From positions 1-56,617 of the forward strand of contig NZ_JPJE01000025.1 in assembly GCF_000765215.1 (NCBI RefSeq): a stretch of DNA of 56,617 nucleotides. Direction: 5' to 3'. Source of the DNA: Eubacterium sp. ER2 (GTDB lineage: Bacteria; Bacillota; Clostridia; Lachnospirales; Lachnospiraceae). The translations under genes and the position numbers were made by a program. The stretch's first letter is position 1. The number at the start of each line of letters is the position of its first letter. A model generated the notes under the pieces. It was not told where the DNA came from, made no database searches, and saw only the letters and a list, made by a program, of their open reading frames with translations. Positions 1 to 56,617 of the stretch are shown here, piece by piece.

Positions 1-99
1 AGAAATGCCCATCTCCATGGCTCATTCATCTGAGATAGTAACTTGAAAAACCTTTATTTTAAAGGAAAATCACTTGACAATATAGGGAGGAAGAGAGGC

Positions 100-1770
100 A
101 TGTTAGGATATATCTGTAAATACGCGCCTATAGAGGTGTTCCGGTCTATGGGCGTGGAGATGAAGCGGATCGAGCCGGAGGTGACGAATTTCACCCAGGC
201 GGACATGAAGATGCACCCCAATATATGCAGCTTCGCCAAGGGCGTGCTGGAGGATGTGCTGGCGGGGGACTACGAGGGCGTCATCCTGACCACCTGCTGC
301 GACAGCATCCGCAGGCTCTACGATGTGCTGACAGAGGAGCTGCCGGACAAATTTATCTACATCCTGGACACCCCCAGGATCACAAAGGACGCCGGGGTCA
401 CGCTCTATGAGAAGCGGATATGGAAGATGGTCCGGGCGTACGAGGCATTTTCGGGGAAACATTTTGAGGAGGAGAAGCTGGCGGAGCTTTTAAAGACCAG
501 ACAGAAAGAGCAGGCCATCTCTCTGAAAGAGCATGCGCTCAATATCGGTATCGTGGGGGCCAGGGCCAATGAAAATATCGCCCGTATCCTGGAGGAGAAG
601 GGGGCGAACGTGGCCTTTGATATCACCTGCACAGGACTTCGGAGAAAATACCTCCTGGAGCCGGACCAGGTGATGACCGGCTACACGAGAGGGCTTTTAA
701 GCCAGTTCCCCTGCATGCGCATGGAGGCGGCAGCGGGAAGGGATGAGCTGATCGAGAAATATGCCCGGAGCGTGGACGGCATCATCTACCATACAGTCCA
801 GTTCTGTGACAATTACTCCTACGAGTACGCCTGGCTGAAAAAGGTGCTGGACGCGCCCATGCTCCAGCTTGAGACAGACTATACAAAACAGAGCTACGGC
901 CAGGTGCTGACAAGGATCGAGGCTTTTCTGGAGTCGCTGGATTCCGGAAAGGAAAAGAGGCGTCCGGCCCCCAAAGGAGAGAAGAAAGACATGTATGTAA
1001 TGGGAATAGACAGCGGTTCCACGTCCACCAACGCGGTGATCATGGACGGGGAGAGAAACATTGTGGCGTCATCGGTGGTGCGCACAGGCGCCAAGTCAGG
1101 CGAGAGCGCCCAGAGGATTTTGGGCGAGATCCTGGAGAAGGCAGGGCTTAAAAGGGAGGACATCTCCTGGATCGTGTCCACGGGATACGGCCGGGTCAGC
1201 ATTGATTTCGCTGATGAGAATGTGACCGAGATCAGCTGTCACGGCCGGGGCGCCCACTATTTCAACCCCAGCGTGCGCACTATCCTGGACATCGGCGGCC
1301 AGGACAGCAAGGCCATCCATTTGAACGAGGCCGGGGAGGTGACGGACTTTGTCATGAACGACAAGTGCGCTGCCGGCACCGGGCGTTTCCTGGAGATGAT
1401 CGCCCGCACACTGGAGATCGATGTGGACGAGCTGGGACCTGAGGCCCTCCGGTCCACGGAGGACATCGAGATCACCAGCATGTGCTCTGTGTTTGCCGAG
1501 TCAGAGGTCATCTCCCTCATCGCCAACAACAAGGAGAAGGCGGACATCGCGAACGGCGTCTGCCGCGCCATCGCCGGCAAGGCCTACTCCCTCCTGAAGC
1601 GGGTGGGCATGGAGGAGACCTTCATGATGACTGGCGGCGTGGCCAAGAACCCGGGCGTGGTCCGGGCGGTGGAGGAGAAGATCCAGTCCAGGCTTTACAT
1701 CTGCCCGGAGCCGGAGATCGTGGGCGCTGCCGGGGCGGCCCTCTACGCCCTGGACAAAATGCAGGCGTAA
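100..1770 (+). CDS. HgdB-like / HgdC-like fusion (2-hydroxyacyl-CoA dehydratase activase family)
   Basis: A 556-residue protein joining two modules of the 2-hydroxyacyl-CoA dehydratase system. Residues ~1-290 look like the dehydratase HgdB-type (HGD-D) domain, with a Cys-Cys pair in TTCCDS (~64-69) and FCDNYSYEYAW near 235. Residues ~297-556 are an ASKHA-fold activator: GIDSGSTSTN phosphate loop, DIGGQDSK, and cysteines 423 (NDKCAAGTGRF) and 462 (SMCSVFAESE), the two ligands by which activator dimers hold a bridging [4Fe-4S] cluster. Known family members use ATP to inject one electron into a dehydratase. Start chosen at ATG 100 because GGGAGG sits 9 nt upstream; an in-frame ATG at 43 has no ribosome site. 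No separate dehydratase subunit gene is in view, so the substrate is unknown. Family call is firm, role is inferred. Confidence 0.82.
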   Translation: MLGYICKYAPIEVFRSMGVEMKRIEPEVTNFTQADMKMHPNICSFAKGVLEDVLAGDYEGVILTTCCDSIRRLYDVLTEELPDKFIYILDTPRITKDAGVTLYEKRIWKMVRAYEAFSGKHFEEEKLAELLKTRQKEQAISLKEHALNIGIVGARANENIARILEEKGANVAFDITCTGLRRKYLLEPDQVMTGYTRGLLSQFPCMRMEAAAGRDELIEKYARSVDGIIYHTVQFCDNYSYEYAWLKKVLDAPMLQLETDYTKQSYGQVLTRIEAFLESLDSGKEKRRPAPKGEKKDMYVMGIDSGSTSTNAVIMDGERNIVASSVVRTGAKSGESAQRILGEILEKAGLKREDISWIVSTGYGRVSIDFADENVTEISCHGRGAHYFNPSVRTILDIGGQDSKAIHLNEAGEVTDFVMNDKCAAGTGRFLEMIARTLEIDVDELGPEALRSTEDIEITSMCSVFAESEVISLIANNKEKADIANGVCRAIAGKAYSLLKRVGMEETFMMTGGVAKNPGVVRAVEEKIQSRLYICPEPEIVGAAGAALYALDKMQA

Positions 1771-1782
1771 GCGGGAGGTTCC

Positions 1783-1845
1783 CCTTTTCCTCTGAGGGAT
1801 AGAATGGTATAATAACCACATCTTGGAACAATGAGGAGGAAAAGG
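1783..1845 (+). promoter_or_regulatory. uraA promoter inside an SD-sequestering inverted repeat
   Basis: Extended -10 TGG-TATAAT (hexamer 1808-1813) with no good -35. It lies in the loop of a perfect 10-bp inverted repeat, CCTTTTCCTC (1783-1792) and GAGGAAAAGG (1836-1845). The 3' arm is the ribosome site of the permease gene (ATG 1847). Expected transcription start is near 1820, after the 5' arm. Confidence 0.7.
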
Positions 1846-1846
1846 A

Positions 1847-6283
<4,437 letters not shown>

Positions 6284-6284
6284 G

Positions 6285-7778
6285 ATGGCCGAAGGTAAGA
6301 AAAAAAAGGTAGGAGGCTTCTCTCTGCGTTCCAGGATCTTTCTGATCGCTCTGTCCTGTTTTCTGCCGCTGACTGCGCTCATCGGATTTCTTCTGTACAC
6401 TCAGTATGCTACCGTACGGGCATTTGACCAGGTGGCGACCAGCGTGAATTATGCCAGCAGATATGTGACAGAGTTCAAGGAGCGGATGGATTACAGTATC
6501 TATTATGCGATCATCTGGGATAAACCCATCAGTGAGCTGAGAGAGGGCATCTATTCTGTGGGGGGAGTGGAACTTGTCTATCCCTATGATTATATAGAGG
6601 AGATGCGGGCAGCGTGCGCAGAGATGTCGGATATTGCCACGGTGAACAGTAATCAGTATCTTCCCAGGAGGATAGACAACACGCTGAATTCTCTGGAAAA
6701 GATCATAGAGGAAATTGAGGATAATATGAGAGCGGGCGGCCATTATGATGAAAATGAGGAGCTGCTGGACGACGTCAGGAACCTGACCGATCTGATCCAG
6801 GAGAACATCCAGAATTATATCAATGACGAGAATGCCAGCTTTACTGCTATAAAAGAAGAGATGATGAGAAATACCAATCAGACGCTTCGGAGCAGTATCC
6901 TGATCGTGGCAGTGGTAGCTGTCCTCACCACGGTTATCTCCAACGTTACACAGAGGGGGGTCGTGCAGCCGGTAAGAAAGCTGTGCGAGGCATCAAAACT
7001 TGTGGCTAAGGGTGATTTTACGGTCAGAAGCGATGTGGAAAGCAGGGACGAGATAGCGATGCTGGCGGACAATTTCAACGATATGACCGTGGAGATCGGG
7101 CGCCTGGTGGAGCGGATCAAGGAGGAGCAGGAAAACATAAGGATCATGGAGTCCAAGCTGCTTCAGGCCCAGATCAATCCCCATTTCCTTTATAACACGC
7201 TGGACACCATCGTGTGGCTGGCAGAGGCCGGAAGAGACGAGGAGGTGGTCAAGATGACCAGCTACCTTTCTGAGTTTTTCCGGACTACGCTGAGCAAGGG
7301 GAAGGACTATATCACACTGGAAGAGGAGAAGAGGCACGTGGAGAGCTATCTGCAGATCCAGCAGTTCCGGTACCAGGATATCATGGATTACCGGATAGAG
7401 ATGGATGAGGAGATACTGGATTATATTGTGCCTAAGCTGACGCTGCAGCCTCTTGTGGAGAATGCCCTCTATCACGGCATCAAGAAGAAGAGGGGCGGCG
7501 GAACGATCCTGATCAGAGGGAAGATGGAAGGAAACAAGATCCTTTTGAAGGTCATAGACAATGGAAAGGGAATGACGGAACGGGAGCTGGCGCAGCTGCG
7601 CAGATATATCGCCGGCTGCGAGGATGGCGGAAAACAAAGTTTCGGTCTGGGAAATGTGAATCAGAGGATCCACCGGTACTACGGGGAAGAGTACGGTATT
7701 TTCTTTGAGAGTGAAGAAAATAAGGGCACAGAGGCGGTGGTGATCATACCGGCAAAAAAATCTGAACAAAAATCGTAA
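6285..7778 (+). CDS. Sensor histidine kinase, YesM/LytS type
   Basis: A 497-residue membrane kinase. Basic N-terminus, TM1 ~18-39, extracellular helical sensor ~40-200, TM2 ~203-219, HAMP ~222-272, His_kinase box with phosphoacceptor His300 in QAQINPHFLYNTLDTIVWL, and a C-terminal HATPase_c domain (NALYHGIKKKRGGG, DNGKGM, GLGNVNQR). The sensor region has no signal peptidase or lipobox site. It starts one base after the regulator stop, with AGGAGA upstream, so the two are translated together. It should sense an extracellular sugar signal or the liganded binding protein encoded next door, and phosphorylate Asp55 of the regulator. The ligand (arabinose or an arabinan fragment) is inferred only from context. 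Confidence 0.9.
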   Translation: MAEGKKKKVGGFSLRSRIFLIALSCFLPLTALIGFLLYTQYATVRAFDQVATSVNYASRYVTEFKERMDYSIYYAIIWDKPISELREGIYSVGGVELVYPYDYIEEMRAACAEMSDIATVNSNQYLPRRIDNTLNSLEKIIEEIEDNMRAGGHYDENEELLDDVRNLTDLIQENIQNYINDENASFTAIKEEMMRNTNQTLRSSILIVAVVAVLTTVISNVTQRGVVQPVRKLCEASKLVAKGDFTVRSDVESRDEIAMLADNFNDMTVEIGRLVERIKEEQENIRIMESKLLQAQINPHFLYNTLDTIVWLAEAGRDEEVVKMTSYLSEFFRTTLSKGKDYITLEEEKRHVESYLQIQQFRYQDIMDYRIEMDEEILDYIVPKLTLQPLVENALYHGIKKKRGGGTILIRGKMEGNKILLKVIDNGKGMTERELAQLRRYIAGCEDGGKQSFGLGNVNQRIHRYYGEEYGIFFESEENKGTEAVVIIPAKKSEQKS

Positions 7779-7792
7779 AAAAACATACAATT

Positions 7793-7818
7793 GTTCATAC
7801 AAAGTTCATAATTTCATA
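7793..7818 (+). promoter_or_regulatory. Phased direct repeats, candidate response-regulator site
   Basis: GTTCATA at 7793-7799 and again at 7804-7810, exactly 11 bp apart (one helical turn), followed by TTTCATA at 7812-7818. AraC-type regulators typically bind same-orientation repeats on one DNA face. It lies upstream of an extended -10 (TGA-TATGAT, hexamer 7873-7878) with a poor -35, as expected for an activated promoter serving the ABC operon. Assignment to the adjacent regulator is inferred. Confidence 0.45.
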
Positions 7819-7936
7819 AGAAAAAATACAAAGTAAGGAGGATATTCTGTATTCTTCTTTCTTTTTTACTGATATGATATACATACAAATTAAGGGGACG
7901 GACAAAACCCCGCGAGAAAAAAGGAGGAACAAAAGT

Positions 7937-9028
7937 ATGAAAAAGCGTGTAGTGAGCATTCTTCTGTGCGTTGCCATGACAGCGGCTATGGTTGCAGGAT
8001 GCGGAAGCAGCAGTGACGGAGGGTCATCCTCAGACAGTGGCGAGGACAGCGGCAGCGGTGATGTGATCACAGTCGGCTTCTCCCAGGTAGGTGCTGAGTC
8101 TGACTGGCGTACTGCCAACACAGAGTCCATGCAGGAGACATTTACAGAGGAGAACGGTTATGAGCTGATCTTCGACGATGCACAGCAGAAGCAGGAGAAC
8201 CAGATCACAGCCATCCGTAACTTCATCCAGCAGGAAGTTGACTACATACTTCTGGCACCTGTTACAGAGTCCGGATGGGACACAGTTCTCCAGGAAGCAT
8301 ACGATGCAGATATCCCGGTCATTATCGTTGACCGTATGGTAGATGTATCCAATGACGATCTGTACACAACATGGATCGGAACAGACTCCCTGCTGGAGGG
8401 ACGCAAGGCAGCTGAGTGGCTGAACGCTTACGCTACAGCAAAGGGATGGGATGCAAGCGAACTGAACATTGCTCACATCCAGGGAACAATGGGATCCACA
8501 GCTCAGATCGGACGTACACAGGGCCTTGAGGAAGGCGTTGAGAAGTATGGATGGAACCTTGTAGCTCAGCAGTGCGGCGAGTTCACACAGGCCAAGGGAC
8601 AGGAAGTTATGGAGTCCATGCTGAAACAGTACGACAACATCAACGTAGTATACTGCGAGAATGACAACGAGGCATTCGGCGCAATCGACGCTATCGAGGC
8701 AGCAGGCAAGACAGTCGGAACTGATATCGCAAACGGTGAGATCCTTGTACTCTCCTTCGATACAACAAATGCAGGCCTTACCGATACTCTGGAAGGCAAG
8801 ATCGTCTGCGACGTTGAGTGCAATCCGCTTCACGGACCTCGCGCAGAGGAGCTGATCAAAGCTCTTGAGGCAGGAGAGGAAGTTGAGAAGCTGAACTATG
8901 TTGATGAGGAAATCTTCGCATACGACGACACAGTAGCAAGCGTTACAGCTACAAACAGCCTGGACGAGGAAGGCGACTATGCAGTTACAGTGATCACACA
9001 GGAAATCATCGACGGACGTGCATACTAA
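7937..9028 (+). CDS. Sugar ABC transporter binding lipoprotein, YtfQ-like
   Basis: A 363-residue periplasmic-binding-protein-fold lipoprotein. Signal peptide with lipobox VAGC, lipidated Cys22, then a Ser/Gly/Asp-rich linker. The mature part resembles E. coli YtfQ, the galactofuranose/arabinofuranose-preferring protein: VGFSQVGAESDWRTANTES, DDAQQKQENQITAIRNFI, LLAPVTESGWD and LLEGRKAAEWL match the furanose-binding subgroup rather than RbsB. It would capture a pentofuranose or arabinoside outside the membrane and feed the ABC proteins downstream. ATG 7937 has AAGGAGG 9 nt upstream. The stem-loop after the gene probably lowers expression of the transport genes relative to the binding protein. 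Substrate assignment to arabinose rests on context. Confidence 0.88.
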   Translation: MKKRVVSILLCVAMTAAMVAGCGSSSDGGSSSDSGEDSGSGDVITVGFSQVGAESDWRTANTESMQETFTEENGYELIFDDAQQKQENQITAIRNFIQQEVDYILLAPVTESGWDTVLQEAYDADIPVIIVDRMVDVSNDDLYTTWIGTDSLLEGRKAAEWLNAYATAKGWDASELNIAHIQGTMGSTAQIGRTQGLEEGVEKYGWNLVAQQCGEFTQAKGQEVMESMLKQYDNINVVYCENDNEAFGAIDAIEAAGKTVGTDIANGEILVLSFDTTNAGLTDTLEGKIVCDVECNPLHGPRAEELIKALEAGEEVEKLNYVDEEIFAYDDTVASVTATNSLDEEGDYAVTVITQEIIDGRAY

Positions 9029-9072
9029 AAAAGAAAGGCAGCGGGTATAGCGCTGTATTCTAAAAAGAAGGG

Positions 9073-9120
9073 GCGTAGTGGAATAAACGGGGTACTCCGG
9101 GTATGCTGCTACGCTTTCTT
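9073..9120 (+). terminator. Stem-loop / attenuator between binding protein and ABC ATPase genes
   Basis: Inverted repeat GCGTAGTGG (9073-9081) and CTGCTACGC (9106-9114), 9 pairs with two G-U, followed by TTTCTT. It sits in a 151-nt gap inside an otherwise compact operon. Such elements commonly cut read-through so that the binding protein is made in excess; this is inferred from position. Confidence 0.5.
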
Positions 9121-9179
9121 CATGAAAAAATGGAAACAGATCGAGTAAGGTGGAATAAGAGAAAGCAGGTGAGAGCTAT

Positions 9180-10691
9180 ATGGAAGAAAATGTTGTATTA
9201 AGTATGAGGGATATATCCAAGACATTTCCTGGCGTAAAAGCACTGCAGCATGTTGATTTCACACTGCGCAAAGGTGAGATCCATGCCCTTATGGGTGAAA
9301 ATGGAGCGGGCAAATCCACACTCATAAAAGTCCTGACGGGCGTATATGAGCTCCAGACAGGTGAGATCACTATGGACGGACAGAAAATCGTTAATAAGTC
9401 CCCTCAGGATGCGCAGAAAAACGGGATCAGCACTGTGTACCAGGAAGTCAATCTTTGCCCGAATCTGACGGTGGCAGAGAACCTTTTCATCGGCAGGGAA
9501 CCGAGAAAGGCAGGCTTTATCGACTGGAAGACTATGAACAGGAAGTCCGCAGAGCTGCTCCGGGATCTGAAGATCGATGCCAACGCGACAGACAAGCTGG
9601 AAGATGTATCTCTGGCCAGACAGCAGATGATCGCCATTGCCCGTGCAGTGGATATGCAGTGTAAGGTCCTGATCCTCGACGAGCCAACATCTTCTCTGGA
9701 CGATGATGAGGTGGCAAAGCTGTTTACACTCATGAACCGGCTGAAGGACCAGGGGGTGGGAATCATTTTTGTTACCCATTTCCTGGAGCAGGTGTACGAG
9801 GTGTGCGACCGTATCACTGTGCTGCGGAACGGTGAACTGGTGGGAGAGTATAAAGTGAAAGAACTTCCGAGAGTTCAGCTCGTGGCAAAGATGATGGGCA
9901 AGGATTTTGATGATCTTGCGGATATCAAGAGCGCACATGAGGGACTCAAGGAGTTTGTGCCCGTAGTGGAGGCGAAAGGACTGGGACATCAGGGAACGAT
10001 CAAGCCGTTTGACTTTACAGTCAACAAAGGCGAGGTTGTAGGCCTTTCCGGTCTGCTGGGATCCGGGCGTTCCGAGCTGGTGCGCACGATCTACGGCGCT
10101 GACAAGGCGGACAGCGGTACACTGAAAGTTAAGGGAAAAGAGGTTAAGATAAAAGCCCCTATAGATGCCATGAAGCTTGGCATGGCCTATTTGCCGGAGG
10201 ACAGAAAGAAGGACGGTATCATCGCGGACCTGTCCGTGAGGGAGAACATCATCATCGCCCTTCAGGCCAAGAGAGGCATGTTCCGCCCCATGAGCCGAAA
10301 AGAGATGGAGGAGGCAGCTGACAAATATATCGATATGCTCCAGATCAAGACGGCAAGCCGCGAGACTCCTATCAAGAGCCTTTCAGGCGGTAACCAGCAG
10401 AAGGTGATCATCGGGCGCTGGCTTCTGACGGATCCGGACTATCTGATCCTGGATGAGCCTACGAGAGGTATTGATATCGGTACAAAGACAGAGATCCAGA
10501 AACTGGTGCTTGATCTTGCCGATCAGGGCATGGCAGTGACATTTATCTCTTCCGAGGTAGAGGAGATGCTCCGCACATGTTCGCGTATGGCGATCCTGCG
10601 CGACGGGAAAAAGGTGGGAGAGCTCTCCGGTGACGAGCTGTCACAGGAAGGCATTATGAAAGCGATTGCAGGAGGTGGAGAAGATGAGTAA
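9180..10691 (+). CDS. Sugar ABC transporter ATP-binding protein, YtfR-like (two NBDs)
   Basis: A 503-residue fused double ATPase of the CUT2 (ribose/galactofuranose) class. First domain: Walker A GENGAGKST (~37-45), Walker B LILDEPTSSLD. Second domain: altered Walker A region GLLGSGRSEL (~280), LSGGNQQKVIIGRWL signature and LILDEPTRGID. A degenerate second P-loop is normal for this class. It drives import of the sugar bound by the upstream YtfQ-like lipoprotein through the two permeases that follow. The ribosome site is a modest AGGTGAG before ATG 9180. Its 3' end overlaps the next gene by 8 nt, giving translational coupling. Confidence 0.93.
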   Translation: MEENVVLSMRDISKTFPGVKALQHVDFTLRKGEIHALMGENGAGKSTLIKVLTGVYELQTGEITMDGQKIVNKSPQDAQKNGISTVYQEVNLCPNLTVAENLFIGREPRKAGFIDWKTMNRKSAELLRDLKIDANATDKLEDVSLARQQMIAIARAVDMQCKVLILDEPTSSLDDDEVAKLFTLMNRLKDQGVGIIFVTHFLEQVYEVCDRITVLRNGELVGEYKVKELPRVQLVAKMMGKDFDDLADIKSAHEGLKEFVPVVEAKGLGHQGTIKPFDFTVNKGEVVGLSGLLGSGRSELVRTIYGADKADSGTLKVKGKEVKIKAPIDAMKLGMAYLPEDRKKDGIIADLSVRENIIIALQAKRGMFRPMSRKEMEEAADKYIDMLQIKTASRETPIKSLSGGNQQKVIIGRWLLTDPDYLILDEPTRGIDIGTKTEIQKLVLDLADQGMAVTFISSEVEEMLRTCSRMAILRDGKKVGELSGDELSQEGIMKAIAGGGEDE

Positions 10692-11754
10692 TCAGAAATC
10701 CGGACTGAAAAAACTGACATCCATGCGGCTGTTCATGCCGATCGTTTGCCTGCTGGTCATCATCATCGTGGCGACGATCACCATACCCGGCTTTTTGAGC
10801 ATAACTTTCCAGAACGGAGTGCCCTACGGGTATCCGGTGGACGTGATCAACAGGGCATCTGAGCTGGTGATCCTGGCTGTGGGCATGACCCTTGTCACAG
10901 CTGCTTCCGGTGGACAGGACATCAGTGTGGGAGCCGTTATGGCGGTGGCCGCGGCTGTGTGCTGCCAGATCCTCTCCGGAGGGGAGGTCTCCGTTAATTC
11001 ACTTGCCGCCCCCATCATCCTGGCATTCCTTGCGGCTATCGCAGCATCTGCTCTGTGCGGCGCCTTTAACGGTTTCCTGGTAGCGAAGCTGAACATTCAG
11101 CCCATGGTCGCCACCCTGATCCTGTACACAGCAGGACGCGGTATTGCGCAGCTTATCACAAACGGACAGATCACATACATCCGCGTGGACTCTTACCAGA
11201 TCTTTGGAAGTTATATCGGGAAATTTCCCATTCCCACGCCGGTGATCATAGCGGTGGTCGTAGTCATCATCACTTATCTGATCCTGAAGAAGACGGCTCT
11301 GGGACTTTATATCGAGAGCGTCGGAATCAATGGAACGGCATCCAGACTGGTGGGACTTAACTCCACTATGATCAAATTTCTGACATATGTCATTTGCGGC
11401 ATCCTGGCAGGTGTTGCCGGTTTTGTGGCCTCCAGCCGTATCTATTCGGCGGATGCAAACAATATCGGACTGAACCTGGAGATGGACGCCATCCTGGCAG
11501 TTGCCCTCGGCGGCAATGTCCTTGGCGGCGGTAAGTTCAGCCTGATGGGATCTGTGATCGGGGCCTATACGATCCAGGCGCTGACAACCGTACTTTACGG
11601 AATGAACGTGTCTTCCGACCAGCTTCCGGTGTACAAAGCTATCGTCGTTGTCATCATTGTCGTTCTTCAGAGCCCTGTATTCCAGAAGCTCCTTGCCACC
11701 AGAAAAGCAAAAAGACAGGCGGCAGCGCCTGCTGCGGAAGGAGGTAACCAGTAA
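10684..11754 (+). CDS. Sugar ABC transporter permease, YtfT-like
   Basis: A 356-residue CUT2 permease (BPD_transp_2 family) with about nine to ten hydrophobic helices. The family motif around ASGGQDISVGAVMAVAAA lies near residues 75-95 and a late EMDAILAVALGGNVLGGGKFSL matches the EAA-like loop that contacts the ATPase. The start at 10684 overlaps the ATPase stop, with GGAGGTGGAG in the end of that gene as ribosome site; an earlier in-frame start is buried in the ATPase. It pairs with the second permease (next gene) to form a heterodimeric channel as in YtfT-YjfF. The C-terminal tail is basic and Ala-rich. Confidence 0.9.
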   Translation: MSNQKSGLKKLTSMRLFMPIVCLLVIIIVATITIPGFLSITFQNGVPYGYPVDVINRASELVILAVGMTLVTAASGGQDISVGAVMAVAAAVCCQILSGGEVSVNSLAAPIILAFLAAIAASALCGAFNGFLVAKLNIQPMVATLILYTAGRGIAQLITNGQITYIRVDSYQIFGSYIGKFPIPTPVIIAVVVVIITYLILKKTALGLYIESVGINGTASRLVGLNSTMIKFLTYVICGILAGVAGFVASSRIYSADANNIGLNLEMDAILAVALGGNVLGGGKFSLMGSVIGAYTIQALTTVLYGMNVSSDQLPVYKAIVVVIIVVLQSPVFQKLLATRKAKRQAAAPAAEGGNQ

Positions 11755-12785
11755 TGGGAAAGAAGAAAATCAATGCTATGCCTAAAAAGAAGATCAGTGC
11801 AACTGGCTTCCTTCTTATCATCACGATAGCGCTTTTTGTTGTCATGTATGCGGCCGGTATGGTGGTGTTCTCGGATAAAGGTTTTGCGAAACCGCAGATG
11901 TTTTTTAATCTTTTCGTGTCCAATGCGGGCCTTCTTGTCATCGCCCTCGGACAGACCATTGTCATGATCACAGGAGGAATCGACATTTCCGTGGGATCTG
12001 TGACAGCTCTTGTCTGCATGGTTTCCGCGTATGAGATGGAAAATATGGGCATGAGTGCCTATGTGGCAGTGGTTTCGGCGCTTGCTATTGGACTTGCCTA
12101 CGGCGTGATCCAGGGATTTCTTGTGTCCTATCTGGAGATCCAGCCATTTATCGTCACTCTGGCCGGTATGTTCTTTGGGCGCGGCATGACTGCTGTGATC
12201 AGCACGGAAATGATCTCCATCAAGAACGAGCTGTTCCTGGCCTGGGCAAACTTTAAGATCAACCTTCCTATTGGATCCCACAGTAAACGGGGAAAATTTA
12301 TTCCGGCCTATATCTATCCGACGGTCGTGATCGCAATCCTCGTACTGATCATCATCATCCTTGTGATGAAGTATTCCAAGTTTGGACGCTCCGTATACGC
12401 CATTGGAGGAAATTCCCAGAGCGCTCTGATGATGGGACTGAATGTAAAGAAGACGAAGTTCAAAGCCTATATCCTGGACGGTTTTCTGGCAGGTCTTGGC
12501 GGCTTTCTGTTCTGCCTGAACAGCTGTGCCGGCTTCGTGGAGCAGGCGAAAGGTCTTGAGATGGATGCCATTTCCTCGGCCGTTATCGGAGGTACACTGC
12601 TCAGCGGAGGTGTGGGCGTGCCCTTCGGAACACTGTTCGGAGTGCTGATCAAGGGTACGATCCAGTCCCTGATCACGACACAGGGAACACTGTCAAGCTG
12701 GTGGGTCCGCATCGTGCTCTCTGCACTGCTGTGCTTCTTCATCATCCTGCAGGCGGTCCTTGGAAATATCAAAAAGAAAAAATAG
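11754..12785 (+). CDS. Sugar ABC transporter permease, YjfF-like
   Basis: A 343-residue second CUT2 permease. Basic N-terminus, then multiple membrane helices; ITGGIDISVGSVTALVCMVSAYEME and the late LEMDAISSAVIGGTLLSGGVGVPFGTLFG block are the conserved family segments. Start and preceding stop share one base (TAATG at 11752-11756), with GGAGG just upstream, so the two permeases are translated in step, consistent with a 1:1 heterodimer. It is the last gene of the transporter operon: a stem-loop with a T-run follows before araA. Confidence 0.9.
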   Translation: MGKKKINAMPKKKISATGFLLIITIALFVVMYAAGMVVFSDKGFAKPQMFFNLFVSNAGLLVIALGQTIVMITGGIDISVGSVTALVCMVSAYEMENMGMSAYVAVVSALAIGLAYGVIQGFLVSYLEIQPFIVTLAGMFFGRGMTAVISTEMISIKNELFLAWANFKINLPIGSHSKRGKFIPAYIYPTVVIAILVLIIIILVMKYSKFGRSVYAIGGNSQSALMMGLNVKKTKFKAYILDGFLAGLGGFLFCLNSCAGFVEQAKGLEMDAISSAVIGGTLLSGGVGVPFGTLFGVLIKGTIQSLITTQGTLSSWWVRIVLSALLCFFIILQAVLGNIKKKK

Positions 12786-12811
12786 GCAGGATATCATATG
12801 GATTTTAAATG

Positions 12812-12848
12812 TTGCGGCTATGGGATAACCTGTAGCTGCAATATTTTT
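12812..12848 (+). terminator. Intrinsic terminator after the sugar ABC operon
   Basis: TTGCGGCTA (12812-12820) pairs with TAGCTGCAA (12833-12841), 9 pairs with one G-U, followed by TATTTTT (12842-12848). It separates the transporter genes from araA; the remaining ~110 nt before araA are A-rich and presumably hold its promoter, which I could not place. Confidence 0.7.
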
Positions 12849-12957
12849 ACAGACAACGAAAATTTCCTGTAAAGAAAACAAAAATAAGTTGCAGATACAG
12901 CCGGAGAAATATGCGGCATAGTTATAAACATAAATACAGCAAAAAGGAGGATTTGTT

Positions 12958-14454
12958 ATGGAACAGAAACAGTATAAATTTTGGTTTTGTACGGGATCCC
13001 AGGATTTATACGGAGATGAATGCCTGGCTCATGTAGCTGAGCATTCCCGGAAAATGGTGGAGGTGCTGAACGCATCGGGCAATCTCCCTTACGAACTTGT
13101 GTGGAAACCGACACTCATCACCAATGAGCTGATCCGGAAGACGTTCAACGAAGCCAACATGGACGACACCTGTGCGGGAGTGATCACCTGGATGCACACC
13201 TTCTCTCCTGCAAAATCCTGGATACTGGGACTCCAGGAATTCAGGAAACCGCTGCTCCACTTCCACACTCAGTTTAACCGGGAAATCCCCTATGACACTA
13301 TTGACATGGATTTTATGAATGAAAACCAGGCAGCCCACGGAGACAGGGAATACGGACATATTTTCACCCGGCTTGGGATGGAGCGCAAAGTGGTCATGGG
13401 ATACTGGGAAGATGAGGCGGTCCAGAAAAGGATCGGCTCCTGGATGCAGACCGCTGTCGGCGTGATCGAGAGCAGCCACGTGCGTGTCATGCGCATTGCG
13501 GATAATATGCGCAACGTAGCTGTGACAGAAGGAGATAAGGTGGAAGCCCAGATCCGGTTTGGCTGGGAAGTGGATACCTATCCCGTCAATGAGATCGCAG
13601 AGGCTGTTGAGGAAGTGCCAAAAGGGGATATTGACACATTAGTGGAAGAATATTACGATAAATATGATATACTCCTGGAGGGAAGGGATGAGAAAGAATT
13701 CCGTGAGCATGTAGCAGTGCAGGCGGGCATTGAGATCGGATTTGAGCGATTTCTCCAGGAAAAAAATTACCAGGCTATCGTGACACATTTTGGAGATCTG
13801 GGATCCCTGAAGCAGCTTCCGGGACTGGCCATCCAGCGCCTGATGGAGAAAGGTTACGGTTTTGGCGCTGAGGGCGACTGGAAGACAGCGGCTATGGTCC
13901 GCGTTATGAAGATCATGACCCAGGGGATGACGGATGCCAAAGGCACTTCCTTTATGGAGGACTACACTTACAACCTTGTCCCCGGGAAAGAGGGGATCCT
14001 GGAAGCGCATATGCTGGAAGTGTGTCCTACGATCGCGGACGGCTCCATAGCTATCAAGTGTCAGCCCCTCTCTATGGGAGACAGGGAGGATCCTGCCCGA
14101 CTTGTATTTACGTCCAAGACAGGACCTGCCATCGCTACATCGCTGATTGATCTGGGGGATCGTTTCCGTCTGATCATCAATGACGTAAACTGTAAAAAGA
14201 CGGAGAAGCCCATGCCTAAACTCCCGGTGGCGACGGCGTTCTGGACACCGGAGCCGAACCTGCAGACCGGAGCTGAGGCCTGGATCCTTGCAGGAGGAGC
14301 CCACCACACGGCCTTCTCCTACGATCTGACTGCGGAGCAGATGGGCGACTGGGCAGCCTGCATGGGAATAGAAGCGGTGTATATTGACAAGGATACAACG
14401 ATCCGTCAGTTCCAGAATGAGTTGAAATGGAATGCGCTGGTATACAGAAAGTAA
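12958..14454 (+). CDS. araA: L-arabinose isomerase
   Basis: Converts L-arabinose to L-ribulose in the cytoplasm, using Mn2+. The 498-residue length is standard. Seen: [12 protein letters not shown] at the N-terminus, [14 protein letters not shown], and the metal/catalytic region with Glu in [15 protein letters not shown], Glu in [12 protein letters not shown], His in [10 protein letters not shown] and His in [11 protein letters not shown], matching the Glu-Glu-His-His set of AraA. Start ATG 12958 has AAAAGGAGG upstream. It heads araA-araD-araB. It is separated from the transporter by a terminator, so it probably has its own promoter in the A-rich leader; no AraR-like operator was recognised. 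Confidence 0.97.
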
Positions 14455-14477
14455 AAACGAGGAAGGTGGAGAAAAAG

Positions 14478-15182
14478 ATGTTGGAAGAGCTGAAAAAAGA
14501 AGTGTATGAGGCAAATATGCTGCTCCCGAAGTACAATTTGGTGACATTTACATGGGGAAATGTGAGCGGCATTGACCGTGAAAAAGGTCTCTTTGTTATC
14601 AAGCCGAGCGGCGTGGACTACGACAAGCTGACACCGAATGATATGGTAGTCGTGGATCTGGAGGGAAATAAGGTAGAGGGAAGATACAATCCCTCTTCTG
14701 ACACGCCTACCCATGTAGTTCTGTACAACCGTTTTAAGGACATCGGAGGGATTGTACACACCCACTCACCATGGGCCACAAGCTGGGCCCAGGCAGGGCG
14801 CGATATTCCCTGTTATGGTACCACCCATGCGGATTACATCTACGGGGAAGTTCCCTGCGTGCGCAATCTGACGAAGGAGGAGATTGAGGAGGCCTATGAG
14901 AAAAATACAGGCGTTCTCATCGCAGACGAATTTGAGATCCGGCAGAAGGATTACAATGCTGTTCCTGCGGTACTCTGCAAGAATCACGGACCGTTTACAT
15001 GGGGGAAGGATGCTCATGAGGCGGTACACAATGCGGTGGTGCTGGAAGAGGTGGCCAAGATGGCGGCCCGGTGCGAGATGATCAATCCTGGAAATGAGCC
15101 GGCTCCGCCGGCGCTGCAGGACAAACACTACTATCGGAAACACGGGGCAAACGCGTACTACGGCCAGAAGGCTGAAGATTAA
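14478..15182 (+). CDS. araD: L-ribulose-5-phosphate 4-epimerase
   Basis: Class II aldolase-fold Zn enzyme of 234 residues that converts L-ribulose-5-phosphate to D-xylulose-5-phosphate, linking arabinose to the pentose phosphate pathway. Seen: TWGNVSGID and KPSGVDYD phosphate-binding loops, metal-binding His pair in [13 protein letters not shown] (~95-97), THADYIYG, and a third His in [13 protein letters not shown] 14478 is chosen because GGAAGGTGGAG precedes it; an upstream in-frame ATG lies inside araA. Gap to araA is 23 nt; to the kinase, 101 nt, with no clear terminator between. Confidence 0.96.
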
Positions 15183-15283
15183 GTGTACCCTGATGAGGAA
15201 AGTATCCTGTATGTCATCACCGGCAATATAGAGGAGGCGGTCCTCAGAAGGAAGAACGGACATAGCAGCAAAAGGAGGAGAAG

Positions 15284-16891
15284 ATGAACGCAAACACAGA
15301 AAAGGTAAAACAGATGATAGAGGAAGGGCAGGCTGTTGTCGGCATTGAGCTTGGATCTACCAGGATCAAGACAGTCATGATCGATAAAGATCATATCCCT
15401 GTCGCTTCCGGAAGCTATGCATGGGAGAACAGGCTGGACGGCCATATCTGGACTTATACCCTGGATGATATCTGGCAGGGACTCCAGGGGAGCTATCAGG
15501 ATATGGTGAAGAATGTAAAGGAGACCTACGGGACAGAGGTCAAAAAGATCGCGGCTATTGGTTTCAGCGCCATGATGCACGGATACATGGCTTTTGACAA
15601 GGAGGACAGACTCCTTGTTCCCTTCCGGACATGGAGAAATACGATCACAGGCCAGGCGGCGGAAGAACTGACAGAGCTGTTTCAGTATAATATCCCGGAA
15701 AGGTGGAGTATCGCCCACTTATATCAGGCAATCCTGAACAAAGAGGAGCACGTAAAAGACGTGGCTTACTTTACGACTCTGGCCGGCTATATACACTGGC
15801 GCATGACAGGCAGGAAGGTGCTGGGCATAGGCGACGCTTCGGGCATGTTCCCCATCGATATCCGGACGAAAGACTTTGATGAGCGGATGATCGGCCAGTT
15901 TGACCAGCTTGTGGCAGAGAGAGGCTATCCATGGAAACTGCGCCAGATCATGCCGGAAGTGCTGCTGGCAGGAGAAGATGCAGGGACGATGACGGAGGAG
16001 GGGGCCGCCCTTCTGGATCCATCAGGAGTGCTGCAGGCGGGAGCTGTCGTATGCCCGCCCGAGGGCGACGCGGGAACCGGAATGGCTGCAACTAACAGTG
16101 TGGCAGTGCGCACGGGAAATGTGTCAGCCGGAACTTCTGTATTCGCCATGATCGTTCTGGAAAAAGAGCTCTCCAAAGTACACAGGGAAATCGATATGGT
16201 GACAACACCTACCGGAAGTCTTGTGGCTATGGCCCACGCCAACAACTGTACTTCGGATCTGAATGCATGGGTGTCCCTCTTTAGAGAATACGGGGAGGCC
16301 ATGGGAGTAAAGGCTGATATGGATGAGATATTCTCCGCACTGTATAACAAGGCTCTCGAGGGTGATGCGGACTGCGGAGGACTTCTGTCCTACGGATTTT
16401 ATTCAGGAGAGAGTATTGTCCCCGTAGATGAGGGAAGACCCCTGTTTGTGCGCACGCCGGACAGCTGTTTCAACCTGGCGAACTTTATGCGAACTCATCT
16501 CTATGCGGCCCTCGGAACGCTGAAGATCGGCATGGATATCCTGGTGAAAGAGGAGAAGATCCAGATTGACAAGATACTTGGACACGGAGGTCTGTTCAAG
16601 ACTCCCGGAGTGGGACAGCGGATCATGGCCGCAGCTATGCAGGCACCTGTCTCTGTCATGGAGACTGCCGGCGAGGGCGGCGCATGGGGGATCGCGCTTC
16701 TGGCTTCTTATGCTCTGCGCAAAGAGGAAGGAGAGGCGTTGGAGTCCTATCTGGACAGCAGAGTGTTCGGCGGAGAGGAAGGCGTAAAGATGGATCCTGA
16801 CGCCGGTGATGTGGATGGCTTCGAGGCCTTTATCGAAAGATTTAAGGCAGGGCTTTCCGTTGAGCAGGAGGCTGTCAGGAAACTGGTATAA
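15284..16891 (+). CDS. araB: FGGY-family carbohydrate kinase, probable L-ribulokinase
   Basis: A 535-residue sugar kinase. The N-terminal ASKHA phosphate loop [16 protein letters not shown] is at ~20-35, the substrate region [14 protein letters not shown] near 90-105, and the C-terminal FGGY half holds [22 protein letters not shown]. It phosphorylates the sugar that AraA makes, probably L-ribulose; the position directly after araA-araD supports this. It is not a close look-alike of the E. coli AraB type but of the divergent FGGY kinases that replace it in many Firmicutes and Bacteroidetes, so the specificity is inferred. Start ATG 15284 has AAAGGAGGAG upstream. A strong two-way terminator follows. 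Confidence 0.85.
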
Positions 16892-16917
16892 GTGAAAGGA
16901 TAATGGACGGATTATAG

Positions 16918-16952
16918 AAAGACCGGGCAGACAAAAGTTCTGCCCGGTCTTT
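16918..16952. terminator. Two-way intrinsic terminator between araB and the HAD gene
   Basis: Perfect 14-bp stem AAAGACCGGGCAGA (16918-16931) and its complement (16939-16952), loop of 7 nt, with A-run and T-run on the two sides. It can stop transcripts from both convergent genes. Confidence 0.92.
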
Positions 16953-16960
16953 TATGAGAG

Positions 16961-17746
16961 TTAAATGCTGGTGGAGGAGATTATATCGTCAAGCACATCG
17001 GAAACGGAATCTGTGACATAGGTGGAGTAGAAGGAGATGCCGGGAGCTGCGCTTGACATGGCATAACTGATCCCTGCAAGCTGCAGCATTTCTACATCAT
17101 TGTACTGGTCGCCAAAGGCAACACATTCTTCCGGAAGGATGTGCAGATAATCCAGAAGGGTGTGAAGGGCAGTCCCTTTGTTGGCGTCAGGGGCAATGAA
17201 GTCTACCCATATGTTGCCTGAGGTGACGACTTTGATCTCGCTGGAAAACAATTTCTGAAAATAGGCCAGACAGTCTTTTGTGCCGTTGAAATTGCAGACT
17301 GCTATCTTCAGGTAAGGTTCCTGAATCTCGTCAATACTGTCCACAAATTTCATGTCATTTTTCATGACATGCAGCATATGGTATCTGAACTCTTCGTTTA
17401 CAGAGTCGCTGTAGCACACTTTTTCCCCCGAAATGATACATTCGCATCCGCTGCATTGGTGGATGGCATCAACGATGCGGTTGCCCAAATCCCGTGGGAT
17501 CAGCCCTCTGGAAAGCACTTTCCCGTCATGCACGCAGAGAGAGCCGTTTTCGGCTATATAGGAAATATCGTCCTGCACGGGGGCAAACAGTCTCCGCAGA
17601 TTTGGATACTGGCGTCCACTGGCCGCTGCAAAGTGGATACCATTTTCCTTCAGTGTGCGGATCTGGTCAAATATAATGGGGTCCAGTTCCTGGGCTCCGT
17701 TCTGGAGCAGCGTCCCATCCAGGTCGCTGGCGATCAATTTTATCAT
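16961..17746 (-). CDS. Cof-type HAD-IIB phosphatase
   Basis: A 261-residue haloacid-dehalogenase-type phosphatase. Motif I DLDGTLL (residues ~8-14) carries the nucleophile Asp8 and acid/base Asp10, motif II is in AAASGRQYPN, the Cof cap lies in the middle, and motif III/IV is FGDQYNDVEML near 220. Such enzymes dephosphorylate sugar phosphates, flavin precursors or similar small molecules; the substrate cannot be told. GAGGAG lies 7 nt before the ATG. It is divergent from the ROK regulator and convergent with araB, with its own good promoter. Confidence 0.88.
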   Translation of the reverse strand: MIKLIASDLDGTLLQNGAQELDPIIFDQIRTLKENGIHFAAASGRQYPNLRRLFAPVQDDISYIAENGSLCVHDGKVLSRGLIPRDLGNRIVDAIHQCSGCECIISGEKVCYSDSVNEEFRYHMLHVMKNDMKFVDSIDEIQEPYLKIAVCNFNGTKDCLAYFQKLFSSEIKVVTSGNIWVDFIAPDANKGTALHTLLDYLHILPEECVAFGDQYNDVEMLQLAGISYAMSSAAPGISFYSTYVTDSVSDVLDDIISSTSI

Positions 17747-17796
17747 ATACGGTACTCCTCATCTTTTAGTTGTTCATTCATAACAATATCCTGTTT

Positions 17797-17825
17797 ATTA
17801 TAGTGCCAACGCCTAAATATGTAAA
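17797..17825 (-). promoter_or_regulatory. Sigma-A promoter of the HAD gene
   Basis: On the minus strand: -35 TTTACA (17820-17825), 17-nt spacer, -10 TATAAT (17797-17802). It is 50 nt upstream of the HAD start. The 17750-18204 gap otherwise holds the ROK promoter, a palindrome at 18029-18043 and a weak AAAGGC/GCCTTT repeat around 17929-17960. Confidence 0.8.
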
Positions 17826-18028
17826 GAAATTAGAAGTATTAAGAGGTGAAAGATAAGGCATAATACATGACAATTAGTAGAATAATGTGGTAAAATACAT
17901 AGCATAATAGAAAATAAGGCGGGATGAGAAAGGCTGGAGCTGGTGATAGTTCTTGGCCTTTTTTCTCGTTTATACCGCTTTTACCTATGAAGAAAGGAGG
18001 TGTGAGCAAAGCGTATTTTTGAAAAAAT

Positions 18029-18043
18029 GTTTATTGAATAAAC
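18029..18043. promoter_or_regulatory. Palindrome, candidate ROK-repressor operator
   Basis: GTTTATT-G-AATAAAC, a perfect 7-1-7 inverted repeat ~40 bp upstream of the ROK promoter. A near copy, GTTTATTA-T-TAATAAAC, lies before the binding-protein gene at 19469-19485. AT-rich palindromes with this core are typical of NagC/XylR-type ROK regulators. Binding by this particular protein is inferred. Confidence 0.5.
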
Positions 18044-18081
18044 TTATATTAAAAAATAATACTCGAAATGCACAAAAAATA

Positions 18082-18110
18082 TTGACATTACAAAGAGAAA
18101 ATGATAATGT
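18082..18110 (+). promoter_or_regulatory. Sigma-A promoter of the ROK regulator
   Basis: -35 TTGACA (18082-18087), 17-nt spacer, -10 TAATGT (18105-18110). It is 95 nt upstream of the ROK start codon. An AATAAAC half-site lies at 18132-18138, just after the expected start of transcription, where a repressor could act. Confidence 0.75.
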
Positions 18111-18204
18111 TACACTATAAAGAGCTAAATCAATAAACACAAAAATACGATTTGCTGTTGTCTGGTTAATTAAATGAACAAAACTATTCTGAATGGAGGA
18201 CATT

Positions 18205-19437
18205 ATGAATCGGGGAATGAATAGTACAGAGATGCAAAAAGCAAATCGTTCATTAGTTCTTAAAACATTATTAGAAAATAAGAGCATGACGAGATCGGAG
18301 CTGGCTTCCAAGGTGGGATTGCAGAAAGCTACGATTACAAACATTATTAATGATTTTTGCGAAATTGGAATTGTTGAAAATGAAGGCGATTCCGCCGCGG
18401 GAAGGCGCGGAGAACAATTATGCTTGCGGTTAGAAAAAATATATATTATTTCTATCAGAATTAATCGTAAGAATTACCGTATTAAGGTTTATTCACTTCA
18501 AGGGAAAACATTAGATCGAATACAAGTTAAGATCAGTGCTGAAAACAGTATATATGAGATTGTAGCGTCCCTAAAGACAAGTTTGGCAGAGTTGCTAGAA
18601 AAATTTGATAAGAAGAAAATCATAGGGGTGAGTTTAGGACTTCCGGGACCGTACATACGGAAAAGTGGGGATATAAGCAATGACTTGATGCTTGTATCAG
18701 ATTTTGAACAGTTAAGTTTTGTTAATATGCATAAGGAACTTGAAGAAGTGCTTAGAATCCCCGTTTTTTCAGAACATGATGCAAAATTGGCGGCTTATGC
18801 AGAATGGCGGAATGCTAGAGAAAGACAAGCGGAGGAAAATGCCAGTCTCATAGCCTTAGAGTCTATAGGATTTGGAATAGGATGTGGCATCGTAATCAAG
18901 GGAGAGATTGTGCAGGGAAAACTAGGTATTGCCGGAGAAATAGGCCATATGGGAATTAATTATAATGGGAAGAAGCAAATGAATGGCAGCTGGGATAGTA
19001 CTTATGAATACTGTGCAGGGACTGAAAGTGCGGTACGGTATATGAAAGAAAGATTATATGAATTCCCTTATAGTAATTTGACAGAACAGAGCACATATAA
19101 AGAGATTGAAAAAGAGTATGAAAAAAAAGATCCATTGGCTGTATATGCTGTTGAGAAAATGGCATGGATGCTAGGATATGGGATAGCAAATCTGATTTAT
19201 ATTATCAATCCAGATTGTATTATCCTTGGAAAAGATTATCCCAATTCTCCAGAGTTCCTTAGAAAAGTACAGGAATCGGTAGAGCGATTTGTTCATCCAT
19301 CGATTCTTTCTAGTGTATCAATTAGGTGTTCGGTGATGGAAGAGGATACGACATTGCTGGGAGGATATTACCAGGTTGTAGAAAAACTGTTTAAGGAAAA
19401 CAAAATACTTGAATGTATAAAAAGAACAGTTGAATAA
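18205..19437 (+). CDS. ROK-family transcriptional regulator
   Basis: A 410-residue NagC/XylR-like protein. N-terminal winged helix (~12-75: LVLKTLLENKSMTRSELASKVGLQKATITNIINDF) then an ROK ASKHA domain (GVSLGLPGPYI; EHDAKLAAYAEW; IALESIGFGIGCGIVIKGEIVQGKLGIAGEIGHMG). The usual cysteine-rich zinc motif CxCGxxGCxE after the conserved GH is missing: the region reads GHMGINYNGKKQMNGSWDSTYEYCAG with a single Cys. It therefore may fold without structural zinc or be a divergent subgroup. ATG 18205 follows ATGGAGGA. It stands upstream of and in line with the ABC/transketolase genes, which it probably represses until their sugar or sugar phosphate is present. Codon use is clearly AT-richer than in neighbouring regions. 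Confidence 0.88.
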   Translation: MNRGMNSTEMQKANRSLVLKTLLENKSMTRSELASKVGLQKATITNIINDFCEIGIVENEGDSAAGRRGEQLCLRLEKIYIISIRINRKNYRIKVYSLQGKTLDRIQVKISAENSIYEIVASLKTSLAELLEKFDKKKIIGVSLGLPGPYIRKSGDISNDLMLVSDFEQLSFVNMHKELEEVLRIPVFSEHDAKLAAYAEWRNARERQAEENASLIALESIGFGIGCGIVIKGEIVQGKLGIAGEIGHMGINYNGKKQMNGSWDSTYEYCAGTESAVRYMKERLYEFPYSNLTEQSTYKEIEKEYEKKDPLAVYAVEKMAWMLGYGIANLIYIINPDCIILGKDYPNSPEFLRKVQESVERFVHPSILSSVSIRCSVMEEDTTLLGGYYQVVEKLFKENKILECIKRTVE

Positions 19438-19459
19438 CATCAATTAGGATAGCAGACGC

Positions 19460-19539
19460 ATAAACAAAGTTTATTATTAATAAACATGATATTTATGTCC
19501 TGATACGATTTAAATCGGAAAGGACAGAAAATATATAAT
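19460..19539 (+). promoter_or_regulatory. Operator/promoter region of the second ABC operon
   Basis: Contains ATAAAC (19460-19465), the palindrome GTTTATTA-T-TAATAAAC (19469-19485), a second perfect palindrome CGATTTAAATCG (19506-19517) and a -10 TATAAT (19534-19539) with no strong -35. The first palindrome shares its half-site with the one upstream of the ROK gene, suggesting control by that regulator; the second may bind another factor. Confidence 0.5.
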
Positions 19540-19563
19540 TAAAATCAAGGAGGATATGTAACT

Positions 19564-20565
19564 ATGAAAAACAGGGTATGGAAGATCATGCTTGCTACTA
19601 CATTGTCATTTGCAATGACATTAAGTCTTGCGGGCTGTGGTTCTTCAAGCAAAGACAATGACACTGACAATGCGGCTGCTAGCGAAAGCGGAGAAATCGA
19701 TGTAGGGGATCTTACTATTGCGTATGTACCTACTACGATGAACAATCCTTTTTGGACAGCTATGATGGGTGGAATTGAAGATAAAATGCAGGAGCTGGGA
19801 ATGGATGCAGATTCACAGCTTGTGACAGTGGATTCTGATAGTGATCAGGCAACAATGAATAATTATATTTATGATTTGATCAATCAGGATGTTGATGCAA
19901 TTATTATGGCACCAATGGATACTACGGCATGTACGGAAGCACTTCAAGCATGTGCAGATGCCAATATTCCAGTTATAAATGTAGATACGAAAGTAGATAG
20001 GGATGATCTGGTTGTTTCAGTTATAGCATCTGATAACTATGAAGCAGGCGTACAGTGTGCTGAGGATATGATGTCTAAACTGGACGAGGGATCCAAAATT
20101 TATATTTTAAATCAGCCTTCAGGGAGTGCATGCGTTCAGAGAGAGCAGGGCTTCCTCGATACTATTGGAGATTACTTTGAGGTAATTGGTACAACTGACA
20201 CATCTGGAGATACAGCAAGGAGTTTGTCGGTGGCCGAAGATGCCATAACAGGAGATGCGGAATTGGCTGGATTTTTCTGTATTAATGATATGGCAGCACT
20301 GGGGTGTGTTCAGGCATGTGCTGCTGCTGGCCGTGATGATATTTTGATTTATGGGGTGGATGGTAATCCTGACTTTATGGGGTATGTAAAAGATGGATCT
20401 GCGACAGGTTCAGCTGCGCAGCAGCCATCTGTAGTAGGAGCTGACGCAATGCAGGCGGCAATTGATTATCTTAGTGGTGAGGATGTAGAGCACGAGATTG
20501 TGGTACCTGTAGAATTTATTACCGCTGATAATATTGCGGAGTTTGATATTTCGGATTGGCAGTGA
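19564..20565 (+). CDS. Sugar ABC transporter binding lipoprotein, ribose/allose type
   Basis: A 333-residue lipoprotein, with lipobox LAGC, Cys25, and an acidic linker. The mature domain has the type-I periplasmic-binding fold of the RbsB/AlsB group: IAYVPTTMNNPFWTAMMGGIED, LINQDVDAIIMAPMDTTACTEAL, IPVINVDTKVD, and a late GVDGNPDFMGYVKDGSATGSAAQQP where ribose binders contact sugar. It delivers a pentose or similar small sugar to the ATPase/permease downstream. Ribosome site AAGGAGG lies 9 nt before ATG 19564. It is the first gene of the AT-rich uptake operon. Ligand unknown; ribose-like, allose or a branched pentose are all possible. Confidence 0.87.
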   Translation: MKNRVWKIMLATTLSFAMTLSLAGCGSSSKDNDTDNAAASESGEIDVGDLTIAYVPTTMNNPFWTAMMGGIEDKMQELGMDADSQLVTVDSDSDQATMNNYIYDLINQDVDAIIMAPMDTTACTEALQACADANIPVINVDTKVDRDDLVVSVIASDNYEAGVQCAEDMMSKLDEGSKIYILNQPSGSACVQREQGFLDTIGDYFEVIGTTDTSGDTARSLSVAEDAITGDAELAGFFCINDMAALGCVQACAAAGRDDILIYGVDGNPDFMGYVKDGSATGSAAQQPSVVGADAMQAAIDYLSGEDVEHEIVVPVEFITADNIAEFDISDWQ

Positions 20566-20608
20566 TTTTATCAAGCTGAGAAAATCTAAAGTCTATTAGC
20601 CTGTTGAG

Positions 20609-20667
20609 AAGGAGAGCAATCTTTGTTCAAAATAAGAACGTTTTTTTGAAGGGATGGCTCTCCTTTT
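20609..20667 (+). terminator. Stem-loop / attenuator after the second binding-protein gene
   Basis: AAGGAGAGC (20609-20617) pairs with GCTCTCCTT (20657-20665), followed by TT. The 39-nt loop can form a further TTCAAAA/TTTTGAA arm. It sits in the 216-nt gap between binding-protein and ATPase genes, the same place as the element at 9073-9120. Partial termination is inferred. The rest of the gap (20668-20781) holds a short CCTGGC/GCCGGG repeat and nothing else clear. Confidence 0.45.
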
Positions 20668-20781
20668 AGACAGAGCATCAAATAATTCAGTGTGTGAAAA
20701 TAGTTTGCATAAAAGCCTGGCGGTGGCCGGGTCTGGTTTCATGCGTCTTTTTTTAAGATAGACAAAGAAAGGAGTGGCACG

Positions 20782-22290
20782 ATGGTAAAAGAGCTTTTAC
20801 GCATGGAAAAAATAGTGAAGACCTTTCCTGGGGTTAAGGCATTAAATAATGCTGCGATTACAGTACATGCGGGAGAAGTTATGGGTTTTATGGGGGAAAA
20901 TGGTGCCGGAAAATCTACACTCATGAATATATTGGGAGGAGTATTTCCCGCAGATTCAGGAGAAATCTATATTGATGGAGAGAAAGTATCCATACACTCC
21001 GTGAAAGAGTCTCAAAACTTGGGAGTAGCATTTATCCATCAGGAATTAGCGTTGGAGCCATATCTCACGATTGCTGAAAACATTTTTCTTGGTAGAGAGA
21101 AAAAAGGAAGATTAGGATTAGTAAGTAAGGATAAAATGGCAGAGGCCGCTAAACCGTTTCTTGAAAGGGTGGGATTGAATGTTGATCCTAATGAATTTGT
21201 AGGGAAACTTTCTATTGGACAACAGCAAATGGTGGAAATAGCGAAATCTTTTTCGCTAAATGCTAAGATCCTGATATTGGATGAACCGACATCTTCTCTA
21301 TCGGAGAAGGAAGTAGATGTTTTGTTTAAAACCATAAAAGATTTGAAACAGCAGGGACTGGGGATTATTTTTATTACTCACAAAATGGCAGAAGTTTTTC
21401 AGTTATGTGATGCTGTGACTATTATGAGGGATGGAGAATTTATGGGAGAACTTCAGGCTTCGGAATGTTCAGAAAGCAAATTGATTTCTTTAATGGTTGG
21501 ACGTGATCTGGGTAATTATTACACAAGAACATTTAACAAGCCGGGGAAGATCATCCTGGAGGCAAAACATATATGTGCTGGTAATAGGGTGACTGACTGT
21601 AGTTTCTCAGTTCGAAGCGGAGAAATTTTAGGATTTTACGGTCTTGTAGGAGCAGGAAGATCAGAACTCATGAAGGCAGTCATGGGGTTAGATCCTATGA
21701 AATCTGGAGAGGTATATTTGAATGGGGAGCTGGTGAAACATCCCAATCCGCTGTTTATGCAAAAAAAAGGAGTTGCACTTGTTCCCGAGAGCAGAAAGAC
21801 AGAGGGCCTTTTACTGAAACAGTCAATAACATTTAATATTTCGCTCCCTGTTCTTGATCGTTTTATGAAACATTTAAGAGTGGACTTAAAGAAAGAAGCT
21901 GAGATTGTAGATGAAGGGATAAACTCTCTTCAGATTAAGGCACCTTCTCCTAATGTAAATTGTCTTACATTGTCCGGTGGAAATCAACAGAAGGTGCTGC
22001 TTGCTAAATGGCTGGCAACTAATCCTAAAGTCCTGATACTGGATGAACCTACGAGGGGGATTGATGTAGGAGCAAAAGCGGAAATCTATACCATTATTAA
22101 TAATTTGGCAAAAGAAGGCCTTGCGATTATTTTAATATCTTCGGAAATGCCTGAAGTAATGAACATGAGTGACAGAGTAATAGTGATGAGCGAGAGTTAC
22201 ATTACGGGTGAATTAAGTCATGAAGATTTTTCTCAGGAATTAATATTGAAATATGCTATGGGGGTGACGAATAATGAAAAAAATATCTAA
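20782..22290 (+). CDS. Sugar ABC transporter ATP-binding protein, RbsA-like (two NBDs)
   Basis: A 502-residue double ATPase of the CUT2 class. First half: Walker A GENGAGKST (~39-47), LSIGQQQMVEIAKS signature, LILDEPTSSLS. Second half: GLVGAGRSEL, LSGGNQQKVLLAKWL and LILDEPTRGID, with the usual degenerate second P-loop. Powers import of the sugar caught by the lipoprotein upstream. Ribosome site AAAGGAGTGG before ATG 20782. Its end overlaps the permease gene by 17 nt. Codon use stays AT-rich, unlike the paralogous ATPase at 9180, so the two systems have separate histories rather than being a recent local duplication. Confidence 0.92.
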   Translation: MVKELLRMEKIVKTFPGVKALNNAAITVHAGEVMGFMGENGAGKSTLMNILGGVFPADSGEIYIDGEKVSIHSVKESQNLGVAFIHQELALEPYLTIAENIFLGREKKGRLGLVSKDKMAEAAKPFLERVGLNVDPNEFVGKLSIGQQQMVEIAKSFSLNAKILILDEPTSSLSEKEVDVLFKTIKDLKQQGLGIIFITHKMAEVFQLCDAVTIMRDGEFMGELQASECSESKLISLMVGRDLGNYYTRTFNKPGKIILEAKHICAGNRVTDCSFSVRSGEILGFYGLVGAGRSELMKAVMGLDPMKSGEVYLNGELVKHPNPLFMQKKGVALVPESRKTEGLLLKQSITFNISLPVLDRFMKHLRVDLKKEAEIVDEGINSLQIKAPSPNVNCLTLSGGNQQKVLLAKWLATNPKVLILDEPTRGIDVGAKAEIYTIINNLAKEGLAIILISSEMPEVMNMSDRVIVMSESYITGELSHEDFSQELILKYAMGVTNNEKNI

Positions 22291-23254
22291 TAATATAGTA
22301 ATCCGCCCGATCAGTCAATATTTTAAGCAGAATTGGGGGATTTTAATTGCTTTTCTGGCAATGTGTATTTTCTTTTCGATTTTTGGAAACAATTTCCTGA
22401 CACAGACTAATATGGTAAACTTGCTGCGCACATGTGCAGCTAACTGTTATCTTGCCATTGGAGTCCAGATGGCGATTATACTGGCAGGTATTGATTTAAC
22501 AGGTGGAGCGTTAGCAGCCTTGAGTGGAGTCCTTTGTGTTATGACATTTGAAAATTTCGGATTGCCTATCTATATGGGAATTGCCATGGGAATTATTGTG
22601 GGAATTGTAGTTGGCATGATCAATGGACTGGTTATCACGTATACAGGCATCCATCCCTTTGTTGTTACTTTGGCTATGCAGTCTATTTGCCGTGGTGCAG
22701 CATATCTGTTTGCAAACGGATCGCCGGTGACGACAACAAATCAGGATTTCGGGACTCTGGGGACAGGAATGCTTGGACCGATTCCTTATCCTGTTATTTA
22801 TATGGCGATTTTTCTCTTTTTAGATTATATACTCCTCAATAAATTAAGGACAGGGCGTCATATTTATGCTGTTGGAGGTAACGAGATATCTGCGAGATTT
22901 TCAGGCATTAATGTCAAAAAAATAAAAATACTTGTATGGACAATTAGTGGAGCTATAGCAGGATTTTGTGGAGTGGTTATGGCCGCACGTATGTCGTCTG
23001 GACAACCTTCTACAGGAGAAGGGTATGAGACAGATGCTATTGCGGCAGCAGTACTTGGAGGAACATCCTTTTTTGGAGGTACAGGATCTGTAGGTGGCTT
23101 GATTATAGGTGTACTTATAATCGGAGTTATATCTAACGGATTGAATTTGATGAACGTCAATTCATATTGGCAGTATGTTTTTAAAGGAGTCATTATTATT
23201 GCGGCTGTTTATTTTGACATGGTAAAGATGAAAAGGCAAAATGCAGCAGGGTAA
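22274..23254 (+). CDS. Sugar ABC transporter permease, RbsC-like
   Basis: A 326-residue CUT2 permease with a hydrophobic profile of about nine to ten helices. LAGIDLTGGALAALSGVL is the conserved early loop and YETDAIAAAVLGGTSFFGGTGSVGG the late ATPase-contact loop. It is the only permease in this operon, so it should act as a homodimer, unlike the YtfT/YjfF pair further left. It overlaps the ATPase gene by 17 nt and is followed after 31 nt by the transketolase genes, which ties uptake to catabolism in one transcript. Confidence 0.92.
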   Translation: MKKISNNIVIRPISQYFKQNWGILIAFLAMCIFFSIFGNNFLTQTNMVNLLRTCAANCYLAIGVQMAIILAGIDLTGGALAALSGVLCVMTFENFGLPIYMGIAMGIIVGIVVGMINGLVITYTGIHPFVVTLAMQSICRGAAYLFANGSPVTTTNQDFGTLGTGMLGPIPYPVIYMAIFLFLDYILLNKLRTGRHIYAVGGNEISARFSGINVKKIKILVWTISGAIAGFCGVVMAARMSSGQPSTGEGYETDAIAAAVLGGTSFFGGTGSVGGLIIGVLIIGVISNGLNLMNVNSYWQYVFKGVIIIAAVYFDMVKMKRQNAAG

Positions 23255-23285
23255 GAAATAAAAAATATTTGGGAGGCCAGTGAGC

Positions 23286-24125
23286 ATGGACAGTAAAACA
23301 AAAACAAAATTACAGAGACAGGCATATATAATAAGGAAAACTGCGCTTGAAACGATTAAAAATGCTGGTTCAGGCCATATCGGAGGATCATTTTCTATAG
23401 CAGAGATCTTGGCAGTTCTTTATTTTGACAGAATGCGGATAGATCCGGAACATCCAGATAGGAAAGATAGAGATAGACTGGTTTTGTCGAAAGGGCATTG
23501 CTCGCCTGCAATGTATGCGACTCTTTCCTTGCGAGGATTTTTCCCAATAGAGCATTTGAAAACATTTAGGACAATCGATAGTGATCTGTCCGGGCATGTG
23601 GAGATTCATGTGCCGGGAGTGGACATGTCAGCAGGCTCCCTGGGACAGGGATTATCAGTGGCTTTAGGAATGGCAATGTATGGGAAAAATCGTGAAATGG
23701 GGTATTATACATACTGCATAATGGGTGATGGAGAGATTCAAGAAGGGCAAATATGGGAAGCTGCTATGGCAGCAGGATATTTTAAGACAGATCACTTAAT
23801 CGCATTTGTAGATAATAATAAGTTGCAGTTAGATGGAAGTCTGGAAGAAGTTATGTCGCCGTATCCGATCGGAGACAAATTTAAAGCATTCGGATGGAAT
23901 GTGCTGGAAATAGATGGAAATGAAATAGAACAGATACATGACGCAATTGCTCTTGCGCAAGTTTGGAAAGGAAAGCCCACGGTAATTATTGCGGATACTG
24001 TTAAAGGGAAAGGGGTATCTGTTTTTGAAAATCAGGTTCGTTTTCATGGCGGAAAACCAACAGAATCTGAGTTTGAGACAGCTTTTGCTGAATTAGATGC
24101 CAAAATTGCGGAATTGGAGGACTGA
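23286..24125 (+). CDS. Transketolase, N-terminal (TPP-binding) subunit
   Basis: A 279-residue half transketolase carrying the thiamine diphosphate domain. Seen: GSGHIGGSFSIAEILAVLYFD, LSKGHCSPAMYATL, GSLGQGLSVALGMA and the Mg/TPP motif GDGEIQEGQIWEAAMAAGYFKTDHLIAFVDNNK. It should form an alpha2beta2 enzyme with the next gene, moving two-carbon ketol units between sugar phosphates. ATG 23286 is preferred: GGGAGG is 9 nt upstream, whereas GTG 23280 would be only 3 nt from it. Being in a sugar-uptake operon suggests a dedicated role; split transketolases of this kind include apulose-4-phosphate transketolase of the apiose route, but no apulose kinase or apiose isomerase is visible here. Confidence 0.92.
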   Translation: MDSKTKTKLQRQAYIIRKTALETIKNAGSGHIGGSFSIAEILAVLYFDRMRIDPEHPDRKDRDRLVLSKGHCSPAMYATLSLRGFFPIEHLKTFRTIDSDLSGHVEIHVPGVDMSAGSLGQGLSVALGMAMYGKNREMGYYTYCIMGDGEIQEGQIWEAAMAAGYFKTDHLIAFVDNNKLQLDGSLEEVMSPYPIGDKFKAFGWNVLEIDGNEIEQIHDAIALAQVWKGKPTVIIADTVKGKGVSVFENQVRFHGGKPTESEFETAFAELDAKIAELED

Positions 24126-24130
24126 TAGAA

Positions 24131-25075
24131 ATGGGTGAAAATATATCTACAAGAGTTGCGTATGGGCGGTCTCTGGAAGAGTTTGGGGGAAGACAGGATA
24201 TTTATGTATTTGATGCAGATTTAAAGAGCTGTACAATGACACAGTATTTTGCGGATAGATATCCGGAACGTTTTTTTAACATTGGTATTGCAGAGGCGAA
24301 TATGGTGGATATTGCTGCTGGTTTTGCTACGTGCGGAGCTACTGCATTAGTGCATACTTTTGCTATGTTTGCGGCAGGACGTGTATATGATCAGGTTCGT
24401 AATAGTGTTGCCTATCCAGGGCTAAATGTAAAAATAATTGGTAGCCACGCAGGACTAACAGTAGGAGAAGATGGAGCGACTCATCAATGTATAGAGGATA
24501 TCAGTTTGATGAGAACTATTCCAGGAATGACGGTTATTGTGCCATGTGATGCAAATGAAACACGTATGGCTACAAGGGCAATACTAGATATGAAGGGGCC
24601 TTGCTACCTTAGAACAGGACGTTGTGCCTTAGAGTGTGTGACAGATACATTCGAGAACTATCATTTTGAAGTGGGAAAGGGAATTCAGTTAGTGGATGGC
24701 GCGGATGTTTCGATTATTGCATGCGGACTTATGGTACAGGAGGCTTTAAAAGCAGAAAGAATTTTGCGAAAAGAGGGAATTAGCGCACGCATTATTGATA
24801 TGCATACAATAAAGCCCATTGATAAAGAAATTATCCAAAAGGCTGCAAAAGAAACGGGTGCGATTGTGACGGCTGAGGAGCACAATATAATAGGAGGACT
24901 TGGAAGTGCAGTGTCGGAAGTTGTAGTATCTGATGAAAACGTGCCGGTAGAAATGGTAGGGGTAAAGGATGTGTTTGGACATTCGGCTTCTCCTCAGATC
25001 CTTCTCCAGAAATATGGATTAACTCCGGAGGATATCGCATCTGCTGCAAGACGTGTTGTACGAAGAAAAAAATAA
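24131..25075 (+). CDS. Transketolase, C-terminal (pyrimidine-binding) subunit
   Basis: A 314-residue partner of the preceding gene: the pyrimidine-binding domain (DADLKSCTMTQYFADRYPERFFNIGIAEANMVDIAAGFA, with the conserved catalytic Glu in GIAEAN) plus the transketolase C-terminal domain (~190-310). SHAGLTVGEDGATHQCIEDISLMR is the second conserved block. Starts 6 nt after the first subunit ends, with TTGGAGG upstream, so the two halves are made together. Last gene of the AT-rich operon; a 13-bp terminator follows directly. It does not share the usual housekeeping transketolase fusion, so it is probably a pathway-specific enzyme. Confidence 0.92.
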   Translation: MGENISTRVAYGRSLEEFGGRQDIYVFDADLKSCTMTQYFADRYPERFFNIGIAEANMVDIAAGFATCGATALVHTFAMFAAGRVYDQVRNSVAYPGLNVKIIGSHAGLTVGEDGATHQCIEDISLMRTIPGMTVIVPCDANETRMATRAILDMKGPCYLRTGRCALECVTDTFENYHFEVGKGIQLVDGADVSIIACGLMVQEALKAERILRKEGISARIIDMHTIKPIDKEIIQKAAKETGAIVTAEEHNIIGGLGSAVSEVVVSDENVPVEMVGVKDVFGHSASPQILLQKYGLTPEDIASAARRVVRRKK

Positions 25076-25093
25076 CATAAAAGCATTCTAAAG

Positions 25094-25136
25094 CGGCTGC
25101 AAAATATATTAGATTGTATTTTGCAGCCGTTCTATT
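25094..25136 (+). terminator. Intrinsic terminator after the transketolase operon
   Basis: Perfect 13-bp stem CGGCTGCAAAATA (25094-25106) with its complement (25117-25129), 10-nt loop, then TTCTATTT. It marks the right edge of the AT-rich block. Confidence 0.88.
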
Positions 25137-25170
25137 TATCAAAAGTAGGCGAGACAATGTGGAATAGACA

Positions 25171-25199
25171 TTGCCTTTCAAAAATGAAAAGATTATAAT
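25171..25199 (+). promoter_or_regulatory. Sigma-A promoter of the RpiB-family gene
   Basis: -35 TTGCCT (25171-25176), 17-nt spacer, -10 TATAAT (25194-25199), 43 nt before ATG 25242. Confidence 0.8.
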
Positions 25200-25241
25200 A
25201 TATCCAGAAATGAATTTTGAGTAAAGAAGGAGACCAGATGT

Positions 25242-25688
25242 ATGAGAATAGGAATAGGAAACGACCACTCAGCGGTGGAGATGAAAAAGGAAGTCATGAA
25301 ATTTCTGCAGGATCTGGGCTATGAAGTGATCAATTATGGAACAGATTCCACAGAGAGCTGTGACTATCCGGTGTATGGGGAGAAAATCGGGCGCGCTGTT
25401 GTTGCGAAGGAAGTGGATCTGGGTATATTGATCTGCGGTACCGGCGTAGGCATTTCCCTGGCGGCCAATAAAGTGAAAGGCGTTCGGGCGGTAGTCTGCA
25501 GTGAGCCGTATTCAGCCCGTTTGTCCAGACAGCACAACAACACGAATATCCTTGCGTTCGGTGCAAGAGTAGTGGGAATTGAGCTGGCAAAGATGATCAT
25601 AGAGGAGTGGCTGAACGCGGAATTTGAAGGCGGAAGGCACCAGAGAAGGGTCGATATGATCATGGACATAGAAAAGAGAGACGAATAA
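25242..25688 (+). CDS. rpiB: Ribose-5-phosphate isomerase B family protein
   Basis: A 148-residue RpiB/LacAB-family sugar-phosphate isomerase. The active-site elements of RpiB are intact: GNDHSAVEMK (Asp-His near 8-9), catalytic Cys in ILICGTGVGISLAANKVKG (~66) and the ring-opening His in SRQHNNTNILAFG (~98). It interconverts ribose-5-phosphate and ribulose-5-phosphate, or a close relative. Ribosome site AAGGAGA, start ATG 25242. It has its own promoter and lies between the pentose-type uptake operon and a second, diverged paralogue 102 nt downstream, so it links both to the pentose phosphate pathway. Confidence 0.88.
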   Translation: MRIGIGNDHSAVEMKKEVMKFLQDLGYEVINYGTDSTESCDYPVYGEKIGRAVVAKEVDLGILICGTGVGISLAANKVKGVRAVVCSEPYSARLSRQHNNTNILAFGARVVGIELAKMIIEEWLNAEFEGGRHQRRVDMIMDIEKRDE

Positions 25689-25703
25689 AGTAAAAAAGTA
25701 AAA

Positions 25704-25762
25704 ACGAAACAAAACGAAAGTGGACAAAAGTATAACGAAATGATAAAATGAAGAAAACGAAA
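25704..25762. promoter_or_regulatory. Promoter with four phased ACGAAA boxes (DeoR-like operator)
   Basis: Promoter -35 TGGACA (25721-25726), 17-nt spacer, -10 TAAAAT (25744-25749). ACGAAA occurs at 25704, 25714, 25735 and 25757: steps of 10, 21 and 22 bp, so all boxes face the same side of the helix. They bracket the -35, lie in the spacer and follow the -10. Read on the other strand the first pair is a TTTCGTTT direct repeat, the pattern of AgaR/SrlR-type DeoR-family operators. No DeoR gene is in the window. Confidence 0.6.
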
Positions 25763-25790
25763 CAGAAATAACTATAAGGAGGAAGAAAAA

Positions 25791-26231
25791 ATGAAAATTG
25801 CAATTGGATGTGATCCCAATGCCCAGGAAGCAAAAGAAGAGATCATCAAGTACATTGAGGCAAAAGGATACGGGGAAGTAACAGATTTTGGAAGCGATGA
25901 TCCTATCTACGCCAACGTTGCCATTAAGGTCGGCGAGGCTGTGGCTTCCAAGGAGTATGACAGGGGTATCCTGATCTGCGGCACAGGTATCGGCGTATCT
26001 ATTGCAGCCAACAAAGTAAAGGGCGCCTATGCAGCTCTTGTATCCGATGTATACTCCGCGCAGAGAGCGCGCCTGAGCAATGACGCCAACATCGCATGTA
26101 TGGGTGCGTTTACAACGGGAAACAAGGTGCGTGAGCTGTTAGTGGACGCCTTCCTCGGAAACGAATTCGTTCCAGGATGCTCTTCTCAGCCGAAAGTAGA
26201 CGCATTTGTAAAATACGACCAGGAGAGATAG
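25791..26231 (+). CDS. Diverged RpiB/LacAB-family sugar-phosphate isomerase
   Basis: A 146-residue paralogue of the preceding gene. The catalytic Cys loop GILICGTGIGVSIAANKVKG is kept, but the two His residues characteristic of RpiB are lost: GCDPNAQ replaces G-x-DH-A and RARLSNDANIACMG has Ser where the ring-opening His stands. Loss of that His fits subgroups acting on open-chain four-carbon sugar phosphates (for example the erythritol-pathway isomerases) or an LacA/LacB-like hetero-oligomer in which subunits differ. Ribosome site TAAGGAGGAAG before ATG 25791. Controlled by the ACGAAA-box promoter. Family membership is clear; the reaction is not. Confidence 0.8.
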   Translation: MKIAIGCDPNAQEAKEEIIKYIEAKGYGEVTDFGSDDPIYANVAIKVGEAVASKEYDRGILICGTGIGVSIAANKVKGAYAALVSDVYSAQRARLSNDANIACMGAFTTGNKVRELLVDAFLGNEFVPGCSSQPKVDAFVKYDQER

Positions 26232-26256
26232 TCTTTCGGGTCAGTTCTAAGTTATC

Positions 26257-26296
26257 AAAAAAGCGATGCAGGTCACGCCGGCCTCATCGCTTTTTT
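26257..26296. terminator. Two-way terminator between isomerase and metal-exporter genes
   Basis: AAAAAAGCGATG (26257-26268) pairs with CATCGCTTTTTT (26285-26296); an inner AGG/CCT extends the stem. A-run and T-run on opposite sides suit both convergent genes. Confidence 0.9.
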
Positions 26297-26352
26297 CTAT
26301 GCAGGGCTGTACCAATGTTCTTTTCGCTCGTTCTTTTCACTCTAAAACCGGG

Positions 26353-27201
26353 CTAAAACCCGGCCAGGTGCAGGATTATGCCGGCGATCACCGCGCAGGC
26401 GTACAGAAGGCCGGTGAATTTGACGCACTCCAGCTTGTCCGGATTGACCTTGAAAAGGACGATCAGCCCGACGCCCGCGTTGGTGCACAGGCCGGCGATG
26501 ACGGAGGCGAAGGAGAGGGCTTTGCCGAGATAGAGCTCAGTCAACAGCACGGAGGCGGCGCAGTTGGGGATGAACCCGAGAAGGGCCGCCAGAAAGGGCT
26601 GGAAGATGCTTCCATTTAATAGGAAGGTGGACACTGACTCAAGGCCGGCTCCCTCGATCACGGCGTTCAGGACAAAGGTGCAGATAAAAATATAGCCGAA
26701 CAGACGGACCGTGTGGTTCAGGGCCGGGCGCAGGATGCCGTGGTGGTCGTGGCAGCCGCAGTGGTGGCACAGATCCTCGATTTCCTTTTTGGTGGAGATA
26801 AATTTGGCGAAGAACAGGTCCGCCAGGTATCCGGCTGCGATGGCAATGATGATTTTAACTGCCAGGAGAGCGGCAATAGCACCCCCGTTTCCCGGGTGGC
26901 CGATGAGGATCAGCACAGCCTCGTCGGAGGTGGCCAGAAAGACGGACAGCAGCGTGCCCATGGAGATGACGCCTCCGGAGTAGAGGTTGGCGGCCATGAC
27001 CGAGAAGCCGCACTGGGGGATACAGCCAAAGAGGGCGCCCACTACAGGGCCTGCCTTCTCGATCTTTGTCAGCGTCCGGCGGATCCAGGCGCTGGAATAG
27101 TGCTCCAGACCCTCCAGGAGCAGGAAGGCGGCAAACAGGAAGGGCAGCATGCGGACGCTGTCCTCGGCTGTGTGTAAGAAAATGTGTTCCAGTAATTCCA
27201 T
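26353..27201 (-). CDS. Putative 10-TM heavy-metal exporter (ArsP_2-like, candidate Mn transporter)
   Basis: A 282-residue membrane protein in two hydrophobic halves. Each half carries a repeat-like motif: FGCIPQCGFSVMAANLYSGGVISMGTLLSVFLATSDEA and LGFIPNCAASVLLTELYLGKALSFASVIAGLCTNAG. Between them a cytosolic loop holds CHHCGCHDHHG, a likely metal-binding patch. These are features of the PF11449-type family, named for predicted heavy-metal or manganese export. It has its own minus-strand promoter and a 7-1-7 Fur-like box over the start of transcription. Ribosome site AAGGAAG. Next to rubredoxin and zinc-handling GTPases, so metal homeostasis is the natural role; the actual ion is unknown. Confidence 0.78.
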   Translation of the reverse strand: MELLEHIFLHTAEDSVRMLPFLFAAFLLLEGLEHYSSAWIRRTLTKIEKAGPVVGALFGCIPQCGFSVMAANLYSGGVISMGTLLSVFLATSDEAVLILIGHPGNGGAIAALLAVKIIIAIAAGYLADLFFAKFISTKKEIEDLCHHCGCHDHHGILRPALNHTVRLFGYIFICTFVLNAVIEGAGLESVSTFLLNGSIFQPFLAALLGFIPNCAASVLLTELYLGKALSFASVIAGLCTNAGVGLIVLFKVNPDKLECVKFTGLLYACAVIAGIILHLAGF

Positions 27202-27228
27202 GATCAGATCTTCCTTTTTATATAAAAA

Positions 27229-27243
27229 TGAAAACGATTATCA
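27229..27243 (-). promoter_or_regulatory. Fur-like 7-1-7 box in the metal-exporter leader
   Basis: On the minus strand TGATAAT-C-GTTTTCA; 12 of 14 arm positions match the Fur consensus TGATAATnATTATCA. It starts ~8 nt after the expected transcription start (promoter 27257-27285), a classical repressor position. A one-base-too-long resemblance to a CcpA cre site (TGWAANCGNTNWCA) was also noted. Confidence 0.55.
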
Positions 27244-27256
27244 GGGTATCTTGAAA

Positions 27257-27285
27257 ATAGTACCAATTTCCGGGCGGAATGTCAA
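27257..27285 (-). promoter_or_regulatory. Sigma-A promoter of the metal-exporter gene
   Basis: Minus strand: -35 TTGACA (27280-27285), 17-nt spacer, -10 TACTAT (27257-27262). The -35 overlaps the T-run of the rubredoxin terminator, so the two transcription units abut. Confidence 0.82.
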
Positions 27286-27315
27286 GTAAAAGGAGCCCTG
27301 CGTCAGCAGAGCTCC
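27284..27315 (-). terminator. Intrinsic terminator of the rubredoxin gene
   Basis: Read on the minus strand: GGAGCTCTGC, loop TGAC, GCAGGGCTCC (27292-27315), 10 pairs with one G-U, then TTTTACTT. Confidence 0.85.
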
Positions 27316-27361
27316 AACTGAAATATTCTGATGATTTTCAGGCCAGACTGCGCGGCGGAGA

Positions 27362-27523
27362 TTAGCCCTCCACAACAAACATGTCTTTGCCCACTCCGCA
27401 GATGGGGCATACCCAATCCTCCGGGAGATCTTCAAATGCTGTACCCGGTGCGATGCCGTTGTCAGGATCGCCGATTTCCGGATCATACACATAGCCGCAA
27501 GGTTCGCATACATATTTCTGCAT
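27362..27523 (-). CDS. rub: Rubredoxin
   Basis: A 53-residue one-iron electron carrier. Two CxxC(G) knuckles hold the Fe(Cys)4 site: [17 protein letters not shown] (Cys6, Cys9) and [13 protein letters not shown] (Cys39, Cys42). Length and motif spacing are canonical, except the first knuckle reads C-E-P-C rather than the usual C-x-x-C with Thr/Val. It passes electrons in the cytoplasm of anaerobes to oxygen- or peroxide-reducing enzymes. Ribosome site CAGGAGG is 9 nt before the ATG. Monocistronic: own promoter, an 18-bp inverted repeat at the start of transcription, and its own terminator. Confidence 0.95.
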
Positions 27524-27548
27524 AATTTTTTCCTCCTGATATAGTTGA

Positions 27549-27566
27549 TTGTAATGTGTTTTACAA
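27549..27566. promoter_or_regulatory. 18-bp inverted repeat, candidate redox operator of rubredoxin
   Basis: TTGTAA-N6-TTACAA, perfectly symmetric, just downstream of the expected rubredoxin transcription start. It matches the Rex consensus TTGTTAAnnnnTTAACAA at 11 of 14 fixed positions and also has the layout of CRP/FNR-type sites. Which regulator binds is not decidable from sequence. Confidence 0.5.
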
Positions 27567-27576
27567 TTACAAGGCT

Positions 27577-27605
27577 ATTATAAAATGGATGGACAGTTTC
27601 TGCAA
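27577..27605 (-). promoter_or_regulatory. Sigma-A promoter of rubredoxin
   Basis: Minus strand: -35 TTGCAG (27600-27605), 17-nt spacer, -10 TATAAT (27577-27582). Confidence 0.82.
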
Positions 27606-27633
27606 GGCATAGAAGAAAGATTATTCTGCCTCC

Positions 27634-27662
27634 TTGAAATTTGTGCCGGGCTGTGACAAAAT
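27634..27662 (+). promoter_or_regulatory. Candidate promoter of the COG0523 GTPase operon
   Basis: -35 TTGAAA (27634-27639), 17-nt spacer, -10 CAAAAT (27657-27662). A TGCGCA repeat pair follows at 27674-27692. No clear Zur box was found. Confidence 0.5.
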
Positions 27663-27734
27663 AGTTTTGGATGTGCGCAGATATGATGCGCAAATGTCCG
27701 GAAAAATAAATAAGAAAGAACAGGAGTGGATAAA

Positions 27735-28838
27735 ATGACAAAAATAGATATTATCTCCGGCTTTCTGGGAGCCGGGAAGACCACACTTATCCAGAAGCTT
27801 CTCCGGGAGGCCTTCAAGGGAGAGCAGGTGGTCCTGATTGAAAACGAGTTCGGCGAGATCGGCATTGACGGAGGCTTCCTCAAGGAGGCGGGCATCGAAA
27901 TACGGGAGATGAACTCCGGCTGCATCTGCTGCTCTCTCGTGGGTGACTTCGGCGCTTCCTTAAAGGAAGTCATCGAGACCTACCATCCGGACAGAATTCT
28001 CATCGAGCCCTCCGGCGTGGGCAAGCTCTCTGATGTAAAAAAGGCGGTGGAGAGTGTGAAGACAGATGCGGATGTGGCGCTGAACAGCGCGACCACAGTG
28101 GTGGATGTGAAGAAGTGCAAGATGTATCTAAAAAATTTCGGAGAATTTTACAAGAACCAGGTGGAGTCGGCGGGAGCCATTATCCTGAGCCGTACCGACA
28201 TTGCGGACGATGACAAGGTGGAGCAGGCAGTGGCACAGATCCGCACCCTCAACCCGGACGCCCCCATTATCACCACCCCGGAGGACCAGATCGACGGGGC
28301 CAAGCTCTTTGAGATCATGGAGCAGCACGCTCCCTCTCTGGAGGAGGAGCTGATGGAGGAGACGAGATGCGACGTGTGCGGCGGCCATCACGGGCCCGGC
28401 GAAGAGCATCACCATGACCATGATCACGACCACCATCACGACCATGAGGAGCATGATCACGGCCACCATCACGAGCATGACCACGATGGGTGCGGCCACG
28501 ACCACCATCACGGGCATGACCACGATCATCACGGCCACCACCATCACCATGCGGATGAGGTGTTTGGAAGCTGGGGCCTGGAGACGGTGAAAAAGTACAG
28601 CGCCCAGGATCTGAAGGTGCGCCTGGATGCCCTCGGCGACGCGGACACCTACGGCATGGTGCTCCGGGCCAAGGGAATGGTGGAAGGCGACAAGGGAACG
28701 TGGATCTACTTTGACATGGTGCCCGGGGAAGTGGAGCTCCGGGAGGGACAGCCGGACTACACAGGACGCATCTGCGTGATCGGATCCAAGCTGAAAGAGG
28801 ACGCCCTGAAGGAACTTTTTGCGGGCGCGGCAGAATAG
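27735..28838 (+). CDS. COG0523 metallochaperone GTPase with His-rich tail
   Basis: A 367-residue G3E-family GTPase (CobW/YciC/ZigA group). Walker A GFLGAGKTT (9-17), the diagnostic CxCC metal site in SGCICCSL (Cys63, 65, 66), ECC-type switch in ENEFGEIGIDGG, and ILIEPSGVGKL. Residues 218-272 are almost only His and Asp, preceded by an extra CxxC (Cys212, Cys215), giving a very large metal-binding segment between the GTPase core and the C-terminal CobW_C domain (~280-365). Family members hand zinc (or another ion) to client enzymes. ATG 27735 is chosen over GTG 27726, which overlaps the AGGAG ribosome site. Followed by a second GTPase and a ZIP importer, pointing to zinc supply. Confidence 0.9.
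   Translation: MTKIDIISGFLGAGKTTLIQKLLREAFKGEQVVLIENEFGEIGIDGGFLKEAGIEIREMNSGCICCSLVGDFGASLKEVIETYHPDRILIEPSGVGKLSDVKKAVESVKTDADVALNSATTVVDVKKCKMYLKNFGEFYKNQVESAGAIILSRTDIADDDKVEQAVAQIRTLNPDAPIITTPEDQIDGAKLFEIMEQHAPSLEEELMEETRCDVCGGHHGPGEEHHHDHDHDHHHDHEEHDHGHHHEHDHDGCGHDHHHGHDHDHHGHHHHHADEVFGSWGLETVKKYSAQDLKVRLDALGDADTYGMVLRAKGMVEGDKGTWIYFDMVPGEVELREGQPDYTGRICVIGSKLKEDALKELFAGAAE
28386..28550 (+). repeat. His/Asp-codon low-complexity tract
   Basis: Irregular repeats of CAC/CAT with GAC/GAT encode the metal-binding segment of the COG0523 GTPase (residues 218-272). Synonymous codons are mixed, so it is not a simple microsatellite, yet it could still vary in length between strains. Confidence 0.8.
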
Positions 28839-28860
28839 AAAGGGCAGGTGACGAAAGCTT

Positions 28861-29820
28861 ATGCAGATGGTAGACAATGCCAGAGTGGTGGTGTACCTAA
28901 TGGCGGGCTTCCTGGAGAGCGGGAAGACCAGCTTCCTGCGGTACACCTTGAGCCAGGAATATTTTGAGATTGACGGGAATACCCTGCTGATCCTCTGCGA
29001 GGAGGGGGAGGAGGAGTACGGCGAGGCGCTTCTGAAGCGGACTAACACCACCCTCCTTACTGTGGATGACCCGGAGGAGATGACCCTGGAGTGGCTCCAG
29101 GAGGCGGACCGGAAGTATCATCCGGAGCGGGTCATCATCGAGTGCAACGGCATGTACCCGGTGAGCAGGATCGAGGCCATGGACGTGCCCTCCGGGTGGG
29201 GGCTTGTGCAGAAGCTGGTGACAGTGGATGCCACCACCTTTGGGACCTACATCGCCAACATGAAGCCCCTCTTTATGGATATGGTGAGAAATGCGGAGCT
29301 TGTCATGTTCAACCGCTGCACAAAGGATATGCCTCTCGCCTCCTACCGGCGGAATGTGAAGGTGGTCAACCAGAGCGCCCAGATCATTTTCGAGGGGGAG
29401 GACGGGGAGATCGACAACATCTTTGAGGACGCCATGCCCTATGACCTGGACGCTCCGGTGGTGCAGATCGATGACATGGACTACGGTATCTGGTACGTGG
29501 ACATGATGGATCATCCCGAGAGATACTTAAAGAAGACAGTGGAGTACAAGGCGAAGGTACTCAAGCCGAGAGGATTTCCGGCCAAGGAGTTCGTGGCGGG
29601 CCGGATGGCGATGACCTGCTGTGCCGACGACACCACCTTCCTGGGATATATATGCCGCAGTCCTTACGCCCCCAAGCTGACGCCCGGACAGTGGGTGAAG
29701 GTGCGGGGGACGGTAGGCTATGAGTATACCCGCGCCTACGGGCGGAAGGGCCCGGTGATCAGGGCGGAATATGTGGAGGAGGCACAGGCTCCCCAGGACG
29801 AGATGGTCTATTTTAACTAG
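28861..29820 (+). CDS. P-loop GTPase fused to a TIGR03943/DUF1980-type domain
   Basis: A 319-residue protein. Residues ~8-200 form a G3E-like P-loop domain: Walker A AGFLESGKTS (15-24), VIIECNGMYPVSR as Walker B region; the CxCC motif of true COG0523 chaperones is absent. Residues ~240-319 resemble the C-terminal part of YcgQ/TIGR03943 proteins: KEFVAGRMAMTCCADDTTFLGYICRSP then GQWVKVRGTVGYEY, with a Cys-Cys pair. TIGR03943 proteins are usually partners of a YcgR-type membrane permease. Starts 22 nt after the His-rich GTPase, AGGTG upstream. The fusion suggests a GTP-driven metal-handling partner for a membrane transporter, perhaps the ZIP protein next door. Function is inferred. Confidence 0.72.
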   Translation: MQMVDNARVVVYLMAGFLESGKTSFLRYTLSQEYFEIDGNTLLILCEEGEEEYGEALLKRTNTTLLTVDDPEEMTLEWLQEADRKYHPERVIIECNGMYPVSRIEAMDVPSGWGLVQKLVTVDATTFGTYIANMKPLFMDMVRNAELVMFNRCTKDMPLASYRRNVKVVNQSAQIIFEGEDGEIDNIFEDAMPYDLDAPVVQIDDMDYGIWYVDMMDHPERYLKKTVEYKAKVLKPRGFPAKEFVAGRMAMTCCADDTTFLGYICRSPYAPKLTPGQWVKVRGTVGYEYTRAYGRKGPVIRAEYVEEAQAPQDEMVYFN

Positions 29821-29840
29821 ACGGATATGAGGAGGAGTAT

Positions 29841-30626
29841 ATGAGTAATGTACTGATCGGTATTCTGATACCGTTTTTTGGCACCACACTGGGCGCGGCC
29901 TGCGTTTTTCTGATGCGGAGAGAGAGTATGCCGCCCCTTGTCCAGAAGGTGCTTTTGGGGTTCGCCTCCGGCGTCATGGTGGCGGCCTCCGTGTGGTCCC
30001 TTCTCATCCCGGCCATGGACATGTCCGCGGATATGGGAAAGCTGGCATTTATCCCCGCGGCGGCGGGAGTGGCAGTGGGTATGCTCTTTCTGCTTCTGCT
30101 GGATAAGAGGGTGCCCCACCAGCACATGGATCACAGGGAGCCGGAGGGGCCAAAAAGCAGCTGGCGCCGCTCTACCATGCTGGTCATGGCAGTGACCCTC
30201 CACAATATACCGGAGGGAATGGCAGTGGGCGTAGTGTTTGCCGGGCTTCTGGCGGACAACGCCCAGATCTCCCTCATGGGGGCCTTTGCCCTTTCCATCG
30301 GTATTGCCATCCAGAATTTCCCGGAGGGCGCCATCATTTCCATGCCCCTTAGAAGTGAGGGCGGGGCTACCAGGGGCAGGGCCTTCCTGTATGGGACCCT
30401 GTCCGGCATCGTGGAGCCGGCCGCGGCTCTTGTCACTATTCTGCTCTCGGAGCTTCTCACCCCGGTGCTTCCCTTTCTCCTGGCCTTTGCGGCGGGAGCT
30501 ATGCTGTACGTGGTGGTGGAGGAGCTCATACCGGAGGCCAACGAGGGAGAGCACAGCAATATTGGCACGATGGGCTTCGCGGTGGGATTTATCCTCATGA
30601 TGATCCTGGACGTGGCCCTGGGCTGA
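29841..30626 (+). CDS. ZIP-family divalent metal transporter
   Basis: A 261-residue eight-helix transporter of the ZupT/GufA type. The two metal-site helices are plain: TLHNIPEGMAVGVVF (HNxPEG, TM4) and QNFPEGAIISMPL (TM5, with Asn-Phe-Pro-Glu-Gly). Between TM3 and TM4 a short basic/His loop (KRVPHQHMDHREPEG) is the usual variable metal-binding loop. It probably brings Zn2+ (or Fe2+/Mn2+) into the cell. GAGGAGG lies just before ATG 29841, 20 nt after the GTPase fusion, so uptake and intracellular delivery are encoded together. Confidence 0.9.
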   Translation: MSNVLIGILIPFFGTTLGAACVFLMRRESMPPLVQKVLLGFASGVMVAASVWSLLIPAMDMSADMGKLAFIPAAAGVAVGMLFLLLLDKRVPHQHMDHREPEGPKSSWRRSTMLVMAVTLHNIPEGMAVGVVFAGLLADNAQISLMGAFALSIGIAIQNFPEGAIISMPLRSEGGATRGRAFLYGTLSGIVEPAAALVTILLSELLTPVLPFLLAFAAGAMLYVVVEELIPEANEGEHSNIGTMGFAVGFILMMILDVALG

Positions 30627-30671
30627 TGTGCTAACGAATGAAAAGACAAGCAGCAAAGGAGGAACAAGGAC

Positions 30672-31193
30672 ATGAAAGAGACACTGAAGGATTTAAAGGA
30701 GAGAAGGAGCGTCCGGGCCTATAAGGCGGAGCAGATCAGGGACGAGGAGCTTGAGCGGATCCTGGAGGCCGGCCTCTGGGCGCCCAGCGGTATGGGGCAG
30801 CAGCCGGTTGTCTTTGTGGCCGTGCAGGATCCGGAGACGAGAGAACAGCTCCGGAAAATGAACGCTTCCATTATGGGGGATCCGGATACAGATCCCTTCT
30901 ACGGAGCGCCCACCATCGTGGTGGTGCTGGCGGACACAGGGCGCCCCACCTATGTGGAGGACGGAAGCCTGGCCATGGGCAACCTGATGAATGCGGCCCA
31001 GGCGGTGGGACTTGGCTCCTGCTGGATCCACAGGGCGAAGGAAGAGTTTGAGAGCGAGGAGGGGAAAAGGCTCCTGGAAAAATGGGGGCTTGGAGAAAAC
31101 TATGCCGGCGTCGGACACTGCGCGCTGGGCTATGCGGCCGGGGAGAAGCCGGCAGCCAAAGAGCGCAGGCCGGGCCGCGTGATCCGGATCTGA
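30672..31193 (+). CDS. Nitroreductase-family FMN oxidoreductase
   Basis: A 173-residue small nitroreductase. The N-terminal ERRSVRAYK FMN-phosphate motif, AGLWAPSGMGQQP, DGSLAMGNLMNAAQAVGLGSCWIHR and a C-terminal GVGHCALGYAAGE are the family landmarks. It would use NAD(P)H and FMN to reduce nitro or quinone compounds. Length is at the short end for the family, typical of the clostridial type. Ribosome site AAAGGAGG before ATG 30672, 45 nt after the ZIP gene. A GC-rich hairpin follows. Physiological substrate unknown. Confidence 0.88.
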   Translation: MKETLKDLKERRSVRAYKAEQIRDEELERILEAGLWAPSGMGQQPVVFVAVQDPETREQLRKMNASIMGDPDTDPFYGAPTIVVVLADTGRPTYVEDGSLAMGNLMNAAQAVGLGSCWIHRAKEEFESEEGKRLLEKWGLGENYAGVGHCALGYAAGEKPAAKERRPGRVIRI

Positions 31194-31214
31194 GCTGACA
31201 GCATACAAAAGAGC

Positions 31215-31250
31215 GGGGCGGGGCATCCTTAAGAGGAAGGTTCCCGCCCC
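31215..31250 (+). terminator. GC-rich hairpin after the nitroreductase gene
   Basis: GGGGCGGG (31215-31222) pairs with CCCGCCCC (31243-31250), with an inner CCTT/AAGG. No proper T-run follows, so termination is uncertain. A -10 TATAAT at 31314-31319 with a weak -35 may start the next gene. Confidence 0.45.
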
Positions 31251-31349
31251 GGCGCTTTGCGGGCTTAAGAGAATTTTTAGAGAACCTTTATAGAAATCTT
31301 AAGAGGAGAGGTATATAATAGGATAGATATAGAGGAGACGTAAATATAC

Positions 31350-33815
31350 ATGAAGAAAAGACAAAAAAATGTGAAGAAAAAAGTAGAGGAACACAGTGAG
31401 AGGAGAAACCGGCGGATCCGCACGACCCGGTATGACCCGGACCCGGCGGAGGGGCTTAGCTCCCAGCAGGTGCAGGAGCACCGGATGCACGGGTGGACCA
31501 ACATCTCGGTGGATCCGCCTGCCAAGACGACAAAGGAGATCATACATGAAAATGTATTTACCTACTTCAACCTGATCTTTGTCGTGCTGGGCGTGCTGCT
31601 CTGCCTGGTGGGCTCCTTCCGGAACCTGACCTTCCTCCCGGTGGTCATTGTCAACACCCTGATCGGCATTGTCCAGGAGGTGCGGTCCAAGAATGTGCTG
31701 GAGAAGATGAGCATGCTGAACGCGCCCCACGCCAGGGTGGTCCGGGACGGAAAGGTGAGAAAGGTGAATTCCGAGGAGCTGGTGCTGGATGACATCGTCA
31801 TCTTCAGCGCGGGCAATCAGATCTGCGCGGACGCGGTGGTATCCGCAGGGGAGATACAGGTCAACGAGTCCCTGCTGACAGGCGAGTCCGACGAGATCAC
31901 CAAGCGAAAGGGGGATAAGCTCATGTCCGGCAGCTTTGTGGTGTCCGGGGAGTGCCGGGCCCGGCTGGACAAGGTGGGGGAGGACTCCTACATCTCCCGT
32001 CTGACCATGGAGGCCAAGGCCATGGACGACCAGGAGCAGTCGGAGATGATCCGCTCTCTGGACAAGCTGGTCAAGTGGGTGGGCATTATCATCATCCCCA
32101 TCGGCCTGATCCTCTTTTCCCAGAGCTTTTTCTTCAACCATGAGGGCTTTTCCCAGAGCGTCACCTCCATGGTGGCGGCGGTCATCGGTATGATCCCTGA
32201 GGGACTATATCTGCTGGCCAGCGTGGCCCTGGCGGTGAGCGCCATGCGCCTGGCCAGCCAGAAGGTGCTGCTCCACGACATGAAGAGCATCGAGACATTG
32301 GCCAGAGTCAACGTGCTCTGTGTGGATAAGACGGGAACCATCACGGAAAACACCATGACGGTAAACCGGGTGGAGCCCACGCTGGACTACCGGGAGAAGG
32401 AGGAGGAGTATCCGCCTCTGGAGAAAATGCTGGGGGATTTCGCGGCGGCCATGAGCGAGGACAACATCACCATGGCGGCTCTGAAGGAGTATTTCCAGGA
32501 GAATACGGGGAAAAAGCCGGTGAGCCTGACCTCATTTTCCTCCGCGGTGAAATACAGCAGCGTCACCTACAAGGACGGCGCCTATGTGCTGGGAGCGCCG
32601 GAAATGGTCCTGCGGGACGATTATGTCCTCTATGAGGCGGAAATCGAGCAGTTTACAAAGAAAGGCTACCGTGTTCTCGTGTTCGGAAAATATGCGGGAC
32701 AGATAGACGGAAAGCCCCTTACGGAGAAGGTCACGCCCCTGGGCTATGTGATGCTCTCCAACCCCATCCGGCAGAATGCGCCGGAGACCTTCGCCTACTT
32801 TGCGGAGCAGGGCGTGGACATCAAGGTCATCTCCGGTGACAACCCGGTGACAGTGTCCGAGGTGGCCTCCCGGGCCGGCATTGCGGGGGCGGAGAACTAT
32901 GTGGACGCGGGCACGCTGAAGACGGACCAGGACGTGGCGGCGGCCATGAAGAAGTACACGGTCTTCGGCCGTGTGACTCCAAATCAGAAGCGGCAGTTTG
33001 TGAATGTGCTGAAGGACCAGGGAAACACAGTGGCTATGACAGGGGACGGCGTCAACGATATCCTGGCTCTGAAGGACGCGGACTGCAGCATCGCCATGGC
33101 GTCGGGCAGCGAGGCCGCCTCCCAGGCGGCCCAGGTGGTGCTGCTGGAGTCGGATTTCTCCTGTATGCCCTCTGTGGTAATGGAGGGACGCCGGGTGGTC
33201 AACAACATCCAGAGGTCGGCAAGCCTGTTCCTTGTGAAGAATATCTTTTCCCTCCTTTTGTCCGTGTTCTCGGCGGTGTTCATGATCACCTACCCGCTGG
33301 AGCCGGCCCAGGTCTCGCTGATCAGCATGTTTACCATCGGCGTGCCCGCCTTTTTCCTGGCGCTCGAGCCCAACAAGAACCGGATACAGGGACATTTCCT
33401 CCCCAACGTCTTCCTGAAGGCGCTGCCAGGCGGACTGACCGATGTGCTGATCGTGGGAGCGCTGGTAATCTTCGGGCAGACCTTTGAGGTGGGACAGTCG
33501 GATATCGCCACGGCGGCCACCATCCTTCTGGCCATTGTGGGCTTCATGGTTCTCTGGAAGATCAGCCAGCCTATGAACCCCATCCGGATCGCTGTGCTGT
33601 CAGGCTGCGGCATTGCCCTTGTGCTCTCCAGCATCTACCTGGGTGACCTGTTTGCCATCACGGCCATGTCCACCAAGTGCATCATGCTCTTTATCGTGTT
33701 CTCCATCGCCGCGGAGCCGGTGTTCCGCTACCTCAGCTTTGTGGTGGAGGCTCTGGGGAAATTTGGAAAGCGGCTGATCCTGTGGCATGAGAAGAATAAG
33801 GGGAAGACGGCGTAG
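31350..33815 (+). CDS. Cation-translocating P-type ATPase, CtpE-like
   Basis: An 821-residue P-type pump. Actuator TGES at 177-180, membrane PEGL at 283-286, phosphorylation Asp326 in CVDKTGT, hinge TGDGVNDILALKDADCSIAM, and about ten hydrophobic helices. The first 30 residues are very basic (KKRQKNVKKK). There is no N-terminal heavy-metal domain and no CPC motif, so it is not a Cu/Zn pump; the IPEGLYLLASVALAVSAMRLASQKVLLHDMKSIETLARV stretch resembles the CtpE-type group linked with Ca2+. Substrate is inferred. Ribosome site AGAGGAGA before ATG 31350. Convergent with a HAD gene across a two-way terminator. Confidence 0.87.
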   Translation: MKKRQKNVKKKVEEHSERRNRRIRTTRYDPDPAEGLSSQQVQEHRMHGWTNISVDPPAKTTKEIIHENVFTYFNLIFVVLGVLLCLVGSFRNLTFLPVVIVNTLIGIVQEVRSKNVLEKMSMLNAPHARVVRDGKVRKVNSEELVLDDIVIFSAGNQICADAVVSAGEIQVNESLLTGESDEITKRKGDKLMSGSFVVSGECRARLDKVGEDSYISRLTMEAKAMDDQEQSEMIRSLDKLVKWVGIIIIPIGLILFSQSFFFNHEGFSQSVTSMVAAVIGMIPEGLYLLASVALAVSAMRLASQKVLLHDMKSIETLARVNVLCVDKTGTITENTMTVNRVEPTLDYREKEEEYPPLEKMLGDFAAAMSEDNITMAALKEYFQENTGKKPVSLTSFSSAVKYSSVTYKDGAYVLGAPEMVLRDDYVLYEAEIEQFTKKGYRVLVFGKYAGQIDGKPLTEKVTPLGYVMLSNPIRQNAPETFAYFAEQGVDIKVISGDNPVTVSEVASRAGIAGAENYVDAGTLKTDQDVAAAMKKYTVFGRVTPNQKRQFVNVLKDQGNTVAMTGDGVNDILALKDADCSIAMASGSEAASQAAQVVLLESDFSCMPSVVMEGRRVVNNIQRSASLFLVKNIFSLLLSVFSAVFMITYPLEPAQVSLISMFTIGVPAFFLALEPNKNRIQGHFLPNVFLKALPGGLTDVLIVGALVIFGQTFEVGQSDIATAATILLAIVGFMVLWKISQPMNPIRIAVLSGCGIALVLSSIYLGDLFAITAMSTKCIMLFIVFSIAAEPVFRYLSFVVEALGKFGKRLILWHEKNKGKTA

Positions 33816-33821
33816 GGATAC

Positions 33822-33852
33822 AAAAAAGAGTTCCAATGAGGAACTCTTTTTT
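33822..33852. terminator. Two-way terminator between P-type ATPase and HAD genes
   Basis: AAAAAAGAGTTCC (33822-33834), loop AATGA, GGAACTCTTTTTT (33840-33852): perfect 13-bp stem. Confidence 0.93.
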
Positions 33853-33871
33853 TGTGAGGACAGGAGCGGTC

Positions 33872-34687
33872 CTATCTCATAAATTTATTGATCACATGCA
33901 GAACCCCGTTCTCATCGTTGGACTTGGTGATGTAGTCCGCGCTGTCCCGCACAGGGGGCTGGGCGTTTGCCATGGCCACTCCCAGCCCGGCGGTCTCGAT
34001 CATGGTGATGTCGTTGTACCCGTCCCCGCAGCAGATCATCTGCCGGGTGGAGAGCCCGATGCTGCCCAGCAGCTTTACGAGGGCGTGGGCCTTGTCCACG
34101 CCCCTTGGCATGATCTCCAGGAAGAAAGGGTCTGAGCAGTAGATGTTCAGATAAGAGCGGAAATGGGTGGTCATGACATCCTTCATACGGCTGATCACCC
34201 CCGGCTCGCCGGTGGCCAGGAGCTTATTGATCTGCCGGGGAATATCTGCTGTAAAGTCGCTGCTTTCCAGAAGCGGCATGTGATTGATCCGGGACTCCAG
34301 CAGCGTGTACCGGTTGGGCTGTATCCCTGAGATAATGTGGTTCTCCGTGTAGGTCAGGATATCCGCACCCTCCCCGGCAAAGGACGAGGCCAGCCGGAAG
34401 GCGGGGGCGGGGGCGTCCTGGGGGAGATAGCGGTTGTACATGATCTGTCCGCTGCGGCAGTCTGTAATGCGCGCCCCGTTAAAGGAGAGAATGTAGCTCC
34501 CGTAGTCGGACAGATGGAGCTGCTTGGCCAGGGGCAGCACACCCTTTGTGGGGCGGCCGCTTGCCAGGACCACCTTTTTCCCCATCTCCTGTATATCGAT
34601 CAGCGCTTCCCGGGTCTCCGGCGTGATCTCTTTTTTTGAGTTTGTCAGTGTGCCGTCCAGATCAAGGACAAGAACCTGATAATCCAT
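33872..34687 (-). CDS. Cof-type HAD-IIB phosphatase
   Basis: A 271-residue HAD hydrolase: motif I VLDLDGTLTNSKKEI (nucleophile Asp9), VLASGRPTKG, a Cof cap domain, and motif IV CCGDGYNDITMIETAG near 220. It dephosphorylates an unidentified small metabolite in the cytoplasm. It ends the pncB-ddl-murF-HAD operon, 30 nt after murF; AAAGGAG lies ~16 nt before the start, a little far. It is a distant paralogue of the HAD protein at 16961. Confidence 0.9.
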   Translation of the reverse strand: MDYQVLVLDLDGTLTNSKKEITPETREALIDIQEMGKKVVLASGRPTKGVLPLAKQLHLSDYGSYILSFNGARITDCRSGQIMYNRYLPQDAPAPAFRLASSFAGEGADILTYTENHIISGIQPNRYTLLESRINHMPLLESSDFTADIPRQINKLLATGEPGVISRMKDVMTTHFRSYLNIYCSDPFFLEIMPRGVDKAHALVKLLGSIGLSTRQMICCGDGYNDITMIETAGLGVAMANAQPPVRDSADYITKSNDENGVLHVINKFMR

Positions 34688-34717
34688 GGTCTGCTCTGTT
34701 CTCCTTTGTGAAATCCC

Positions 34718-36088
34718 CTACAGCTCTCTCAGCGCCTGTACGATCCCGCTGAAGCCGAGGCTGTTGGATGCTTTTACAAGAACATTGTCCCCCTTCTGTA
34801 TCAGATCTCCCAGATGAGGGATCAGTTCCTCTCTTGTGGCGAACCAGTGTGTCTCTATGTGTGAGCCGGCATCTTCAATGCCCCGGATGATCTCCCTGGC
34901 CAGCTCGTCCACGGCGATCACCACATCGGTCTCTGAGGCGGCCAGATAGGCGCCCACCTCGTAGTGGAGCTCCTTTTCGTTGCTGCCCAGCTCGCCCATC
35001 TTTCCCAGGATAGCCACCCTGCGCCCGATGCCCAGATCCAGCACATCGATGGCGGCCTTCATGGAAACCGGATTGGCGTTATAGCAGTCGTCCAGGATGA
35101 TGATCCTGTCGGTCTGTATGATATTGTTCCTGCCAGCCATGAAGGGCAGATTTTCAATGCCGTCTTTGATCTGTCTGCTGTCAAGGCCCAGCACATACCC
35201 TACAGCCGCTCCGGCCAGGGCGTTGGACACCATGTGGGAGCCGGGGGTGGGCACCAGGCAGGAGAACTCTCCGGCCGGGGTGTGGATGACGCAGGAGGAT
35301 CCCTTCAGCCCCTGGGACTGCACATCTGAGGCGTACACGTCGCAGTCCGGGGATGTTCCGTAGAAGAGGGGAGTCACACCTTTTACGGGCCCGATAGTGG
35401 ACAGAAGAGGATCGTCCCCGTTGAGGACGATGGAACCGCCCGGCTTCATGTCCTGGAACATCTGCGTCTTCTCCTGCATGATGCCCTCCTGTGTCTTGAG
35501 AAATTCCAGGTGGGCCACACCGATGTTTGTGATCACGCACACATCGGGCTGGGCCACGGTGGAGAGCTTGCGCATTTCACCGAAATGGTTGATGCCCATT
35601 TCCAGGACGGACACTTCATTTTCCTCCTTCAGGTCAAAGACAGTCAGGGGGAGTCCGGACTCGCTGTTTAAGTTTCCCTGGGTCTTGTGGACATTGTACT
35701 TCTGAGACAGGACAGAGGCGATCATCTCCTTTGTGCTTGTCTTTCCCACGCTGCCGGAGATGCCTACCACCTTTACGTCAAAGGAGTCCCGGTATAGCTT
35801 TGCGATGTCCAGAAGGGCCTGGGCCGTTGACTCCACCTGGATATAGGGGAAGGCTGTCTCCCCCAGATCCTGCTCGGACACAGCGCAAAGGGCGCCCTTT
35901 TCCATGACACCCGGGATGAAGGAGTGGCCGTCCACCCGCTCGCCCTTGATGGCTACGAACACATCGCCGGGGCCGGCCTTGCGGCTGTCGATGACCACGT
36001 GGGCAGCCTCCCTTCCAAGGAGGCTGTCGCTGCCGTGATAAATGCCCCTGCAGGCCTTTGTCATATTTTCTATTGTGAGATTTTTCAT
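34718..36088 (-). CDS. murF: UDP-N-acetylmuramoyl-tripeptide--D-alanyl-D-alanine ligase
   Basis: A 456-residue Mur ligase that adds D-Ala-D-Ala to UDP-MurNAc-tripeptide in the cytoplasm, using ATP. Seen: N-terminal MurF-type domain with DSRKAGPGDVFVAIKGERVDGH (~30-55), ATP loop VVGISGSVGKTSTKEM (~106-121), the central NIGVAHLEFL, and the C-terminal domain with DDCYNANPVSMKAAID. It starts 9 nt after ddl, the enzyme that makes its substrate D-Ala-D-Ala, with TAGGAGA as ribosome site: a functional pairing common in bacteria. Confidence 0.96.
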   Translation of the reverse strand: MKNLTIENMTKACRGIYHGSDSLLGREAAHVVIDSRKAGPGDVFVAIKGERVDGHSFIPGVMEKGALCAVSEQDLGETAFPYIQVESTAQALLDIAKLYRDSFDVKVVGISGSVGKTSTKEMIASVLSQKYNVHKTQGNLNSESGLPLTVFDLKEENEVSVLEMGINHFGEMRKLSTVAQPDVCVITNIGVAHLEFLKTQEGIMQEKTQMFQDMKPGGSIVLNGDDPLLSTIGPVKGVTPLFYGTSPDCDVYASDVQSQGLKGSSCVIHTPAGEFSCLVPTPGSHMVSNALAGAAVGYVLGLDSRQIKDGIENLPFMAGRNNIIQTDRIIILDDCYNANPVSMKAAIDVLDLGIGRRVAILGKMGELGSNEKELHYEVGAYLAASETDVVIAVDELAREIIRGIEDAGSHIETHWFATREELIPHLGDLIQKGDNVLVKASNSLGFSGIVQALREL

Positions 36089-36097
36089 GTTCTTCTC

Positions 36098-37159
36098 CTA
36101 TCTGTATCTGGCGTCCAGAGATTTCTCGATGATCTGTTCGCAGAATTCACCGTACTCATATCCTGCCGCCTTTGCCGCCTTGGGCAAAAGGCTGGCGCTT
36201 GTCATGCCGGGGAGAGAGTTGACCTCCAGGCAGTAGAACTGTCCGGTGTGATTGTCTACGATAAAATCAGCCCTGCAGTACACGTTCAGGCGTAGAGCCT
36301 GGGCGGCCAGCACGCCGGTCTTCTGGATGGCCTCTGTAGTCTCCTTGTCCACGGATGTGGCGGGGCAGATCTCGGAGGCACCGCCGCTCTGGTATTTGTG
36401 GACATAGTCGAATACGCCGCCATCGGGGATGATCTCCACGAGAGGCAGGGCCTGACCGTCAAAGATCCCGCAGGCATATTCCCGGCCGTCGATGAAGGGC
36501 TCAATGACCACTTCGTCCTCCTTCTCGAAGGAGACGCGCATGGCCTCCCTGAACTCCTCCTCCGTATGTACAAAGTGGACTCCGATGCTGGAGCCGCCGG
36601 AGCAGGGCTTCACCACAAGGGGAAGGGGGATCTGAAGGGTCTCAAGGGAGATGTCCTTGTTCCTCCTGGAAACATGGGTTCCGTAGGGAGTGGGAACCCC
36701 GGCGGAGTGGAAGAGATCCTTTGTCACGCCCTTATCCATGGACAGGGCGCAGCCCAGAGAGTCAGACCCTGTGTAGCGTATCCCCAGTGTGTCAAAGGCA
36801 GCCTGCAGCTTGCCGTTCTCGCCCAGTCCCCCGTGGAGGGCCAGGAAGGTGATGTCAGCCAGACCGCACAGCTCCAGCACGTTGGGGCCCAGGAAGCTGG
36901 GGGAATCCCCGGGGCGCGAGGCCCAGAGGGCATCAAGGTCCGGCTCGGATGTCTGGATACCTGTGGCGATCTCAAGGCCGCCTCCCGGGAGTGTGAATAC
37001 GTCCTCCAGGTTTTCGGGGGCCTTCTCAAGGCCAAGGAAAGCGTCCAGAAGATAGGCGTTGTGTCCTCTCTCCCGGAGCGCCCGGCAGATACTGCCTCCG
37101 GAGCTTAAGGACACATCCCGCTCGTTGCTGTAGCCGCCTGCCAGTACAATAATATTCAT
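36098..37159 (-). CDS. ddl: D-alanine--D-alanine ligase
   Basis: A 353-residue ATP-grasp ligase that joins two D-Ala for peptidoglycan. Seen: N-terminal VLAGGYSNERDVSLSSG (the substrate Glu region), GLGENGKLQAAFDTLGIRYTGSDSLGCALSMDKGVTK, ATP-grasp LPLVVKPCSGGSSIGVHFV, REYACGIF, and the C-terminal VNSLPGMTSASLLPKAAKAAGY. Ribosome site AAGGAGG 11 nt before the ATG. It follows pncB by 31 nt and is coupled to murF. The residue after NSLPGMT is Ser, so a standard D-Ala product is expected; a van-type D-lactate ligase is not suggested. Confidence 0.95.
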   Translation of the reverse strand: MNIIVLAGGYSNERDVSLSSGGSICRALRERGHNAYLLDAFLGLEKAPENLEDVFTLPGGGLEIATGIQTSEPDLDALWASRPGDSPSFLGPNVLELCGLADITFLALHGGLGENGKLQAAFDTLGIRYTGSDSLGCALSMDKGVTKDLFHSAGVPTPYGTHVSRRNKDISLETLQIPLPLVVKPCSGGSSIGVHFVHTEEEFREAMRVSFEKEDEVVIEPFIDGREYACGIFDGQALPLVEIIPDGGVFDYVHKYQSGGASEICPATSVDKETTEAIQKTGVLAAQALRLNVYCRADFIVDNHTGQFYCLEVNSLPGMTSASLLPKAAKAAGYEYGEFCEQIIEKSLDARYR

Positions 37160-37190
37160 AGAAATAAATCCTCCTTAAAAATAAAACCAA

Positions 37191-38642
37191 TTAATCCATA
37201 TCCATCTGATCAAGCAGAGATTTCTTCACCTCGTAGAGTCTGTCAGACAGATCCACGTAGACCTGATGGGGGTAGAAGAGACGCTTTGTCTCCTCCCACA
37301 GGGTCTTTTTCTCCTGCTTGCAGTATTCCGCTATCTCCATGACGGAGGGTGACTGGTACACGCACTCTCCATTTCGGAAAATGGGCACAAGGATCTCCCG
37401 CATGGTGTAGGAGCCGCCCGGCAGCTTTGTCTTCTTCCATGTGTCGATGGGGTCGAAGATAAGAAGATCCTTTTCTGTGTCGTAGGTCTCGTCCGCGAAG
37501 CAGATCAGGTCTGCCCGGACCTTCCCTGTGGGCTTGTCGTAAATGCGCAGAACCGTCTTGTTTCCCGGGTTGGTGATCTTCTCCGTGTTCTCGGAAATCT
37601 TGATCTTGGGTACAAACTGTCCGGATTCATCCTGGATGGCCGCCAGCTTGTAGACGCCGCCGAAGGAGGGGCAGTCCTTTGAGGTGATCAGGTTGGTGCC
37701 CACACCCCAGGAGGTGATAGCCGCCTGCTGCATCTTCAGGTCGTGGAGCAGGTACTCATCCAGATCGTTTGACGCGGAGATCACTGCGTCTGTAAAGCCC
37801 GCCTCGTCCAGCATGGTCCTGGCCTTCTTGGACAGGTAGGCCAGATCGCCGCTGTCCAGGCGGATACCGTACTTTTTCATGGAAATCCCCGCGTCCCGCA
37901 TCTCCGTAAATACGCGGATAGCGTTGGGAACGCCGGATTTCAATGTGTCGTAGGTGTCCACAAGGAGGATGCAGTTGTCCGGGTAGAGCTGCGCGTAATT
38001 CTTAAAGGCCGTGTACTCGTCCGGGAAGCTCATGATCCAGCTGTGGGCGTGAGTGCCGAGAACAGGCACGTCAAAGCGCTGGCCGGCCAGCACGTTGGAG
38101 GTGCCGATACAGCCGCCGATGATGGCAGCCCGGGCGCCGTAGAGCCCTGCGTCAGGGCCCTGTGCCCGGCGCAGGCCGAATTCCATGATGCCGTCTCCGC
38201 CCGCTGCGAACACGACGCGGGAGGCCTTTGTGGCGATGAGACACTGGTGATTCAGAATGTTGAGGATGGCTGTCTCCACAAGCTGGGCCTCCATGATGGG
38301 GGCAATCACCTTCAGGATGGGCTCCTTGGGGAAGATGACCGTCCCCTCGGGGATGGCGTAGATATCTCCCGTAAAGTGGAAGCCGCTCAAATAGTGGAGG
38401 AAATCCTCGCTGAACATGCCAAGGCTGCGCAGATAGTCCACGTCCTCGTATGTGAAATTCAGATTTTTTACGTACTCAATGACCTGGTCCAGGCCCGCGC
38501 AGATGGAGTAGCCTCCGTTGTTGGGGTTCTGGCGGAAGAACACATCGAAGATGACGGTCTCGTTCTGTCCTTTTTCGTAATATCCCTGCATCATGGTAAG
38601 CTCGTAGAAGTCCGTCAGCAGGGTCAAATCGTGTCTGCTCAT
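37191..38642 (-). CDS. pncB: Nicotinate phosphoribosyltransferase
   Basis: Makes nicotinate mononucleotide from nicotinate and PRPP (ATP-aided), the first step of NAD salvage. The 483-residue form starts MSRHDLTLLTDFYELTMMQGYYEKG, the typical N-terminus. Other landmarks: EFGLRRAQGPDAG with catalytic-loop Arg, GTHAHSWIMSF with the phosphorylated-His region, and IRLDSGDLAYLSKKAR. An in-frame ATG nine codons earlier (38669) contains the AAAGGAG sequence; I prefer 38642 by homology although its spacing from that site (~16 nt) is long. First gene of the operon with ddl, murF and a HAD phosphatase; its own strong promoter is at 38693-38721. Confidence 0.93.
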   Translation of the reverse strand: MSRHDLTLLTDFYELTMMQGYYEKGQNETVIFDVFFRQNPNNGGYSICAGLDQVIEYVKNLNFTYEDVDYLRSLGMFSEDFLHYLSGFHFTGDIYAIPEGTVIFPKEPILKVIAPIMEAQLVETAILNILNHQCLIATKASRVVFAAGGDGIMEFGLRRAQGPDAGLYGARAAIIGGCIGTSNVLAGQRFDVPVLGTHAHSWIMSFPDEYTAFKNYAQLYPDNCILLVDTYDTLKSGVPNAIRVFTEMRDAGISMKKYGIRLDSGDLAYLSKKARTMLDEAGFTDAVISASNDLDEYLLHDLKMQQAAITSWGVGTNLITSKDCPSFGGVYKLAAIQDESGQFVPKIKISENTEKITNPGNKTVLRIYDKPTGKVRADLICFADETYDTEKDLLIFDPIDTWKKTKLPGGSYTMREILVPIFRNGECVYQSPSVMEIAEYCKQEKKTLWEETKRLFYPHQVYVDLSDRLYEVKKSLLDQMDMD

Positions 38643-38692
38643 TGTTCTCTTTTTTAAACTCCTTTGCATTTGTATCTGAAAAAGTTATCCCA

Positions 38693-38721
38693 ATTATAGC
38701 ACCCCGGGCATAAAAAGTAAA
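38693..38721 (-). promoter_or_regulatory. Sigma-A promoter of the pncB-ddl-murF-HAD operon
   Basis: Minus strand: -35 TTTACT (38716-38721), 17-nt spacer ending TGC, -10 TATAAT (38693-38698), so an extended -10 as well. Confidence 0.83.
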
Positions 38722-38734
38722 AACAAAGTAAAAA

Positions 38735-39469
38735 TTAAACGAGGGACTGGTTTTTTATGATGGTCTCCTGAATGATGTTCTGGCAGTAGTCCCCCAGATG
38801 CCGCCGCGTCTGCTTATCAAGCTGGTTCGGGTAGATGGGCTTTCCGTACTCCAGCACCACATGGGTCTTTCTCACAAAGGGAAGGTGTCCCTCGAAGATG
38901 GCCTGTGTGTTGTTCATGGACATGGGGATGACGGCGCAGCCGGTCTTCTCCGCAATCTTCAGGGCTCCGTCCTTGAAGGGCAGCATGGACAGCTCCGCCC
39001 CCTTGTTCCTTGTGCCCTCAGGGAAGATGCAGATGGAGATGCCGTTCTTCACATAGTCGATGGCCTGCAGGATAGTCTTGAGCCCCTCCTTGGGGGTGCT
39101 CCTGTCCAGGAAGAGGCAGTAGAGATTTTTCATCCAGTCCCGCAGGAGAGGGTAGCGGAGCATCTCCTTTTTCGCCACATACCCGGTCAGCCGTCTGCAC
39201 CTGGAGTAGGTCAGCAGGATGTCAAAATAGCTCCTGTGGTTTCCTATATAAAGGACTGGCTCGTCGGGCACATTTTCCTCCCCGATAACCGTCACCTTCA
39301 CGCCCGCGATCTTCAGCATCAGCCGGAAGGTCCACTGCACCATCCGCAGGCAGGAGTAATCCTTCGCCCTCCGGTTCACCAGACCGACAAAATGTTCCAC
39401 GATGAGAACCGGTATGCCGACGATGAGATAAACGAAAAGTACGATCACAATGGCAATAAATCTTATCAT
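38735..39469 (-). CDS. plsC: 1-acyl-sn-glycerol-3-phosphate acyltransferase
   Basis: A 244-residue membrane-bound acyltransferase that makes phosphatidate from lysophosphatidate. Hydrophobic N-terminus (IRFIAIVIVLFVYLIVGIPVLIVEHFV), catalytic NHRSYFD (HxxxxD, ~77-83), FLDRSTPKEG, and the substrate motif FPEGTRNKG (~146-154). AAAGGAGAGG precedes the ATG. Divergent from the lipoprotein/sipL cluster. No clear terminator separates it from pncB downstream. The leader holds a GCTGGGG/CCCCAGC hairpin and a tandem repeat. Confidence 0.94.
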   Translation of the reverse strand: MIRFIAIVIVLFVYLIVGIPVLIVEHFVGLVNRRAKDYSCLRMVQWTFRLMLKIAGVKVTVIGEENVPDEPVLYIGNHRSYFDILLTYSRCRRLTGYVAKKEMLRYPLLRDWMKNLYCLFLDRSTPKEGLKTILQAIDYVKNGISICIFPEGTRNKGAELSMLPFKDGALKIAEKTGCAVIPMSMNNTQAIFEGHLPFVRKTHVVLEYGKPIYPNQLDKQTRRHLGDYCQNIIQETIIKNQSLV

Positions 39470-39486
39470 AATCCAGAAGCCTCTCC

Positions 39487-39514
39487 TTTGTATCTATCAT
39501 TTTGTATCTATCAT
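39487..39514. repeat. Tandem 14-bp direct repeat in the plsC leader
   Basis: TTTGTATCTATCAT occurs twice head to tail (39487-39500, 39501-39514), overlapping the plsC ribosome-site region on the minus strand. A 7-bp hairpin (39518-39537) adjoins. The rest of the 210-nt gap holds a TACCATAA repeat pair (39595, 39609) over the likely plsC -10 (ATCATA at 39591-39596). Confidence 0.75.
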
Positions 39515-39679
39515 GATGCTGGGGCCAAAACCCCAGCTGCGATGCCTGCGGATTGTTCCGTGCCGCGCATTTCTACAATCCTACTCTGGCATCATACCAT
39601 AAGCATCTTACCATAAAAATGTCATTTTTCAAAGGGGTGGCGTGTATGATAATAGAGAGAAAATCTATATGGTGAATAT

Positions 39680-40090
39680 ATGAAGGGACGGAGGATACTG
39701 TGCATATTTGCCGTGGCGGCCCTCCTGCTCTCCGGGTGCGGCGCCCGGCGGGCAGACATGGACAAAAAGGGGGATCTGGAGTACGAGACGGCCTGCGGCC
39801 CGGATCTTCCGGAGACCCTGAGGCAGAAGATAGAGGAGGAGAAGGCAGAGCCTTTCCTCGCGGCATACGGGGACGGGCAGCGGCTGTACATAGCTCTGGG
39901 GTATGGGGAGCAGGAGAGCGCTGGCTACAGTATTCAGATCGAGGAAGTGTATGAGACGGAGGACGCAGTCTTCATCCGCACCTGCCTGACAGGTCCGGAT
40001 GAGGGGGAGGAGGTGGCGCAGGAGGCGGACTGCCCCTGGACGGCATTGGCGACAGGCTATACGGAAAAAAGAATTTTGTGGGAAATGTAA
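39680..40090 (+). CDS. PrcB-like lipoprotein
   Basis: A 136-residue lipoprotein with signal MKGRRILCIFAVAALLLSGC (lipidated Cys20). The mature half contains YIALGYGEQESAGYSIQIEEVYETEDAVFIRTCLTGPDEG, which fits the PrcB_C-type domain (protease-complex subunit family, named from Treponema). Role in Clostridia is not established. The ribosome site is weak (GGTG, 6 nt before ATG). It ends 11 nt before sipL, so both are likely co-transcribed and it may take part in the spore envelope or cell surface; that is inference from position. Confidence 0.68.
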   Translation: MKGRRILCIFAVAALLLSGCGARRADMDKKGDLEYETACGPDLPETLRQKIEEEKAEPFLAAYGDGQRLYIALGYGEQESAGYSIQIEEVYETEDAVFIRTCLTGPDEGEEVAQEADCPWTALATGYTEKRILWEM

Positions 40091-40101
40091 GGAGGAGCAA
40101 A

Positions 40102-41661
40102 ATGGAGCAGATCAAAAAGACGGTCCGGGCAGGCCGGATCGGACCTGGTGTGACAGATCAGTTTTATGTAGATGAGGATATCAACATACCGGAGGCCAAA
40201 TACGACGCCTCCCGGGTGGTGTACAGCAGCGGTCAGATCCATGTGGACGAGATACGCCCGGCGGAGCACTACGCCAGAGTGACAGGCAGGCTGGCCTACC
40301 AGATCCTCTACGAGACAGAGGGAGGGGCGGATCAGCTCTCCTCTCTGGCTGGCAGGCTGCCCTTTGAGGAGATGGTCTACATGGAGGAGGAGCCCCAGGA
40401 CCAGCTTTTTGCCAGGGGAGCTATGGCGGAGGTCAGCGTGACCCTGATCAATTCCCGGAAAATGAACCTGAAGGCCTCCGTGGAACTGGAGATCGGGTCT
40501 GAGGGGGTGTCTGAGGAGCAGATCACCACGGACATGGAGGATGAGTCTCCTCTCTACAAAAAGTTCTCGGAGAAGGAGATCTTGGAGCTGTGCGGCGTGC
40601 AGAAGGATGTGTACCGCATCAAGGAGGAGATTCACCTGCCCGCGGCCAAGGAGAACATCGGCAGCCTCCTCCTGGGGGAGAGCGCCCTTAGGAAGCTGGA
40701 TACCAGGCTGGAGGAAGGAGGCCTTGTGCTGCGGGGAGAGCTGCAGATCTTCTGCCTCTACGAGTCCCAGAATATGAAGACTGAGTGGGTGGAGCAGAGC
40801 GTGCCCTTCGAGGGGCGGCTGTCTTGCGACGGGGCGGAGGAGGAGATGTACCACTGCGTGTACGCCGCCCTGGGGGAGGACAGCATCGAGGCCAGGCTGG
40901 ACGAGGACGGGGAGGTGCGCATCTTCGGGGTGGAGGCGTCCCTGGAGGTGCGCTGTTGCGTCTACCGGGAGGAGAAGATCCGGATCCTGGAGGATCTGTA
41001 CGCGCCGGGGCGGCGGCTGATTCCCGAGCGGGAGGAGACGGCTCTGGAGAGCCTGGTCATGCAGAATCACTCAAAGTGCAGGCTGACGGAGCAGCTGAGC
41101 CTGCCGGAGATCCGGGAGGGGACGCTCCAGATCTGCCACAGCAGCGGCTTTCTGCAGATGGAGCCGGCCCAGATGCAGGGCGGGGAGATCCTTGCGGAGG
41201 GGGTGCTGAACGTCACCTTCCTCTACGTGCGGGCGGACGACGAGCAGCCCTTTGGAATCTGGCAGGGCATGGTGCCCTTCTCCCACTCCATCGAGTGCGG
41301 CGGCGCGTCGGATGAGATGCGCTGCGACATAGAGGGCAGCCTGGAGCAGCTCTCTGTCAGCCTGCTGGGAAGCGGGGAGGCGGAGGTAAAGGCGGCCCTG
41401 TCCTTCCAGGTATTCCTGCGAAGGCCCGAGAAAGTGGAGAACATCCTGGATGTGAGCGAGCAGCCGGTGGATCCGAAGGAGCTGGAAAACGCGCCCGGCA
41501 TCGTGGGCTATATTGTGAAGGAAGGGGATACGCTGTGGGATCTGGCACGGCGGTACAACACTACGGAGGATGGCATAAGGGAGGTCAACGACCTGAAGGA
41601 CGGGACCCTGAGAGCGGGAGAGAGGTTATTGATTTTTAAGGCAAACATGGGTATACTGTAA
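40102..41661 (+). CDS. sipL: SipL-like spore coat protein (SPOCS/DUF3794 repeats + LysM)
   Basis: A 519-residue protein, close to the length of C. difficile SipL. Several DUF3794/SPOCS segments (ARVTGRLAYQILYETEGG ~60; VLRGELQIFCLYES ~225; GVLNVTFLYVRADDEQPFG ~375) precede a C-terminal LysM (IVKEGDTLWDLARRYNTTEDGIREVNDL, ~470-510). In C. difficile, SipL binds the ATPase SpoIVA through this end and anchors coat and cortex assembly on the forespore. AAGGAGG before ATG 40102 fixes the start; an in-frame ATG at 40078 lies inside the previous gene. No signal peptide: mother-cell cytoplasm. The ispE promoter lies in its last codons. Confidence 0.87.
   Translation: MEQIKKTVRAGRIGPGVTDQFYVDEDINIPEAKYDASRVVYSSGQIHVDEIRPAEHYARVTGRLAYQILYETEGGADQLSSLAGRLPFEEMVYMEEEPQDQLFARGAMAEVSVTLINSRKMNLKASVELEIGSEGVSEEQITTDMEDESPLYKKFSEKEILELCGVQKDVYRIKEEIHLPAAKENIGSLLLGESALRKLDTRLEEGGLVLRGELQIFCLYESQNMKTEWVEQSVPFEGRLSCDGAEEEMYHCVYAALGEDSIEARLDEDGEVRIFGVEASLEVRCCVYREEKIRILEDLYAPGRRLIPEREETALESLVMQNHSKCRLTEQLSLPEIREGTLQICHSSGFLQMEPAQMQGGEILAEGVLNVTFLYVRADDEQPFGIWQGMVPFSHSIECGGASDEMRCDIEGSLEQLSVSLLGSGEAEVKAALSFQVFLRRPEKVENILDVSEQPVDPKELENAPGIVGYIVKEGDTLWDLARRYNTTEDGIREVNDLKDGTLRAGERLLIFKANMGIL
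41629..41657 (+). promoter_or_regulatory. Sigma-A promoter of ispE inside the end of sipL
   Basis: -35 TTGATT (41629-41634), 17-nt spacer ending TGGG, -10 TATACT (41652-41657). It lets a housekeeping gene be expressed independently of the sporulation gene upstream. Confidence 0.78.
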
Positions 41662-41693
41662 GTACACTGTATACAAGATACAAGGAGAGTACA

Positions 41694-42569
41694 ATGGATA
41701 AACTGGAGTTGAAAGCACTGGGGAAGATCAATCTGGGACTTGACATTCTGGGCCGGAGGGAAAACGGCTACCACGATGTCAGGATGGTCATGCAGACGGT
41801 CTATCTCTACGACCGTGTGACCCTGGAGAAGACGCGGGAGCCGGGCATTGAAATTTCTACAAATCTGTCCTATCTGCCGGTCAATGAAAACAATATCGCC
41901 TACAAGGCGGCGGAGCTCCTGCGCGGCGAGTTTGGGATCCGGGAGGGGATCCGGATCACCCTGGAGAAGCACATCCCGGTGGCGGCCGGAATGGCGGGGG
42001 GAAGCTCCAACGCGGCGGCGGTGCTTTTCGGCATGAACCGGATGTTTGGCCTGGGACTCTCCGAGGAGGGACTGAAGGAGAGAGGCGTGACGCTGGGGGC
42101 AGATGTGCCCTACTGCATTATGCGGGGGACAGTCCTTGCGGAGGGGATCGGTGAGATCCTGACGCCCCTTCCCCCTCTGCCCAAATGCTACGTGTTGATC
42201 GCCAAGCCGCCCCTCTCGGCGTCCACCAGGACCGTGTACGAGAAGATTGACAGAGAGGGCATTAAGAGCCATCCGGATATCGACGGGATCCTTGCGGGAC
42301 TTCAGGAGGGGGATCTGCAGCAGGTGGCCGGCAGCATGGGAAATGTGCTGGAGCAGGTCATGCTGGAGGAGCATCCGGTGCTGCAAAGGATCAAGGACGT
42401 GATGATCGGGGCCGGCGCCCTGAACGCCATGATGAGCGGAAGCGGCCCCACTGTATTCGGGATCTTTACTTCCCGGGGCAGGGCCAGGGCAGCGGCGGCC
42501 AGACTGAAGAGACAGACGCCTGTGAAGCAGGCCTATGTCACAAATGTACACAATGTCAGGAGGAAATAA
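41694..42569 (+). CDS. ispE: 4-diphosphocytidyl-2-C-methyl-D-erythritol kinase
   Basis: A 291-residue GHMP kinase of the MEP isoprenoid pathway, phosphorylating CDP-ME in the cytoplasm. Seen: KALGKINLGLDILGRRENGYHDVRMVMQTV (substrate motif), glycine-rich ATP loop HIPVAAGMAGGSSNAAAVLF (~90-110), and GSGPTVFGIFTS near 255. Start ATG 41694 with AAGGAGAG. Its stop is directly followed by the GntR regulator start, so the two form one transcript; this pairing beside spoIIR recurs in related Clostridia as far as I know. Confidence 0.95.
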   Translation: MDKLELKALGKINLGLDILGRRENGYHDVRMVMQTVYLYDRVTLEKTREPGIEISTNLSYLPVNENNIAYKAAELLRGEFGIREGIRITLEKHIPVAAGMAGGSSNAAAVLFGMNRMFGLGLSEEGLKERGVTLGADVPYCIMRGTVLAEGIGEILTPLPPLPKCYVLIAKPPLSASTRTVYEKIDREGIKSHPDIDGILAGLQEGDLQQVAGSMGNVLEQVMLEEHPVLQRIKDVMIGAGALNAMMSGSGPTVFGIFTSRGRARAAAARLKRQTPVKQAYVTNVHNVRRK

Positions 42570-43247
42570 ATGAAGGAACCGAATTTTGAAGTCAGTATGA
42601 ATGAGTACCTGCCGCTGCGGGACGTGGTATTCAACACACTGCGGCAGGCCATTTTGCGGGGGGAGCTCAAGCCCGGGGAAAGGCTCATGGAGATCCAGCT
42701 CGCCAACAAGCTGGGGGTCAGCCGGACCCCCATCCGCGAGGCCATCCGGAAGCTGGAGCTGGAGGGACTTGTGCTGATGATCCCCAGGAAGGGGGCTGAG
42801 GTGGCCGAGATCACAGAGAAGAGCCTGCGGGATGTGCTGGAGGTGCGCCGGGCTCTGGAGGAGCTGGCAGTGGAGCTGGTGTGCGAGAAGATCACAGACG
42901 AGCAGATCCAGGATCTGAAGGATGCCGCGGAGGAGTTTAAGGAGTCCTTGAAGGACGGGGATATCACCCGCATTGCAGAGGCAGACGTGAAGTTTCACGA
43001 CGTCATCTACATGGCTACAGACAATCAGAAGCTGATCCAGCTCCTGAATAACCTGAGAGAGCAGATGTACCGGTACAGAGTGGAGTATCTGAAGCGGTCG
43101 GATTTCCATCAGCAGCTCATCGACGAGCACGAGGAGATCATCGAGACCATTGAGAGCGGCCAGAAGGACCGGGCGGTGCAGGTGGTGTGCCAGCACGTGG
43201 ACAATCAGGTGGAGGCCGTGATGGATACCATCCGGACGAAAAAATAG
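42570..43247 (+). CDS. GntR/FadR-family transcriptional regulator
   Basis: A 225-residue regulator. N-terminal GntR winged helix (~12-75: LRDVVFNTLRQAILRGELKPGERLMEIQLANKLGVSRTPIREAIRKLELEGLVLMIPRKGAEV) and an all-helical FCD domain (~85-215) with the Asp/His metal or ligand residues (DVKFHDVIYMATDN, EHEEIIETIES). Such proteins respond to small carboxylic acids or fatty acyl compounds. It begins immediately after the ispE stop codon, using AGGAGGAAA inside ispE. No obvious operator palindrome was found locally; target and ligand unknown. Confidence 0.92.
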   Translation: MKEPNFEVSMNEYLPLRDVVFNTLRQAILRGELKPGERLMEIQLANKLGVSRTPIREAIRKLELEGLVLMIPRKGAEVAEITEKSLRDVLEVRRALEELAVELVCEKITDEQIQDLKDAAEEFKESLKDGDITRIAEADVKFHDVIYMATDNQKLIQLLNNLREQMYRYRVEYLKRSDFHQQLIDEHEEIIETIESGQKDRAVQVVCQHVDNQVEAVMDTIRTKK

Positions 43248-43256
43248 AGGAGCCCT

Positions 43257-43316
43257 GCATAAAGACCAAAAAAACTGTGAAGACTCCTGATAGATCCCCG
43301 AGGGGACAGTCAGGAG
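43257..43316 (+). promoter_or_regulatory. Sigma-F-like spoIIR promoter overlapping an SD-sequestering repeat
   Basis: -35 GCATA (43257-43261), 15-nt spacer, -10 GTGAAGACT (43277-43285), close to the forespore sigma-F/G consensus GYATA / GGnnAnAnT. CTCCTGA (43284-43290) pairs with TCAGGAG (43310-43316), the spoIIR ribosome site; TCCCC/GGGGA nests between. Expected start ~43292, just after the 5' arm. Confidence 0.65.
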
Positions 43317-43325
43317 GTACATAGT

Positions 43326-43979
43326 ATGAGAAACAGGAACCGGAATAGAAGAAAGAAGGAGGCCATCTGTCTTGGCATTGCCCTCATATGCGGGGCTCTG
43401 CTGACAGGGCTCCTTCTTGTGCAGAGGGGGATGCTGGTGGAGGCCAGGGCCCGGAGAGCGGGACAGGAGCTGAGCCGGGAGGTGCTCCGCTTCCACGTGC
43501 TGGCTGACAGCGACAGCCCGGAGGATCAGCAGAGGAAGCTGGAGGTGAAGGAGGCGCTCCTTGCTTACATGGAAGAGGCCATGCCCCTGGATGCGGACCT
43601 GGAGGAGACCTGCTCCTGGGTCCGGGAGAACCTGGACAGCCTGGAGCAGACCGCGGAGGAGAGGCTCCGGGAGGAGGGGTGCTCTGACCCTGTCCGGGCT
43701 GAGCTTGTCCGGGATTATTTCCCGGAGAAGACCTACGGGGACGTTACCTTTCCGGCTGGGGAGTACACGGCGCTTCGGATCCTCATCGGAGCGGGACAGG
43801 GGCACAACTGGTGGTGCTGCCTCTACCCGTCTCTCTGCTTTACGGATGCGGTGACAGCCCATGTGCCCGAGGAGGAGAAGGAGGAGCTGGGCCGCGTCCT
43901 GGGGGAAGACGAGTACGACATGATCACGGCGTACTCAGATTTCAGGATCAGATGGTTCTTCTTCGGAGACCGGGACTAG
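43326..43979 (+). CDS. spoIIR: Stage II sporulation protein R
   Basis: A 217-residue secreted signalling protein. Basic N-terminus plus one membrane/signal segment (~12-35), then the conserved core: LRFHVLADSDSPEDQQRKLEVKEALLAYM (~57-85), YTALRILIGAGQGHNWWCCLYPSLCF (~140-165). In B. subtilis the forespore makes SpoIIR under sigma-F and it triggers SpoIIGA to process pro-sigma-E in the mother cell. CAGGAGG lies 9 nt before ATG 43326. The upstream sigma-F-like promoter agrees with that. The ribosome site is covered by an inverted repeat in read-through transcripts from ispE-gntR, which would prevent untimely signalling. Confidence 0.94.
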   Translation: MRNRNRNRRKKEAICLGIALICGALLTGLLLVQRGMLVEARARRAGQELSREVLRFHVLADSDSPEDQQRKLEVKEALLAYMEEAMPLDADLEETCSWVRENLDSLEQTAEERLREEGCSDPVRAELVRDYFPEKTYGDVTFPAGEYTALRILIGAGQGHNWWCCLYPSLCFTDAVTAHVPEEEKEELGRVLGEDEYDMITAYSDFRIRWFFFGDRD

Positions 43980-44046
43980 AGCGGCAGACCTTTGGATCGC
44001 GGGACAGACGCGGCGCACAAAAGAGCATACTTGAGAGGAAAAAGAC

Positions 44047-45234
44047 ATGACAGAATTTTTGATCAGACATTTTGTAAAAGACTATGAGCAGACAGAGAAG
44101 GTGTCCGTCCGCACCCAGTATGGCACGCTGGCGTCGGTGGTGGGCATCTTCTGCAATGTGCTGCTATTTGCGGCCAAGGCTGTGATCGGCCTTCTGATGC
44201 ACAGCATCTCCGTCACAGCGGACGCCTTCAACAACCTGTCCGACGCGGCCTCATCGGTTATCGGCCTGATCGGCGTGAAGATGGCGGGAAAGCCGGCGGA
44301 CAGCGAACACCCCTTCGGCCACGGGCGGATGGAGTACATAACGGCTCTGGTAGTCTCCTTCCTTGTCATTGAAGTGGGCTTTACCTTTTTCAAGGACGCC
44401 ATCGGCAGGATACGGGAGCCCCAGCACATGGAGTTCAGCATGGTGTCCGTGCTGATCCTGCTGCTGTCCATCTGCGTCAAGCTGTGGATGAGCTTCTTTA
44501 ACAGGAAGCTGGGAAAACGGATCGACTCCAAGGTGATGCTGGCCACGGCGGCGGACGCCATCGGGGATGTCATCACCACGTCGGCCACGGTCTTTTCCCT
44601 CCTGTTCTTCAGCTTTACAGGGTGGAACATTGACGGCTTCATCGGACTGTGCGTGTCCCTTGTCGTCATGTGGGCCGGCATCGGCATTGCCCGGGATACC
44701 CTGAAGCCCCTCCTGGGGGAGGCCATCGACCCGGCGGACTACAAGAAGATATCCGGCTTTGTGGAGAGCTATGACGGGATCGTGGGAAGCCATGACCTGA
44801 TCGTACATAACTACGGCCCCGGACGGAACATGGCTTCCATCCACGCCGAGGTGCCCAACGATGTGGACATAGAGACCTCCCATGAGATCATTGACCGCAT
44901 CGAGAGGGACGCAGTGAGAGAGCTGGGCGTCTTCCTCGTCATCCATATGGATCCGGTGGAGACGAAGGACGAGAAGATCCTGCTCGTGAAGAGGCAGGTG
45001 CAGGAGACGGTGAGCAGTATCGATCCGGAGGTCTCCATCCATGACCTTCGGGTGGTGGAGGGAAAGGAGAGAGCCAATGTGATCTTCGACATGGTGGTTC
45101 CCTACCGCTACACGAAGGAAGAAGAAAAGGAACTGACAAAAAAGGTGAGAAAAGCACTCCAGCAGATCGACCACAGATATCAGTGCGTGATCACTACAGA
45201 AAAGAGCTACATAGCACAGGGAGAGGACGAGTAA
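44047..45234 (+). CDS. Cation diffusion facilitator (CDF) metal transporter
   Basis: A 395-residue CDF exporter. Six membrane helices with the metal-site motifs HSISVTADAFNNLSDAASSVIGLIG (TM2, Asp/Asn-Asp: N-x-x-x-D in place of the more usual H/DxxxD) and TAADAIGDVITTSATVFSL (TM5, DxxxD). EHPFGHGRMEYI is the conserved TM2-3 loop. A cytosolic ferredoxin-like domain (~215-290) follows and a further ~100 residues extend beyond it. The Asn/Asp site suggests Mn2+ or Fe2+ rather than Zn2+, but this is inference. AGAGGAAAA precedes ATG 44047. Two bases separate it from the thioesterase gene. Confidence 0.9.
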   Translation: MTEFLIRHFVKDYEQTEKVSVRTQYGTLASVVGIFCNVLLFAAKAVIGLLMHSISVTADAFNNLSDAASSVIGLIGVKMAGKPADSEHPFGHGRMEYITALVVSFLVIEVGFTFFKDAIGRIREPQHMEFSMVSVLILLLSICVKLWMSFFNRKLGKRIDSKVMLATAADAIGDVITTSATVFSLLFFSFTGWNIDGFIGLCVSLVVMWAGIGIARDTLKPLLGEAIDPADYKKISGFVESYDGIVGSHDLIVHNYGPGRNMASIHAEVPNDVDIETSHEIIDRIERDAVRELGVFLVIHMDPVETKDEKILLVKRQVQETVSSIDPEVSIHDLRVVEGKERANVIFDMVVPYRYTKEEEKELTKKVRKALQQIDHRYQCVITTEKSYIAQGEDE

Positions 45235-45235
45235 T

Positions 45236-45952
45236 ATGTATGCATTTGACAGCAGGGTGAGGTTCAGTGAGGCAGACCACCACGAGACCATTACCCTTCC
45301 GGGGATCATCAATTATTTTCAGGACTGCAGTATTTTCCACTCAGAGGATGTGGGCCTTGGGATCGACTATCTGAAAGAGAAGAAGAGAGCCTGGGTGCTC
45401 ACATCCTGGCAGATCGTTGTGGACCGGTATCCAAGGATCGGCGAGCGCATCCGGGTGGCCACCTGGGCCACGGAGTTCAACGGCCTGTACGGCTACAGAA
45501 ATTTCTGCATGTGGGACGAGAAGGGGGAGAGGGCAGCCTGCGCCAACTCCATCTGGGCCTTTATGGATCTGGAGAAGGGGCGCCCGGTGAAGCCCCAGCC
45601 GGAGGATATAGAAAAATACGGCACGGAGGCGCCTCTGGAGATGGAGTACGCGCCGAGGAAGATCCGGCTCCCACAAAAGCTGGAGGAGGGAAGCGCGTTC
45701 CCGGTGCGTAAATATCACATTGACACAAACGAGCATGTCAACAACTGCCAGTATGTGCAGATGGCCCTGGAGGCGCTGCGTGAGGAGATGCTTGTGAGGC
45801 AGGTGCGGGTAGAATACAAAAGATCAGCTGTGCTGGGGGACATGATCTGTCCCAGGACGGCAAGGGAAGAAGAAAGGACAGTTGTGGAGCTGTGCAGTGC
45901 GGAGGGAAAGCCGTACGCAGTTGTGGAGCTGACAGGAGAAAAGAGATGTTAG
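45236..45952 (+). CDS. Acyl-ACP thioesterase (FatA-like)
   Basis: A 238-residue double hot-dog protein that frees fatty acids from acyl-carrier protein. Seen: RVRFSEADHHETITLPGIINYFQDCSIFHSEDVG at the N-terminus, ANSIWAFMDLEKGRPVKP, and the second half YHIDTNEHVNNCQYVQMALEAL with the catalytic Asn-His pair (DTNEHVNN, ~165-172). Starts right after the CDF stop, ribosome site GGGAGAGG in that gene. Its end overlaps the next start by 7 nt, so the three genes are one transcript. Physiological role in membrane lipid turnover is inferred from the family. Confidence 0.9.
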   Translation: MYAFDSRVRFSEADHHETITLPGIINYFQDCSIFHSEDVGLGIDYLKEKKRAWVLTSWQIVVDRYPRIGERIRVATWATEFNGLYGYRNFCMWDEKGERAACANSIWAFMDLEKGRPVKPQPEDIEKYGTEAPLEMEYAPRKIRLPQKLEEGSAFPVRKYHIDTNEHVNNCQYVQMALEALREEMLVRQVRVEYKRSAVLGDMICPRTAREEERTVVELCSAEGKPYAVVELTGEKRC

Positions 45953-46776
45953 AAAAAGAATTAGGGAAAAAACAGACGCTGACTGTGGTGAAGCAGACGG
46001 AGTTCGGCGTGTATCTGGGGACAGATGAGGAAAGGGTGCTGCTTCCCAGAAAGCAGGTGCCCGCAGGAACCCGGCTGGGAGACAAGATAGAGGTATTTCT
46101 CTACCGGGACTCACAGGACCGGATCATTGCCACCACTCATGAACCGAAGATCCAGCTCGGTGAGGTGAAGCTGCTGACGGTAAAGGATACCGCTCCCATC
46201 GGGGCCTTTCTGGACTGGGGGCTGGAGAAGGATCTCTTTCTCCCCTTTAAGCAGCAGACGGCAAAGGTGAGGAAGGGGGACGCCTGTCTTGTCAGTCTCT
46301 ATGTGGACAAGAGCGGAAGGCTGTGCGCCACTATGAAGGTGTACGATAAGCTGGAGAAGAGATCCCCCTACAAAAAGGATGACAGAGTCACTGGCATCAT
46401 CTACGAGAAGAGCCTGAACTTCGGCCTTTTCGTGGCTGTGGACGACCGGTACTGCGCCCTCATCCCCAAGAGGGAGGCCGCGGGAAAATATAAAGTGGGA
46501 GACCGCGTCGAGGCCCGTGTGACGGACGTGAAGCCTGACGGCAAGCTGGACTTAAGCCTGCGGGAGAAGGCCTTTATCCAGATGGACAGGGACGCGGAGG
46601 CTGTCATGGAAAAGCTGTTGGCAAACGGCGGGGAGCTCCCCTTCACGGACAAGGCGGATCCGGAGCTGATCCGGGCGGAGTTCGGCTTTGGCAAGAACGC
46701 CTTCAAGAGGGCGGTGGGACGCCTGCTCAAGGAGGGAAAAATCGAGATCCGAGAAAAAACCATTGCAATCCGGTGA
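45946..46776 (+). CDS. cvfB: S1 RNA-binding protein, CvfB-like
   Basis: A 276-residue soluble protein of the CvfB/YitL family: tandem S1-type OB folds (residues ~1-65; ~70-135 with APIGAFLDWGLEKDLFLPFKQQ; ~145-210 with VTGIIYEKSLNFGLFVAVDDRYCALIPK) and a C-terminal winged helix (~225-276, SDPELIRAEFGFGKNAFKRAVGRLLKEGKI-like). CvfB of Staphylococcus affects virulence and RNA stability; here it is likely an RNA-binding factor of unknown target. ATG 45946 overlaps the thioesterase stop, with CAGGAGAAAAGAG upstream; the in-frame ATG at 45892 lies further inside that gene. Confidence 0.9.
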   Translation: MLEKELGKKQTLTVVKQTEFGVYLGTDEERVLLPRKQVPAGTRLGDKIEVFLYRDSQDRIIATTHEPKIQLGEVKLLTVKDTAPIGAFLDWGLEKDLFLPFKQQTAKVRKGDACLVSLYVDKSGRLCATMKVYDKLEKRSPYKKDDRVTGIIYEKSLNFGLFVAVDDRYCALIPKREAAGKYKVGDRVEARVTDVKPDGKLDLSLREKAFIQMDRDAEAVMEKLLANGGELPFTDKADPELIRAEFGFGKNAFKRAVGRLLKEGKIEIREKTIAIR

Positions 46777-46790
46777 GATGAGGTTATAAT
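46763..46790 (+). promoter_or_regulatory. Sigma-A promoter of the 77-residue protein gene
   Basis: -35 TTGCAA (46763-46768), 16-nt spacer, -10 TATAAT (46785-46790), at the very end of cvfB. Confidence 0.72.
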
Positions 46791-46860
46791 GGTGAGTGAG
46801 CAGGGGTGTCCGCTTGCGGGCAGTACCCATATATGAATCTGAGAGAAAGGAACAAAGAGC

Positions 46861-47094
46861 ATGAAAGTACAGAATATTACCGATATCGATAAGTTTTTTA
46901 AGGTCGTTGACGACTGCAAGGGAAGAGTGGAGCTGGTGACAGGTGAGGGAGACAGACTGAATCTGAAGTCCAAGCTGTCTCAGTACGTGTCCATGGCCAA
47001 CATATTCTCCAACGGCGAGATCCCGGAGCTGGAGATCATCGCATACGAGAAAGAGGATATTGACAGACTGGTAAGCTTTATGATCAACGGGTAG
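46861..47094 (+). CDS. Conserved small protein, unknown function
   Basis: A 77-residue soluble, acidic protein: MKVQNITDIDKFFKVVDDCKG then VELVTGEGDRLNLKSKLSQYVSMANIFSNGEIPELEIIAYEKEDIDRLVSFMING. I do not recognise a domain with known activity; I recall similar short proteins in Lachnospiraceae near dnaE. No membrane segment, cysteine or catalytic motif stands out. AAGGAAC lies 9 nt before the ATG. It has its own promoter, and the dnaE hairpin/terminator follows 20 nt after its stop. Confidence 0.75.
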   Translation: MKVQNITDIDKFFKVVDDCKGRVELVTGEGDRLNLKSKLSQYVSMANIFSNGEIPELEIIAYEKEDIDRLVSFMING

Positions 47095-47109
47095 TGAAAC
47101 ACAGAATTC

Positions 47110-47173
47110 TTGCGCCTCCCTTTCAAACGTAGTACAATATTTCCAAGTACCACGTCTGAAAGGGAGGCTTTTT
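47110..47173 (+). promoter_or_regulatory. dnaE promoter embedded in a terminator-like, SD-hiding hairpin
   Basis: Inverted repeat GCCTCCCTTTCA (47114-47125) and TGAAAGGGAGGC (47157-47168), 12 perfect pairs, continued by ACGT/ACGT and GTAC/GTAC with single mismatches; loop 47136-47146; TTTTTA follows. The 3' arm contains the dnaE ribosome site. Within it lie -35 TTGCGC (47110-47115) and, 17 nt on, -10 TACAAT (47133-47138). Expected start ~47145, after the 5' arm. Confidence 0.75.
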
Positions 47174-47175
47174 AT

Positions 47176-50100
47176 ATGAGTTTTGCGCATCTGCACGTCC
47201 ACACAGAGTACAGTCTGCTGGACGGATCCAATAAAATAAAGGAATGTATCTCCCGGGTGAAGGAGCTGGGCATGGACAGCGTGGCCATCACGGACCACGG
47301 CGTCATGTACGGCGTGATCGACTTTTACAAGGCGGCCAAGGCGGCTGGAATCAAGCCGGTGCTTGGGTGCGAGGTGTATGTGGCCCCCGGCTCCCGCTTT
47401 GACAAGGAGGCCAGAGGCAACAGCGAGAGCAGGTACTACCACCTTGTGCTGCTGGCGGAAAATGACACCGGCTACCATAACCTGATGAAGCTGGTCTCCC
47501 GGGGATTTACGGAGGGCTACTACTACAAGCCCAGGGTGGACATGGAGCTCCTTCAGGAGTTTCACGAGGGGATTATCGCCCTCAGCGCCTGCCTGGCGGG
47601 GGAAGTGGCCAGAAATATCGTGCAGGGACTCTATGAGGAGGCCAAGGAGGCGGCCCTGCGGTATGAGAAAATCTTTGGAAAGGGCAATTTTTTCCTGGAG
47701 CTCCAGGATCACGGCATGTCCCAGCAGCAGATGGTGAACCAGGCTCTTGTGCGCATGAGCCGGGAGACGGGGATCCAGCTGGTGGCTACCAACGACGTCC
47801 ATTACACCTATGCGGACGACGTGAAGCCCCACGATATCCTCCTCTGCCTCCAGACAGGAAAAAAGCTGGCGGACGAGGACCGGATGCGCTACGAGGGCGG
47901 CCAGTACTACATCAAGTCCGAGGAGGAGATGAGGGAACTCTTCCCCTACGCCCTGGAGGCTCTGGAGAACACCCAGAAGATCGCGGACCGGTGCAATGTG
48001 GAGATCGAGTTCGGCGTGACCAAGCTGCCCAAGTACGATGTGCCGGAGGGATACACCTCCTGGGAATACTTAAATGAACTGTGCCACAAAGGGCTGGAGG
48101 AGAGGTACAGCCCTGTCACAGAGGAGCTGAAGGAGCGGCTGAAATACGAGCTGTCCGTCATCCACGACATGGGCTATGTGGACTATTTCCTCATTGTGTG
48201 GGACTTTATCAAATACGCCAGGGACAACGACATTATGGTGGGACCCGGCCGTGGGTCCGCTGCCGGCAGCATTGTGGCCTACTGCCTGGGCATCACCAGC
48301 ATCGATCCCATCCGGTACCAGCTCCTCTTTGAGAGGTTCCTCAACCCGGAACGTGTGTCCATGCCGGATATTGACGTGGACTTCTGCTTTGAGAGAAGGC
48401 AGGAGGTCATCGACTATGTGGTGCGCAAGTACGGCCCTGACCGGGTGGTGCAGATCGTCACCTTCGGTACTCTGGCGGCCCGGGGCGTCCTTAGGGATGT
48501 GGGCAGGGTCATGGATCTGCCCTACGCCTTTGTGGACACCATTGCGAAAATGGTTCCCACAGAGCTGAACATCACCCTGGACAAGGCCCTTGCCATGAAT
48601 CCGGAGCTGAAGAAGCTGTACGAGGAGGACAGCCAGGTGCGGGAGCTTGTGGACATGTCCAAGAGGCTGGAGGGACTGCCAAGGCACACCTCCATGCACG
48701 CGGCCGGCGTGGTCATCAGCCAGAAGGCGGTGGACGAGTACGTGCCCCTGTCTCTTGGCTCTGACGGCTCCGTGACCACCCAGTTTACCATGACCACCCT
48801 GGAGGAGCTGGGGCTTCTGAAAATGGATTTCCTGGGCCTTCGGACCCTGACGGTGATCCAGAACGCGGTGGAGCTGGCCCAGAAGAGCACAGGAAAAGAG
48901 ATTGATATACACAGCATCGACTACAATGACAAGGAGGTGCTGGACTCCATCGGCACGGGAAAGACAGACGGCGTGTTCCAGCTTGAGAGCACCGGGATGA
49001 AGAGCTTCATGAAGGAGCTGAAGCCCCAGAGTCTGGAGGATATCATTGCCGGGATTTCCCTGTACCGGCCCGGCCCCATGGACTTTATCCCCCAGTATAT
49101 CAGGGGAAAAAACAACCCGGAGCTGATCACCTACGACTGCCCCCAGCTGGAGCCGATCCTGGCACCCACCTACGGGTGCATTGTCTACCAGGAGCAGGTT
49201 ATGCAGATCGTCCGGGATCTGGCCGGCTACACCCTGGGACGAAGCGACCTTCTGCGCCGCGCCATGTCCAAGAAAAAGGGAGATGTGATGCAGAAGGAGC
49301 GGCAGAACTTTGTCTATGGCAACCCGGAGGAGGGAGTGCCCGGCTGTGTGAACAATGGCATAGATGAGAAGACGGCCAACAAGATTTACGACGAGATGAT
49401 TGATTTCGCAAAATACGCCTTCAACAAGTCCCACGCGGCGGCCTACGCGGTGGTCTCCTACCAGACCGCCTGGCTGAAGTACTACTACCCGGTGGAATTT
49501 ATGGCGGCTCTCATGACATCCGTGATTGAAAATCCATCCAAGGTGGCAGAATATATTTACAGCTGCCGCCAGATGGGCATTGACATCCTGCCCCCTGACA
49601 TCAACAAGGGCGAGGGCAATTTCTCTGTGGACGGAGGCAATATCCGGTATGGCCTGGCAGCTATCAAGAGCATCGGGAAGCCGGTGATCCACTCCATCAT
49701 CGAGGAGAGGGAACAAAACGGCCTCTTCCGCAGCCTGAAGGATTTCATCGAGAGAATGTCTGGAAAGGACGTGAACAGGCGCACCATCGAGAACTTCATC
49801 AAGGCGGGGGCCTTTGACGGGCTGGGAGGCACAAGGCGGCAGTTCATGGCCATCTACGTGCAGATCCTGGACCAGGTGAACCAGGAGAGAAAATACTCCA
49901 TGACCGGTCAGATGTCCCTTTTTGACCTGGTGGATGATGAGCAGAAGAAGGAGTTTGACATTCCCCTCCCGGACGTGGGCGAGTATGACAAGGAGACAAA
50001 GCTGGCCTTTGAGAAGGAGGTCAGTGGCGTGTATCTGACCGGCCATCCCCTGGAGGACTACGAGGAGAAGTGGAAGAAAAATATTTCCAGAACCACCCTG

Positions 50101-50652
50101 GACTTTCAGATCGATGACTCTACCGGCCGCTCCAAGGTCCGGGACGGCGCCAGGGAGACAGTGGGCGGCATGATCACGGCAAAGACCATCAAGCACACGA
50201 AAAACAATAAGATGATGGCCTTCCTAACTCTGGAGGATCTGGCGGGCACGGTGGAGATCGTCGTATTTCCCCGGGATTACGAGAAATACCAGCGGATGCT
50301 GGGGCAGGATGACAAGGTGTTTATCCGGGGCAGAGTGTCCGAGGAGGACGACGCCCCCAGCAAGCTCATCTGCGAGAGCGTGGTGCCTTTTGAGCAGACG
50401 AAGAAGGAGCTGTGGATCCAGTATAAGGACAAAGCCTCTTACATGGAGGACGAAGAGCATCTCTTTGACATGCTCCGGGCCTCCGACGGGGACGACTCGG
50501 TGGTTATTTACTGCCGGGCGGAGAAGGCGGTGAAGCGTCTTCCGGCCGGAAAAAATATTTATATTGAGCCTGGAATACTGAGCAGATTGACGAATTATTT
50601 CGGAGAAAGTTGTGTAAAAGTTGTAGAAAAACCCATTGAAAGCATAAGGTAG
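47176..50652 (+). CDS. dnaE: DNA polymerase III subunit alpha (DnaE)
   Basis: An 1158-residue replicative polymerase of the DnaE type. N-terminal PHP domain (FAHLHVHTEYSLLDGSNKI, ITDHGVMYGV), polymerase core with GPGRGSAAGSIVAYCLGIT and the catalytic Asp pair in PDIDVDFCFERR, then LYRPGPMDFIPQYIRGK, TVEIVVFPRDYEKY of the OB-fold region (~1010-1060) and a C-terminal tau-binding part. Length and order are those of a DnaE1/DnaE3-like protein, not the PolC form. ATG 47176 is chosen by AGGGAGG and by the MSFAHLHVHTEYS start; an in-frame ATG at 47110 is upstream of the promoter. Followed by pfkA with its own promoter. Confidence 0.97.
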   Translation: MSFAHLHVHTEYSLLDGSNKIKECISRVKELGMDSVAITDHGVMYGVIDFYKAAKAAGIKPVLGCEVYVAPGSRFDKEARGNSESRYYHLVLLAENDTGYHNLMKLVSRGFTEGYYYKPRVDMELLQEFHEGIIALSACLAGEVARNIVQGLYEEAKEAALRYEKIFGKGNFFLELQDHGMSQQQMVNQALVRMSRETGIQLVATNDVHYTYADDVKPHDILLCLQTGKKLADEDRMRYEGGQYYIKSEEEMRELFPYALEALENTQKIADRCNVEIEFGVTKLPKYDVPEGYTSWEYLNELCHKGLEERYSPVTEELKERLKYELSVIHDMGYVDYFLIVWDFIKYARDNDIMVGPGRGSAAGSIVAYCLGITSIDPIRYQLLFERFLNPERVSMPDIDVDFCFERRQEVIDYVVRKYGPDRVVQIVTFGTLAARGVLRDVGRVMDLPYAFVDTIAKMVPTELNITLDKALAMNPELKKLYEEDSQVRELVDMSKRLEGLPRHTSMHAAGVVISQKAVDEYVPLSLGSDGSVTTQFTMTTLEELGLLKMDFLGLRTLTVIQNAVELAQKSTGKEIDIHSIDYNDKEVLDSIGTGKTDGVFQLESTGMKSFMKELKPQSLEDIIAGISLYRPGPMDFIPQYIRGKNNPELITYDCPQLEPILAPTYGCIVYQEQVMQIVRDLAGYTLGRSDLLRRAMSKKKGDVMQKERQNFVYGNPEEGVPGCVNNGIDEKTANKIYDEMIDFAKYAFNKSHAAAYAVVSYQTAWLKYYYPVEFMAALMTSVIENPSKVAEYIYSCRQMGIDILPPDINKGEGNFSVDGGNIRYGLAAIKSIGKPVIHSIIEEREQNGLFRSLKDFIERMSGKDVNRRTIENFIKAGAFDGLGGTRRQFMAIYVQILDQVNQERKYSMTGQMSLFDLVDDEQKKEFDIPLPDVGEYDKETKLAFEKEVSGVYLTGHPLEDYEEKWKKNISRTTLDFQIDDSTGRSKVRDGARETVGGMITAKTIKHTKNNKMMAFLTLEDLAGTVEIVVFPRDYEKYQRMLGQDDKVFIRGRVSEEDDAPSKLICESVVPFEQTKKELWIQYKDKASYMEDEEHLFDMLRASDGDDSVVIYCRAEKAVKRLPAGKNIYIEPGILSRLTNYFGESCVKVVEKPIESIR

Positions 50653-50664
50653 ATAATGTAGAAT
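50636..50664 (+). promoter_or_regulatory. Sigma-A promoter of pfkA
   Basis: -35 TTGAAA (50636-50641), 17-nt spacer, -10 TAGAAT (50659-50664), overlapping the end of dnaE. Confidence 0.8.
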
Positions 50665-50721
50665 GGTAAAGAATAAGAGAAAGATCCAGATTATGAATAC
50701 ACGACAAATGGAGGAAAAATC

Positions 50722-51702
50722 ATGGCAGAGAAGAAGGTAATTCGTACGATCGGAGTTTTGACAAGCGGCGGTGACGCCCCTGGAATGAACGCTGCGATCC
50801 GTGCGGTAGTGAGGACAGCTTTAGGGAAAGGCTTAAAGGTAAGGGGTATCCGCAAGGGATATCAGGGACTTCTGGATGAAGAGATCATAGACCTGACTGC
50901 GAGAGATGTATCCGACACGATCCAGAGAGGAGGCACCATTCTGCAGACAGCCCGCTGTGAGGAGATGCGCACAGAGGAGGGACAGCAGAAGGCTGCGGCT
51001 ATCTGTAAGAAATACGGCATTGACGGCCTGGTAGTCATCGGAGGAGACGGCTCCTTCGCGGGCGCTCAGAAGCTGGCAAACCTGGGGATCAACACCATCG
51101 GTATCCCGGGAACCATCGACCTGGACATCGCCTGTACAGAATATACGATTGGATTTGACACAGCTGTAAACACAGCTATGGAGGCTATTGACAAGGTAAG
51201 AGATACTTCCACATCCCACGAGAGATGCTCCATCATCGAGGTTATGGGAAGAGACGCCGGATGGCTGGCCCTGTGGTGCGGTATCGCCAACGGCGCTGAG
51301 AGGATCCTTCTTCCCGAGGAGCACGACTTTGATGAGGCCGCGATCATCGCGGACATCCAGGAGTGCAGAAAGCGTGGAAAGAAGAACTATATCATCATCA
51401 ACGCGGAGGGAATCGGCGGCTCCATTGAGCTGGCCAAGAGAATTGAGGCGGCCACAGGCATGGAGACAAGAGCCACCATCCTGGGACACATGCAGCGCGG
51501 CGGAAGCCCCACATGTAAGGACCGTGTGTACGCTTCCATCATGGGCGCGAAGGCGGTAGATCTTCTGATTGAGGGCAAGAGCAACCGCGTAGTTGGATAC
51601 AAAGGCGGCGAGTATGTGGACTTTGATATCAACGAGGCGCTGAATATGCAGAAACAGATTCCTGCTTATCAGTATGAGATCGCGAGAGAGCTGGCACTGT
51701 AA
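50722..51702 (+). CDS. pfkA: 6-phosphofructokinase (ATP type)
   Basis: A 326-residue glycolytic kinase making fructose-1,6-bisphosphate. Seen: GVLTSGGDAPGMNAAIRAVV (ATP loop, 11-30), VIGGDGSFAGAQ (~106-116), IPGTIDLDIACTEYTIGFDTA (~128-147) with catalytic Asp133, MGRDAGWLA, and LGHMQRGGSPTCKDR. The GGDGS and PGT residues point to ATP rather than pyrophosphate as donor. Odd point: the usual PGTIDNDI reads PGTIDLDI, with Leu134 for Asn. GGAGG before ATG 50722. DUF1934 gene begins at the next base after the stop. Confidence 0.95.
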   Translation: MAEKKVIRTIGVLTSGGDAPGMNAAIRAVVRTALGKGLKVRGIRKGYQGLLDEEIIDLTARDVSDTIQRGGTILQTARCEEMRTEEGQQKAAAICKKYGIDGLVVIGGDGSFAGAQKLANLGINTIGIPGTIDLDIACTEYTIGFDTAVNTAMEAIDKVRDTSTSHERCSIIEVMGRDAGWLALWCGIANGAERILLPEEHDFDEAAIIADIQECRKRGKKNYIIINAEGIGGSIELAKRIEAATGMETRATILGHMQRGGSPTCKDRVYASIMGAKAVDLLIEGKSNRVVGYKGGEYVDFDINEALNMQKQIPAYQYEIARELAL

Positions 51703-52179
51703 ATGACAAAGGATGTATTGATCAGTATTTCCGGACTCCACTTCGGTGCAGGGGAGGAGAACGGGGAGGGCGAGCCGGTGGAGATCATCACTCCGGCCGC
51801 CTATTATCTGAAGAATGACAGGCACTACGTACTCTACGACGAGGTTGTGGAGGGCGTGCCCGGCACGGTCAAAAATACGATCAAGATCATAGGCGACAGC
51901 CTGTTCGAGGTGCGCAAAAGCGGGATCGCCAACGCCCGGATGGTGTTTGAGAAGGGCAGGATGAACATGACCGCCTACGAGACGCCTTACGGGGAAATGA
52001 TGGTGGGCATCCACACGAGAGATATCACCACCGAGGTGTCAGAGGACAGGATCGACGTACACATCAGCTACGCCCTGGACATCAACAGCGAGCCCCTGTC
52101 TGACTGTGAGATAGATGTGACCATCCGCCCGGTGCAGCCGGCACAGCCGGCGCAGGGTTCTGCCCCGGAGCAGATATAA
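51703..52179 (+). CDS. DUF1934 family protein (YwiB-like)
   Basis: A 158-residue protein with the beta-barrel-like DUF1934 pattern: MTKDVLISISGLHF, AAYYLKNDRHYVLYDE, NTIKIIGDSLFEVRKSGIANARMVFEKGRMNMTAYETPYGEMMVGIHTRDI, ISYALDINSEPLSDCEIDVTI. It resembles a lipocalin/calycin-type fold; function in B. subtilis YwiB and relatives is unknown. The tail is Pro/Ala/Gln-rich (VQPAQPAQGSAP). The start codon abuts the pfkA stop and uses GAGAGAG inside pfkA, so expression is tied to glycolysis gene pfkA. A strong terminator follows. Confidence 0.85.
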   Translation: MTKDVLISISGLHFGAGEENGEGEPVEIITPAAYYLKNDRHYVLYDEVVEGVPGTVKNTIKIIGDSLFEVRKSGIANARMVFEKGRMNMTAYETPYGEMMVGIHTRDITTEVSEDRIDVHISYALDINSEPLSDCEIDVTIRPVQPAQPAQGSAPEQI

Positions 52180-52185
52180 AACCAG

Positions 52186-52221
52186 AAAAAAACTCCAGGC
52201 CTTTCAGCCTGGAGTTTTTTT
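52186..52221. terminator. Two-way intrinsic terminator
   Basis: AAAAAAACTCCAGGC (52186-52200), loop CTTTCA, GCCTGGAGTTTTTTT (52207-52221): perfect 15-bp stem serving DUF1934 (+) and the convergent gene at 52244 (-). Confidence 0.94.
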
Positions 52222-52243
52222 GCCTCATTATACATGATACGTA

Positions 52244-52687
52244 CTATATTTTGTCCCGAAGCCTAGCGATAAAGCCCTTCTTCTTCGGGGGCGCTTCCAG
52301 AGGACCGCGCAGGCCTCTCACCGCTGTGATATAGATGCCGCTCACGGTTGCCTTGACTTCCTTTTTCACGGGAATCAGGGGATACACCTTTGAGTCGCAC
52401 ATCAGCGTCATGATCTTTGGCCCAACCTTTGCCTTCACAACCGGCACCTTGGACCGGCGCAGATACTTGGGTGTGTTTTCCAGCACGATGGAAGGAAAGC
52501 CTGCGTCTCTCAGGCGCATGGTACGCTTGTCAATGATAAGCATGGTAACTGTCTGTGCCGCGGCGTCCAGCTGCTCCTGCTGCTCAGCCTGTCTCCTCTC
52601 CGCCTTTCTGCCGAGGAAGTACAGCACGATACACGCAATGATCAAAACGACCAGAATTACTAACAAAACAATCGTCAATGTATTCAC
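52244..52687 (-). CDS. Membrane-anchored conserved protein, unknown function
   Basis: A 147-residue protein with one N-terminal membrane helix (TIVLLVILVVLIIACIVLYFLG, ~4-25), a Glu/Gln/Arg-rich coiled stretch (RKAERRQAEQQEQLDAAAQ) and a ~95-residue cytosolic part (VTMLIIDKRTMRLRDAGFPSIVLENTPKYLRRSKVPVVKAKVGPKIMTLMCDSKVYPLIPVKKEVKATVSGIYITAV) ending in a basic tail. Domain not recognised; similar proteins occur in Lachnospiraceae as far as I recall. Start is GTG 52687, supported by GAGGAGG 8 nt upstream; no ATG is in range. The ribosome site can pair with an upstream arm. Confidence 0.72.
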   Translation of the reverse strand: MNTLTIVLLVILVVLIIACIVLYFLGRKAERRQAEQQEQLDAAAQTVTMLIIDKRTMRLRDAGFPSIVLENTPKYLRRSKVPVVKAKVGPKIMTLMCDSKVYPLIPVKKEVKATVSGIYITAVRGLRGPLEAPPKKKGFIARLRDKI

Positions 52688-52692
52688 GGGGA

Positions 52693-52747
52693 AACCTCCT
52701 CACTATGTAATAATCGCACAGTATATTTTAACATTGTTTAGGGGGTT
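52693..52747 (-). promoter_or_regulatory. Promoter with SD-complementary arm, gene 52244-52687
   Basis: Minus strand: AACCCCCT (52740-52747) and AGGAGGTT (52693-52700), 7 of 8 pairs, with -10 TATACT (52720-52725) in the loop; no good -35. The 3' arm is the ribosome site. Expected start ~52713. Confidence 0.45.
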
Positions 52748-52838
52748 GCGCAATGTTTTTCTTGGAGAGATTTGGCCTTTTGCGGGGAAAGACAATGAAA
52801 AAAGCATAAACTTACTTTTATTCAAAAGCGGGATGTGC

Positions 52839-52844
52839 TATACT
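52839..52844 (+). promoter_or_regulatory. Extended -10 of the trigger-factor-like lipoprotein gene
   Basis: TGC-TATACT (hexamer 52839-52844), weak -35 TTTTAT 17 nt upstream. A small GATAC/GTATC hairpin follows in the leader. No SD-hiding arm here. Confidence 0.6.
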
Positions 52845-52913
52845 GATACGAGTATCCGGTAAAGATGAAAGACAGGGTACGGAAGAAATCATAAACGATT
52901 AAGAGGTGTAGAC

Positions 52914-53969
52914 ATGAAAAGAAAAGCAGCGCTTTTACTGGCCGGCATGCTGGTATGCTCCGCCGCGCTGGTAGGATGCTCCGGCAGCAACCAGGCGTCA
53001 AATGACTATGTGACTGTCGGCGGCTACAAAGGGATAGAAGTGGACAAGGTGGCAGATCAGGAGGAAGTGACAGACGAGGATATTGACAACTATATAGCCT
53101 CTGTTCAGCAGCAGAATGCCCAGGAGGTGACAGACCGCCCTGTCCAGGAGGGAGACATTGCCAACATTGACTTTGTGGGCAAGATGGACGGACAGGAGTT
53201 CGACGGCGGCTCCGGTCAGGGCTATGATCTGACCATCGGCTCCGGCCAGTTTATCGATGGATTTGAGGACAGCATTATCGGGCACAATGTGGGAGAGACC
53301 TTTGACTGGAATGGTCAGTTTCCGGATCCCTATACTAGAAACCCGGATTTCTCCGGCAAGCCGGTGACATTTACCATCACAGTCAACTCTATCAGCACCC
53401 TTCCCGAGGTAAACGATGACTTTGTGAAGACCGTGTCTGATGAGTCAACGACAGTGGACGAGTACAGAGAGGAAGTCAAGAAAACTCTGGAGGAGTCCGC
53501 AAAGGACAACTACGACTACAGCCTGCAGGCAGAGGCCTGGGACGCGGTTCTTGAGAAGGCAGAGGTAGAGAAGTATCCGGAGGATGAGGTGAACGAGATC
53601 AAGGATCAGCTCATTCAGCAGTACAAGGACGCGGCAGAGTCCTACGGCATGACCTACGAGGACTTTATCTCAAGCCAGATGAACACGGATGTGGCCAGCT
53701 TTGAAAAGCAGGCGGAGGAGGCAGCTCAGCAGTCTATCAAGCAGAAGTATGTCGCCGAGGCCATCGCGGATAAGGAGAAGCTGACGCCTACAGATGAGGA
53801 GTACGAGGAGCATTTCCAGGAGCTGGCAGAGTCCTACGGCTTTGAGGATGTGGACGCGCTGAAGCAGGCGGCCTCAGAGGATGACCTGAAGGACATGGTG
53901 CTCCAGCAGATCGTGCAGGAGTGGCTGGCGGACAACTGCATACAGGTGGTCAATGACTCGGCGGAGTAG
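52914..53969 (+). CDS. Trigger-factor-like FKBP peptidyl-prolyl isomerase lipoprotein
   Basis: A 351-residue lipoprotein: signal MKRKAALLLAGMLVCSAALVGC with lipidated Cys22. Residues ~75-165 form an FKBP domain (VQEGDIANIDFVGKMDGQEFDGGSGQGYDLTIGSGQFIDGFEDSIIGHNVGETFDW), inserted as in trigger factor, and the rest (~170-345) is the helical trigger-factor C-terminal domain (DDFVKTVSDESTTVDEYREEVKKTLEE ... MTYEDFISSQMNT). The ribosome-binding N-terminal domain of real trigger factor is missing and replaced by a lipid anchor. It should thus act outside the membrane as a folding catalyst/chaperone for secreted proteins, a PrsA-like role. AAGAGGTG before ATG 52914; terminator downstream. Confidence 0.85.
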   Translation: MKRKAALLLAGMLVCSAALVGCSGSNQASNDYVTVGGYKGIEVDKVADQEEVTDEDIDNYIASVQQQNAQEVTDRPVQEGDIANIDFVGKMDGQEFDGGSGQGYDLTIGSGQFIDGFEDSIIGHNVGETFDWNGQFPDPYTRNPDFSGKPVTFTITVNSISTLPEVNDDFVKTVSDESTTVDEYREEVKKTLEESAKDNYDYSLQAEAWDAVLEKAEVEKYPEDEVNEIKDQLIQQYKDAAESYGMTYEDFISSQMNTDVASFEKQAEEAAQQSIKQKYVAEAIADKEKLTPTDEEYEEHFQELAESYGFEDVDALKQAASEDDLKDMVLQQIVQEWLADNCIQVVNDSAE

Positions 53970-54008
53970 ATGGAAGGGCCGGGTCAGGCTACAGACAAAG
54001 AGATTTTC

Positions 54009-54035
54009 AGGCAGGGCGTGGCTCTGCCTTTTTTA
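54009..54035 (+). terminator. Intrinsic terminator after the lipoprotein gene
   Basis: AGGCAG (54009-54014) pairs with CTGCCT (54024-54029), followed by a T-run to 54034. Confidence 0.75.
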
Positions 54036-54083
54036 TACTTCCAGGCATAAAGTACTGCTTGACAGTATATTGTAATTAATAAA

Positions 54084-54101
54084 TTTGGCACATGTGTCAA
54101 A
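54084..54101. promoter_or_regulatory. 18-bp dyad, candidate operator
   Basis: TTTGGCACATGTGTCAAA: symmetric except one G/T pair. A TTGACA at 54059-54064 lies upstream with only a poorly spaced -10 (TAAATT). It may bind a regulator of gene 54232; nothing more can be said. The remaining gap to 54181 holds no clear feature. Confidence 0.35.
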
Positions 54102-54181
54102 AATATTCAATGGAAGAGGCTCTGTATGGAGATTAGGAGAGAACAGCCTGAAGCTACAGACAGTATTTACCCAGATTTAAC

Positions 54182-54231
54182 AATAACCCTCCTGTTTGCT
54201 TGCTATAATGAGAGCAGACAGGAGGGTTATT
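54182..54231 (+). promoter_or_regulatory. Promoter in the loop of a 20-bp hairpin covering the SD
   Basis: AATAACCCTCCTGT (54182-54195) and ACAGGAGGGTTATT (54218-54231) pair perfectly over 14 bp; six more inner pairs (two G-U) bring the stem to 20. The 10-nt loop is GCTATAATGA, containing the extended -10 TGC-TATAAT (54204-54209). The 3' arm runs from the ribosome site to the base before ATG 54232. Confidence 0.8.
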
Positions 54232-55383
54232 ATGCACAAAGACAGCAGATTTATGAGAGAGCACCCGGTTGCCCTGATCGCACTGATCATAACCGTCGTG
54301 TGCCTGGCAGCAGGACTTTCCACAGGTGTCTCGGGGTTCCTGGGAGGAAAAGAGGGAATTTCCGGTTACATTTCCACCTGGGCCTGGAGGCTGGGAGTAT
54401 CCTTTGCGGCTCTGTCCGCAGCGGCGTACATTGTTGTTCGGGGGATGAACGCAAACAAGCAGAAGGGACGGAGCATAGTCCGCACCGCCCTCATGGCCCT
54501 GGGAGTGGCGGTGTGCCTGCTTCTGGTGATCTGGCTGCTGCAGGCACCTATACGAGACATTCCCTATCTGATGGCGCCGGAAGGCGCCTATGTGCGCCAG
54601 CTCAGCTATGATGTGAGCACTGGTGAAGACACAGATCATTACTATGTGGAAGGGATCAGCGCAGAGGGAAAAGAGGTGCGTTTTCAGGTAAACAGATCCA
54701 CGTACAGGCAAGGAAAAGAGCTGCTGGAGGAAAATCCGGGAGTGATCATGAAAATTGACTATCTTCCCCACACAGATGTGGTGATGGAACTGGATTACAA
54801 GGAAAATCTTGACCGAGCGGCCTATCAGGACAGGATCAGCCCGGAGCTCTCGGACAACCCTGAAAGCTTTCAGATCCAGATCGGACAGGATGTGTTTACA
54901 GTGCCCGTGGCAGTCAGCAGGCTGCGGGAGAAGGGCTGGAATTTTGTGAGTCAGGAGGAGGCAAATACAATGGTCGCATCTATTTTCGCCCCCTGGGAGA
55001 GCCGCTTTGAAGACCATCCCCTGATCCACCTTGTCAACGACAGCGGACAGACCATCACAGTATTTGTCCGCAATACGGCGGACCACGAGGCCCCTGCGCA
55101 GGACTGCATGGCAGATGTGATTTCCCTGAGCAATGACAATCTGGAATACGAGGGGATCGATGTGTTCCTTCCCGGAGAGCTGATCCTGTCCTGGTCCGGG
55201 AAAGAACAGATGACAGAGCAATACGGGAGACCGGATGAGATAAATGAGCTGGGAGATTATGAGACAGAATATACCTATCACCTTTTGGGAGAAGAGTACG
55301 GGCACAGGCTGCGGCTGGGCTACGGGGCAAATGATCTTCTGAACTCTATCTGGATAGAAAATTGGATAGAGGCGGATGATTGA
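54232..55383 (+). CDS. Unknown membrane protein with large outer domain
   Basis: A 383-residue protein, not recognised. Three membrane helices are visible: ~13-31 (VALIALIITVVCLAAGLST), ~49-68 (WRLGVSFAALSAAAYIVVRG) and ~81-102 (TALMALGVAVCLLLVIWLLQ). The remaining ~280 residues are soluble, with no cysteine pair or catalytic motif seen; a beta-rich part GAYVRQLSYDVSTGEDTDHYYVEGISAEGKEVRFQVN follows the third helix, and QMTEQYGRPDEINELGDYETEYTYHLLGEEYGHRLRLGYGANDLLNSIWIEN near the end looks like an SmpA/BamE-type or lipoprotein-like repeat. Start ATG 54232 is set by GGAGGG; an in-frame ATG at 54196 is inside the promoter hairpin. Orientation and gap do not tie it to neighbours. Confidence 0.78.
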   Translation: MHKDSRFMREHPVALIALIITVVCLAAGLSTGVSGFLGGKEGISGYISTWAWRLGVSFAALSAAAYIVVRGMNANKQKGRSIVRTALMALGVAVCLLLVIWLLQAPIRDIPYLMAPEGAYVRQLSYDVSTGEDTDHYYVEGISAEGKEVRFQVNRSTYRQGKELLEENPGVIMKIDYLPHTDVVMELDYKENLDRAAYQDRISPELSDNPESFQIQIGQDVFTVPVAVSRLREKGWNFVSQEEANTMVASIFAPWESRFEDHPLIHLVNDSGQTITVFVRNTADHEAPAQDCMADVISLSNDNLEYEGIDVFLPGELILSWSGKEQMTEQYGRPDEINELGDYETEYTYHLLGEEYGHRLRLGYGANDLLNSIWIENWIEADD

Positions 55384-55431
55384 AAAACGGGGCTGAAAAC
55401 GTACAGAGACACACGGAATAGAATCCCGCTA

Positions 55432-55473
55432 AACCGTCCGATATAATTTTTACAAAAACGAGAGGACGGTTAG
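55432..55473 (+). promoter_or_regulatory. Recombinase-gene promoter in an inverted repeat by the SD
   Basis: AACCGTCC (55432-55439) pairs with GGACGGTT (55464-55471); CT/AG extends it past a one-base bulge. The loop holds -10 TATAAT (55442-55447); no good -35. The ribosome site GAGAGGA (55460-55466) overlaps the 3' arm; ATG 55478. Expected start ~55454. Confidence 0.6.
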
Positions 55474-55477
55474 ATCA

Positions 55478-56455
55478 ATGGAGAACAAAAGAGACATGTG
55501 CGCGCTGCGCCGACAGGAGCTGGCCCACATAGCGGCCTTCTGGCTGGAAAATGTCAGGAAGAGGATCAAGGAATCCTCCTACATCAAGTACGGGAACCTG
55601 CTTAAAAATCACATTTTACCGGAGCTTGGAGAACTGTATGTCACAGAGATCTCCACAGAGCGGGTGGACCACTTTGTCCGGAGCAAGCTGCTGGAAGGGC
55701 GCAAGGATCACAGGGGCGGCCTGACCGAGAAGACCGTGAAGGATATACTGGCGGTCCTGAAGGAGGTATGCGGCTTTGCCGTGCAGCTGGGCTATGAGAT
55801 TCCCTGCCGGTTTGAGCTGATACGGCTGCGCCAGAGGGAGGGACAGATCCGGATACTGGACAGGGAGGAGCAGAGAGCGCTGGGAGCCTTTCTCTTCCAG
55901 GATGAGGGGCTTTTAAAGACAGGGGTTCTTCTCAGCCTCTACATGGGGCTGCGGATCGGGGAGGTCTGCGCCCTCAGGCGGGAGCACATCCGCTATGAGG
56001 AGGCGGTGATCCAGGTGCGGCTTACCATGCAGCGCATCCAGGATCCGGAGGCGCCCGGCGGGAAAAGGACCAAGATCATAGTGACAGCTCCAAAGAGCGG
56101 TAAATCCCTGCGGGACATCCCCATCCCGCAGCCGCTTTTTGGAAGGCTTCTCGCTCTTTCAGAAGATGTACCGGACAACGCCTATGTCCTTACCGGGCGG
56201 CCGGATCGGTTCATAGAGCCCAGGACAATGGAAAATGTGTTTAAGCGATACCTGAGAGAATGTCACATGCCGGACATCAACTACCATGCCCTCCGGCACA
56301 CCTTTGCCACCCGGTGCATTGAGAGTGGATTTGATGTGAAGACGCTCAGCGAGATCCTGGGGCATGCCAACGTAAATATCACCCTGAACAGGTATGTCCA
56401 CTCCTCCATGGAGCGCAAGCGGGAGAATATGGGCAGACTTCAGGTGCTGTACTAA
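55478..56455 (+). CDS. Tyrosine recombinase, XerC/XerD-like
   Basis: A 325-residue site-specific recombinase. N-terminal SAM-like core-binding domain (~12-110, FWLENVRKRIKESSYIKYGNLLKNHILPELGELYVTEIS) and a C-terminal catalytic domain with the full set: Arg in MGLRIGEVCALRREH (~153), Lys in the beta hairpin (TAPKSGKSLRDIPI), His-x-x-Arg in YHALRHTFATRC (~265), His in LGHANVNITL (~288) and nucleophile Tyr in NRYVHSS (~297). It could be active. Arm-binding N-terminus is lacking. No phage genes, excisionase or att repeats flank it, so it may be an orphan integrase, a remnant, or a DNA-inversion enzyme. Own promoter in an inverted repeat; strong terminator after. Confidence 0.88.
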   Translation: MENKRDMCALRRQELAHIAAFWLENVRKRIKESSYIKYGNLLKNHILPELGELYVTEISTERVDHFVRSKLLEGRKDHRGGLTEKTVKDILAVLKEVCGFAVQLGYEIPCRFELIRLRQREGQIRILDREEQRALGAFLFQDEGLLKTGVLLSLYMGLRIGEVCALRREHIRYEEAVIQVRLTMQRIQDPEAPGGKRTKIIVTAPKSGKSLRDIPIPQPLFGRLLALSEDVPDNAYVLTGRPDRFIEPRTMENVFKRYLRECHMPDINYHALRHTFATRCIESGFDVKTLSEILGHANVNITLNRYVHSSMERKRENMGRLQVLY

Positions 56456-56458
56456 AGC

Positions 56459-56517
56459 AAAAAGCCATTGCCTGGCCGGTGAAGAGTAACTCTTCATCTG
56501 TCAGGCAATGGCTTTTT
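56459..56517 (+). terminator. Long terminator after the recombinase gene
   Basis: AAAAAGCCATTGCCTG (56459-56474) pairs with its exact complement (56502-56517), 16 bp, T-run included. TGAAGAG/CTCTTCA (56480-56496) forms an inner hairpin. Confidence 0.9.
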
Positions 56518-56542
56518 TCGTAGAGTAATCAGCTCTACGAAA
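56516..56542. repeat. Second hairpin beside the terminator
   Basis: TTTCGTAGAG (56516-56525), 7-nt loop, CTCTACGAAA (56533-56542): perfect 10 bp, overlapping the terminator's T-run. No T-run of its own. The last ~75 nt of the window are AT-rich without a gene. Confidence 0.7.
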
Positions 56543-56617
56543 CCGAAGCTATTATAACGCATTTTTTTTTATAATTCAACAGGGAACCTTTGCCGGTGTG
56601 TTAAGTTTGTGTAAGAT

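Follow-up and report, generated by a model that had tools for sequence, protein, structure and literature searches.

Why should a bacterial promoter lie inside a hairpin that can hide the ribosome site of its own gene? The question is raised by the gene at 54232 in a 56,617-nt stretch of Eubacterium sp. ER2 DNA (the window; contig C23 of a 3.27-Mb genome, G000), where the -10 region, which reads TGC-TATAAT at 54201-54209 and has no good -35, is bracketed by an inverted repeat whose 3' arm carries the Shine-Dalgarno sequence (SD; Table 1). The original prediction held that six unrelated genes in the window share this layout and that it serves as a general scheme insulating genes from transcription read in from upstream. 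The repeat at 54182-54231 is real: its 19-nt arms are 95% complementary across a 12-nt loop, and when both arms are present the RNA folds with an energy of -34 kcal/mol (z -7.7), 0 of 200 dinucleotide shuffles folding as well. A consensus scan found no + strand promoter for the gene, and the leader predicted for its own message (54215-54245) has a minimum free energy of 0, i.e. is unfolded.

Table 1. Coordinates of the features discussed, in positions of the window.
Feature	Position	Strand	Basis
Permease (1847) repeat, arms 1783-1792 and 1836-1845; marginal	1783..1845	+	Fold, repeat search, relatives
GntR/FCD regulator gene, co-directional, 78 nt 5' of spoIIR	42570..43247	+	Gene calls, profile search
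spoIIR sigF/sigG-like promoter motif: GCATA (43257-43261), AAGACT (43280-43285)	43257..43285	+	Motif drawn from spoIIR loci
spoIIR hairpin 5' arm; core CTCCTGA 43284-43290	43284..43297	+	Repeat search, stem test
spoIIR hairpin 3' arm, extending into SD AGGAGG	43303..43316	+	Repeat search, stem test
spoIIR, stage II sporulation protein R	43326..43979	+	Gene calls, profile search
dnaE promoter-like boxes TTGCGC (47110-47115), TACAAT (47133-47138); spacer 17 nt	47110..47138	+	Read from sequence
dnaE hairpin 5' arm, filling the promoter spacer	47114..47135	+	Fold, repeat search
dnaE hairpin 3' arm with SD GGGAGG (47162-47167)	47147..47168	+	Fold, repeat search
T-run TTTTT 3' of the dnaE 3' arm; possible terminator U-tract	47169..47173	+	Sequence
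dnaE, DNA polymerase III alpha subunit	47176..50652	+	Gene calls, profile search
52687 gene, proposed arms; unsupported	52693..52747	-	Sequence, fold, repeat search, relatives
Intrinsic-terminator-like site 3' of tig (tig, 52914-53969)	54009..54030	+	Terminator scan
54232 hairpin 5' arm	54182..54200	+	Sequence, repeat search; arm lies immediately 5' of the gene's extended -10
Extended -10 box TGCTATAAT, between the arms, after the 5' arm and before the SD	54201..54209	+	Read from sequence
54232 hairpin 3' arm with SD AGGAGG (54220-54225); last base adjoins ATG	54213..54231	+	Sequence, fold, repeat search
54232 gene, 383 aa, family not assigned (no Pfam or NCBIfam match)	54232..55383	+	Gene calls, profile search
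Integrase (55478) repeat, arms 55432-55439 and 55464-55471; marginal	55432..55471	+	Fold, repeat search

A stem whose 3' arm covers the SD is also present at two of the other named genes. Upstream of dnaE, 22-nt arms with 91% complementarity and an 11-nt loop fold with a z of -7.4 (0 of 200 dinucleotide shuffles as good), around a promoter, TTGCGC-17-TACAAT, that falls below the threshold of our promoter scan. The stem over the spoIIR SD is shorter than either of these; its core arms (43284-43290 and 43310-43316) are 7 nt each and 19 nt apart, with an inward extension that includes mismatches, and it gave a z of -5.0 with 0 of 200 dinucleotide shuffles as good and a p of 0.058 under stricter 12-nt block shuffles. 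A sigma-70 promoter is absent here, and a sigF/sigG-like sequence, GCATA-N18-AAGACT, is present. In the window 57% of the extended 5' arm, including the SD-complementary core CTCCTGA, lies upstream of the predicted start, and across the window and three close relatives this share is only 47-57%.

The remaining three genes fit the proposed shared layout less well, so that it stands for 54232, dnaE, and spoIIR, is marginal at 1847 and 55478, and fails at 52687. The permease repeat (1847) has 10-nt, 100% complementary arms separated by a 43-nt loop, but folds with a z of only -1.4 (16 of 200 shuffles as good), and its stem p ranged from 0.007 to 0.07 across runs. Among relatives, this stem recurs in G005 (p 0.02) and not in G009 (p 0.76), while G006 and G010 carry different stems upstream of the gene (p 0.18 and 0.03). 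The integrase repeat (55478), with 8-nt arms and a 24-nt loop, gave a z of -2.4 (3 of 200 shuffles as good). At the 52687 gene the repeat search lists no pair over the SD, the proposed 8-nt pair (52740-52747 with 52693-52700) has one mismatch, the fold is unexceptional (z -0.3, 80 of 200 shuffles as good), and complementarity of the arms, compared by eye, is not kept in relatives. Elsewhere in the window, at 17750-25240, a codon model trained on the genome calls no genes despite long ORFs, possibly reflecting atypical composition or foreign DNA.

At 54232, dnaE, and spoIIR, we consider it likely that a promoter set within an inverted repeat locks the ribosome site against read-through. Transcription from the gene's own promoter would start 3' of the 5' arm (at the window's spoIIR, 3' of the SD-complementary core), so that the full stem could not form and the ribosome site would stay open. 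Polymerase arriving from an upstream gene would copy both arms, and a stem would form over the SD, leaving the read-through message poorly translated. With the own message open and the read-through message closed, production of the protein would be tied to the gene's own promoter. At dnaE and most distant spoIIR loci a T-run lies just 3' of the stem, and there the hairpin may also terminate the incoming message. Start sites, read-through, and the block on translation are inferred, whereas the arms, boxes, recurrence, and covariation are observed. In B. subtilis, SpoIIR serves as the forespore signal turning on mother-cell gene expression, so a leak from a neighboring gene could be costly; the lock would silence this signaling gene despite the GntR-type gene transcribed toward it across 78 nt.

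Conservation of the two strongest hairpins in the window is limited. The 54232 protein has one close match among 40 relatives, in G005, and four weak ones (E 4e-5 to 9e-4); the G005 homologue (G005:C3:50274-51150; L049, L044) is split over two overlapping frames, and the hairpin stem is mostly gone. Among the upstream regions of 30 dnaE loci, both arms occur in two genomes of the genus, G000 and G003, between which one pair is changed on both sides (T-A to C-G) and another is lost. In G009 the promoter is kept, as is most of the 5' arm, and the 3' side is different, and in the remaining loci the repeat was not seen by eye or fold. One relative also shows several additional incomplete matches to dnaE, some of them interrupted by stop codons, on two contigs (G015:C43 and C44).

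The strongest result lies outside the 54182-54231 stretch: spoIIR carries a recurrent, co-varying stem that covers the SD. A collection scan found at least 80 spoIIR loci, of which L194 and L212 were dropped as having no usable start, and the 79 analyzed comprise 78 of these matches together with the window. Among the matches listed, the SD-covering stem was significant at p≤0.05 in 42 of 79 loci and at p≤0.01 in 29, and was not significant in 37. Neighboring genes of the same loci reached these levels in 11 of 168 and 5 of 168 cases (13 of 170 and 7 of 170 before two entries that were spoIIR itself were removed). When the loci are binned by the identity of their protein to that of the window, p≤0.05 was reached by 5/5 at 60% or above, 6/11 at 50-60%, 1/7 at 45-50%, and 30/56 below 45% (again among the matches listed); the loci are not independent, some being near-identical, and 12-nt block shuffles weaken several stems besides that of the window. 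Within the genus 8 of 10 loci gave p≤0.05, the exceptions being L179 and L182, and the leaders place an anti-SD arm near the -10 box in sequences that differ yet pair; in G007, for instance, GTCTACGCTTCTT pairs opposite AAGGAGCGTGGAC.

Covariation was counted on sequence anchors because a MAFFT alignment (A2) split the spoIIR arms. The anchors were CTCC on the 5' side and GGAG on the 3' side, only pairs outside this core were counted, and among the matches listed 44 of 79 loci had both anchors (the rest being dropped), leaving 39 after removal of near-duplicates. In these 39, arms from the same genome formed 6.26 pairs on average vs 3.44 when arms were re-paired between loci, and none of 10,000 permutations was as high. 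The effect is found both in the distant group (27 of the listed loci; 7.11 vs 3.99 pairs, 0/10,000 permutations as high) and in the Lachnospiraceae-like group (12 of the listed loci; 4.33 vs 2.89 pairs, 19/10,000). When the register was slipped by +1, +2, or +3, the effect was absent (3541, 4924, and 4393 of 5000 permutations at least as high as own-genome pairing); slips of -3 and -2 gave 1355 and 462 of 5000, and a slip of -1 left a weak effect with a small gap (3.54 vs 2.70; 4 of 5000). Among the distant loci listed, three or four types of Watson-Crick pair are seen at five of the eight positions next to the core toward the loop. Judged by this covariation, the spoIIR pairing appears to have been kept by selection. 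The idea that arms are conserved or co-vary in related genomes is thus upheld for spoIIR but not for 52687, and the 54232 and dnaE hairpins are barely kept.

The position of the spoIIR promoter relative to the stem is consistent with a lock. Of the 79 loci, 57 carry the motif G[ACT]ATA-N17-19-[AC]A..[CA]T, vs 1.3% of shuffles (among the matches listed), a frequency that is descriptive since this forespore-type motif was drawn from the same loci. For C. difficile, the part of a published study that we consulted discusses spoIIR with sigF and possible sigG input and calls the two consensus sequences promiscuous (PMC7438776). The 5' arm lies mostly between -35 and -10 in distant loci and near -10/+1 in Lachnospiraceae-like loci. 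Among the 39 listed loci with both a significant stem and the motif, 34 have the 5' arm upstream of the predicted start over 75% or more of its length, and 39/39 have part or all of it there. Mean predicted SD openness in these listed loci is 0.15 in the read-through message vs 0.54 in the own message, the latter being higher in 38 of 39; spoIIR loci without a significant stem also open in their own message (0.31 to 0.60, 15 of 18 among the matches listed), a gain that reflects own messages being shorter. Orientation of the gene 5' of spoIIR, called by an ORF rule, divides the significant stems into 30/59 co-directional and 11/19 divergent cases (among the matches listed), which at face value speaks against a read-through role at spoIIR, but the rule looks unreliable, calling L175 and L176 divergent though the 226-aa gene is co-directional in the window, L177, and L178, and we draw no conclusion from these counts.

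Could the hairpins instead belong to the upstream gene as its intrinsic terminators, which in a tight gap overlap the next promoter and ribosome site and mask the SD as a by-product? At dnaE the stem is followed directly by TTTTT, and a terminator scan of 46900-47300 shows no other terminator-like site (0 hits; its loop limit of 3-8 also misses the dnaE hairpin itself). Among the matches listed, 27 of the 30 distant spoIIR loci with a significant stem likewise have a T-run of at least 4 between SD and start, and in these a single hairpin may act as lock and terminator at once. The same feature is found in 0 of 12 significant Lachnospiraceae-like loci, window included (among the matches listed), and termination therefore does not explain these. 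Ending the tig message is not the obvious role of the 54182 hairpin either, as a terminator-like site lies 3' of tig some 150 nt before it, and the loops of many stems are long for terminators. Taken as a full account, termination alone seems to us unlikely.

The same applies, somewhat more strongly, to the suggestion that the recurrent geometry is mostly chance acting on abundant intergenic inverted repeats picked by eye, so that only single cases matter; this reading bears directly on the predicted general insulation scheme. For a genome-wide test, the best SD-covering stem was scored for 1068 usable genes out of 1197 called with a simple caller in 81 stretches (1.435 Mb, window included), against segment-wise dinucleotide shuffles with promoter boxes held fixed. 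Among the first 548 genes scored, 54232 and dnaE had the two strongest stems. Co-directional genes with a gap of 60 nt or more (n=363) had 18 stems at E≤-18 vs 4.06 expected (16 vs 5.2 under 12-nt block shuffles), and straddling stems numbered 10 vs 1.32 expected in the 165 co-directional genes with promoter-like sequence. The predicted enrichment over dinucleotide shuffles thus exists in such gaps, but at the same threshold it was not seen for close genes (n=466; 3 vs 5.62 expected) and was slight for divergent genes (n=221; 5 vs 3.20), which at a weaker threshold of ≤-14 had 26 straddling stems vs 11.9 expected.

These stems are not particular to the SD. With a sliding 6-nt target in co-directional gaps (E≤-18), we counted 20 vs 4.7 at -58, 13 vs 3.3 at -22, and 16 vs 4.3 at -14, the excess dropping to 5 vs 2.4 at the start codon, and block shuffles agree with this result. 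Strong hairpins, which a terminator reading would also accommodate, are frequent all along co-directional gaps, with the SD not depleted and a fading at the start codon. An E. coli MG1655 sample (250 kb, 40 such genes) gave 3 vs 0.7 expected; G006, a genome of the same genus, gave 3 vs 1.1 (87 genes in 400 kb). Since a similar excess occurs at other intergenic positions and in E. coli, we dropped SD-specific genome-wide enrichment, and a special genome-wide scheme in this lineage is not shown. In the divergent genes of G000, long-loop (26-60 nt) complementarity to the SD was also counted, at 29 vs 15.0 at ≤-13 (191 genes, block shuffles), and position -22 showed the same moderate excess (19 vs 9.2), even though these genes have no co-directional neighbor upstream. 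This genome-wide picture, together with the three of six loci that are marginal or absent and the poor conservation of the 54232 and dnaE hairpins, favors chance. Chance would not be expected to yield the recurrence of the spoIIR stem relative to neighboring genes or its covariation, and 54182 and dnaE stems were equalled by no shuffle; as an overall explanation we find it improbable. The read-through lock therefore fits the anatomy of 54232, dnaE, and spoIIR, with recurrence and covariation at the last, and is weak as a genome-wide claim.

Least plausible is that the repeat works as an RNA switch in the own message, or in DNA as an operator bound by a regulator: start sites here are predicted, inverted repeats around promoters are typical of operators, and the consulted part of a study of B. 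subtilis sigG describes a 5-bp ribosome-site hairpin in the own message too (PMC5942855), but at spoIIR, unlike at an operator, the arms vary in sequence and the loops in length (4 to 37 nt among the significant loci listed) while pairing is kept, the 5' arm lies wholly downstream of the predicted start in 0 of 39 loci among the matches listed, and an Rfam search of the window returned no family at gathering score.

Further cases resembling the lock occur within the genus. A rubrerythrin-like gene (L036:12472-13086, - strand; relatives L292-L300), assigned at 199.1 bits against a cut-off of 200, has a sigF/sigG-like promoter and pairs the -10 region of that promoter with the SD, at p≤0.05 in 5 of 9 genus loci; G002 carries a double change, CATACT/AGTATG to CACACT/AGTGTG (p 0.11). 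A broader rule is conceivable, and we offer it tentatively: Clostridia may place forespore promoters within hairpins that hide the ribosome site and are opened only by a start made with the right sigma factor. This lock would come in two registers relative to the promoter (arm within the -35/-10 spacer, or at -10/+1), and in one group it would be merged with a terminator whose U-tract also forms the SD-to-AUG spacer; spoIIR would be the widespread example and the rubrerythrin-like gene a second within the genus. Two other candidates were rejected. At spo0A most of the stem is made up of the -10 box and the SD region, and clear covariation is absent; the forespore-motif genes of this genome as a class reached p≤0.05 in 5/12 cases vs 69/572, with a motif that is post hoc and some matches that look spurious. 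Separately, upstream of position 1501 in L166, a sigG-like gene (G000:C32) lying 3' of a sigE-like gene and scoring below the family cut-off is preceded by a terminator-like T-run stretch that can pair with the SD region in a fold made without shuffle control.

A lock that is readable from sequence and recurrent in Clostridia offers a testable way in which compact genomes could separate neighboring messages, and suggests that translation of a message can hinge on its start point. We found no report of a read-through lock at spoIIR in the literature searched, which took in only a minority of subscription journals. In IS10 and IS50, the read-through message folds and hides the transposase start; those are mobile-element genes, whereas our finding concerns host genes. 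The IS10/IS50 layout is echoed at L020:1551-3110 and L004:1819-3378 (both - strand), two transposase genes whose products have rve and Mu-type C-terminal domains and whose -10 box lies inside the 5' arm of an SD-covering hairpin. For the late genes of phage T4 and for homing endonucleases, I-TevI among them, the published account describes a late promoter so placed that late messages miss the sequence required for the hairpin over the ribosome site, and earlier read-through messages that go untranslated (PMC2988022); unlike these phage genes under temporal control, the genes here are chromosomal and bacterial. For B. subtilis sigG, the consulted part of the paper proposes a large hairpin that blocks read-through translation and is said not to form in the own transcript (PMC5942855), and sigG, like spoIIR, is a sporulation gene with a forespore promoter. 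Compared with the sigG case as that part presents it, spoIIR is a different gene, its arms recur and co-vary across many Clostridia, and a T-run follows the 3' arm in the distant group. The principle is already known from sigG and T4, and the recurrence and covariation at spoIIR are new evidence.
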